From Lachnospiraceae bacterium (GTDB taxonomy: Bacteria; Bacillota; Clostridia; Lachnospirales; Lachnospiraceae), in assembly GCA_017437785.1 (NCBI GenBank), contig JAFRXH010000084.1:1-39133 (forward strand): a stretch of 39,133 bases of DNA, given 5' to 3'. A program made the translations under genes and the position numbers. The notes beneath the pieces are model-generated. The model did not search any database. It was not told where the DNA came from and saw only the letters and a list, made by a program, of their open reading frames with translations. Below are positions 1 through 39,133 of this stretch, piece by piece; the first letter of the stretch is position 1, and each line of letters starts with the position of its first letter.

Positions 1-1851
1 TATATAATCAGCTTTCCTGCGAAGCTTTGAAAAGAGCACATCTTTATCCGCATTCTCATCAACATCACCCGCGCCTTCATCTCCCACTATCCCCACTGTG
101 TGGGATTCGTTTACGATCTGAGCCACTGTCTTCTTGCCGGATGGAACCATATATGCTATCAGAGCCAGACGGAAATCCAGAAGCTCCTGCATACTTGCCC
201 CCATCATCTTATATGCTGCCATCATATGTGCGGCACTTTTATCATCCTGCGCCTCGGAAAGGTTTTTGAGCATGCGGTCGATATCATCATACTGCCTCTG
301 CTTTGCTGCAGCCTTCTCATCCAGCTCACCGGCTGCGAGCAGATCGTCGATCGCCGACTTCTCGTTGATCCTTATCCTTTTCATAGCACCTTCAAAGCTG
401 TCGTTTTCATTTATGCTGACCCGCTTTGGAGACCTCTCGGGCTGCTTTCCATCATTTATCCGCTTAAGTCTTTCCGTATCGTTTTGTGCGCGCTTTCTCA
501 GATTTTCTATGATGGTCCTGCTGCGTTCCATATAATACTCACGTCTTTTGTCGTGATCATCGGAAAAAGAACGTCTTTTCCTTTCGGAATAAGCGCCCAG
601 CATGCCAAAAAAACCGCCTCCCGTATTAAAGCCGGAATAAGAACCTAATAGTTTTTCATATTTCTCTGCCTGCCCCGGCCTGTTAACAGATCCTGCCTTT
701 CCCATAGCGCGCAGCTTTGCCTCGGGAGTAAGGCCGTATTTTACCACTCTCATACGCTGCCTTGGCTTGATATTCTTATAGAGTGATGAAAATATCCGGC
801 TTTTGTTTTTTATGAGATTAAATGCTGCCACGCCTGTATTAATGATATTGTCAGACACGCTGTTCTTTATCTGCTTTTCTACACCGCGCTCCTGTGCAGC
901 TTCGTCAATATCCTGCTTTTCCTTCTCCTCCCCGAACAGCTCCTTCATCTTATTTTCGTCTTTTCTGCTTTCCTCAAGCAGATCCATATCAACTTTCAGA
1001 TCCCTGCCACGGCCGCTGTTCATCAGTTTAAGGTCTTCTGCTGTCATATTCCGCATGATATGCGAGAGGTTATAACGGGCACCCATGCCCCCCGTATCCC
1101 TGTCGTTCTCATCCAGCTCTATACCGCCCGTGTTGACCGCATTATCGAGAAGGGACATCTGCGACATCAGGCTCCCATCTTTTCCGGACACATCATCCAC
1201 ATACATCCCTGCCTTGATCAGATCTTCCCGGCTGCCCTCCGTCAGGGTATAGCCCATTCCGGCAGAAGTCTTCCCACTAAGCATCAGCGTCCCTCTTATA
1301 CCGCTGTTATCCGTGTCGATCGTGGTCAGTGATTCCTGGTCTACCGAATTTCCAAAAGCATTTATCCTGTTAACGGTATCTGCATACAGCTCTTCTATAT
1401 CTTTTTTCTTACTGTCGAGCTTTTTGATCTTTTCATTTTTCCATTCATCCGTATGCTTGCTCTTCAGGATATCATTACGCTGACTTTCGATATCCGCCAT
1501 TTTCTTATCGAAGCTGATCTTCTCTTCTGCCTTTCGCTGGTTCGCTATCTCTTCATTATTTTTCCTGATATCATTAAGCCTGTTATAGCGCACTAAAAGA
1601 GTACTGATCTTTGAAAAGGCCGTTTTCCCGGCCACTTTCACATCAGTAGTATCATACAGGGACTTGGCAAAATTAAGCTCTGCTTCGGCTTTCTGCCTTG
1701 CCCTTCTCTGTGCAGCTCTCCTTTGTTCCTCGCGCCTTAATGCCTCCCGGCGCTGCTGCTCTGCGGTGGCATCATGCTCATTCCCCTCATTCTCGGGAGC
1801 CTGTCTTTCCGGCTGTATCCTTCCATTGCCATTCCTAAACCAGCGGGGCAT
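1..1851 (-). CDS. Large hydrophilic coiled-coil protein of unknown function (3' end beyond left edge)
   Basis: An open frame of 617 codons runs without a stop from an ATG at 1851 to the window edge, so the C-terminus is missing. The start is supported by GGAGGG six bases upstream. I do not recognise the family. The product has no signal peptide or membrane segment. It opens with a short Pro/Glu-rich stretch and then a strongly charged Arg/Glu/Ala helix (about residues 30-60). Further Lys/Glu-rich likely coiled coils follow near 100-165 and 430-540, with Gly-rich patches between. Near the visible end (about 575-595) is a more hydrophobic helix beginning LLDFRLALIAYMVPSG. In the first 60 codons Arg is encoded by AGG/AGA nine times and CGN four times. 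A large cytoplasmic or exported effector-like protein is possible but this is only an impression. It is separated from the next gene by a terminator and has its own candidate promoter. Confidence 0.8.
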   Translation of the reverse strand, partial: MPRWFRNGNGRIQPERQAPENEGNEHDATAEQQRREALRREEQRRAAQRRARQKAEAELNFAKSLYDTTDVKVAGKTAFSKISTLLVRYNRLNDIRKNNEEIANQRKAEEKISFDKKMADIESQRNDILKSKHTDEWKNEKIKKLDSKKKDIEELYADTVNRINAFGNSVDQESLTTIDTDNSGIRGTLMLSGKTSAGMGYTLTEGSREDLIKAGMYVDDVSGKDGSLMSQMSLLDNAVNTGGIELDENDRDTGGMGARYNLSHIMRNMTAEDLKLMNSGRGRDLKVDMDLLEESRKDENKMKELFGEEKEKQDIDEAAQERGVEKQIKNSVSDNIINTGVAAFNLIKNKSRIFSSLYKNIKPRQRMRVVKYGLTPEAKLRAMGKAGSVNRPGQAEKYEKLLGSYSGFNTGGGFFGMLGAYSERKRRSFSDDHDKRREYYMERSRTIIENLRKRAQNDTERLKRINDGKQPERSPKRVSINENDSFEGAMKRIRINEKSAIDDLLAAGELDEKAAAKQRQYDDIDRMLKNLSEAQDDKSAAHMMAAYKMMGASMQELLDFRLALIAYMVPSGKKTVAQIVNESHTVGIVGDEGAGDVDENADKDVLFSKLRRKADYI

Positions 1852-1890
1852 ATCATTCCCTCCGTCATTAAGTATGCAAACACTTTCCCT

Positions 1891-1920
1891 ACTATACTTA
1901 TAATATCCTTAAGGTAACAA
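1891..1920 (-). promoter_or_regulatory. Candidate sigma-A promoter for the large unknown gene
   Basis: On the minus strand a TTGTTA box (1915-1920) lies 18 bases before TATAGT (1891-1896), about 40 bases upstream of the ATG at 1851. The -35 box overlaps the T-run of the preceding terminator. Matches are 4/6 and 5/6, so this is plausible but unproven. Confidence 0.4.
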
Positions 1921-1957
1921 AAGCGCAACAGTCCGGACGTTACAGACGTTGCGCTTT
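1916..1957 (-). terminator. Rho-independent terminator after the 230-residue gene
   Basis: Ten-base perfect arms AAAGCGCAAC (1920-1929) and GTTGCGCTTT (1948-1957) enclose an 18-base loop. On the minus strand the stem ends in TTTT-G-TT. It lies 31 bases after the stop codon at 1989 and separates the two unknown genes. Confidence 0.8.
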
Positions 1958-1988
1958 CTAAGTTTCTTCATATCAAATTCAGTATCCT

Positions 1989-2681
1989 TTAACTGCCCAG
2001 TATGGAGTTATATACTCCCTCGTATTTATTGAAGGCAGCCTTTGCCATCAGTATATCCTCTCCTGTAATAACGGATTTGCGGATATTTTCTGTAGTAACC
2101 TCGATAGCCTTATGGGCCTTATCGTCAAAGCCCCGCGTTTCATTAAAATAATACTCCGCAAGGACCTCTATCATCTTATCAAACTCGGCCGGCTCCAGCA
2201 TGTATGTGGTGATGTACTTAGTATGCGTGCCCTTTTTAAGGAAAGGATGCTTGATAGTATGTTTCTTAAGACCGTCAACCGTAGGGACACCCACATAATC
2301 CGGGAACCACTTTACCGCAAACAGATCGTCCAAAAGCTTCTTGACATCCTCACGCAGATTACCGTCTGCCGCCTGGATAATGGACTTCTTCCTGTCTCTT
2401 ACCGACTGGAGATTGCGAAGCAGCGTAGCCAGCTTATCGCCAAGAGCCATGAATGTGAGCATGTTGGCGTTCTGGGATGATCCCTCCGAACGCAGTGCCA
2501 GAACATGTTCTTTACACAGACGCTGTGCCTCTTCTACATATCCTATGGACTGTGACAGGGGCTCTTCCATGGTAGCAGGGTCAAAACCATACTTATCAGC
2601 GAAATCACTGATATACTTATAGTAATCCTCGTTGCCTTTCAGTACTTCGGAAATGTAGTTTTGGAGTTCTTCCTCGTTCAT
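1989..2681 (-). CDS. Hypothetical 230-residue soluble protein
   Basis: This is a complete gene of unknown family. The protein is acidic at the N-terminus and mostly helical in appearance, with no signal peptide or membrane span. A basic central segment (about 140-160) holds KKHTIKHPFLKKGTH. The only nearby Shine-Dalgarno candidates are GGGG directly against the ATG and a better GGGGAGG about 14 bases upstream, so initiation may be weak. Possible promoter boxes (TTGCAT and TATATG, 18 apart) lie 50-80 bases upstream. A strong terminator follows, so it is probably monocistronic. Its position beside the large unknown gene could mean a functional pair, but nothing in the sequence proves it. Confidence 0.7.
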   Translation of the reverse strand: MNEEELQNYISEVLKGNEDYYKYISDFADKYGFDPATMEEPLSQSIGYVEEAQRLCKEHVLALRSEGSSQNANMLTFMALGDKLATLLRNLQSVRDRKKSIIQAADGNLREDVKKLLDDLFAVKWFPDYVGVPTVDGLKKHTIKHPFLKKGTHTKYITTYMLEPAEFDKMIEVLAEYYFNETRGFDDKAHKAIEVTTENIRKSVITGEDILMAKAAFNKYEGVYNSILGS

Positions 2682-2800
2682 TTCCCCGTTAGATGCCTCC
2701 CCTGATCAGATTAAATCCCCCATACATATACATTATTCAGCGATAATAATGCAAATATGATTTTAACACGCAGGTGAAAAATTGTAAAGTGTTGAATAAG

Positions 2801-2863
2801 ATCCTTCGCTGCGCTCAGGATGACATGTTATGGACGCTCAGGATGACATGTTATGGGCGCTCA
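2801..2863 (-). repeat. GA-step hairpin element with 23-base tandem partial copies
   Basis: Read on the minus strand, the segment begins at the stop codon of the DUF5672 gene. Two copies of a 23-base unit (starts at 2835 and 2812 on the plus strand, one difference) precede a full hairpin at 2801-2821. That hairpin has arms ATCCT and AGGAT, then GA facing GA, then a GC stem with a GCA triloop. The other ~120 bases between here and the start of the neighbouring gene at 2681 show only candidate promoter boxes. The hairpin is followed by a moderately T-rich stretch and could also end the glycan transcript. Related elements occur at 35408-35687. Confidence 0.65.
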
Positions 2864-3631
2864 GATATCGATATTATAGGATCTCAGAAATGCCTGCATG
2901 TCCTTGTAGTCCGCAAAATCCTTGCTCCAGCCATGGACGCCGTAAGGTATATCGCCGGCCTCCACGCGTTCCTTCAAATGATATTCAGCTGCAAATTCCC
3001 TGCCTGTAAGCAGATCGGCGGGTTTGAAGCCTATTCCGCTGTCCCTGCCGAAAACGCCGAAGAAGATATCTTCGTTGCGCTTTGCAAACCAGTATATCCT
3101 GCGCCAGCCGAATCTGTGTATCAGCTGCCTGCAATGTTCAATATGCCTTAAGGATAATCCGCCGTTTCCCATGATTATTCCGTCGTTCCTGCCCTTACAG
3201 CAGCGGATCTTAAATCCCGGAAAACCCTTTTTCTTAATGATGGTCCACTCCCATATGCGCCTGGCTGGTTCCCAGGGAGCGCCGTAATAATCGTAACCTT
3301 TTTCTATGAACTCATCCAGCCTGTCTTCATCCTGCCATATCACCGCATCGGGCTGGGCTATCAGCATGTAATCGTACCTGTCAAAGGCTCTGTAAAAGCC
3401 TTCCGATAAAAGCAGCCGGTTATACCCTTTGATCCCTCTAAAGAACCTGGCTTCAAAGCGTCTCTGCCCTATCGTAGGAAAGGTTTTTGTGTAATAGCTG
3501 CTGTCAAGGCCTTCCGGCAGCGTAAATACCAGATCACGCTTGGCAAATATCCTGACGTAACGCTTAACGCAGGCTTCCTCATCAGCATCGAACGCACTCT
3601 TGTATGCAGGTATCAGTACTACAGTCTTCAA
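2861..3631 (-). CDS. DUF5672 family protein (glycosyltransferase-like)
   Basis: This 256-residue protein matches the DUF5672 pattern found at the ends of glycan clusters. It opens MKTVVLIPAYKS, has a central YDYMLIAQPDAVIW segment (about 108-121) and then YDYYGAPW (about 133-140). The acidic residues of the PDA and YYGAP region resemble the donor-binding part of GT-A folds, but its reaction is not known to me. No membrane span is visible. It overlaps the preceding GT4 gene by four bases and is the last gene of the polysaccharide run. A GA-step hairpin repeat starts at its stop codon. Expected role: adding a sugar to the envelope glycan from the cytoplasmic side. Confidence 0.8.
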   Translation of the reverse strand: MKTVVLIPAYKSAFDADEEACVKRYVRIFAKRDLVFTLPEGLDSSYYTKTFPTIGQRRFEARFFRGIKGYNRLLLSEGFYRAFDRYDYMLIAQPDAVIWQDEDRLDEFIEKGYDYYGAPWEPARRIWEWTIIKKKGFPGFKIRCCKGRNDGIIMGNGGLSLRHIEHCRQLIHRFGWRRIYWFAKRNEDIFFGVFGRDSGIGFKPADLLTGREFAAEYHLKERVEAGDIPYGVHGWSKDFADYKDMQAFLRSYNIDI

Positions 3632-4773
3632 GTGCAGGCCTCCTTATACAGCTCTTCTATCGTGTGTACCATATTTTCCCAGGAAAACCTCTTCTCATCG
3701 GCTTTTATGTTTTCTTTAAACTCCGCAGCTTTATCATCCTTAAAAAAGCTTATCACGGCCTGCGAGAGCGCTGCGCTGTCCCCGGGAGGGACTATGTATC
3801 CCGTCTTTTTATCACATACAGCCTCCGGCAGACCGCCCACATCAGTAGCCACCACCGGCACGCCAAAGCCAAACGCGATCTGCACTATACCCGACTGTGT
3901 CGCCGATATATACGGACAGATACACAGATCCGCCGCGGCAAAATACGGCTCAACTTCTGCATCCGGCACATATCCGTCCCTTATCACAAAGCAGTCACGC
4001 GCACCGGATCCCTCTATAAGCGACATATATTCCTGCTTTGCATCGCCGAAATCACCTACCAGGCATATCTTAAGCTCATCAAGCGCAGCTGCGCACTGAG
4101 GTGCTGCCTCTATCAGATATTTAAGTCCCTTGTATTTACGCACCAGGCCGAAAAACAGAAGTACCTTTTCGTTTACGCCTATGCCTAAGGCTGCTCTGGC
4201 CTCTTCGCGGCTCATTCCTTTAAGTTTAAAAGCATTGTAGGTAGGATGCATATTCCTTTTATAGGGCATGGACGGGAGCATTGCCTTAAGGTCGGCCTCA
4301 TCCTCCTTCGAATGCACTACGCAGCCGGCTGCTTTCTTAAGAGTCCCCTTCGATAAGAGCCTGTCTATAGGGAAACGCTCGTGCGGCAGTACATTATGGC
4401 AGGTAAGGAATACCGGTATTCCCTTAAGTGCCCGAAACATCGCCTGATAACAGGGCGCAAAATACGGATGCCACCACTGGGCTATCACCAGATCGGGCTT
4501 AAGCTTCTTTATCTCACGCGCCGCTTTCCCCCAGTTAAAAGGGTTAGCGGTGTTTATTATAAAATGGGTATCTTTTATCTCAAAGGTCTTATTGCCATAG
4601 TCCCTTTGTTCTTTCTTAAACAGTATTTTGGGATACTGCAGGGAATACGATATACACTCCACCTCATACGACGCCTTAAGGGCGCGTACCAGAAGCCCCG
4701 TATAATGGGATATCCCGCCTTTATACGGATAGACCGGGCCTATCACGGCTATACGCTTAAGCTCCCCGCCCAT
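3628..4773 (-). CDS. GT4 family glycosyltransferase
   Basis: This is a retaining GT-B glycosyltransferase of about 381 residues. The N-terminal domain starts KRIAVIGPVYPYKGGISHYT, with the glycine-rich loop that contacts nucleotide. The C-terminal Rossmann domain carries LLFFGLVRKYKGLKYLIEAA and the donor-site region ATQSGIVQIAFGFGVPVVAT. The usual first Glu of the EX7E motif is replaced by the QSG form seen in one GT4 branch. Start choice: an in-frame ATG at 4812 would overlap the upstream gene by 38 bases. I prefer the ATG at 4773, one base after the upstream TGA, with GGGGAG 11 bases before it. It overlaps the DUF5672 gene by four bases, so translation is probably coupled. Substrate unknown. 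Confidence 0.88.
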   Translation of the reverse strand: MGGELKRIAVIGPVYPYKGGISHYTGLLVRALKASYEVECISYSLQYPKILFKKEQRDYGNKTFEIKDTHFIINTANPFNWGKAAREIKKLKPDLVIAQWWHPYFAPCYQAMFRALKGIPVFLTCHNVLPHERFPIDRLLSKGTLKKAAGCVVHSKEDEADLKAMLPSMPYKRNMHPTYNAFKLKGMSREEARAALGIGVNEKVLLFFGLVRKYKGLKYLIEAAPQCAAALDELKICLVGDFGDAKQEYMSLIEGSGARDCFVIRDGYVPDAEVEPYFAAADLCICPYISATQSGIVQIAFGFGVPVVATDVGGLPEAVCDKKTGYIVPPGDSAALSQAVISFFKDDKAAEFKENIKADEKRFSWENMVHTIEELYKEACT

Positions 4774-4774
4774 A

Positions 4775-5878
4775 TCAGATACATCTCCCCGCATATTCAA
4801 GCCATTCGTCACATATCTTTGAAACCGACGCGATATCCCTTATCTTCTTTGCTTCCAGGGCTACGCGCGCTGCTTCTTGCGGTTGATCCGCCATCTTTCC
4901 CATCGCGGCTGCCAGCTCCTTCGGATTGCCCGCTTCTGCCAGAAGGCCGTTCTCACCGTCATTTATAAGAGCCGCAGGACCGCCGCTGGGGCAGTCTGTA
5001 GCGACCACGGGAAGCCCCAGTGCCATGGCCTCCATAAGCGCATTGGGCAGGCCCTCATATTTTGACGACAGTACATACGCCGTCACATCCTTTATACAGT
5101 CGGCCACATTACTGCGGCTGCCCATAAACAGTATCTTTTCATCAAGGCCGTGTGAATGCACGTATTCCGCCACCTGCAGACGGCTGTTATCGCCGCTGTC
5201 GCCTCCGTAGATCTCTAAAGTATATCCGCCATGTTCCTCTGCAAAGATCTCAAACGCCTTAACCAGCGTCATATAATCCTTAGCATCATGAAAACGCCCC
5301 ACGGCAGCAAATACCTTGCGCTGCTGTGCGGATCTTTCGGTGTTTAGATATTTTTCACTGATCGGATTCAAAATGACCGCAGCTTTTGATGCTATCTCCT
5401 CAGAAAAGAAATCCCTGGCTCCGCTTGTCTGAAAGACTGCGCCGGCAGCTTTTTTATACAGCATGGTACTGAGCATCTTCTGCTTTTTCGAAGCATAATC
5501 CACTTTGGGATCGCTGCGGACGGAGATGATGACGGGTATCTTCAAAGAATGTGCCGCCATTATAGCCCTGTAGTTTGCACTCTGCATGAATGCATACACC
5601 ACATCGGGGCGCTCCTTTGCAAGGCAGTCCTTAAGCTTCTTTATACGCAGACGCATGCGGCTTAACTTTCCCTTTTTACTCTCGGCCTCGTTTAGACCCA
5701 CATCAATGCGGCGGACGCCTTCCGGCAGCGGATATTCTTCCTTCTCGACAGCCAGTGTGGCTATAGCCACCTCCATACCGCGGCGCGCCATTTCTCCGGC
5801 AAGAGTGGTCACCACACGTTCGGCTCCGCCCTTACCCAGACTGTATATATGGAATAATACTTTATTGATCTTTCCCAT
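4775..5878 (-). CDS. GT4 family glycosyltransferase
   Basis: This 367-residue GT-B enzyme has the typical GKGGAERVV loop near residues 15-23. A second domain opens with FAAVGRFHDAKDYMTLVKAF, followed by a complete EX7E motif (E275 to E283, YEGLPNALME) and PVVATDCPSGGP. It is the middle of three consecutive GT4 genes and overlaps the one before it by 17 bases. It should transfer a sugar from a nucleotide donor to a lipid-linked oligosaccharide on the cytoplasmic face. Donor and acceptor cannot be read from the sequence. Confidence 0.9.
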   Translation of the reverse strand: MGKINKVLFHIYSLGKGGAERVVTTLAGEMARRGMEVAIATLAVEKEEYPLPEGVRRIDVGLNEAESKKGKLSRMRLRIKKLKDCLAKERPDVVYAFMQSANYRAIMAAHSLKIPVIISVRSDPKVDYASKKQKMLSTMLYKKAAGAVFQTSGARDFFSEEIASKAAVILNPISEKYLNTERSAQQRKVFAAVGRFHDAKDYMTLVKAFEIFAEEHGGYTLEIYGGDSGDNSRLQVAEYVHSHGLDEKILFMGSRSNVADCIKDVTAYVLSSKYEGLPNALMEAMALGLPVVATDCPSGGPAALINDGENGLLAEAGNPKELAAAMGKMADQPQEAARVALEAKKIRDIASVSKICDEWLEYAGRCI

Positions 5879-7016
5879 GTTCTTTCAGCAGATCCTCATA
5901 AATCTTTTCCAGGTCACGGACCTGCCTCGTCACATCAAAGCCCGCTTCCTTCATCATTTCACAGTACTTACTATCATTTCCGCGGCTGCTTACGGGGAAT
6001 CTGCGCTCCATGTTAAGAGCCGCCCGTGCCCATTCCTCCGCGCCTGCATCAAGTGAGAGATACTCAAGTAACGGTGTCTTATCAACATCCCTTGTGATGG
6101 TATCCGACGCCACGCAGGGAAGTCCCGCGCACTGTGCCTCCACCAAAGTCCCCGGCAGCCCTTCATAAAATGACGGGAATACCAGCACATCCATGGCCTG
6201 ATAGTACCTGACCGTATCCTTCTGCATTCCGGGAAGTATCACCTTATCCGAAAGGCCCATTTCCGATATCCACTGCTCTATTTTGGAGCGGTCCTCACCG
6301 TCGCCCACGATCAGCAGCTTCGCATCCGCTCTGTGATTCAGTATCTCCTTAAATACCTTAAGCAGGAAATTATGGTTCTTCGCATAGTGAAAGCGACCCA
6401 CATGCCCCACTACGAAGGAGTCTTCCAGCCCAAGGGAATGCCTCAGCTCTGCTCCTGCCGCCAGATTCTTTTCATCGGGGGCAAACAGCCCTGTCCTTAT
6501 CGCATTGGGTATGATGCGCACCTTATCCCTGTTTGCCGCACCGAATACCGCTTCCGCAGCCTCTCCGGAACAGGCCCAGCATACATCGGCCTTTTCAAAC
6601 AGCCCCCGGCGCGTCCGTCTCTTGAGCCAGCCCGCAAGGCCCGGTTCCACGCCCGCGCTCCTTGCATGCGCGATGGTCACATCCACTCCGCATTCTTTAG
6701 CCACCGGCAGATAAAGCGCCGCCGTATTTGTGCTGTGGCCCTGTGCTATATCTATCTCCGGGTGCTGCTTAAAGAAATCCTTAAGCTCCCTTAAATAGCG
6801 CCCCTTATTGTACACCTTGTATTTTACGCTGCGGTAGATCCTGCAGCCCAATGCCTTAGCTTCTTCTTCGTACTGCCCGATACCTTCGTTTAAGAGGAAA
6901 TCATACTGAAACCTGTCACGGTCCAGCTCGCGCAATATGTCCATGATACGGCTTTCGGCACCGCCTATGGAAAGACCGCCTATTATCTGCAGCACTACTA
7001 TCCTGCCGTTTTGCAT
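5862..7016 (-). CDS. GT4 family glycosyltransferase (EpsF-like)
   Basis: This 384-residue protein begins with a hydrophobic strand and the loop GGLSIGGAESRIMDIL. HARSAGVEPG sits in the acceptor domain, and GHVGRFHYAKNHNFLLKVF opens the donor domain. The EX7E motif is intact (E285 to E293 in YEGLPGTLVE). The arrangement resembles exopolysaccharide glycosyltransferases of the EpsF type, which add sugars during repeat-unit assembly. It starts nine bases after the deacetylase gene and overlaps the next GT4 gene. No membrane segment. The linkage formed is unknown. Confidence 0.9.
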   Translation of the reverse strand: MQNGRIVVLQIIGGLSIGGAESRIMDILRELDRDRFQYDFLLNEGIGQYEEEAKALGCRIYRSVKYKVYNKGRYLRELKDFFKQHPEIDIAQGHSTNTAALYLPVAKECGVDVTIAHARSAGVEPGLAGWLKRRTRRGLFEKADVCWACSGEAAEAVFGAANRDKVRIIPNAIRTGLFAPDEKNLAAGAELRHSLGLEDSFVVGHVGRFHYAKNHNFLLKVFKEILNHRADAKLLIVGDGEDRSKIEQWISEMGLSDKVILPGMQKDTVRYYQAMDVLVFPSFYEGLPGTLVEAQCAGLPCVASDTITRDVDKTPLLEYLSLDAGAEEWARAALNMERRFPVSSRGNDSKYCEMMKEAGFDVTRQVRDLEKIYEDLLKEHGKDQ

Positions 7017-7024
7017 ATCCCGAC

Positions 7025-7783
7025 CTACAAAATCTTCCCGGCGCAGTGTTTTGCACTCACCATCATATATTCCAGCAGATCAGTGCCCCGCTTCCGCGTA
7101 AGCGCGGGGATGTTGAGCATCTCGCTGTAATCCTTAAACTGCTCTCTCCTGTTTTCAAACAGGTCCTCATATTCTTCGAATTCCTTATCGCTCATCTCTG
7201 CGGGATGCACCACAAAGGTTGTGATGCCGTCCTTCCCCTTAAGCTCCGCTTTGCGCAAAAAAGAGATGGGGAGGAAAGTAAAGGATAATCTTTCATACGG
7301 AAAGTTTCCGTATCCGTCCGTGATACGGGTAAAGCCAAAGCGTCGCAGCACCCTTAGTGTATTCTTATCAAAACTGTGACCCGGCGCCATGAAGATATCC
7401 GTTTTTATCCCCAGCTTACGCAGGCATATCAGACCATGGCGTATCAGACGATACTGGTCCTTAAGTTCCACGCCCGCAAATTCCGAGAAATCATTCATCG
7501 GAAAAAGCCCGCCTTTTTGAGTGGTATATACGTGATGGACACCGTGCATGGACATTATCCAGCCCTTGTCGCTCAGGCGTTTGAGCCATGCCGCATACCC
7601 TGCGGGATCGTCAAAGGCCTTATTGCGCTTATCCCCGGCATCCAGCATGGGATCCTTATTATCGGGGATCACGCCTATCAGGGGCTTTATCTCGTACTTG
7701 TCCAATAAAGCCGCAAAGCGCGAGAACGCTTCCCAGTCCATGGTAGGACATACATCATCTATACGTATGGTGATGCTCCTCAT
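7025..7783 (-). CDS. DUF2334 polysaccharide-deacetylase-like protein
   Basis: This 252-residue protein begins SITIRIDDVCPTMDW, where the paired Asp corresponds to the metal-site region of the NodB/polysaccharide deacetylase fold. Later landmarks are GWIMSMHGVHHVY (about 87-99, with three His) and FMAPGHSFD (about 136-144). These are typical of DUF2334, a divergent deacetylase branch. There is no signal peptide, so it acts in the cytoplasm, perhaps on a lipid-linked intermediate. The RBS GGAGG is seven bases from the ATG. Its place between tviC and the GT4 genes suggests N- or O-deacetylation of a sugar in the repeat unit. The substrate is inferred only. Confidence 0.82.
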   Translation of the reverse strand: MRSITIRIDDVCPTMDWEAFSRFAALLDKYEIKPLIGVIPDNKDPMLDAGDKRNKAFDDPAGYAAWLKRLSDKGWIMSMHGVHHVYTTQKGGLFPMNDFSEFAGVELKDQYRLIRHGLICLRKLGIKTDIFMAPGHSFDKNTLRVLRRFGFTRITDGYGNFPYERLSFTFLPISFLRKAELKGKDGITTFVVHPAEMSDKEFEEYEDLFENRREQFKDYSEMLNIPALTRKRGTDLLEYMMVSAKHCAGKIL

Positions 7784-7805
7784 TTATGATCCTCCCCGTA
7801 CCACC

Positions 7806-7818
7806 GCCCCGCCGGGGC
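7806..7818 (-). other. GC-rich short hairpin in the tviC-deacetylase gap
   Basis: Five-base arms GCCCC and GGGGC around a three-base loop sit in the 43-base gap, just upstream of the deacetylase RBS. No T-run follows, so it is not a normal terminator. It could modulate translation or partial read-through. Confidence 0.35.
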
Positions 7819-7826
7819 CGCGCAGC

Positions 7827-8804
7827 TTATTTAAGATTCTCCTTATACCATTCGATCGCCAGTTTGATACCCTTTGAAAAATCGAATTCCGGATCGTAAC
7901 CAAGCAGCTTCTTAGCCTTTGAAATATCGGCGTTTGAATGCTTTATGTCTCCCGGTCTGTCCGGACCGAAGTTGGGCTTTACATCCACTCCCAGCGCATC
8001 ACACAGCGCATTATAAATATCTATCAGATATTCCCTTCCGCCGTAGGCGATGTTATACGCCTGGCCGGCAGCTTCTTCACCTGCAAGGCAGGCCTTGAGA
8101 TTTGCTTCTATAACGTTATCCACGTAGGTAAAATCCCTGGACTGTTTTCCGTCGCCGTTGATCGTGGGTACTTCACCGTGCAGCAGCTGACGGATAAAAC
8201 GCGGTATCACCGCTGCGTATGCGCCGTCGGGATCCTGTCTGCGTCCGAATACATTAAAGTATCTGAGGCCGTAAGTATTCAGGCCGTATAGCTTAAAATA
8301 AAGCTTGCCGTATTCCTCGCAGGCCCTCTTTGTAAGTGCATACGGTGATAAGAGATTGCCCTCCTGCCCCTCTACCTTGGGCAGTACGGGGTGATCCCCG
8401 TATACCGAAGATGAAGATGCGTACACAAAGCGCTTAACGCCGTTCTGCCTGGCAGCCTCCATCATATTAAGGGTTCCCCTGATATTATTCTCCTCATAAA
8501 ACAGCGGCATCTCTATGCTGCGGGGCACGCTTCCCCAAGCTGCCTGGTTAAGCACATAATCTATGCCCTCGCAGGCTTTCATGCAGGTATCAAGATCCTT
8601 GATATCCCCTTTTACAAATTCATAACCGCTCCTGTCCTTAAGAAAGTCAACATTTATCTGCTTTCCCGTAGACAGATCATCAAGACAGCGCACGCTGTAT
8701 CCCAGATCCAGTATGGCCTCACACAGGTTAGAGCCTATAAAGCCCGCTCCTCCCGTTACCAAAAATCTGCTTCCTTCCGGAAATTTTAAATCTCTAAATC
8801 CCAT
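7827..8804 (-). CDS. tviC: UDP-N-acetylhexosamine(uronate) C4-epimerase, TviC/WbpP-like
   Basis: This is an extended SDR epimerase of about 325 residues. It shows the NAD-binding TGGAGFIGSN, the catalytic region SSSSVYGDHP, and the YALTK (YxxxK) pair. It also has GLRYFNVFGRRQ and GAYAAVIPRFIRQL, then NGDGKQSRDFTYVDNVI. AAWGSVPRSIE and the YDPEFDFSKG tail match TviC/WbpP closely. These enzymes interconvert Glc and Gal forms of UDP-HexNAc or UDP-HexNAcA. With TviB just upstream, the likely product is UDP-GalNAcA. An upstream in-frame ATG at 8846 exists, but the ATG at 8804 has GAGGAAAG in front and fits the family N-terminus. Confidence 0.9.
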   Translation of the reverse strand: MGFRDLKFPEGSRFLVTGGAGFIGSNLCEAILDLGYSVRCLDDLSTGKQINVDFLKDRSGYEFVKGDIKDLDTCMKACEGIDYVLNQAAWGSVPRSIEMPLFYEENNIRGTLNMMEAARQNGVKRFVYASSSSVYGDHPVLPKVEGQEGNLLSPYALTKRACEEYGKLYFKLYGLNTYGLRYFNVFGRRQDPDGAYAAVIPRFIRQLLHGEVPTINGDGKQSRDFTYVDNVIEANLKACLAGEEAAGQAYNIAYGGREYLIDIYNALCDALGVDVKPNFGPDRPGDIKHSNADISKAKKLLGYDPEFDFSKGIKLAIEWYKENLK

Positions 8805-8857
8805 TTTTCTTTCCTCGTATGAACTGTATCCACGTCCCATCCCCACTGTGTCAATTA

Positions 8858-10177
8858 CTACAGTCGCCAGTAAATGTAATCTTTCTTTGCTTCATACTCG
8901 CTGCGCGATAAGATGCCCTTAAGGTCCATGAGGACTTTCTTTTTATTGGCCGAATTGAAGAAGGAGTCTATTTTGACCGGGTCCAGTTTATTGAACTCGT
9001 TGTGGGCAACGGCTATTATCACCGCATCCATGTCCTTTACTTCATCCATGCTGCCAAAGCTTATCCCGTAGAGGCGCTTTGCTTCGGAGGCATCCGCTGC
9101 GGGATCCACCACCAGCGGTGTGATACCGTATTCGCCCAGCTCGTTGACTATATCAATAACCTTGGTATTCCTGGTATCGGGGCAGTTCTCCTTAAAGGTA
9201 AAGCCCAGTATCGCCACACGCGCATTCTTTACGGCTATGTCCGCCTTGATCAGATCCTTTACCAGGCTCTCTGCCACGTAACGGCCCATGTCATCGTTTA
9301 TCCTGCGGCCGGAAAGGATTATCTGCGAATGATACCCCAGCTCCTCGGCCTTGTATGTAAGGTAGTAGGGATCCACGCCTATGCAGTGGCCGCCCACCAG
9401 TCCGGGATAGAATTTAAGGAAATTCCATTTGGTCCCGGCAGCCTCCAGTACTGCGCGGGTATCTATGCCCATGCGGTGGAATATCATGGACAGCTCGTTC
9501 ATGAAAGCTATATTGATATCCCTCTGGCTGTTCTCTATAACCTTTGCGGCTTCGGCCACCTTTATCGATTCGGCACGGTATACCCCGGCCTCTACGACCA
9601 GCTCGTATACCTTAGCCACGGTATTGAGTGTCTCTTCATCCATACCGGATACGATCTTTGTTATTGTCTCCAGACGGTGTACCTTATCCCCGGGATTGAT
9701 ACGCTCCGGCGAATAGCCTATCTTAAAATCAACGCCGCACTTAAGTCCGGATTCCTTCTCAAGGATGGGGACGCATATATCCTCCGTAACGCCCGGATAT
9801 ACAGTGGATTCGAATACTACCACACTGCCTTTGGTCAGGTTCCTGCCCAGTATGCGGCTGGCTCCTTCTACCGGCGTAAGGTCCGGTGTATGATCGTCAT
9901 TTACCGGAGTGGGCACGGCCACTATATGGAAGCGCGCTTCTTTCAGACGCTCCTCATCCGCGGTAAAGTCCACCGTAGTGTTCTTTATCACCTCATCGCC
10001 CACCTCTTTGGTGGGATCGCTCCCGCCCTTATAAAGTGCGATCTTTTCGGCATTCAGATCAAAACCTATTACCTTGATCTTTTTTGCAAAAGCCACGGCA
10101 ATGGGCATACCCACATAGCCAAGGCCTACCAGTGAGAGTTTTTCCTCACCGCTTAAGAGCTTTTCGTATAAAGTCAT
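8858..10177 (-). CDS. tviB: UDP-N-acetylhexosamine 6-dehydrogenase, TviB/WbpO-like
   Basis: This 439-residue nucleotide-sugar dehydrogenase oxidises C6 of UDP-GlcNAc or UDP-GalNAc to the uronic acid in two NAD-dependent steps. The sequence shows the NAD loop GLGYVGMP (18-25), VAVPTPV (about 86-92), FESTVYPG (about 122-129) and the catalytic Cys at about 265 in GGHCIGVDPYYLT. The C-terminal Rossmann domain begins ARVAILGFTFKENCPDTRNT. It resembles the TviB/WbpO group more than UDP-glucose dehydrogenase. RBS AGGAG lies eight bases before the ATG. Neighbouring tviC completes the route to UDP-GalNAcA. The product would make the polymer anionic. Confidence 0.92.
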   Translation of the reverse strand: MTLYEKLLSGEEKLSLVGLGYVGMPIAVAFAKKIKVIGFDLNAEKIALYKGGSDPTKEVGDEVIKNTTVDFTADEERLKEARFHIVAVPTPVNDDHTPDLTPVEGASRILGRNLTKGSVVVFESTVYPGVTEDICVPILEKESGLKCGVDFKIGYSPERINPGDKVHRLETITKIVSGMDEETLNTVAKVYELVVEAGVYRAESIKVAEAAKVIENSQRDINIAFMNELSMIFHRMGIDTRAVLEAAGTKWNFLKFYPGLVGGHCIGVDPYYLTYKAEELGYHSQIILSGRRINDDMGRYVAESLVKDLIKADIAVKNARVAILGFTFKENCPDTRNTKVIDIVNELGEYGITPLVVDPAADASEAKRLYGISFGSMDEVKDMDAVIIAVAHNEFNKLDPVKIDSFFNSANKKKVLMDLKGILSRSEYEAKKDYIYWRL

Positions 10178-10213
10178 TTTTCTTCTCCTGTACCGATCGC
10201 TTCAATCCGGCGG

Positions 10214-10927
10214 TCAGCTAAAAAAATTATATCTGATGATACAGTAGATAGCCCTGACAGCATCCTTCCATCCTATCTTCTTCCCCTGCTCGAAAGTACG
10301 GGGATGGTAAGAGATGGGGATCTCGTAGATCCTGCATTTTTTCTTTGCTATCTTTGCAGTAACCTCCGGCTCAAAACCGAAGCGATTCTCCTTAAGCTTT
10401 ATGGACTGTATCACTTCACGCTTAAACATCTTGTAGCAGGTCTCCATATCCGTAAGTGACAGATCCGAGCAGATATTGGAAACCATGGTAAGGAACTTGT
10501 TTCCGAACTCGTGATAAAAGCCGTCCACACGGAATTTATTCCCGCGCAGGTATCTGGAACCGTATACCACATCGGCATCGGCATTCCCGTTGATAAAGGG
10601 CTCGATCAGCTTGTTGAACTCGTTGGGATCGTATTCCAGATCCGCATCCTGCACGATCACCAGATCCCCTGTTGCGGCCTGAAAGCCGTGACGCAGTGCG
10701 GCGCCCTTGCCGCAGTTACGCTTATGAAAAAGCAGGATATCTATCTTATCCTTAAGCTTATCTTTAAGAAGCTCCCTTGTCCCGTCGGTCGAACCGTCAT
10801 CCACTACCACTATCTCGGTCTTAAGGCCGCAGGAACGCACTTTATCAAGTACTGTCTCAAGCGTATCCACTTCGTTGTAGCAGGGGATTATCACCGAGAG
10901 TACCAGACTGTCTTTAGTCAGACTCAT
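10214..10927 (-). CDS. GT2 family glycosyltransferase, DPM1-like
   Basis: This 237-residue GT-A enzyme has SVIIPCYNEVDTLETVLDKV at the N-terminus, VVVDDGSTDGT, GKGAALRHGF and the metal/donor motif QDADLEYDP (about 93-101). There is no transmembrane region at the C-terminus, unlike the adjacent GT2. This is the dolichol/polyprenyl-phosphate mannose synthase type. Such proteins usually transfer a hexose to a polyprenyl phosphate or act early in glycan assembly. It overlaps the previous GT2 gene by 14 bases, with its RBS inside that gene. Confidence 0.88.
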   Translation of the reverse strand: MSLTKDSLVLSVIIPCYNEVDTLETVLDKVRSCGLKTEIVVVDDGSTDGTRELLKDKLKDKIDILLFHKRNCGKGAALRHGFQAATGDLVIVQDADLEYDPNEFNKLIEPFINGNADADVVYGSRYLRGNKFRVDGFYHEFGNKFLTMVSNICSDLSLTDMETCYKMFKREVIQSIKLKENRFGFEPEVTAKIAKKKCRIYEIPISYHPRTFEQGKKIGWKDAVRAIYCIIRYNFFS

Positions 10928-11861
10928 TTTCCCTCTCCTTTTTATAGATCTCTTTTATCACATACTGCGGTGAATTATTAAGGCTTATATATATACGGCC
11001 CACATATTCTCCTAAGAGTCCCAGCATTATCATGATCATCCCGCCGAAGAATACGAGTATCGCCGCAAGAGAAGCAAAACCCTGTACGCGGTCGGGCAGT
11101 ATAAAGTGCTGGATTATTATCACTATCCCGTATACGAAGCCGGCGATGGCTGCAATTATGCCTATTACCGTAGCTATGCGCAGCGGCTTTACGGAAAAGG
11201 AAGTGAAGCCGTTCATCCAAAGATCCAGCAGCTTCTTTAAGGTGTATCCCGAACTTCCTATCTCACGCGCGCGGTGATCCACATCAACATTGACTATGTT
11301 GTTGGTAGAGCGCAGCACCAGGCCTATCACATAAGGATAGCTGTTTTCGTAGCGTATCATGTCGTTTACGATGTAACGCTTAGCCGCAAAATAGCTCGAA
11401 ACCTGCAGGGTCTTAGGCTTGCCCAGCATAAAACGCGCCATCATCTCGTTAACATGGGATCCGAAATTCCTGAAAGCAGAATGCTTTTTATGATCGTATT
11501 TTGCATATGCCACATCAGCTCCGTTATCGAGAGCCGTAAGCAGGCGGTCCACCTGATCTGCCGGAGTCTGTCCGTCATCGTCAAGGCATACCACATAATC
11601 GCCCTTTGTCTGGCGCAGTCCCGCCATCAATGCGGAATGCTGGCCGAAATTCCTGGCAAAATCAATGACCGTTACATTGCTGTTCTTCTCAGCGATGCCT
11701 TTTATCACCGAAATGGTATCGTCCGGCGAGCAGTCGTTTACCAATACCAGTTCCCAGCTATATTCCTTAAGGGTATCCATTTTTCTTTTGATCTCTTCGA
11801 CTACCGCCTCTATCGTCTGCTGCGAACGGTAGCAGGGGATCACAAAACTAAGCAGCTTCAT
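10914..11861 (-). CDS. Polyprenyl-phosphate glycosyltransferase, GtrB/ArnC/CsbB-like
   Basis: This 315-residue GT2 has the family hallmarks SFVIPCYRS, LVNDCSPDDT, RNFGQHSALMAGLRQ and LDDDGQTPAD (about 94-103). Two C-terminal membrane helices follow (about 229-251 and 264-288). This layout is that of GtrB, CsbB and ArnC, which load one sugar onto undecaprenyl phosphate at the inner face of the membrane. The GtrA-like domain (18064 gene) and two GT-C-like proteins in the same operon supply the expected flippase and outer-face transferases. wecE and a GNAT nearby suggest Fuc4NAc as the sugar, which is an inference. Its ATG overlaps the GNAT stop by one base. Confidence 0.9.
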   Translation of the reverse strand: MKLLSFVIPCYRSQQTIEAVVEEIKRKMDTLKEYSWELVLVNDCSPDDTISVIKGIAEKNSNVTVIDFARNFGQHSALMAGLRQTKGDYVVCLDDDGQTPADQVDRLLTALDNGADVAYAKYDHKKHSAFRNFGSHVNEMMARFMLGKPKTLQVSSYFAAKRYIVNDMIRYENSYPYVIGLVLRSTNNIVNVDVDHRAREIGSSGYTLKKLLDLWMNGFTSFSVKPLRIATVIGIIAAIAGFVYGIVIIIQHFILPDRVQGFASLAAILVFFGGMIMIMLGLLGEYVGRIYISLNNSPQYVIKEIYKKERENESD

Positions 11862-12379
11862 CAGAACTTAAGCTCCATATGATATATCTTTTCTTCCCGG
11901 CCTTCATAGTCCCTGATCTGTGTAAGCTCCGGTATTATCTTAAAACCTCTTAGCGTGTACATCCTGTAAGCCACCTCATTACCTGCGATAACGCGGAGGC
12001 TCACGCTCTTAAGCCCCATATCCTCACAGGCATGCTTAAGGCTCAGATCCAGTACCTCGGGCCCATAGCCCTTACCCACTGCATCCGGCTCACCTATAAA
12101 GATCCCGAATTCCGCCGTGGCCTTCTCTCTGTCTATATGATGAAAATACTGGCTGCCTATGGCACGGCCGCCGTCTTTTACCACTATGATATACTGCTCG
12201 ACCAGACCCTTTTCCACCTTTTCGCTAAGCCACTGTCTGTGGACCTCTTCCGTTAAGGGCGTTCGTATTATAAAATGCTCCATCACATGCGGAGCATTGC
12301 GCCAACGGCAGACATCCGCGGTATCATCCGCGGTTATGGGGCGTAAATATAACCTGTTGCTTTCCAGTCTTTTTATCAT
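11861..12379 (-). CDS. GNAT acetyltransferase (RimJ/RimL-type), possible amino-sugar N-acetyltransferase
   Basis: This 172-residue GNAT begins with RLESNRLYLRPITADDTADV. FGIFIGEPDAVGKGYGPEVL carries the acetyl-CoA loop (about 108-116), and the C-terminal NEVAYRMYTLRGF is typical of RimJ/RimL-like enzymes. In this operon the nearest biochemical need is N-acetylation of the 4-amino sugar made by WecE, the job WecD does in enterobacterial common antigen synthesis. The sequence is not an obvious WecD homologue. It overlaps both neighbours (four bases upstream, one downstream), showing tight coupling. Confidence 0.85.
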   Translation of the reverse strand: MIKRLESNRLYLRPITADDTADVCRWRNAPHVMEHFIIRTPLTEEVHRQWLSEKVEKGLVEQYIIVVKDGGRAIGSQYFHHIDREKATAEFGIFIGEPDAVGKGYGPEVLDLSLKHACEDMGLKSVSLRVIAGNEVAYRMYTLRGFKIIPELTQIRDYEGREEKIYHMELKF

Positions 12380-14130
12380 TCCACAATATATACCACAAGG
12401 TTCCCGGGCAGTTCTTTGACCGCCTTAAGGCCCCTGCCGTATCTTTCTCTGAGATATGAATCCATAACGTCACTCTCAAGGCCGTCCCCCTTACGGAAGA
12501 CCATCTTAAACCCGCCCTTTTTAAACAGGTCGAACCTGTCTTCATAGCCGAAGGCTCTCAGCTTCTTATCTTCAAGAGGGCTTAGATACTGCCAGCCTCC
12601 CATGATGATACCGTTACCCACCCTGTCTGTTTCATAAACATAAGCGGTATGATATACGGTGGCATAAGTCTCCGCCACAAATAGGGTAGTGGCGCAGGAA
12701 TCCATATAAGAGTATAACACATCATCCTCATTATTTACAGTTATTTGTTCATCATAGACATCCTTAAGGCCGGCTGTCACATTAAAGGCCTGCGACACCA
12801 CAAAAGTAAGTATCGCCCCTTCTATGGCGTAGTATACCTGCCTCCATTCCTGCGTATAACGCAGCACCATGCCGCCCAGCATAAAGCACTGCGCCATGAT
12901 AAGCGATACGATCACCCGCTCCGGGGTGCGTCCTTTCCATATCAGATATCCGTGCAGGGAAAGATGCAGGATAAAGCAGCCTATAGAAAACAACACTCCC
13001 CAGCCTTTGCCCCGAATAAGCGAATTGGAAAGCGCCAGCGCGTACATGAGCACAATCCCCATGGCGTAGACCAGCTCTTTTCCATCGCTTGTAAGATAGA
13101 ATCGTCCCAGCGAACGCAGCACATCCTTAAAACGCTCCATACCCGCAAGCTGCCTGCCCTCCTCACGGTAATCGGCCATGGCCGCAAGCGTGGCTGTATC
13201 GGCGCCTTCGACCGGCAGCAGATCGTACTCGCGGTAGAAGGGGTAATCCTCATCACTCACACCAGCCTGCTTATAATGCCTGCGGGCCTCGATGCTCTCC
13301 CACACCCCGGTATAATCATAAAGCTGCGTTCTGGCGTCATTTAACTTAAGGTATTCGCGCCAGCTGCCGCCGGCATATGCTATTGTATTGATGATAAACA
13401 TTACGGCGAAGGCCGCGATAAAAAAGATCAGCGGCTTTTTTAAGGCCGCGCGCCCTTTCTTATCTTCGATGAAAGCAAGCAATATCACCGCAGCCGCAAA
13501 GGGGAGCAGCATCAAAAACACCTGCTGCCTTACCTGCTGGCATATAAGCAGCAGCACGACACCTCCGGTCATATCTTCATCCATCATAAGCCACAGCCCG
13601 CCGGCTGCAAATACTGCGGCGACCAGCGTATAATGCGGCATGATATACATGGGATACATAAACCACAGATAAAGCCCGGATAACATACAGAGTATAAAGA
13701 TCTTTATCAGATAAGCTTTGTCGCTCTTCATGATACTTAAGCTGATGATCAGAAAAACAGCTGCCGGAGCAGCGCATAAAAACAGACCGTACCAGGGCAC
13801 GATGGGTATTACCGTATAAAGCAATGCCAGGATCCCCGAAAGCACAGCCCCCATATACACGGTATGCAGATCGGGACTGCCGCTGTAGGCTCCAGAAAGT
13901 ATGTCCCTTATCTGGATATCGTCGTTAAGGGCGTATACCGGGGTCTTAAAAAAAAGAGGGATCAAAAAGAATATGATGGTGAGCAGCACCGGCAAACCTG
14001 TACTTAACAGCAGCTTTTTCCGGGAAGCCTTATCCCCATCCTCTGCGGTTGATACGCTCTCTGTAAGTTCCTGTCCTTCATCCTCTGCCGGAGCCTGCTC
14101 TATCTGCTCTCTTTCCTCATCCTTACTCAT
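12376..14130 (-). CDS. Polytopic membrane protein, probable GT-C-type glycosyltransferase
   Basis: This 584-residue protein has an acidic cytoplasmic N-terminus (about 1-36) and then around ten to twelve hydrophobic spans up to about residue 440. A large C-terminal segment (about 450-584) probably lies outside the cell. The first outer loop contains YALNDDIQIRDI; adjacent Asp residues in the first loop are the hallmark of GT-C enzymes that use polyprenyl-phosphate sugars. The family lacks a name I can recall, so the function rests on topology and context. It lies three bases after wecE and overlaps the GNAT gene by four. It may transfer the sugar loaded by the GtrB-like enzyme onto the envelope polymer. 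Confidence 0.75.
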   Translation of the reverse strand: MSKDEEREQIEQAPAEDEGQELTESVSTAEDGDKASRKKLLLSTGLPVLLTIIFFLIPLFFKTPVYALNDDIQIRDILSGAYSGSPDLHTVYMGAVLSGILALLYTVIPIVPWYGLFLCAAPAAVFLIISLSIMKSDKAYLIKIFILCMLSGLYLWFMYPMYIMPHYTLVAAVFAAGGLWLMMDEDMTGGVVLLLICQQVRQQVFLMLLPFAAAVILLAFIEDKKGRAALKKPLIFFIAAFAVMFIINTIAYAGGSWREYLKLNDARTQLYDYTGVWESIEARRHYKQAGVSDEDYPFYREYDLLPVEGADTATLAAMADYREEGRQLAGMERFKDVLRSLGRFYLTSDGKELVYAMGIVLMYALALSNSLIRGKGWGVLFSIGCFILHLSLHGYLIWKGRTPERVIVSLIMAQCFMLGGMVLRYTQEWRQVYYAIEGAILTFVVSQAFNVTAGLKDVYDEQITVNNEDDVLYSYMDSCATTLFVAETYATVYHTAYVYETDRVGNGIIMGGWQYLSPLEDKKLRAFGYEDRFDLFKKGGFKMVFRKGDGLESDVMDSYLRERYGRGLKAVKELPGNLVVYIVE

Positions 14131-14133
14131 ATC

Positions 14134-15270
14134 TTATGCGTAAAACTCCTTTACGCTGTCGATTATATACAGATTCTCTTCTTCCGTAAGTCCGTAGTAC
14201 ATCGGCAGGCGCAGCAGCCTGTCGCTTTCCTTTGTCGTGTATTTATCCTCACCGGCAAAACGTCCGTATTTCTTACCTGCGGGTGATGAATGAAGCGGCA
14301 CGTAATGGGATACCGCCAGTATGCCTTTTCCGGCCAGATGATCCTTAAGAGCTGTCCTCTCTTTCAGATCCGCAGTCTTTACATAGAACATGTGCGCATT
14401 GTGAACGCAGCCTTCGGGCACAACGGGAAGTTCCAGCTTTCCCTGATCTGCCAGGTCCTTAAACTCCTTATAATACGTGTTCCAGATCTTTAATCTGGCA
14501 TTGTTTATCTCATCCGCCATCTCAAGCTGTGCATACAGATAAGCGGCATTCATGTCGCTGGGAAGGTAGGAAGAGCCCGCTTCCTGCCAGGTGTACTTAT
14601 CAACCTGTCCGCGGTAGAAACGGCTGCGGTCCGTTCCCTTCTCCCTTACTATCTCTGCCATATCCGCATAGGTATCATCGCGCAGCAGCAGCGCCCCGCC
14701 TTCTCCCATGCTGTAATTCTTGGTCTCATGAAACGAAAAGCAGCCCATGTCGCCTATGCTGCCAAGCGCCTTTCCCTTGTAGGAAGCCATCACACCCTGC
14801 GCCGCATCCTCCACCACATAAAGGGAATGTCTTTTTGCTATATCCATTATTGTATCCATCTCACAGGCAACGCCCGCATAGTGGACGGGAACGATGGCCC
14901 TGGTCTTTTCGGTGATGGCTGCCTCTATCAGCTTTTCATCTATGTTCATGGTATCGGGTCTTATATCCACGAATACCGCCTTTGCGCCTCTTAAAACAAA
15001 TGCATCCGCCGTAGATACAAAGGTATAGGAAGGCATGATCACCTCATCGCCTTCTTTGATATCAAGAAGCAGTGCCGCCATCTCGGTGGCATGTGTGCAG
15101 GAAGTGGTGAGCAGGGCCCTTTTAACTCCGGTGCGCTCCTCTATCCAGGCGTTGCACTTCTTTGTATATGCGCCGTCGCCGCAGATCTTTTCCGCTGCGA
15201 TGCACTCCTTTATATAATCCAGTTCTTTGCCCGTATGTGGCGGTACGTTAAAATTGATCTTCATCATCAT
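14134..15270 (-). CDS. wecE: dTDP-4-amino-4,6-dideoxygalactose transaminase WecE
   Basis: This 378-residue PLP enzyme of the DegT/DnrJ/EryC1 family is strikingly like enterobacterial WecE (RffA). Shared stretches include GDEVIMPSYTFVSTADAFVL, DTMNIDEKLIEAAI, VPVHYAGVACEMDTIM and VVEDAAQGVM. The PLP lysine is K184 in HETKNYSMGEGGA. It converts dTDP-4-keto-6-deoxyglucose plus glutamate to dTDP-Fuc4N. The donor-making RmlA and RmlB are not in this window. Three Met codons begin the frame. The first overlaps the upstream stop (ATGA), while the third (15264) sits at better spacing from AGGAA. PseC is a less good fit. Confidence 0.92.
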   Translation of the reverse strand: MMMKINFNVPPHTGKELDYIKECIAAEKICGDGAYTKKCNAWIEERTGVKRALLTTSCTHATEMAALLLDIKEGDEVIMPSYTFVSTADAFVLRGAKAVFVDIRPDTMNIDEKLIEAAITEKTRAIVPVHYAGVACEMDTIMDIAKRHSLYVVEDAAQGVMASYKGKALGSIGDMGCFSFHETKNYSMGEGGALLLRDDTYADMAEIVREKGTDRSRFYRGQVDKYTWQEAGSSYLPSDMNAAYLYAQLEMADEINNARLKIWNTYYKEFKDLADQGKLELPVVPEGCVHNAHMFYVKTADLKERTALKDHLAGKGILAVSHYVPLHSSPAGKKYGRFAGEDKYTTKESDRLLRLPMYYGLTEEENLYIIDSVKEFYA

Positions 15271-17000
15271 TTCCTTTCGTATATCACAAAACCTTTTTGG
15301 TCATATATCTTTTCATATCCGTTATTATATAGGAACGCGGATAAATATGAAAGCTTTTTATCCTCCGCTGCTTCGCTGCGCATGCTGCTTTCGGCTTCCT
15401 GTGTGAGCACGCAGACGGGATATCCCTTTATCTGCGCCAGTTCTTCCTTATACTGCTCTGCGGGATAACTCTCAAGATCCGGCCAGGCTGTGGAAACCGC
15501 AGGCGGCATGTTCATTATATAATTAAGCCCCGGAATATCCCCATAGGTGAGCATGGGCTCTCCTTTAGGATATGTTATAGCTATCATATCACATACATTC
15601 TTTATAGAAATGAACCTCTCATAGGAAGTACACATCCCCTGCAGCATAACGGGGCCTTCCCTGCCTATCCTGTATTCACGCCAGGTCCCGTCCGTGCCGT
15701 CCTTAAATGCAAAATTAACATGGAAGAGCGCACTCTGCACCAGCAAAAGCAGTGTAAGCGACACTCCCATAAAAAGCAGCGGAAAATACCAGCATCTGTC
15801 CCTGCCGCGCAGCCGGATGATCCCCGCAAAGAGATGCACTCCCACCGGCATCAGCAGATACATACAGTTAATGCAGGAATAAAGATGATTATTGCTGCCA
15901 AGAGGCGTGATGAGCTGGCTTATCAGTGCCAGAAGAGCCAGGCCCTTTTCCTCTGCGGCAAACTTCTTATCGATCAGCACCCATACATCAAGCACCATCA
16001 GTAATATCAGCATCACCACGGATATGCGGAAGATCGCACCCACGTTATGGTATTTAAAGTCGTATACTCCGTTACGGAAATAATAGAAGAATATCAGGCC
16101 TATCCCTCCGCTGTATACAAACTGCGCGGCAGCCTTCATCTTTGGCTTTATCAGCTTAAACATTATGCTTCCCGCTATCACGCCGCATACAGGTATCAGG
16201 GCATAGATCAGATTTCCCAGATAATTATCCGCTGCGGAAAGCAACATATCCTTAAGCGTATATCCGCCTTCCCCGCTGCTGCCGTGAAGAAGAGCCGCTA
16301 TCCAGGCACTCATGCGCATTATGCCTTCCGTTCCGCCGCTTATAAACATCAGCAAAAATACCACTGTCGCTCCCGCGAAATATCCGCCCACACAGCAGAG
16401 GATATCCGCCGCCAGTCTCTTAGCCTGCTTATCCCGCAGGTCTTCCCATATCACATAGATTATCAAGGCACAATGGGTAAGATTTGATATCCTCACCCCC
16501 AGCCCAAGGCCCAGCACCAGTCCTGCCAGCGCCATAAAACGCCTGTCCTTTTTGCCCATCGCATAGAAGAGGATCAGTGCTCCGGTAGTGATCGTCAGAT
16601 AACTTAAATGCTGATATAATATTACGGAAGGGCTCCAGTTAAGTCCCAGCGCGATGAGCAGTGCCGGAAACAGGATATACGGATGTATGCGGTCCTTAAG
16701 AAAGAAATAAACCATTATGGCAGTTCCCGCCGGAACAAGGCTGCAGAGGAGTTTTAAGCCTATAAGCCTGCCGCCGCATATCAGATAAAAGCCCCTTCCA
16801 AGGAGATTTGCAAGAAATGTTGCAAAATGCCAGCTGCTTAGATCACTGTCAAAGAAAGCATAATTGCAGGCGCTGTACATGGTATCCGAAAGATCGGTCC
16901 CCTGTCCTGCACCCACCGTTGCAAATAAAAAAAGCAGCAGGGGAAAAACGACCATACTGACAGTCCCGTTTACTCCTGTAGCTTTCCTTTCCTTACTCAA
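15267..17000 (-). CDS. Polytopic membrane protein, probable GT-C-type glycosyltransferase
   Basis: This 577-residue protein has roughly eleven hydrophobic segments up to about residue 420 and a C-terminal soluble region of about 150 residues. The first outer loop (about 32-60) carries TDLSDTMYSACNYAF, with acidic residues placed as in GT-C transferases. Architecture parallels the 12376-14130 protein, but I see no close sequence match, so the two are probably paralogues in role, not recent duplicates. It could add a polyprenyl-phosphate-linked sugar outside the membrane. A polymerase-like role is an alternative, since no Wzy is otherwise recognisable. It overlaps both neighbours by four bases. 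Confidence 0.72.
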   Translation of the reverse strand: MSKERKATGVNGTVSMVVFPLLLFLFATVGAGQGTDLSDTMYSACNYAFFDSDLSSWHFATFLANLLGRGFYLICGGRLIGLKLLCSLVPAGTAIMVYFFLKDRIHPYILFPALLIALGLNWSPSVILYQHLSYLTITTGALILFYAMGKKDRRFMALAGLVLGLGLGVRISNLTHCALIIYVIWEDLRDKQAKRLAADILCCVGGYFAGATVVFLLMFISGGTEGIMRMSAWIAALLHGSSGEGGYTLKDMLLSAADNYLGNLIYALIPVCGVIAGSIMFKLIKPKMKAAAQFVYSGGIGLIFFYYFRNGVYDFKYHNVGAIFRISVVMLILLMVLDVWVLIDKKFAAEEKGLALLALISQLITPLGSNNHLYSCINCMYLLMPVGVHLFAGIIRLRGRDRCWYFPLLFMGVSLTLLLLVQSALFHVNFAFKDGTDGTWREYRIGREGPVMLQGMCTSYERFISIKNVCDMIAITYPKGEPMLTYGDIPGLNYIMNMPPAVSTAWPDLESYPAEQYKEELAQIKGYPVCVLTQEAESSMRSEAAEDKKLSYLSAFLYNNGYEKIYDQKGFVIYERK

Positions 17001-18067
17001 GATAAATAAAACTCCTTATACCAGCGCGCAAATTCTCTGAGACCGGTCCTGATATCCGTAGACGGCCTGTAGCCGAAATCACGCTCTAAAGCAGAGGTAT
17101 CCGCATAGGTCACAGCCACATCACCCGGCTGCATGGGAAGAAGCTCCTGATGGGCCTTTATGTCAAAATCAGCTTCCAGCACTCCGGCCGACTTAAGCTC
17201 CTGAGCCAGGATGTCTATGAACTCCATCAGATCCACCGGCCTGGAATTCCCTATATTGTAGATAGAATAAGGGGCAAGGGGCAGTCCGTCCTCTCCCTTC
17301 TTCTTTTCCGGGGCGCCCTGCATCACCCTGATGATGCCCTCCACCACGTCGTCAACATAGGTAAAATCCCTGCGGCAGTTGCCATGATTGAATATCTTTA
17401 TCTTTTCGCCCCGGCGCAGCTTATCGGTAAAACCGAAGTACGCCATATCCGGCCGCCCTGCGGGGCCGTATACGGTAAAGAAGCGCAGCGCCGTGGAAGG
17501 TATCTCATATAATTTGCTGTAGGCATGGGCCAGCAGTTCATCACTCTTTTTGGTAGCCGCATACAAAGACACCGGATGTTCCGTGGGTGCATCCACCCTG
17601 TAGGGTATATCCGTGGAATCCCCGTATATCGAGGAGGAAGATGCATACACAAGATGCTCGGTATCAGCGTGGCGGCAAGCCTCCAGTATACGGTAAAAGC
17701 CCATGACATTGGCTTCCATATAGGCATCGGGATTGACTATGGAATAACGCACCCCCGCCTGGGCAGCCAGGTTTACCACCACTCTTATATCATTCTTTTC
17801 AAAAAGCTCCTTTATGAAAGCCTCATCCGCTATGCTCTTTTTGTAAAAGATCCAGCTGCTGTCAGAGGTCTTTGCGGCTTCCTCTATCTGTTTCAGACGA
17901 TATTGCTTTATGGCCACGTCATAATAGTCGTTTACGTTATCAACGCCTATTATGGTCATATTCTTATGCCCTGTGCTCTTTAAGAGCGAAAGGACCAGAT
18001 TGGCGCCGATAAAGCCGGCAGAACCGGTGATGAGTATGCACTTATCAGACAGGCTTATCTGCTTCAT
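16997..18067 (-). CDS. UDP-glucuronate 4-epimerase-like SDR (CapI/LpsL type)
   Basis: This 356-residue extended SDR has NAD motif TGSAGFIGANL (14-24), VNLAAQAGVRYSI (about 97-109), the Ser-rich SSSSIYGD, the YAATK catalytic pair and LRFFTVYGPAGRPDMAYFGF. AGVRYS, GPxGRPDMA and KIFNHGNCRRDFTYVDD are typical of UDP-glucuronate 4-epimerases, which supply UDP-GalA. UDP-GlcA itself would have to come from a UDP-glucose dehydrogenase outside the window. It overlaps the fusion gene and the GT-C-like gene by four bases each. The N-terminus is about ten residues longer than usual but causes no conflict. Confidence 0.87.
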   Translation of the reverse strand: MKQISLSDKCILITGSAGFIGANLVLSLLKSTGHKNMTIIGVDNVNDYYDVAIKQYRLKQIEEAAKTSDSSWIFYKKSIADEAFIKELFEKNDIRVVVNLAAQAGVRYSIVNPDAYMEANVMGFYRILEACRHADTEHLVYASSSSIYGDSTDIPYRVDAPTEHPVSLYAATKKSDELLAHAYSKLYEIPSTALRFFTVYGPAGRPDMAYFGFTDKLRRGEKIKIFNHGNCRRDFTYVDDVVEGIIRVMQGAPEKKKGEDGLPLAPYSIYNIGNSRPVDLMEFIDILAQELKSAGVLEADFDIKAHQELLPMQPGDVAVTYADTSALERDFGYRPSTDIRTGLREFARWYKEFYLS

Positions 18068-19968
18068 TCTGCCTTTTCCTTCTTTTTAGCCTTATCCGGA
18101 TCCTTAAAGATCCAGAGCTTGCTTAAGATATAGTTGACCACGATAACTACGATGCTGGCTATGAGTATCTTTACCAGCTTATCATTCCATTTGAGCAGTG
18201 TAACGCCCACAAACATGATAAGCTCTTCGAGTCCGAAGGAGAAAAGCCTTGCAGCCACAAATTCCAGGAATTCCTTCATAATGGGCTTAAAGCCTTTCTT
18301 CTCGCTGTGGAATACGAATATCCTGTTTATAACATATGCAAATACCACCGTTATGGTCCAGCTCACAGCGTTTCCGACCAGCGTACGCGGTGTCTCTTCC
18401 AGGAAGGAAAAAACAATATCCGCAAATATTATGTATGTTACCCAGCTTACCACCGTAGCGATAAAACCGGCTATCAGATAATCCCATACTTCCTTCTTTG
18501 CATAATAGATGCCCAGTGCCCAGTCACACAGATCCTCAAATACCTTAAAGATGATCTGGCGCACTGCATCGATAATGCAGCCGGCTATGAAGATCACCAG
18601 CACCGTGGCAAGAAGATGCACCGGACGCATTGCATGCCTGGGTGCAAATACATTAAACCATATGGGCCATTCGTTCTCGAGATACAGATGTGCATGTATA
18701 AGATACACGCCGAAAGTACAGGAAGCTATCTTCGTGATGACTGCTGCCGCCTTGCCTTTTACCGGCTTCATGTTAACAAATACCATGAACAGACCAATGC
18801 TTGAAAGCAGTACCAGAAGATGGTTGTAATCATCCACCAAAAGTGCGGCATTGCCGAAATGAGCTCCGGCGATCAGGCCGTTCTCCAGCGCATACATGAA
18901 CAGTATATACGGTACTATCAGCAAAGACGAAACAACGTAGAGCAGCGCCGATCCTGATTTCTTTTTGCAGAAAGGCAGGCCGTATAAGCGTATATAAGCA
19001 GCCAGTACGTACAGGGTCAAAAACCACTGTATACCGCAGCCGTGGTCCTCGAGTCCCATCATATGCATGGGGAAGATGCTCTTGAACGCACAGGTAAATA
19101 CCAGAAGGCATATCAGTATAAATCCGTGCTGCAGCTTGTTAAGCGCTTTAAAGCCGCGCCCTAAGAAAGGAGCTATCAGCATGAGTATCATATACGCGCT
19201 GGCAAACCAGTAATGACCGTTGCTCACCGGGAATAACAGATACTGGATCTCAAAGAGGTTCATGTGCTCGTTAAGATCCTCTATGCCTGTTGCAAGACAG
19301 ATCGCACCTATCAGCACGCTGTAGAAGAATATCTCGCACCAGAGTTTAATGAACTTGCGAAGCGAAAAGCGGCTGTCCACGGAATAGTAGCCGCTGATCA
19401 TAACATATACGTTAACGGAAGCGAAACACAGCGCCTCCACTGCCCAGAATGCTATATTTGCCGGGGTCTTGTCCGTAGAAAGAGGATTTAACAAAAAGCC
19501 GTTGCCCAGATAATGCATGGTGATTATCATGAGCATGGCTATTATGCGAAGTATCTCGAAACGCCCGTCCCTTTCTTTTGCAGGGGCCGGTTTAAGCTTA
19601 TACTCCGGCACGTCCACGGGCACAAGCTTTTTATACTTATCCTTAAACTTAAGCTTAAGGGCATTAAGCATCTCGGCCTCTATGCCCTGTCCGCGGAATT
19701 CTTCGGATACGCTTAACGACACCAGCCCAGTGCCCTCTTCATCCTCAGAAGGGATGATACGGGCCTCGCCCAGTGCCATAAAGAAATCCATATAGACCAG
19801 TTTATCGGTCTCTTCATCTGCAAGCAGCGCCTCAAACCAGGCCCTGTCGTTTTCAGGATCGTCCTTTTCCAGACCGAAGGATGAGCGTCTTAACTCCTTA
19901 TCCTTCATCCAGTTTAAATATCTGCCCCGGTCCGTAGGAAGGGTTTTTCTCAGATAATGATGGTTCAT
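18064..19968 (-). CDS. Three-domain fusion: GNAT-like + membrane acyltransferase 3 + GtrA-like flippase domain
   Basis: This 634-residue protein joins three usually separate modules. Residues 1-120 form a GNAT-like domain with the acetyl-CoA loop SVSEEFRGQGIEAEML (about 86-101). Residues 136-480 form an acyltransferase-3 domain with about ten spans and the conserved Arg and His in FEILRIIAMLMIITMHY (R141, H152). Residues 497-625 form a four-helix GtrA-like domain with YVINRIFVF and a closing NYILSKLWIF. A Lys-rich tail follows. Acyltransferase-3 proteins O-acylate glycans; GtrA proteins are thought to flip polyprenyl-phosphate sugars. The fusion could couple sugar flipping with acetylation. 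It lies 12 bases after pseB. Confidence 0.88.
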   Translation of the reverse strand: MNHHYLRKTLPTDRGRYLNWMKDKELRRSSFGLEKDDPENDRAWFEALLADEETDKLVYMDFFMALGEARIIPSEDEEGTGLVSLSVSEEFRGQGIEAEMLNALKLKFKDKYKKLVPVDVPEYKLKPAPAKERDGRFEILRIIAMLMIITMHYLGNGFLLNPLSTDKTPANIAFWAVEALCFASVNVYVMISGYYSVDSRFSLRKFIKLWCEIFFYSVLIGAICLATGIEDLNEHMNLFEIQYLLFPVSNGHYWFASAYMILMLIAPFLGRGFKALNKLQHGFILICLLVFTCAFKSIFPMHMMGLEDHGCGIQWFLTLYVLAAYIRLYGLPFCKKKSGSALLYVVSSLLIVPYILFMYALENGLIAGAHFGNAALLVDDYNHLLVLLSSIGLFMVFVNMKPVKGKAAAVITKIASCTFGVYLIHAHLYLENEWPIWFNVFAPRHAMRPVHLLATVLVIFIAGCIIDAVRQIIFKVFEDLCDWALGIYYAKKEVWDYLIAGFIATVVSWVTYIIFADIVFSFLEETPRTLVGNAVSWTITVVFAYVINRIFVFHSEKKGFKPIMKEFLEFVAARLFSFGLEELIMFVGVTLLKWNDKLVKILIASIVVIVVNYILSKLWIFKDPDKAKKKEKAE

Positions 19969-19980
19969 CGCACTCCCCCG

Positions 19981-20967
19981 TTATACGGTCTTAAGCAGTT
20001 CTTTTATCTGATCCACGCTGAGCCACTCGGTATTATTGCCGGAACTGTAGGAAAAGCCGTCGGGCACTTTCTTTCCGCTGGGTCTGACAGCTCTCTTGTC
20101 ACTCCATACCATCTGGGGATAAACGATAAAGTGCTTCTCATACTCATAGGTGGTCATGGAATCCTCTACGGTTACCATTATCTCATGCAGCTTCTCGCCT
20201 TCCCTTATGCCAACCTCGGGCTTATCGCAGCCGGGAAGCATAGCCTCTGCCAGATCGGTTATCTTAAACGAAGGGATCTTGCTTATGAAGGTCTCGCCGC
20301 CTACGCTCTCTTCAAGTGCCTTTAATACCAGCTCCACTCCCTGCTCAAGGGATATCCAGAAGCGTGTCATGCGGTAATCGGTGATAGGCAGGCTCTTTTC
20401 GCCCTTATCTATAAGATTCTTAAAGAAAGGGATGACCGAGCCCCTGCTGCCGGCCACATTGCCGTAGCGCACTATTGAAAATGCCAGATCACCTGCGCCG
20501 GCATAGGCATTGGCTGCGATAAAGAGCTTATCGCTCACCAGCTTGGTACCGCCGTAAAGGTTTACGGGGTTTACCGCCTTATCGGTCGAGAGTGCCACAA
20601 CCTTCTGCACATCGCTGTCAAGTGCGGCTTCTATTACGTTCATAGCCCCGTGGATATTGGTCTTGATAGCTTCGTTAGGATTGTATTCACAGGCCGGCAC
20701 CTGCTTTAAGGCTGCGGCATGCACTATATAATCCACGCCTTTTAAAGCCCTGCGCATGCGGTCCAGATCACGCACATCGCCTATAAAGAAACGCAGTCTG
20801 TCGGCATATTCCTTAAATTCGTTCTGCATCACAAACTGCTTATATTCATCCCTTGAATAAATGATTATCTTCTTAACATCCGTACGGGTAAGGGCATAGC
20901 GGGTAAAGCATTTTCCGAAAGAACCCGTTCCGCCGGTGACAAGTACTGTTTTTCCGTCAAGGATCAT
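19981..20967 (-). CDS. pseB: UDP-N-acetylglucosamine 4,6-dehydratase (inverting), PseB-like
   Basis: This short-form dehydratase of 328 residues has TGGTGSFG (11-18), IYSRDEYKQ (about 36-44), FIGDVRDLDRM, HAAALKQVPACEYNP and LSTDKAVNPVNLYGGTK with the catalytic Asp-Lys and Tyr-Lys sets. The C-terminal FSYSSGNNTEWLSV is characteristic of PseB/FlaA1. It converts UDP-GlcNAc to the 4-keto-6-deoxy-AltNAc (or QuiNAc) form. No pseudaminic-acid genes (pseC, pseF, pseI) are in the window, so a deoxyaminosugar of the glycan is a more likely end product. RBS AGGTGAG lies six bases upstream, and a strong candidate promoter starts the operon here. Confidence 0.92.
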   Translation of the reverse strand: MILDGKTVLVTGGTGSFGKCFTRYALTRTDVKKIIIYSRDEYKQFVMQNEFKEYADRLRFFIGDVRDLDRMRRALKGVDYIVHAAALKQVPACEYNPNEAIKTNIHGAMNVIEAALDSDVQKVVALSTDKAVNPVNLYGGTKLVSDKLFIAANAYAGAGDLAFSIVRYGNVAGSRGSVIPFFKNLIDKGEKSLPITDYRMTRFWISLEQGVELVLKALEESVGGETFISKIPSFKITDLAEAMLPGCDKPEVGIREGEKLHEIMVTVEDSMTTYEYEKHFIVYPQMVWSDKRAVRPSGKKVPDGFSYSSGNNTEWLSVDQIKELLKTV

Positions 20968-20998
20968 GATATCTCACCTCTCAAAAATTATGTCAACC

Positions 20999-21027
20999 AT
21001 TATATCAATTATAACAGCTGATTACAA
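20999..21027 (-). promoter_or_regulatory. Strong candidate promoter for the pseB-led glycan operon
   Basis: On the minus strand TTGTAA (21022-21027) and a perfect TATAAT (20999-21004) are 17 bases apart. A second TATAAT-like box lies in the spacer. The -35 box overlaps the last codon and stop of glf. The ATG of pseB is 32 bases after the -10 box. Confidence 0.65.
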
Positions 21028-22137
21028 GTTTTCCTTAGCATCCTTAAGTGCCAGGGCCACTACCTTGTCCATGTCCAGATAGCGGTATATTCCCAGTCTG
21101 CCGCCGAAGAGCACATTGCCTTCTTCCTTTGCCAGGGCGCTGTACTTCTCATAAAGGGCGTTGTTCTTTTCATCATTGATGGGATAATAAGGCTCATCAC
21201 CCTTTTTCCAGGTGGCCGGATATTCCCTGGTGATCACGGTCTTAGGATTCACATTACCGTTCTGTGCACCAAATTCAAAGTGCTTATGCTCAATAATGCG
21301 GGTATAGGGTATCTCATACTCGGTGTAGTTTACCAGGGTATTGCCCTGGTAGTTCTCCATATCCAGCACTTCCGTTTCAAAGCGCAGGCTCCTGTATTCC
21401 AGGGTGCCGTATCTGTGATCATAATACTCATCCACCATGCCGGTGAATACTTTTTTATCAGCCAGTGAATCGTAATACGCCCTGTCTGCAAAATAATCGC
21501 AGCCGGTCCTTACCTCTATCCCTTCAAGCAGACGCTCCACGATTTTTGTGTAGCCGCCTATGGGTATGCCCTGGTACGTATCGTTAAAATAATTGTTATC
21601 ATAAACAAAGCGGACAGGCAGACGTCGTATTATGAATGCCGGAAGCTCCCTGCAGGGGCGTCCCCACTGCTTCTGCGTATAGCCCTTGATAAGCTTTTCG
21701 TAGATATCACGGCCCACCAGGCTTATGGCCTGCTCCTCTAAATTCTTCGGCTCTGTAATACCGGCTTCCTTCTTCTGTTCCTCTATCTTTGCCTTTGCTT
21801 CCTCAGGTGTCCTTACTCCCCACATCTGATGGAAGGTGTTCATGTTAAAAGGCAGATTGTACTGCTCGTCTTTATAACGGGCTATGGGACAGTTCGTGTA
21901 TCTGTTAAATTCCGTAAATCTGCCCATATAGTCCCACACGGCCTTATCCGATGTATGGAAGATATGCGGGCCGTATTTATGCACCTGTATGCCTTCTATG
22001 TCTTCGCTGTAGATATTACCCGCAATGTGATCGCGTTTTTCGATGACCAGCACCTTTTTCCCGGCCTGCTTCGCCTCATGCGCGAATACCGCACCGTAGA
22101 TCCCGGCTCCCACTATCAGATAGTCGTATCCGCTCAC
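21022..22137 (-). CDS. glf: UDP-galactopyranose mutase
   Basis: This 371-residue flavoenzyme interconverts UDP-Galp and UDP-Galf, supplying galactofuranose. It shows the FAD loop IVGAGIYGAVFAHEA, the family signatures EKRDHIAGN and KYGPHIFHT, and NLPFNMNTFHQMWG. TQKQWGRPCRELP follows, then RLPVRFVYDNNYFNDTYQGIP. The C-terminal LFGGRLGIYRYLDMD is also diagnostic. The start is GTG at 22137. The RBS AGGAGG lies eight bases before it, within the last codons of clpA, whose stop is three bases away. Translation is therefore likely coupled to clpA. Confidence 0.96.
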   Translation of the reverse strand: MSGYDYLIVGAGIYGAVFAHEAKQAGKKVLVIEKRDHIAGNIYSEDIEGIQVHKYGPHIFHTSDKAVWDYMGRFTEFNRYTNCPIARYKDEQYNLPFNMNTFHQMWGVRTPEEAKAKIEEQKKEAGITEPKNLEEQAISLVGRDIYEKLIKGYTQKQWGRPCRELPAFIIRRLPVRFVYDNNYFNDTYQGIPIGGYTKIVERLLEGIEVRTGCDYFADRAYYDSLADKKVFTGMVDEYYDHRYGTLEYRSLRFETEVLDMENYQGNTLVNYTEYEIPYTRIIEHKHFEFGAQNGNVNPKTVITREYPATWKKGDEPYYPINDEKNNALYEKYSALAKEEGNVLFGGRLGIYRYLDMDKVVALALKDAKENL

Positions 22138-22140
22138 TGA

Positions 22141-24597
22141 TCAGTCCTCCTCTTTCTTGCCGCTGCTGCGCTTTACCTTCTGGCTTAGCTTTTTGCCCGT
22201 TTCGGCTTTCTTGGAACCTTTTGTTTTCGGTCCCGGTTTCTTGGGATCTGTTTTCCCGGGCCCGGGATTTTTTGTACCTGCCTTCCTGGGAGCTGTTTTA
22301 TTGCCGTTTATCAGATCCCCGGGTTCTATGGTCTTTTTGACAGCCGGAGTCTGTACCGTGCGCTTGCCTTCCAGCGCGGGCTTACCGTCCTTTATGGTAA
22401 GATAAGCCTCCCCGCCGTTTTTCAAGCTGCCGAAAAGTATCTCCGATACGAACAGCGGCTTGACCTCACTGTCTATCACGCGCTCTATCTCGCGTCCACC
22501 GTAATCCTTTGTCACGCCTCTTTTAACAATGTACTCCCTGGCCGCTTCCTCCACATGTACGGTAACCTTGCGGCTCTTAAGCCTTTCCGAAAGCTCACGT
22601 ATCTTTTTATCGGTGATCTGCCCGGCCATCACGGCGTTCATATGGTTAAAGGTCACGACTGCACTTAAACGGTTACGGAATTCAGGAGTAAATACACGCT
22701 TTACTTCTTCCATCATCACGCTGTCGTTGAATTTAGACGCGCCAAAACCTATATTCTGCTTGCCTATCATCCTGGCTCCGGCATTACTGGTCATGATTAT
22801 TATTACGTTGCGGAAATCCGCCTTCTGTCCGCGGTTATCCGTAAGCGATGCATAATCCAGCACCTGCAGCAGCACGTTATAGATATCGGGATGCGCCTTC
22901 TCTATCTCATCCAAAAGCAGCACGCAGTGCGGCGTTTTACGTATGGCATCGGTCAGCAGGCCTCCGTCATCGTATCCCACGTATCCTGCGGGAGAACCTA
23001 TAAGCTTTGATACCGTATGCTTTTCGGCATACTCGCTCATATCAAAACGTATGAATTCCACGCCAAGCTCTTTAGCCAGTACCTTGGCCACTTCGGTCTT
23101 ACCCACGCCGGTAGGTCCCACAAAAAGGAAACCTGCTATAGGCTTGTTATCTGCCAAAAGCCCTGCACGGGACATGCAAATGGCATCCACTATCCTGCGC
23201 ACAGCCTCTTCCTGTCCGTAGATACTGCCGGTTATACGTTCGTACAGATCCTTAAGCGAATCCAGCTCGGACTGCGCCGCCGTCTGTCTGGGAATATTGC
23301 CCACCTCTGCCAGTACTGTCTCTATCACATCCTTACCCACGGTCTGCTTCTTCTGACCGCTTATGGGATGCATGCGCCTGTATGCAGCCGCCTCGTCTAT
23401 AAGGTCTATCGCCTTATCGGGCAGATATCTTCCGCCTATGAATTCCTTACTCAGATGCACCGCATGCGAGAGTACATCCTTTCCGTACTTCACATTATGA
23501 TAATGCTCGTAACTTGATTTTATTCCCTCTAATATCCTTAAAGCTTCATCTTCATCGGGCTCTTTTATGTCCACCTTCTGGAAACGCCTGGAAAGAGTGG
23601 CATTCTTTGCAAAGAACTTTTTATGCTCATCATAAGTAGTGGCTCCGATAAAACGGATATTGCCGCCTTCCAGATAGGGCTTCATCATATTGGAAGCATC
23701 CATTCCGCCGCTTCCGGAAGAGCCGGCCCCTATCAGATTATGGATCTCGTCTATGAACACGATGGGTGCGTTCATGTCTGACAGGGCGTCCATTATATCG
23801 AGAAAGCGTTTTTCAAAATCACCCCTGTACTGGGTCCCTGCCAGCAGTGCGCCCACCTCCAGTGAATAGACCGGAACTTTCTTGAGCGGATCGGGCACGT
23901 CTCCCTTTTCTATCCTGTCCACCAGCCCGTACACTATGCTTGTCTTTCCCACGCCGGGTTCGCCTATCAGCAGCGGGTTATTCTTCTCCTTACGCAGAAG
24001 TATGCGTATTATGCGGTCCAGCTCGGCGTCGCGCCCCACCAGGGTGTTATGCTCGCCAACCTCTTCGTTCATAAGCCTTGCATATTCCAGTACGAAATCT
24101 TCCGGCCACTGGGCATCATCGTCAAATTCATCATAGGTGTCCGGCACATCGGCCTTATCATGTGAAAGGAACTCCAGCGCAGATGCCAGATCCTCTATCT
24201 TGCCTACCTGCTGGCTTAAAAAGAATTCCGCAAAACTCTCTTTCAATCTGCCCATGGCCAGTATCACATGCTGCAGGCAGATATACTTGCTGCCCATATG
24301 CTCTGCGATCTCCACCGATGATTCTATCATCGCTGCAAAAGAATCGGAGATGCGCTCACCTATGCTCCTGGTATCATTTTCCGCCTTCAGGGCGGGCAGC
24401 ATGTTCTTAAAGAAATCCTCAAGATCCTCCCTGAGCACCTTGATACTGCCGCCGTTCATTATCACAGCCCTGTTAAACAGAGGAACATCCAGGCACGCAT
24501 AAAGCACATGCTCGGGAGTCACGAACTCGCTCCCAAGCTCCGATGCCTTAAACAGCGTACTCTGCATTATCTTTTCAGTTATATCGTCAAAAACCAT
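22141..24597 (-). CDS. clpA: ClpA, AAA+ unfoldase of the ClpAP protease, with basic C-terminal tail
   Basis: This 818-residue Hsp100 protein has a double Clp N-domain (about 1-145). The first AAA module has Walker A GEPGVGKT (212-219) and FIDEIHN (281-287). The second has GPTGVGKT (494-501) and LLLDEIEKAHPD. The ClpP-docking loop IGF (616-618) is intact. There is no ClpC-type middle coiled coil, which identifies ClpA. It unfolds substrates for ClpP (not in the window). After the usual end (about 746) comes a 70-residue tail very rich in Lys, Pro and Gly, for example KNPGPGKTDPKKPGPKTKG. The start lies nine bases after clpS, with GAGGAT as RBS. Confidence 0.95.
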   Translation of the reverse strand: MVFDDITEKIMQSTLFKASELGSEFVTPEHVLYACLDVPLFNRAVIMNGGSIKVLREDLEDFFKNMLPALKAENDTRSIGERISDSFAAMIESSVEIAEHMGSKYICLQHVILAMGRLKESFAEFFLSQQVGKIEDLASALEFLSHDKADVPDTYDEFDDDAQWPEDFVLEYARLMNEEVGEHNTLVGRDAELDRIIRILLRKEKNNPLLIGEPGVGKTSIVYGLVDRIEKGDVPDPLKKVPVYSLEVGALLAGTQYRGDFEKRFLDIMDALSDMNAPIVFIDEIHNLIGAGSSGSGGMDASNMMKPYLEGGNIRFIGATTYDEHKKFFAKNATLSRRFQKVDIKEPDEDEALRILEGIKSSYEHYHNVKYGKDVLSHAVHLSKEFIGGRYLPDKAIDLIDEAAAYRRMHPISGQKKQTVGKDVIETVLAEVGNIPRQTAAQSELDSLKDLYERITGSIYGQEEAVRRIVDAICMSRAGLLADNKPIAGFLFVGPTGVGKTEVAKVLAKELGVEFIRFDMSEYAEKHTVSKLIGSPAGYVGYDDGGLLTDAIRKTPHCVLLLDEIEKAHPDIYNVLLQVLDYASLTDNRGQKADFRNVIIIMTSNAGARMIGKQNIGFGASKFNDSVMMEEVKRVFTPEFRNRLSAVVTFNHMNAVMAGQITDKKIRELSERLKSRKVTVHVEEAAREYIVKRGVTKDYGGREIERVIDSEVKPLFVSEILFGSLKNGGEAYLTIKDGKPALEGKRTVQTPAVKKTIEPGDLINGNKTAPRKAGTKNPGPGKTDPKKPGPKTKGSKKAETGKKLSQKVKRSSGKKEED

Positions 24598-24606
24598 TTT
24601 TTATCC

Positions 24607-24936
24607 TCATTCACTCTCTATATCTATGCGGAAAGGATAACCTTCCGCCCTGGCCCTGTCCATGGCCAGCCGCTGCTTTGTCCTTGCTATATCATATATG
24701 TATGTAGCTATAACGGCCCTGCCTTCATGATGCACCTTAAGCATCAGCTGCACGGCTTCTTCATTGCTCTTACAGAATATATCCTTTAATATCTCTACCA
24801 CGAATTCCATGGTAGTGACATCATCATTGAGCATTATCACCTTGTAAAGCGAAGGTTTTCTGGGCTTAATACGAACAGAGGACTGCAAACCGCAGCCCTC
24901 ATCCTGCCTGACCTTTCTGCCTGTCTTATCCGCCAT
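24607..24936 (-). CDS. clpS: ClpS, adaptor for ClpA
   Basis: This 109-residue protein has a basic N-terminal extension of about 28 residues followed by the ClpS fold: YKVIMLNDDVTTMEFVVEIL (32-51, with the NDD and Met that line the N-degron pocket). LKVHHEGRAVIATY and IARTKQRLAMDRARAEGYP follow. ClpS delivers proteins with bulky hydrophobic N-terminal residues to ClpA and redirects its specificity. It is encoded between the small membrane protein gene (two-base gap) and clpA (nine-base gap). The extension would be the part that engages the ClpA N-domain. Confidence 0.95.
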   Translation of the reverse strand: MADKTGRKVRQDEGCGLQSSVRIKPRKPSLYKVIMLNDDVTTMEFVVEILKDIFCKSNEEAVQLMLKVHHEGRAVIATYIYDIARTKQRLAMDRARAEGYPFRIDIESE

Positions 24937-24938
24937 CG

Positions 24939-25073
24939 TCAGTCCTCTTCGTCATCAACCGCAGATGCTACGGAACTGACAACAGTGCTTACCACGGTTA
25001 TTACCACCGCCAGTATTATTATCAGCGCTCCGCCGAATATAGTGAACAGAGCTACCATAGATGACTGATCCAT
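24939..25073 (-). CDS. 44-residue single-span small membrane protein upstream of clpS
   Basis: A short gene starts at ATG 25073 with a perfect GGAGG six bases upstream and stops with TGA at 24939, two bases before clpS. The product is MDQSSMVALFTIFGG..., with one hydrophobic segment (about residues 7-35, rich in Ile and Val, VVITVVSTVVSSVAS) and a short acidic end VDDEED. The predicted topology is a single helix with a charged end, with no signal-cleavage site and no Cys. I know no family for it. Its promoter, RBS and spacing make it the first cistron of the clpS-clpA transcript. It could anchor or regulate ClpS/ClpA at the membrane, or simply be a leader peptide. Confidence 0.75.
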   Translation of the reverse strand: MDQSSMVALFTIFGGALIIILAVVITVVSTVVSSVASAVDDEED

Positions 25074-25112
25074 TTTCGCCTCCATAAACTAACTAAGTTT
25101 TACTCTCAAACA

Positions 25113-25146
25113 GTGGTATTTTACCACATTTGTCGGTCGCTGTACA
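25113..25146 (-). promoter_or_regulatory. Promoter with 15-base palindrome for the clpS-clpA operon
   Basis: On the minus strand TGTACA (25141-25146) and TAAAAT (25118-25123) are 17 bases apart, 45 bases before the small gene's ATG. The -10 box is the centre of a perfect palindrome, GTGGTA-TTT-TACCAC (25113-25127), placed where a repressor would block RNA polymerase. The regulator is unknown. Confidence 0.55.
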
Positions 25147-25183
25147 GTTTTTTTTGCTGATATGGGGCTTGTAAAAAAACAGC

Positions 25184-25212
25184 TTTTCAATAAAAAACAT
25201 AACGGTTATAAT
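25184..25212 (+). promoter_or_regulatory. Promoter for the plus-strand lipoprotein gene
   Basis: TTTTCA (25184-25189) and a perfect TATAAT (25207-25212) are separated by 17 bases. It is divergent from the clpS promoter; the two -35 boxes are under 40 bases apart. Confidence 0.55.
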
Positions 25213-25245
25213 ATCCCTATATCAAAAATGGAGAAAACGGTTTTT

Positions 25246-25764
25246 ATGAAGATAAAACAAATACTGCCGGTACTGGCCGCTATGATGCTTATGCTGAGCG
25301 CCTGCACAAAAGATAAGCCCGCAGGCAACAAAGAAACGGAGGGCACGCCCACACAGATAATCCCTACCGCCACGCCCACTCCCACTCCCGAAGTACTCTC
25401 GCCGGAAGATCTGGCGGCCATCGAAAAGGATAAGGAGTTTGGCGAAAAAATACAGACCGTGATGTACATGGTACCCCATGGTCAGGTTGACGGTCTTTTC
25501 GTCCACGAGGACGGTGAATGTATCGATTATATGCGCAGCATCGTAGGGCAGCGTATAGAGCTCACGGCAGAGTCGGCAGATACCAATCTCTTTTACAGGT
25601 ATATCGCATATACCCTTGGGGTATCATCCTTATCCGAACTCTCCGATCAGATATCGTTCTCCCGCTCGGACGGCAAGATCTACTTTACCTTTACCCATGA
25701 TTTCGATAACCCCGAGCGTCATGTGGTGATCGAAATGGACGGCGATAAGGTAGTCGTGGAATAA
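25246..25764 (+). CDS. Secreted lipoprotein with Thr-Pro linker, unknown function
   Basis: This 172-residue protein starts MKIKQILPVLAAMMLMLSAC, giving a clear lipobox with Cys at 20. A linker with TPTATPTPTP follows (about 37-50), then a globular domain of about 120 residues that I do not recognise. The globular domain is acidic and ends HVVIEMDGDKVVVE. In-frame ATGs at 25162 and 25228 exist, but only the ATG at 25246 places the signal peptide at the N-terminus, with GGAG 12 bases upstream. It is the only plus-strand gene in the window and converges on the repeat protein gene, with eight bases between stops and no visible terminator. Confidence 0.82.
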   Translation: MKIKQILPVLAAMMLMLSACTKDKPAGNKETEGTPTQIIPTATPTPTPEVLSPEDLAAIEKDKEFGEKIQTVMYMVPHGQVDGLFVHEDGECIDYMRSIVGQRIELTAESADTNLFYRYIAYTLGVSSLSELSDQISFSRSDGKIYFTFTHDFDNPERHVVIEMDGDKVVVE

Positions 25765-25772
25765 GCTTAATA

Positions 25773-28091
25773 TCAGTTCATATCGTACTTGACTATCTTA
25801 AACTTTACTTTCTTATATCCGCCGTATTTTCCCAGACCGTGGACTATCATCGATGCAGTCCCGGTCTTTATATTTTTAGCATAATATACTATCTCGTACT
25901 CTCCGGTCTCGGCAGCTGTGCTCACCTGATCCTGCCCGGGTTCCACGGGATAACCTGTGTACGTCTGTTTAGCCACACTGAATTTCACTTTGGATATCTT
26001 CTGGGATACAGCCCTGTACTCTATCACTCTCTTTCCGCTGTAATTACCCTTGCCCTCTACATGTATGCAGATAGTCTCACCCATGTACGCGTATTTATCA
26101 TAGTCCACCGGATTGCCGAATATATCGGTATAAACCGGATCTATATCATAATCCACGCCCGGCTCTAAAGTTACGCCGTTAGTATCCATAAGGACGGGAT
26201 CCTTGATATATCTTCTTATTTTTGTATTCTGCTTCCATACCGGATCGGGAGTTAAGGATATAACCATATCCATAGGCTTTGCGTAGCACATCACTTCCTT
26301 TATTACGCGGCTTTTATAATTGCCCATGCCTTCGAGCGTCACCTTAAAGAGCCTGCCTGCACGTATATCCGCGCTGTAGCTTACGGTATAATCCCTGTTC
26401 TCACGAAGCAGCGTATTTCCGTGACTTACTACGGGCACGGGCAGCGGACCGCCCTTTTCGTAATACACACGCTGCGGCAGGCTGATATCCACATCCTCAT
26501 TATTTAAGGAACACTGCATTATCTCAAAGTGCCCCGTCACCTTACCGCTGTATCTGCCACGCCCCCTTATGTAATAATAGGCCTCGCCGACATTACGGTT
26601 ATACTTAAAGCCGGCAACATAATCCTCCCCTTCCTCAAGGGTATGATCGCCCATCTTTACCTTTATCTCCGGGATCACGCTCCTGCCTGTGTATACGGCA
26701 TCTTTTACGCTTATCCTTGCTTCGGATATATCTTTACCGACTATGTTAAAGGGCAGCTTCACACTGCCGGCGAAGTATGTATTACCGTTAAACACCTCAC
26801 CGTTTCCGCTGATCACCACATAGCCTTTACCGGTATCGAAATTATCCTCATAAGTGATATCTATACCCCTTGTGACAGCTTTACCTTTATACGTTATGTT
26901 CACCAGAGGCATTACAGCCATACCACCGTTATACTGCTGGTCGGCTATCTTGCCCACTTTCAGGTTCCTGACATCCACGCCCTCCCTTACGGTGGCTTTG
27001 ATATCGATGCTTCCGCTGAAATTGTCACGGCCCGTAAGAGTGATCACATATTCCCCGGGCTGCTTAAGTTCCTTAAAGCTCATGCTCATATCAAAGTCTT
27101 TGATATGCTTAAGCGTCTTATCTCCCCAGTGTATCACGGGAGTCTTATCCTTATCCCTTGCCTTTGTCGATAATACCAGGTCCTCCGCGGTGCAGTATTC
27201 TTCCATAGGCACCTTGCCGATAGTAAAATGCACTTCGCATTTTCCCTTGTAGTTGCCCTTCCCGCTGATGATCATCCTCGCCGTACCGGCGTTGATATTA
27301 TCTTTATACTTTATGGAATAATCCCTGCCCTTTGAAAGGAGCAGGCCGTCATACTTAACCACCACATCATCCTGGGTGATCTTTTCGCCTGTATAAAGCT
27401 TGCCCACAACGCCCAGTACTTTAAAGCCCGGCTCCGGAACGGGGGTGGGCGGTACCGGTCCCTGTGTGGGTGTAGGGCTTATCTCCGGCTGCGTAGGAGT
27501 GGGATCGGCAGGATCCGGTGTGGGCGTAGGAGTATTGGTAGGCTCAGGTGTGGGCGTAGGCGCCACTATGCTCCAGGGCGCATAAGCCTTACCGTTATAC
27601 GCACCTATACCGATAACGGTTACCTTATACTCACCAACTTCCCTTCCTACCATACCTTCGGTCGTTACATAGTAATCCCGGTTTTCGGCCAGGATGTAGT
27701 TCTTCCATTTAACGCTCTCCACCTTCTGGGTAATGGGCTCACCGGTGTATATGGCTGTCTCAAAAGCAAGGGTGATCACCGCATCCTGAATGGGATAAGG
27801 TGTAGGCGTAGGTGTATAAGCCGCAATGATCTCGGACTCCCCGTTATCCCCGTCCTCTCCGGCACAGGTGGGTGTGGGCTTCTCATCATCTTCTTCATCC
27901 GTAACATCATCAGCTGCAGGCGAAGGCGTGATATCCTGCGCAGAAACGGACGGAGTGGGCACCGGCGTGGGTGCGGTGTCTTCTCCCTCTGCAGATGCCT
28001 TTACACCGTTGCTCGCGATGCAGAGTATGAATATCAGCAAAAATGCGCTTATGGCTTTTGCCGGTCCATAGATTTTCTTACGGCTCTTCAT
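25773..28091 (-). CDS. Secreted protein with eight Ig-like repeats and Thr-Pro linkers
   Basis: This protein of about 772 residues has a Sec signal peptide (KSRKKIYGPAKAISAFLLIF with AAs cleavable near residue 33). A Thr/Pro/acid-rich region follows (about 36-105), then one repeat, a second Thr-Pro linker (about 180-220) and seven more repeats. Each repeat runs about 65-90 residues on the theme YTG-x-x-I...G-x-x-L-x-x-G-x-DY...N-x-x-x-G...I-x-G-x-G-x-Y-x-G. These are the cell-surface Ig-like repeats common in clostridia. No LPXTG or other anchor is visible. A second ATG at 28091 with AGAGGG upstream is preferred over 28109. Adhesion or cell-wall association is likely but unproven. Confidence 0.82.
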   Translation of the reverse strand: MKSRKKIYGPAKAISAFLLIFILCIASNGVKASAEGEDTAPTPVPTPSVSAQDITPSPAADDVTDEEDDEKPTPTCAGEDGDNGESEIIAAYTPTPTPYPIQDAVITLAFETAIYTGEPITQKVESVKWKNYILAENRDYYVTTEGMVGREVGEYKVTVIGIGAYNGKAYAPWSIVAPTPTPEPTNTPTPTPDPADPTPTQPEISPTPTQGPVPPTPVPEPGFKVLGVVGKLYTGEKITQDDVVVKYDGLLLSKGRDYSIKYKDNINAGTARMIISGKGNYKGKCEVHFTIGKVPMEEYCTAEDLVLSTKARDKDKTPVIHWGDKTLKHIKDFDMSMSFKELKQPGEYVITLTGRDNFSGSIDIKATVREGVDVRNLKVGKIADQQYNGGMAVMPLVNITYKGKAVTRGIDITYEDNFDTGKGYVVISGNGEVFNGNTYFAGSVKLPFNIVGKDISEARISVKDAVYTGRSVIPEIKVKMGDHTLEEGEDYVAGFKYNRNVGEAYYYIRGRGRYSGKVTGHFEIMQCSLNNEDVDISLPQRVYYEKGGPLPVPVVSHGNTLLRENRDYTVSYSADIRAGRLFKVTLEGMGNYKSRVIKEVMCYAKPMDMVISLTPDPVWKQNTKIRRYIKDPVLMDTNGVTLEPGVDYDIDPVYTDIFGNPVDYDKYAYMGETICIHVEGKGNYSGKRVIEYRAVSQKISKVKFSVAKQTYTGYPVEPGQDQVSTAAETGEYEIVYYAKNIKTGTASMIVHGLGKYGGYKKVKFKIVKYDMN

Positions 28092-28110
28092 AGTCTGTCC
28101 CTCTCTCATT

Positions 28111-28136
28111 TAAGACAGGGGATGTCCTCTGTCTTA
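28111..28136 (-). other. 26-base inverted repeat filling the alpha-galactosidase-to-repeat-protein gap
   Basis: Arms TAAGACAG (28111-28118) and CTGTCTTA (28129-28136) enclose a ten-base loop. It begins at the stop codon of the GH36 gene. No T-run follows on the minus strand, so it is a weak terminator at best, and may stabilise mRNA or reduce read-through. Confidence 0.5.
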
Positions 28137-30347
28137 TCACTCACTCTTTATATGCAGCAGCATCCCCTTGTAGTCACCCCACAGGTTCTCCACAATGATA
28201 CCCGCGTTCATAAGGGTATCCCCGTAAAATGCCTTATCCTCCCCGTAGGGCTTTTCGCTAACACTCTCAATATCAAAACGGCTTATCCTGTACTTCTTTA
28301 AAGGATCCAGCCCCTGAAGTTTAAGCCTGCGTGAATGACATGCCGGTCTTCCTTTTACCTGTATGAAGGTAAGCAGCGCTTCGGACTTATCCTTCTTTAT
28401 GCACATCCAGCTGTCGAATTCCTTATTCTCCGAATACGAAGCCAGGCGGTAATAATCACCTGCTGCCACCAGCTCATGATACATGTGATACATCTTAACC
28501 TGGGCAGGTATCATAGCCCTGTCCTCTTTGGGTATACGTGTGATATCGAGCTCGTAGCCGAAGGTCCCGGCCAGCGCCACATAACCTCTGGTCTCAAAAG
28601 GCGTAATCCTGCCCACGATATGATTGGGGCAGTCGCTCACATGTGCTCCCATACTTGAGAGCGGATATATCAGCGCCGTACCTTCCTGTATCAGCAGGCG
28701 CTCGATGGCGTCCGTATCATCGGAGCACCATATCTGCGGGCTGTAGCAGAGCATTCCGGCATCGAAACGGCCTCCGCCGCCGGAGCAGTTCTCAAGCAGC
28801 AGATCGGGATATCTCTCCATCAGCCGCCCCTGCAGCTCATATACACCCTGCACATAACGGTGCGAAAGCTCCTTCTGCTTATCCGCATCCAGCTTAAGCG
28901 ATGCCAGATCAGCCAGCGGTCTGTTCATGTCCCACTTCACATACTCGATATTTGCGCTATCTAATATATCGGCTAAAGACTTAAAAACATGATCCCTCAC
29001 GTCACTGCGGCTTATATCCAGCACATACTGGTTCCTGGCCAGTCCGGCCGTTCTTCCCGGTACGGCTATGGCCCAGTCGGGATGAGCACGGTACAGATCC
29101 GAATCCGGACTTATCATCTCGGGCTCAAACCAGATACCGAACTTAAGGCCCAGGGCATTAACCCCGTCAACCAGCTTCTTAAGCCCGCCTTTTAACTTAT
29201 TTTCGTTAACAGTCCAGTCTCCAAGTGCACAGTTGTCATCATTGCGCGCACCAAACCAGCCGTCATCCATCACCAGCATCTCTATGCCGCATCCGGCGGC
29301 CTCTTTTGCTATAGCCAAAAGCTTCTCATCGTCAAAATCAAAGTATGTGGCCTCCCAGTTATTGATAAGGATGGGCCGCGCTTTATCCTTCCAGGGCGAT
29401 CTGATAAGGTGCTGCCTGTACAGATCGTGGAAGGTCCTGCTCATGCCGCCTAAGCCCTCTGCCGAATATACCAGCACTGCCTGCGGCGTTGTAAAGCTTT
29501 CCCCCGCATTAAGCTTCCATTCAAAATCCTCCGGATCTATGCCTGTCATTATGCGCAGATTATCAAACTGTCCTTCATATACGCCCGAAAAGAAATTCCC
29601 GGAATATATAAGGTTTACACCATAAGCCTCTCCCTGCGTCTGGCTGCAGTCTTTGGAAACTATGCCCATGAAAGGATGATGCTGGTGCGAAGTCTCGCCT
29701 CTCCGGGAATTAACTCCCTGCAAGCCGTGTCTTATCGGACATCTTTCTATATGGCGCTCCCTGGCCCAGCAGCCGTTTAAGGTTATCAGCTCGTATCCAT
29801 CATTATCCATATCAAAGGATGCGGAAAATGCACGCTCCAGATAAAGGGGATTGCTGTTGCTTGTAATGACGCAATGACGTATGATGGCATCGCAGTCATC
29901 AAACACCGTATACTTAAGCACCACTTCCAGATCCAGGCATTCGTCCTTAAGCACTATGCTCAGCACTTCACCGTTATCCCCGTACACCCCGGGCATTTCC
30001 GGCTTTAATAGACGCTCTTTCGAATATCCGGCATAATGCAGCTCAGCCGTACAGTAGCCTTCCTGCGTACGTATCTTTAGCGCGGATTCGCGGAAATCAC
30101 CGCTCCCGTGTACGGGATACTCCATCGGATAACAGTCCGTAAAGCTTAACTTGTCCCTGTTATTCTTTGAAGGTATATACGGACTCTCCGATGTACGCAG
30201 AAGATACCTTACATCGGTATCCTTAAGGCGCCTTCCGTAATAGACATGTCCCAGATATCCCGGTTCATCCGCAACTGCCATGATATAGCTGGTATTAGCG
30301 GTATCCAGCTTAAATATCCTTTCCTTATCATCGATAAAAATACTCAT
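28137..30347 (-). CDS. Alpha-galactosidase, glycoside hydrolase family 36
   Basis: This 736-residue enzyme has the N-terminal beta-sandwich domain, then the (beta/alpha)8 barrel starting near PILINNWEATYFDFDDEKLL. MLVMDDGWFGARNDD binds the sugar. The nucleophile is D473 in YVKWDMNR and the acid/base lies in SDDTDAIERL (about 542-551). CSGGGGRFD (about 522-530) is also diagnostic. Length is typical of GH36. No signal peptide, so it cleaves imported melibiose or raffinose-type oligosaccharides in the cytoplasm. It lies 24 bases after the NUDIX gene, with GGAGG as RBS, and probably shares its transcript. No transporter is adjacent. Confidence 0.95.
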   Translation of the reverse strand: MSIFIDDKERIFKLDTANTSYIMAVADEPGYLGHVYYGRRLKDTDVRYLLRTSESPYIPSKNNRDKLSFTDCYPMEYPVHGSGDFRESALKIRTQEGYCTAELHYAGYSKERLLKPEMPGVYGDNGEVLSIVLKDECLDLEVVLKYTVFDDCDAIIRHCVITSNSNPLYLERAFSASFDMDNDGYELITLNGCWARERHIERCPIRHGLQGVNSRRGETSHQHHPFMGIVSKDCSQTQGEAYGVNLIYSGNFFSGVYEGQFDNLRIMTGIDPEDFEWKLNAGESFTTPQAVLVYSAEGLGGMSRTFHDLYRQHLIRSPWKDKARPILINNWEATYFDFDDEKLLAIAKEAAGCGIEMLVMDDGWFGARNDDNCALGDWTVNENKLKGGLKKLVDGVNALGLKFGIWFEPEMISPDSDLYRAHPDWAIAVPGRTAGLARNQYVLDISRSDVRDHVFKSLADILDSANIEYVKWDMNRPLADLASLKLDADKQKELSHRYVQGVYELQGRLMERYPDLLLENCSGGGGRFDAGMLCYSPQIWCSDDTDAIERLLIQEGTALIYPLSSMGAHVSDCPNHIVGRITPFETRGYVALAGTFGYELDITRIPKEDRAMIPAQVKMYHMYHELVAAGDYYRLASYSENKEFDSWMCIKKDKSEALLTFIQVKGRPACHSRRLKLQGLDPLKKYRISRFDIESVSEKPYGEDKAFYGDTLMNAGIIVENLWGDYKGMLLHIKSE

Positions 30348-30371
30348 ATCCTCATCCTCCGTATCCTGTCT

Positions 30372-30992
30372 TTAATCCTGTGTCCTGATGAATGCAAAGG
30401 GATCATCCGGATCCGACTGTAAAAAGTTCATACACAGATAAGCCATCCTCAGTGACACCTGCTCTTCTCTCAAAATGCGGCGCAGTTCTCTTTTACCGGC
30501 TGTCACTACACTAATGCTCTCGGTATCCTCCGCTGCACGCTCAGTCCCGTCACCCACAGCATAACCAAACACCGCGGTGCTGCTTTCGTCGGTATAGCCG
30601 GCTCCCATATAAAAGCCGCGGCTCCACATGGGATCGCCCTGCACCACCTCCAGCGTATAGCCCGTCTCTTCCTTAAGCTCACGCATTGCCGCCTGCTCGG
30701 GAGTCTCGCCCTGCTCGATCAGGCCTGCCGGCAGCTCATAGATAAACCGCCCCAGCGGGTAGCGGTACTGGCGTATCAGCACTATCTTTTCCGGATCGCT
30801 CTTAAGCACCGGATAGATCACGCAGCCTTCGGAAAAAGTCTTTCCGCTCAGCACCTTGATATTTTCCTTATTGTTTCTTGAAACAAAAAAATAATCGAAC
30901 GCTCTGCCGGAGTCCGTCAGCGCGTCCATATGATAGAAATTCAGAAATCTGTTACTGCACAGATTTTCGACAGATGTGAATTTAGCCGCCAT
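30372..30992 (-). CDS. NUDIX hydrolase, ADP-ribose pyrophosphatase-like
   Basis: This 206-residue protein carries a complete NUDIX box (residues 90-112: G90, E96, R104-E105, E108-E109, G111) preceded by YELPAG, the common context of ADP-sugar pyrophosphatases. IRQYRYPLGRFIYE just before the box also fits that subgroup, and the loop of Gly and Glu residues binds Mg2+. It should hydrolyse ADP-ribose or similar dinucleotides. The gene starts nine bases after the HD-domain gene and precedes the alpha-galactosidase; co-transcription is likely, with no clear metabolic link. Confidence 0.9.
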   Translation of the reverse strand: MAAKFTSVENLCSNRFLNFYHMDALTDSGRAFDYFFVSRNNKENIKVLSGKTFSEGCVIYPVLKSDPEKIVLIRQYRYPLGRFIYELPAGLIEQGETPEQAAMRELKEETGYTLEVVQGDPMWSRGFYMGAGYTDESSTAVFGYAVGDGTERAAEDTESISVVTAGKRELRRILREEQVSLRMAYLCMNFLQSDPDDPFAFIRTQD

Positions 30993-31001
30993 CGAAATGT
31001 G

Positions 31002-32138
31002 TTATCCTAAATGTATTACCTTCGCCTCTCCGTTCTTAAGCGCCTGCCTGTATTCTTCAAACTTATCGGTCATGATATAACGGTTATCCATGGTCTTTAA
31101 GACATCCTTTATCTGCATTTTCTCGAACACCTTGCCATCGGAAAGGTTATATACACGGTTATCATTAAAGCTCAATATGAAAGGTCTTAATATATCATCA
31201 CCGTTCTCGGTGAGTACTATGCCTTTGGTCCCGTTCGTCAGCTGAATCGTGCAGCCCATGGGTACAATGTTTATCGCCTGTGTCAGTGCCCTTACCACCT
31301 GCTGGTTCATACGGTTGCGCGGATGATGCAGATACTTGTATGCGGCGATATCGCTCTGCGGCTCCTCACCGTATTTCATCGCGGTGAGCGTATCAAAATA
31401 CCAGGCTACCTTCAGTGTCTCCAGCTGCATGTCGGGCTGGCGCATATCCTTAAAGCCGCTGCTCTTAAGCTCCTTAAGGTCTCTTAAGAGGAATGAGATG
31501 TTCCTCATTATCTCACTGTCCAGATCGCAGTTTTCACGCAGAGTCCTGTAACCTTCCTCCTTGCAGCGCTCTATGATCTCCCTGTCCTCATCAGTCAGGT
31601 CGCTTTCTTTCTTGCGGCTGATGGGATCGGGGATATCCAGCGAACCTATATCATGCAAAAGGGCCGCTATAACACAGCAGCGCTGCGCTTCGCCGTTGAC
31701 CAGAAGCTTATTGCAGATAGCGGCGGCAAGTATCGCCACGTTAAGGGAATGCTTATAAACATTGTCCTCCACGCTGCGCAGGTTCTGTGTAAAATTAAAC
31801 TTGGATGTATGTCGCCCGAAACGGCGTATAATCTCTGCGGTAAGGTTCTCGAGCCTGGCAGGCTGGGAACCGTCCCTTATATCGTTCATTATCTCCTGCA
31901 GGGTGAACACCGACATGGTCTGGAAACGTTCAAATTCCCTGTCTTCATCGGTCATAGGCGGCACGGGCTCGGCCGGCTCCAGAATATAGACTCCTATGAG
32001 ACCGAAGTTACGCACACTGTTTATGCCCTGCAGAGTGATCCTCGAATCCCTCTCATAGAGCATGACACCCTGTTTATTAAAGATAGGCTTTGCAAGCCTC
32101 ATCCCACTCTTTAATTCATCGGTAGGTACAAAGATCAT
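31002..32138 (-). CDS. HD-GYP-related protein with degenerate GYP motif
   Basis: This 378-residue protein has an N-terminal domain (about 1-55, KSGMRLAKPIFN) typical of clostridial HD-GYP proteins. An HD domain follows with HSLNVA (H130) and LLHDIGSLDIPD (H162-D163). A C-terminal part like TQAINIVPMGCTIQLTNGTKG also fits. The canonical HDIGK has Ser for Lys, and the HHE...DGxGYP motif expected near residues 210-222 is absent; MRNISFLLRDLKELK stands there. Loss of these metal and substrate ligands suggests it may not hydrolyse c-di-GMP, but act as a binding or regulatory protein. It begins the HD-NUDIX-GH36 operon. Confidence 0.85.
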   Translation of the reverse strand: MIFVPTDELKSGMRLAKPIFNKQGVMLYERDSRITLQGINSVRNFGLIGVYILEPAEPVPPMTDEDREFERFQTMSVFTLQEIMNDIRDGSQPARLENLTAEIIRRFGRHTSKFNFTQNLRSVEDNVYKHSLNVAILAAAICNKLLVNGEAQRCCVIAALLHDIGSLDIPDPISRKKESDLTDEDREIIERCKEEGYRTLRENCDLDSEIMRNISFLLRDLKELKSSGFKDMRQPDMQLETLKVAWYFDTLTAMKYGEEPQSDIAAYKYLHHPRNRMNQQVVRALTQAINIVPMGCTIQLTNGTKGIVLTENGDDILRPFILSFNDNRVYNLSDGKVFEKMQIKDVLKTMDNRYIMTDKFEEYRQALKNGEAKVIHLG

Positions 32139-32170
32139 TCCGCAACCCCTTTAAGAAACGATTTGATGTC

Positions 32171-32198
32171 ATTATATCAGATTTGGATTTTATTGCAA
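32171..32198 (-). promoter_or_regulatory. Candidate promoter for the HD-GYP-like gene
   Basis: Minus-strand TTGCAA (32193-32198) and perfect TATAAT (32171-32176) are 16 bases apart, 33 bases before the ATG. The -35 box lies within the last codons of the lipoprotein gene. Confidence 0.55.
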
Positions 32199-32657
32199 AT
32201 ATATCTTATACCCTTCAGAGTCCTTTGTAAGGACCAGATCGGTGCTTTCGGGATCCAAGAGGGTATAGGGTGCGAAGCTCATCTGCGTTCCGTCCCCGGC
32301 AACGGCGCTGACGCTGATATCGGCACAGCTGTTGCTTCCTATAAGGGCCATTGCCTCACCTTCCCAGGTCACCATGCTGCCGTCCCGCAACAGCTCACCG
32401 CCCAGTACCTCCCTGGCCGCCTCGGCTCCCAGTGAGAAACTCAAGCTCTCTATATCCTTCCCCGTCAGGTTTGCAAAGCTGATCACACATTTCTCGGCAA
32501 GCTTTACCTCCTGCGGGCTGTCCTCCGGAAGAGGTACCTCTTCTCCGGGATTTAAGTCCGTAGCCGGCGTGAGTGTTACTACTTTGATCTCCTTTTTACC
32601 GCATGCTGCCGTAAACAGCATCATGAGAAGGATCGCAGACAGCAGACGTTTTTTCAT
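32190..32657 (-). CDS. Small lipoprotein, unknown function
   Basis: This 155-residue protein has a lipoprotein signal MKKRLLSAILLMMLFTAAC (lipid Cys at 19) and a Thr/Pro/acidic linker (about 25-50). A domain of about 105 residues follows with beta-rich character (VISFANLTGKDIESLSFSLG). I do not recognise it. It overlaps the antiporter gene by four bases, so the two are probably co-translated. An auxiliary role at the outer face of the membrane is possible but unsupported by motif. Confidence 0.8.
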   Translation of the reverse strand: MKKRLLSAILLMMLFTAACGKKEIKVVTLTPATDLNPGEEVPLPEDSPQEVKLAEKCVISFANLTGKDIESLSFSLGAEAAREVLGGELLRDGSMVTWEGEAMALIGSNSCADISVSAVAGDGTQMSFAPYTLLDPESTDLVLTKDSEGYKIYLQ

Positions 32658-33844
32658 GCAGCCTCCTTTACGGGATCGGGTGACTTTGAATACAGTATCT
32701 TAAGCAGTATAGGCACGGAGATACTTGAGATTATTATCAGGAGTATCACGGCCGTAAAGTACGATGAATCTATTATACCAAGATTTAAGCCTTTATTGGT
32801 AATGATAAGCGCCACCTCTCCTCTGGTCATCATCCCGACGCCTATCTTTAAGCAGTCTATCCATTTAAAGCGGCATATTTTAGCCGTGATCCCACAGCCT
32901 ATCACCTTGGTAAGCATAGCTACCAGAACGAAAGCTACCGAGAAGAACAGCATCCCCGTATCAACCTTTGAGAAATCAGTCTTAAGCCCGATAGCCACAA
33001 AGAATACAGGCGCAAATATCATATAGCTATTGATACTCACCTTCCTGTCGATATATCCGGCGTCCCTAATATTGCAGAGGATGATGCCGGCCACATACGC
33101 ACCGGTGATATCGGCTATACCGAAATACTTTTCTGCTGCATATGCCATCAAAAAGCAGAGTCCCAGTCCTATGATCGGGATACGCCTGGTATGGGGATAA
33201 CGGGCGTCCACGACTTTCATGATATGGTAGATAACAAATCCGCCTACCAGGGATATTACAAGGAACAAAAACGTCTTTCCGATGACCAGCACTGTATCGC
33301 TCTCCGGATCCTTCATTCCCAGTACAAAGGTGAGGACTATGATACCTATAACATCATCGATAATGGCCGCGCTCAATATCGTCTGTCCCACACGGCCGTT
33401 AAGATATCCCAACTCACGGAGTGTCTCTACAGTGATGCCTACGGAAGTAGCTGTCATGATGCTTCCGATGAACAGCGCACGAAAAAACTCCTCCGTCCCC
33501 GGTGCCGCAAAGCCGTGTATGCACATATACAATACTGCCCCGCCTGCCAGCGGTACCGCAACACCCACACATGCTATCGCCAGTGCGATTAGACCGGATT
33601 TCTTCAGCTCTTTTAAATTAGTCTCAAGACCCGCAGAGAACATTATCAGGATAACGCCTATCTCCGCCATCTGATTGATAAAATCTCCGGGCTTGACCAG
33701 ATTTAACAAAGCCGGCCCCAGTATAAGTCCCGCTATTATCTCACCTACCACACCCGGAGCTTTGACCTTCTTTGCCAGTATGGCCATGAACTTTGCAGCC
33801 AGGATGATTATCGCCAGATCCCTGAGTATCACATATGTTTCCAT
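32654..33844 (-). CDS. Cation:proton antiporter, CPA2 family
   Basis: This 396-residue integral membrane protein has about 12-13 helices. The first is ILRDLAIIILAAKFMAILAK, and VVGEIIAGLILGPALL is the typical helix-2 signature. The paired Asp in SAAIIDDVIGIIVL is the ion-binding pair. GMMTRGEVALIITNKG is a late helix signature. There is no C-terminal RCK/TrkA domain, so it is NapA/GerN-like rather than a full KefB. It exchanges Na+ or K+ for protons. The ATG lies only 15 bases after the preceding terminator and has no clear Shine-Dalgarno. The small lipoprotein gene overlaps its end. Confidence 0.9.
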   Translation of the reverse strand: METYVILRDLAIIILAAKFMAILAKKVKAPGVVGEIIAGLILGPALLNLVKPGDFINQMAEIGVILIMFSAGLETNLKELKKSGLIALAIACVGVAVPLAGGAVLYMCIHGFAAPGTEEFFRALFIGSIMTATSVGITVETLRELGYLNGRVGQTILSAAIIDDVIGIIVLTFVLGMKDPESDTVLVIGKTFLFLVISLVGGFVIYHIMKVVDARYPHTRRIPIIGLGLCFLMAYAAEKYFGIADITGAYVAGIILCNIRDAGYIDRKVSINSYMIFAPVFFVAIGLKTDFSKVDTGMLFFSVAFVLVAMLTKVIGCGITAKICRFKWIDCLKIGVGMMTRGEVALIITNKGLNLGIIDSSYFTAVILLIIISSISVPILLKILYSKSPDPVKEAA

Positions 33845-33855
33845 TTTTATATACT

Positions 33856-33887
33856 AAAAGGATGGTCGCAGAATTCTGCAACCATCC
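33856..33887 (-). terminator. Rho-independent terminator after the DUF3048 gene
   Basis: Long arms GGATGGT and ACCATCC, extended by GCAGAATTCTGC through one mismatch, form an almost perfect 28-base hairpin (33860-33887). On the minus strand it ends in TTTT. It lies 22 bases after the stop at 33910. Confidence 0.8.
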
Positions 33888-33909
33888 CCCAATCTCCTTC
33901 CTGTAGCTA

Positions 33910-35106
33910 TCAGTTTATCTTAAGTTCGTTCCAGGCATCATCGGGAACTATTGCTATATAGGTCTTACCTGTGTTGAGCACGATGTGGGAAGTATCCGCA
34001 TACATGTATACGCAGCGCTCCGACTCACCGTACTTCACCCAGTTGATGGGCACTGCCTCTCCGTTCTGAAGCAGATATCCGTCCCAGGGCTGGCCAACCA
34101 GGATATTATAGATCAGGTAGCCATGCTCATCAAGCTGTGTAAAGCTGCACTTCTGGATAATGACATTTTCAAAGGTCAGATGTTTGTTTGCGTTTCCTTC
34201 GTCCACATAGACATTGCCGTACTCATAATACTCGTACTTGCCTATCTCTTCATTGTAGTGAAGCTCGGATTTGTTATGAGGGAAAGGCAGTATAACATCT
34301 TTAGCCTTAAAAGCATCATTATGGCTATCGGAGAGGTTTATCTCCTTATTGGAGAACTCAAAATGCTCTCCGGGATAGAACTGGTTGTATGTCTCGGAAT
34401 AACCCGCACGCTGTATACGTGTGCCCAGTCCGTCGTAGCTCTTGCCGGTGCTGGGATTGGTATACGCATCAAAGGTGATGTACTCTGTATACTCAGTACT
34501 CTTACCGTTTGAGAAACGTGCAAAACCGCCGCTTAAGTTATTGGTATAATCCTTGGAAGTATACTGGTTGATGTAGTAAGGACCACCATCGTGGCAAAGG
34601 ATCGCATTGTACTCTGCAGCCACCATGAAGTTGGTGGGACGTGCACTACGTACGCTGCCGAACTGCTTGATGTTCTTCCAGTCCTTGATGATGGGCATAA
34701 GACGTGTGATACGTCCGTTAGCAGTACTGTTCATCATCTCGTAAACTATGTCGGCGTCACTGGTCCCGTAATGAGGCAGAGCTGTGATCTCGTTATCGGT
34801 CATCACGGCTATGGGACGCTGGTCTTTAAGTTCAAGGGGAATGAACTCGTTGGTGAGCTCGCTGCGATACATACCCTCGGGGATAACATCTTCCTCCTCC
34901 TCGGGCTCCTCTGCTACAGGCTCTTCATCAACAGGTGCAGAATCACTGTTGCCTGCCTGAGTAACGTCTACTCCCGAATTCTCCGGAGTAAGTTCAACCA
35001 CGGTACCGGGCTTGGTCTCCGTCCCGGGGTCATTGCTGGTGCAGGCTGCAGCAAAAACAGATACTGCCATGCCCAGCATGAGTAGTGTAATGCTTCTCTT
35101 TTTCAT
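33910..35106 (-). CDS. DUF3048 domain lipoprotein (YerB-like)
   Basis: This 398-residue protein has a lipobox at Cys 22 (FAAACTSN) and an acidic linker (about 60-80, EEPVAEEPEEEED). The DUF3048 domain follows: RPIAVMTDNEITALPHYG, ADIVYEMMNSTANGRITRL and FGSVRSARPTNFMVAAEY. The C-terminal YerB domain ends NTGKTYIAIVPDD. Its biochemical role is not known, but it is common on Firmicute cell surfaces. RBS GGGAGGAG lies seven bases upstream of the ATG. It is monocistronic: a terminator follows it and the tRNA lies upstream. Confidence 0.92.
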   Translation of the reverse strand: MKKRSITLLMLGMAVSVFAAACTSNDPGTETKPGTVVELTPENSGVDVTQAGNSDSAPVDEEPVAEEPEEEEDVIPEGMYRSELTNEFIPLELKDQRPIAVMTDNEITALPHYGTSDADIVYEMMNSTANGRITRLMPIIKDWKNIKQFGSVRSARPTNFMVAAEYNAILCHDGGPYYINQYTSKDYTNNLSGGFARFSNGKSTEYTEYITFDAYTNPSTGKSYDGLGTRIQRAGYSETYNQFYPGEHFEFSNKEINLSDSHNDAFKAKDVILPFPHNKSELHYNEEIGKYEYYEYGNVYVDEGNANKHLTFENVIIQKCSFTQLDEHGYLIYNILVGQPWDGYLLQNGEAVPINWVKYGESERCVYMYADTSHIVLNTGKTYIAIVPDDAWNELKIN

Positions 35107-35193
35107 AATTTCTCCTCCCGTTGCATCGTGTACTGTACATTTGACCGTGAATTTTCCCGATACAACATAACAACGCGTCAGGCCCTCCCTTTA

Positions 35194-35208
35194 TTGCAAC
35201 TGTTGCAA
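35194..35208 (-). promoter_or_regulatory. 15-base palindrome between tRNA-Arg and the DUF3048 gene
   Basis: TTGCAAC-T-GTTGCAA is a perfect inverted repeat about 90 bases upstream of the DUF3048 start and 40 bases past the tRNA. No T-run follows, so an operator is likelier than a terminator. Confidence 0.4.
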
Positions 35209-35248
35209 CAAAACCTGACTTCTATTCTTCCGATATACGATTGAAAAG

Positions 35249-35320
35249 TGTTCCCTGAGGGAATCGAACCCCCAACTGGTCCTTAGGAGGGACCCGTTAT
35301 ATCCATTTAACTAAGAGAAC
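35249..35320 (-). tRNA. tRNA-Arg (anticodon CCT)
   Basis: A 72-base cloverleaf reads on the minus strand. Acceptor arms are GTTCTCT and AGGGAAC with discriminator A, the D arm includes AAATGGATATAAC, the anticodon stem GGTCC/GGACC holds loop CTCCTAA (anticodon CCT), and the T loop is GTTCGATT. CCA is not encoded. It reads AGG codons, which are common in this window. A second copy of its first 14 bases lies 229 bases further (35536-35549). Confidence 0.92.
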
Positions 35321-35323
35321 CTC

Positions 35324-35380
35324 ATGGCTTCGCCATTCGGTTGCGGTCCGCCATGCATAATCTGCTTCGCAGATGGGCGG
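35324..35380 (-). repeat. Two GAA-triloop hairpins beside the tRNA
   Basis: Perfect hairpins ATGGC-GAA-GCCAT (35324-35336) and ATCTGC-GAA-GCAGAT (35360-35374) lie just upstream of the tRNA on the minus strand. The second is enclosed by outer arms CCGCC and GGCGG (35348-35380). Both contain the very stable GCGAAGC mini-hairpin core. No gene or clear promoter is seen in this stretch. Confidence 0.6.
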
Positions 35381-35407
35381 CCCGCTATCGCTGGCCAAGC
35401 ATTATCT

Positions 35408-35511
35408 TACGCCCTCAGCAGCGGGGTGCTTCGGGCTGAAGGAACACTTTGTCGCGCTGACATTGTGCATCCCTCTACAGTACGCCCTCAGCAGCGGAGT
35501 GCTTCGGGCTG
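35408..35511 (-). repeat. 31-base direct repeat with GA-step hairpins
   Basis: Copies at 35408-35438 and 35481-35511 differ at one base and are 42 bases apart. Each folds on the minus strand into a stem with arms GCCC-GA-AGCA and TGCT-GA-GGGC around a six-base loop, so GA faces GA. The stretch between them holds nothing I recognise. Confidence 0.65.
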
Positions 35512-35535
35512 TTATTTACATTTCAATGTAGGTAC

Positions 35536-35549
35536 TTAACTAAGAGAAC
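35536..35549 (-). repeat. Direct copy of the first 14 bases of tRNA-Arg
   Basis: GTTCTCTTAGTTAA (minus strand) matches tRNA positions 1-14 exactly. No further tRNA sequence follows, so it is not a second tRNA. It could be an integration-site or insertion footprint, or what remains of a lost tandem tRNA. Confidence 0.6.
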
Positions 35550-35591
35550 GTGCCGAACTCCGTAGTGTACTTAAAGCTTTACACTATCAAG

Positions 35592-35693
35592 ATTCTTCGG
35601 GCTTCGCCCTCAGAATGACACGGATGAGCCTCTTGCAGTAACCGGCTTCGCCCTCAGAATGACACGGGTGAGCCTCTTGCAGTAACCGGCTTA
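35592..35693 (-). repeat. 44-base tandem repeat ending in a GA-step hairpin, after serS
   Basis: Two 44-base copies (35644-35687 and 35600-35643, one difference) begin at the serS stop codon, which itself lies in a partial third copy. The end is a full hairpin with arms ATTCT and AGAAT, GA facing GA, stem GGGC/GCCC and a GAA triloop. It lacks a T-run. With the elements above it fills the 370-base gap between tRNA and serS. Confidence 0.7.
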
Positions 35694-36971
35694 CGGGCGG
35701 ATCTCGGTCTTGCCACCCATGTAAGGGCGGAGAACCTCGGGAATAGCTACACTGCCGTCTTCACGGAGGTTATTCTCAAGGAAAGCTATGAGCATACGGG
35801 GAGGCGCAACCACTGTATTGTTAAGGGTGTGTGCCAGGTACTTCCCGTCCTTGCCGTCCACGCGGATCTTAAGCCTTCTTGCCTGTGCATCTCCCAAGTT
35901 GGAGCAGCTGCCCACCTCAAAGTATTTCTTCTGGCGGGGACTCCATGCCTCAACATCCACGCTCTTTACCTTAAGGTCTGCCAGGTCACCCGAGCAGCAC
36001 TCAAGGGTACGAACAGGTATATCCATGCTCCTGAATAAGTCTACAGTATTCTGCCACAGTTTGTCAAACCACATCGGGCTCTCTTCGGGCTTGCAGACTA
36101 CTATCATCTCCTGCTTTTCAAACTGGTGTATACGGTATACACCGCGCTCCTCCAGACCATGAGCGCCCTTTTCCTTACGGAAGCAGGGTGAATAGCTTGT
36201 CAGTGTATAAGGAAGTTCCTCTTCGGGAACGATCTGATCGATAAACTTACCTATCATTGAATGCTCGCTGGTACCGATAAGGTAAAGGTCTTCACCCTCT
36301 ATCTTGTACATCATGGCATCCATCTCGGCAAAGCTCATAACGCCGGTAACGACATTAGAGCGGATCATAAAGGGCGGTACGCAGTAAGTAAAGCCCCTGT
36401 CTATCATGAAATCCCTTGCATAGCTTATCACAGCGGAGTGCAGTCTGGCAATATCTCCCATAAGATAATAGAAGCCGTTTCCTGCAACACGTCTGGCGCT
36501 GTCAAGGTCGATACCCTTTAACTTTTCCATAATATCGGTGTGGTAAGGTATCTCGAAATCAGGTACCACAGGCTCACCGAAACGCTGAACCTCCACATTC
36601 TGTGAATCATCCTTACCGATGGGCACCGAAGGATCAATGATATTGGGGATCACCATCATTATCTTAGTGACCTTCTCCTCCATCTCGGCCTGCTTTGCAT
36701 CAAGCTCTGCAAGCTTCTCTGCATTTGCAGCCACCTGCTTCTTGACTTCCTCAGCCTCTTCCTTCTTGCCTTCCTTCATCAATGCGCCTATCTGCTTTGA
36801 TAAGGTGTTACGGCTTGCCTTTAATTCATCGGCTTCCTTCTGCGCATCACGGCGCTCCTTATCCAGCTCGATAACCTCATCAACAAGAGGGAGTTTCTCA
36901 TCCTGGAATTTCTTCTTGATATTCTCTTTTACTTCCTCCGGATGTTCACGGAGATATTTAATGTCTATCAT
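35691..36971 (-). CDS. serS: Seryl-tRNA synthetase
   Basis: This 426-residue class II synthetase charges tRNA-Ser. The N-terminal long antiparallel coiled coil (about 30-105, KERRDAQKEADELKASRNTL) grips the tRNA variable arm. The core shows LIGTSEHSMIG, motif 2 SPCFRKEKGAHGLEERGVYR and motif 3 as LAHTLNNTVVAPPRMLIAFL. The NNTVVAPP variant replaces the more usual NGSGLA form and is a known branch in clostridia. RBS AAAGGA is nine bases upstream. Only 68 bases separate it from the DUF4446 gene, too few for a T-box leader, so it is probably expressed with parB. Confidence 0.96.
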   Translation of the reverse strand: MIDIKYLREHPEEVKENIKKKFQDEKLPLVDEVIELDKERRDAQKEADELKASRNTLSKQIGALMKEGKKEEAEEVKKQVAANAEKLAELDAKQAEMEEKVTKIMMVIPNIIDPSVPIGKDDSQNVEVQRFGEPVVPDFEIPYHTDIMEKLKGIDLDSARRVAGNGFYYLMGDIARLHSAVISYARDFMIDRGFTYCVPPFMIRSNVVTGVMSFAEMDAMMYKIEGEDLYLIGTSEHSMIGKFIDQIVPEEELPYTLTSYSPCFRKEKGAHGLEERGVYRIHQFEKQEMIVVCKPEESPMWFDKLWQNTVDLFRSMDIPVRTLECCSGDLADLKVKSVDVEAWSPRQKKYFEVGSCSNLGDAQARRLKIRVDGKDGKYLAHTLNNTVVAPPRMLIAFLENNLREDGSVAIPEVLRPYMGGKTEIRP

Positions 36972-37039
36972 GTTGGTTTGTCCTTTATGTTTAACCTTTA
37001 GTTCTATGGTTTAATTTACTTCTATCAGGATCAAGATGA

Positions 37040-37555
37040 TCAGACCCGGCTGGCCATGGCTTTGCTCATGGCTTCGTCTTCCTCGGGGCTTAAGTTTATC
37101 TCGCATCTGCCCGCGATAACGCGCTTTATGTAACTGTAGCAGCCGGTGGATGAATGCACGGAATTGATTATCACTCCGCTGTTTTTCTCATCCAGAAGCG
37201 CCAGTGCGAAACTCATCTTTCCGCCCATTTCGGCAAAGGCATCATACTTGACCAGCCCCAGCCTCTGAAAGGCGTCTTCGTGCTTTGAAAAGAGCAGGTC
37301 TATATCGTTTGCATACGCCTTTGATTCTTTCTTAAGCCGTGCTACATCTCCTGCCAGACGCTGCATCTCATCCTCAAGGCTCATTGCCTCACTGCCCTGC
37401 ATGAATCTTTCATATCTGCGTCTTAAGGCATCCTGCTTTTTCATCTGCATCACCACCACTACCGTGAGGGCGATCACTGCTATCAGCAGTATCAGTATGG
37501 GAATGGCCGGATCCAATCCCCCCAGGCCTATAGCCTCAAGTATCCTGCTGTTCAT
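37040..37555 (-). CDS. DUF4446 family membrane-anchored protein
   Basis: This 171-residue protein has one N-terminal membrane helix (about 18-37, IPILILLIAVIALTVVVVM) and a coiled coil (about 60-90). The conserved DUF4446 domain has FQRLGLVKYDAFAEMGGKMSFALALL and INSVHSSTGCYSYIKRV. Its function is unknown; it is regularly encoded next to parB in Firmicutes. It overlaps parB by 20 bases, suggesting translational coupling. The domain probably faces the cytoplasm. Confidence 0.9.
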   Translation of the reverse strand: MNSRILEAIGLGGLDPAIPILILLIAVIALTVVVVMQMKKQDALRRRYERFMQGSEAMSLEDEMQRLAGDVARLKKESKAYANDIDLLFSKHEDAFQRLGLVKYDAFAEMGGKMSFALALLDEKNSGVIINSVHSSTGCYSYIKRVIAGRCEINLSPEEDEAMSKAMASRV

Positions 37556-38444
37556 TACTCAGTCTCTCGTATAGCTTATCAAAGTCGTCGGTACTGTAAA
37601 AATCTATCACCAGTTTCCCCTGATTCTTTTCCTTAAGGTCGACCACCACCTTGACTCCAAGCCTCTGGGCAAGAAGGTCGGCATATTTATCAAAGTGTAC
37701 CTGGTACTGGGTAAGGTCAACTTTCTTTTTTGAGGCCTTCTTCGGAGCGGTCAGCTTCTTGACCTCTTTCTCCAGTTCCCTTACCGACAGGTTTTTATCA
37801 AAAGCATCCTGTGCTACATCATACTGCTTATCGCCATCTTCGATAGCCAGCAGTGTTCTGACATGTCCCATGGAGAGCTTCTCATCTATGACCATCTGCT
37901 GCACACGCTGGTCAAGCCTTAAAAGCCTGATAAAGTTCGTGACTGCGGCACGGCTCTTGCCTACGGTCTTGGCCACCTCATCATCCGTGGCTTCAAACTC
38001 TTCCTTAAGACGCTGGTAGCCTTTTGCTACCTCTATAGGATTAAGATCCTCTCTCTGCAGGTTTTCAACGATCTGTACCGCCAGCTTCTCACGCTCACTG
38101 GAAAAGCTTCGTACTATTACCGGCACTTCCTTAAGTTCGGCGATCTTCGCCGCGCGCCATCTGCGCTCACCGGTTATTATCGTATAAGAGTCGCCGTCCT
38201 GAGCCACCACTAAGGGCTCTATCATCCCATGTTCCAACAGGGAATCAGCCAGCTCCTGCAGCTTATCTTCGTTAAAATTCTCACGCGGCTGCGATTTATC
38301 GCGTTTGATCTTTGATATCGGAAGCATAAGGGGTCTGCCTTCATTACTGCTGCCCTTATTTTCCGTTGCAGCTGTATTTACATTGGTGTCACGGATCAAG
38401 CCGTCAAGGCCCTTTCCAAGTCCCCTTTTGTTCTTAACTGCCAT
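37536..38444 (-). CDS. parB: Chromosome-partitioning protein ParB (Spo0J)
   Basis: This 302-residue protein begins KNKRGLGKGLDGLI, the N-terminal basic motif that usually contacts ParA. The CTP-binding ParB domain follows with PRENFNEDKLQELADSL, the clamp motif GERRWR (92-97) and ENLQREDLNPIEVAKGY. A helix-turn-helix (about 155-175, TVGKSRAAVTNFIRLLRL) for parS binding and a C-terminal dimer domain complete it. RBS GGGAG lies six bases upstream of the ATG. A good promoter precedes it and the upstream neighbour is an ABC transporter gene, so parA/soj is not adjacent. I did not see a parS-like site. Confidence 0.95.
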   Translation of the reverse strand: MAVKNKRGLGKGLDGLIRDTNVNTAATENKGSSNEGRPLMLPISKIKRDKSQPRENFNEDKLQELADSLLEHGMIEPLVVAQDGDSYTIITGERRWRAAKIAELKEVPVIVRSFSSEREKLAVQIVENLQREDLNPIEVAKGYQRLKEEFEATDDEVAKTVGKSRAAVTNFIRLLRLDQRVQQMVIDEKLSMGHVRTLLAIEDGDKQYDVAQDAFDKNLSVRELEKEVKKLTAPKKASKKKVDLTQYQVHFDKYADLLAQRLGVKVVVDLKEKNQGKLVIDFYSTDDFDKLYERLSNEQQDT

Positions 38445-38483
38445 AGAAACTCCCTCACAAATGTATCAACCGCACACGGCGAT

Positions 38484-38512
38484 AGTATAACACTTATAAA
38501 CGGCAAGGGCAA
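38484..38512 (-). promoter_or_regulatory. Promoter for parB-DUF4446-serS
   Basis: Minus-strand TTGCCC (38507-38512) and TATACT (38484-38489) are 17 bases apart, 40 bases before the parB ATG. It starts after the terminator of the ABC gene. Confidence 0.6.
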
Positions 38513-38554
38513 GTACTTTTTTGACAGGTTCGGAGCGCGGCCCCTGTGCATAAT

Positions 38555-38582
38555 AAAAAGGCCCCGGCCAATGACCGGAGCC
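38555..38582 (-). terminator. Rho-independent terminator after the ABC ATPase gene
   Basis: Arms GGCTCCGG and CCGGGGCC (one G-T pair) enclose a seven-base loop (38560-38582), followed by five T on the minus strand. It lies 16 bases after the stop codon. Confidence 0.9.
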
Positions 38583-38598
38583 CATAATAAGCATACTC

Positions 38599-39133
38599 TT
38601 AGTTGGTGATGGTCTGCTCAGTTTCCTTATCGAATACGTGGATCTTCTCGGTATCGAAAGCAAACTTAACAACATCGCCGGGACGAGCGGTAGTTCTGGG
38701 ATCAACACGGGCGGTCATTGCGAACTCGTCCAGATCGAAGTACAGGAATACTTCTGCACCCAGAAGCTCGTATACACGGATGGTGGACTCGAATACTGAA
38801 AGAGGAGAAGCCTCAACCATCATCTCGCTATCGTATACATCCTCGGGACGGATACCGAAGGTAACGGTCTTTCCGTCATAGTTGCCGTCGATGAGCTTCT
38901 TGCTCTTTGCAGCGTTCAGAGGAATAGCCTTGTCAGCGATCTTCAGGTAAGCGGTCTCGCCCTGGATCTCAACTACAGCATCAAGGAAGTTCATCTGAGG
39001 AGATCCCATGAAACCTGCAACGAAGAGGTTAGCGGGCTTCTCATACAGATTCTGAGGAGTATCAACCTGCTGTACAACACCGTCCTTCATAACTACGATA
39101 CGGGTACCAAGGGTCATAGCCTCTGTCTGGTCA
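38599..39133 (-). CDS. ugpC: ABC transporter ATPase, MsmX/UgpC type (5' part beyond right edge)
   Basis: The visible 178 residues are the end of a sugar-ABC ATPase. They start at DQTEAMTLGTRIVVMKDG (the residue just before would be the H-loop His), then QNLYEKPANLFVAGFMGSPQ. Two TOBE beta-barrel domains follow, with TFGIRPEDVYD. This matches the CUT1-type ATPases that energise several sugar importers (MsmX, MalK, UgpC). The symbol reflects family naming and not a glycerol-phosphate substrate. The Walker motifs lie outside the window. A strong terminator follows. Confidence 0.9.
   Translation of the reverse strand, partial: DQTEAMTLGTRIVVMKDGVVQQVDTPQNLYEKPANLFVAGFMGSPQMNFLDAVVEIQGETAYLKIADKAIPLNAAKSKKLIDGNYDGKTVTFGIRPEDVYDSEMMVEASPLSVFESTIRVYELLGAEVFLYFDLDEFAMTARVDPRTTARPGDVVKFAFDTEKIHVFDKETEQTITN

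Follow-up and report, generated by a model that had tools for sequence, protein, structure and literature searches.

A fusion of acyltransferase-3 and GtrA domains with a GNAT-derived N-terminus in a surface-glycan locus of Lachnospiraceae

The window analysed here is the whole stretch of 39,133 nucleotides from a Lachnospiraceae bacterium (GCA_017437785.1, contig JAFRXH010000084.1), and the feature under study is a gene on its minus strand, P0001 (18064..19968), whose 634 codons run from 19968 to 18064 with zero internal stops. A pseB-like gene ends 12 bases before the start of P0001, GGGGGAG stands just 5' of the ATG, and the stop of P0001 shares ATGA with the start of the next gene, which indicates that these genes very probably form a co-transcribed run. 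Upstream, on the same strand, lie this PseB gene, coding for an inverting UDP-GlcNAc 4,6-dehydratase (19981..20967; TIGR03589, 524.9 bits for a cut-off of 407.75), and the gene of the UDP-galactopyranose mutase Glf (21022..22137; TIGR00031, 429 bits for a cut-off of 303.75). Downstream, still on the minus strand, follow an SDR sugar epimerase/dehydratase whose start makes the overlap with the stop of the fusion (16997..18067; Pfam Epimerase, E 1.7e-52), a polytopic protein of 577 aa that is a candidate GT-C glycosyltransferase (GTC577, 15267..17000), a WecE-like dTDP-4-amino-4,6-dideoxyhexose transaminase (14134..15270; TIGR02379, 641.9 bits for a cut-off of 434.85), a polytopic protein of 584 aa that belongs to no family (GTC584, 12376..14130), a separate N-acetyltransferase that is likely the partner of WecE (GNAT2, 11861..12379; Pfam Acetyltransf_3, E 1e-21), and a GtrB/ArnC-like polyprenyl-phosphate sugar transferase (GT2a, 10914..11861; Pfam GT2, E 1.2e-29). 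A pattern scan of both strands returned 26 promoter-like matches for 25.3 expected, and 30 terminator-like matches for 14.7 expected.

GT2a has two C-terminal hydrophobic segments (222-240 and 265-283), and its best NCBIfam models were ArnC (189.1 bits) and PgfS (179.1 bits), below their cut-offs of 529 and 500. The first-pass annotation had named a position next to GtrB-like genes in relatives as support; such a gene does belong to the surface-glycan locus, but as the sixth one after the fusion, within a single run of genes, rather than as an adjacent one. GTC577 and GTC584, with 9 hydrophobic segments each, had no Pfam hit in the window and no match in the PDB at E 1. Only weak Pfam matches bear on their GT-C identity, namely PMT_2 (E 0.019) in 1 of 26 cases and GT-C_AftD (E 0.064) in 1 of 24, where other models scored better, among them Acyl_transf_3 (E 6.8e-05, 2 of 24).

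By searching P0001 with Pfam, we found complete acyltransferase-3 (AT3) and GtrA domains, both well above cut-off. The AT3 domain (residues 137-465; 18574..19560, minus strand) scored 80.6 bits against PF01757 for a cut-off of 31 (E 1.4e-22), and the GtrA/DPMS transmembrane domain (residues 497-621; 18106..18480, minus strand) scored 68.2 bits against PF04138 for a cut-off of 26.1 (E 9.3e-19; profile positions 2-117 of 117). The NCBIfam model gtrA_1 (NF037976), which represents one subfamily and not the whole family, gave 17.4 bits, below its cut-off of 50. Three GNAT models matched within residues 6-112, all below their thresholds (18.2, 16.7 and 14.5 bits for cut-offs of 25.4, 27 and 20.7). 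The presence of three domains in one chain, as first annotated, is borne out, with significant scores for AT3 and GtrA and not for GNAT. The AT3 domain is also complete in the sense of the first-pass annotation, with its Arg and His in place: R141-X10-H152, in the first transmembrane helix, is invariant in all 31 aligned members of the genus, and the R-X10-H motif is described as essential in OafA (PMC7448272). The RXXR motif at the third transmembrane helix, which the same source describes as highly but not absolutely conserved, is not strictly kept, the stretch reading R200-F-S-L-R204-K205-F-I-K208 with no two Arg at that spacing. The AlphaFold2 model of the full chain had a pLDDT of 91.8 and placed a helix (448-490) so that it nearly meets the first GtrA helix (492-519). 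P0001 is therefore a single chain with AT3, GtrA and a shortened, GNAT-derived N-terminus.

Then, we looked at the distribution of this architecture. In the source genus, which consists mostly of rumen-dwelling Lachnospiraceae, 34 of 35 genomes encode AT3 and GtrA in a single frame, the lone miss (G317) having a listed completeness of 72%. The order of the domains is kept across the genus. A full-length GNAT stands in front in 22 of these 34 loci (eroded in G318), and the second refutation named in the first-pass annotation, an N-terminus without a GNAT fold in relatives, is not borne out; the GNAT is split over two frames in one locus (G304), shortened in six (the window, G313, G325, G329, G320 and G308) and absent from five (G299, G302, G303, G326 and G328). 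The frameshift or sequencing error that the first-pass annotation had named as a possible refutation, or a misassembly or chimera joining separate genes, is practically excluded: the genome of the window is a 107-contig assembly, but the same in-frame AT3-GtrA architecture recurs in 33 further genomes of the genus, and records of strains rather than metagenome-assembled genomes are among the carriers, both with GNAT (NK4A179, NC2008 and XPB1003) and without it (AB2028). The named relatives are, by their titles, rumen and gut Lachnospiraceae, these strains included. Outside the genus, no triple fusion was found among the matches listed for 299 genomes of the family and 392 of the order, nor among those listed for 398 genomes of the phylum. 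A contig scan with P0001 as sole query gave no match, and none of the 36 matching plasmid records covers 80% of the query.

The N-terminal domain of P0001 (residues about 5-118; 19615..19956, minus strand) is a remnant. The predicted structure has a GNAT fold that ends after the fifth strand, so that only beta1-beta5 are present, and alpha4 and beta6 are missing. The acetyl-CoA loop of GNAT enzymes follows the motif Q/R-x-x-G-x-G/A. The corresponding R-G-Q-G-I-E of P0001 does not, its last Gly/Ala being replaced by Glu, while relatives such as L002 have a complete loop (R-G-R-G-I-G). Both the absence of alpha4-beta6 and the loop-final Glu were found in all six shortened GNATs, and in G313 the loop Arg is also changed to His. 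Hence, the GNAT-like N-terminus with an acetyl-CoA loop that had been annotated stands as a GNAT-derived fold, but it is shortened, its loop is incomplete and a working enzyme is not supported. In a profile search against solved structures, the fusion GNAT matched 3eo4 best (E 2e-11) and the PseH structure 4xpk at E 4.2e-5, and the best Foldseek match of the remnant was RibT, with chains of 113-123 residues.

To see how the remnant evolves, we computed dN/dS for 17 pairs, 6 of which join the window and its three closest relatives. Four of these 6 were computable for the remnant (0.112, 0.116, 0.068 and 0.103), two pairs being saturated, and the same four genomes gave 0.076-0.089 for AT3 (same two pairs saturated) and 0.050-0.096 for GtrA. 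In another pair of the same clade (G320/G308), the values were 0.106 for the remnant, 0.295 for AT3 and 0.116 for GtrA, and pairs with a full-length GNAT had 0.015-0.158 over the corresponding stretch. Many dS values were near or above 1, which makes all these figures rough. Nevertheless, the values of 0.07-0.12 for the remnant, near those of AT3 and GtrA, indicate that it is kept by purifying selection, and we reject free decay. The GNAT of the window protein has probably lost its activity along with its C-terminal part. That the shortened domain would still be an active enzyme, or would feed acetyl-CoA to AT3, appears quite improbable: some GNAT proteins are short, as the match to RibT illustrates, and selection acts on the remnant, but the missing alpha4-beta6 and the Gly/Ala to Glu change in all six, as well as the loop His of G313, argue against it.

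In many members of the genus, the genes upstream of the fusion are ordered PseB-PseI-PseG-(PseC)-GT2-PseF, so that the fused GNAT stands where PseH would be expected. PseI (in L085), PseF and PseC (both in L084) scored above their NCBIfam cut-offs, and PseG scored just under its cut-off of 153.55 in L084 (152.2) and just over it in L072 (157.6), where GNAT and PseG are fused in one protein of 524 aa. Of the 22 genus loci with a full-length GNAT, 19 have at least one of PseI, PseG and PseF within the nine genes upstream, versus none of the 6 with a shortened one (Fisher p 0.0002, although the shortened genomes are closely related and may reflect a single event). The split-GNAT locus has PseI, PseG and PseF all upstream. 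Three of the four informative loci without GNAT keep PseG only, and in the fifth (G302) the sequence upstream amounts to 340 bases. The full-length GNATs that lack all three genes upstream are those of G004 (5.3 kb before the contig end), G315 and the eroded G318; in G315, PseB alone is left, which suggests that the Pse genes left before the GNAT was shortened. The genome of the window carries PseF, PseI and PseG on another contig (G000:C97), and thus the pathway has not been altogether lost there. Outside the genus, a fusion-type GNAT occurs apart from AT3 in 3 of 73 loci, all of which have PseB, PseC, PseF, PseG and PseI; among the 8 loci bearing PseB, two of them on the same contig, it is present in 3 and absent from 5. 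The homologue is a lone GNAT in such a locus in L119 and L121.

In other genera, AT3 and GtrA are encoded by separate genes. First, among 28 loci collected by AT3 match alone, a GtrA gene lies directly upstream of AT3 on the same strand in 7, and no GtrA was found in the other 21 within flanks of up to 1.5 kb on each side. Second, we assembled 95 loci (92 distinct), combining 80 from a contig scan with the whole alignment (A1; the best 80 of 550) and 15 chosen by hand. AT3 and GtrA are fused in 22 of these loci, GtrA lies directly upstream in 38, AT3 is fused to GTC577 in 2 and none of these arrangements holds in 33, in a set that is biased towards GtrA-bearing loci because the query contained GtrA. 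Of the 95, 81 have a GTC577 homologue no more than three genes downstream of AT3 or joined to it in one chain, the two fusions (L072, 947 aa; L153, 965 aa) matching GTC577 of the window at E 4e-60 and 2e-53. In 62 of the 95, WecE is one of the three genes after AT3, and GTC584, GNAT2 and GT2a come next in many loci. Within the genus, 19 of the 34 loci have GT2a no further than eight genes after the fusion, several contigs ending before it would be reached, and 15 have a second, separate GtrA gene downstream. Third, the fused AT3s fall on one side of a branch of the AT3 tree (SH-aLRT 96). A first tree hinted at separate origins for the fused GtrA and the GtrA genes adjacent to AT3, which we dropped after an AU test: with 14 of 90 rows omitted (12 second GtrAs, L073 and L215), one common GtrA clade was not rejected (p 0.729), and the common-clade tree had the higher likelihood.

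We propose that P0001 is a membrane component of a conserved Lachnospiraceae surface-glycan locus. GT2a would draw on one of the nucleotide sugars of this locus, for which the 4-acetamido-4,6-dideoxyhexose of WecE and GNAT2 is the best candidate, to make an undecaprenyl-phosphate-linked sugar; the GtrA domain would help to move this lipid-linked sugar to the outside, and GTC577 or GTC584 would attach it there. AT3 would transfer the acyl group of a cytoplasmic acyl-CoA, most likely acetyl, to a hydroxyl of the glycan outside, and the fusion would hold export and acylation together. The GNAT may originate in the pseudaminic-acid genes found upstream in relatives, as the enzyme of their PseH-type N-acetylation step. 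In the clade of the window, the Pse genes except PseB would have left the locus, and the GNAT, now without its C-terminal part and probably inactive, would have been retained as a constrained, non-catalytic domain. We give this explanation as a whole about an even chance. Against it stand the RXXR of AT3 that is not strictly present, the 21 of 28 AT3-collected loci without GtrA within up to 1.5 kb, the three full-length GNATs without PseI, PseG or PseF together with the three of four informative GNAT-less loci that keep PseG, the scores of the GNAT below the PseH cut-off, its presence in only 3 of the 8 PseB-bearing loci outside the genus, the Salmonella prophage operon discussed below, and the consideration that a single event in one clade may account for both the truncation and the loss of Pse genes, so that the six shortened loci would not count as independent.

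The link between the two membrane domains can also be read in a looser or a tighter way. AT3 and GtrA might be merely co-localised or co-regulated, AT3 acting on the finished polymer and GtrA independently serving GT2a and the polytopic transferases. This is a possible though doubtful reading, which would fit two domains encoded in a locus with a GtrB-like enzyme, the second GtrA gene that 15 of the 34 genus loci have downstream, and a gtr operon of a Salmonella prophage, described as having an AT3 protein that works in spite of a missing gtrB and a truncated gtrA (PMC4413052). Such an arrangement would leave the retention of the fusion in 34 of 35 genomes to be explained, as well as the recurrence of the GtrA-AT3 pairing elsewhere in a different gene order. 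The same operon is a counter-precedent to the single step of flipping and acetylation proposed in the first-pass annotation, by which P0001 would acylate the lipid-linked sugar during or directly after flipping. A direct fusion, modelled confidently as one chain with helix 448-490 close to helix 492-519, the GtrA genes adjoining AT3 in some other genera and the GtrB-like gene of the locus would agree with one coupled step; yet we consider it unlikely, since 21 of 28 AT3 relatives have no GtrA within up to 1.5 kb and the acylation of sugars by AT3 enzymes is described as extracytoplasmic, at a stage that the source does not fix (PMC9558356).

As for the ancestry of the GNAT, no score reached the PseH cut-off (TIGR03585, 93.1), so that an identity as PseH by this model is rejected: the fused GNAT of L084 had 38.5 bits, the separate GNAT2 of the window had more (70.1), the GNAT of L081 had no match at E 1e-5 and the window protein had none at E 0.1. 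The domain could then have another origin and N-acetylate a different amino sugar made by the locus, such as the WecE product, WecE being among the three genes after AT3 in 62 of 95 loci; the full-length GNATs of G004, G315 and G318 would agree with this. We find it improbable, because GNAT2 already accompanies WecE in many loci and because the three of 73 loci outside the genus with a fusion-type GNAT all have PseB, PseC, PseF, PseG and PseI. Descent from a PseH-type step of pseudaminic-acid synthesis is what we infer instead.

A review of AT3 proteins raises as an open question how those that have no SGNH domain function, and if they depend on a partner (PMC9558356). The genus-wide AT3-GtrA fusion, the GtrA-AT3 gene pairs and the two AT3-GTC577 fusions provide concrete candidate partners, and natural single-chain constructs make the question testable. 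The joining of these domains in one membrane protein also suggests that the export and the acylation of surface sugars are linked, and the GNAT part shows a captured enzyme domain that is intact, shortened or absent in different members of one genus. More speculatively, and with small odds in our view, AT3-only acyltransferases of this type of locus may work in a complex with the undecaprenyl-phosphate-sugar flippase and the extracytoplasmic transferase on a newly flipped lipid-linked sugar; GNAT-AT3-GtrA would be the single-chain core of such a complex, and the nucleotide-sugar N-acetyltransferase captured at its cytoplasmic end would have become, in the clade of the window, a domain that is under selection though not catalytic, with a possible role in regulating or assembling the complex. 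"GtrA" occurs 0 times in the main text of the AT3 review (PMC9558356) and likewise 0 times in the TmAT paper, and among the titles, abstract openings and passages covered by the literature searches we found no description of AT3 and GtrA in one chain; the architecture has likely been sighted before in databases.

P0001 resembles the PF01757 glycan O-acetyltransferases Oac, OafA/OafB and Lag1, as these are described (PMC7448272, PMC9558356), by its domain, by R-X10-H in the first helix and by its place in a glycan locus, and departs from their norm by its RXXR. The AT3 fusions named in the review have a C-terminal SGNH domain or an alanine racemase (PMC9558356), whereas the partners of AT3 in P0001 are a C-terminal GtrA and an N-terminal GNAT. 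The latter shares with PseH the GNAT fold, a place among PseB, PseI, PseG, PseC and PseF in relatives and a match to 4xpk (E 4.2e-5), but it scores only 38.5 bits in a relative, is fused to a membrane protein and is shortened in the window. A GtrA-YfhO fusion of 997 aa (L209) likewise joins GtrA covalently to a partner of extracytoplasmic glycan modification, with YfhO instead of AT3 and with GtrA at the N-terminus. Finally, the locus is comparable to the three-component glycosylation systems GtlA-GtcA-GtlB and CsbB-GtcA-YfhO, in which GtrA/GtcA is described as the flippase and YfhO as a component (PMC8035078): PF04138, a GtrB/ArnC-like GT2 with C-terminal segments and polytopic proteins occur together, although the neighbours GTC577 and GTC584 are only candidate GT-C enzymes and the GtrA of P0001 is part of an acyltransferase, not a small free protein.

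Joining of a GNAT or of AT3 (acyltransferase-3) to other partners was found at several loci of relatives. A GNAT and the GtrB-like polyprenyl-phosphate sugar transferase GT2a form one chain of 487-501 aa in seven loci, namely L103 (16463-17938), L114 (8384-9889), L121 (16033-17538), L125 (16282-17769), L128 (16372-17841), L133 (16651-18114) and L154 (7339-8841). AT3 is also found in a single frame with a homologue of the 577-residue polytopic protein GTC577, in L072 (7795-10638, plus strand; 947 aa) and L153 (1906-4803, plus strand; 965 aa), and in L072 PseG is joined to a GNAT too (524 aa).

GTC577 and the 584-residue GTC584 represent two families of large polytopic membrane proteins that accompany this locus type across Lachnospiraceae genera. 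A Pfam search of the window copies, at 15267-17000 and 12376-14130 (both minus strand), gave no match for either; we suspect that both are GT-C fold proteins.

The GNAT part itself varies within the genus fusions. In the fusion of L037 (genome G311), it carries around residues 72-120 an insert of about 45-50 residues with repeated CHSERSEQS units. In genome G318 (L058/L094), the N-terminal GNAT is full-length and shows erosion at two places, the acetyl-CoA loop and, further along, the N-x-A-S motif; the locus has PseB without PseI, PseG or PseF.

A separate second GtrA gene lies shortly downstream of the fusion in 15 of the 34 genus loci (those named being L082, L086, L087, L088, L089, L091, L094, L095, L096 and L097), and these second GtrAs form a tree group apart from the fused GtrA domain. 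GtrA is also N-terminal to YfhO in a 997-aa fusion (L209, 1477-4470, minus strand); further GtrA-containing frames of about 1000 aa were among the matches listed from the family and order genome searches.

In the window, the glycan genes are immediately preceded by clpS (24607-24936) and a ClpA-like gene (22141-24597), both on the minus strand, and L076-L081 have the same neighbours. On another contig of the window's own genome (C97; L156), PseF and a LysA-like PLP decarboxylase form one 632-aa chain (9957-11855, minus strand) adjoining PseI, PseG and an ATP-grasp-like protein. Within the Pse locus L121, a formyltransferase-like gene (7426-8121) and a BshB1-like deacetylase gene scoring below the cut-off (8177-8878), both on the plus strand, adjoin a lone GNAT; this arrangement hints at a modified nonulosonate.
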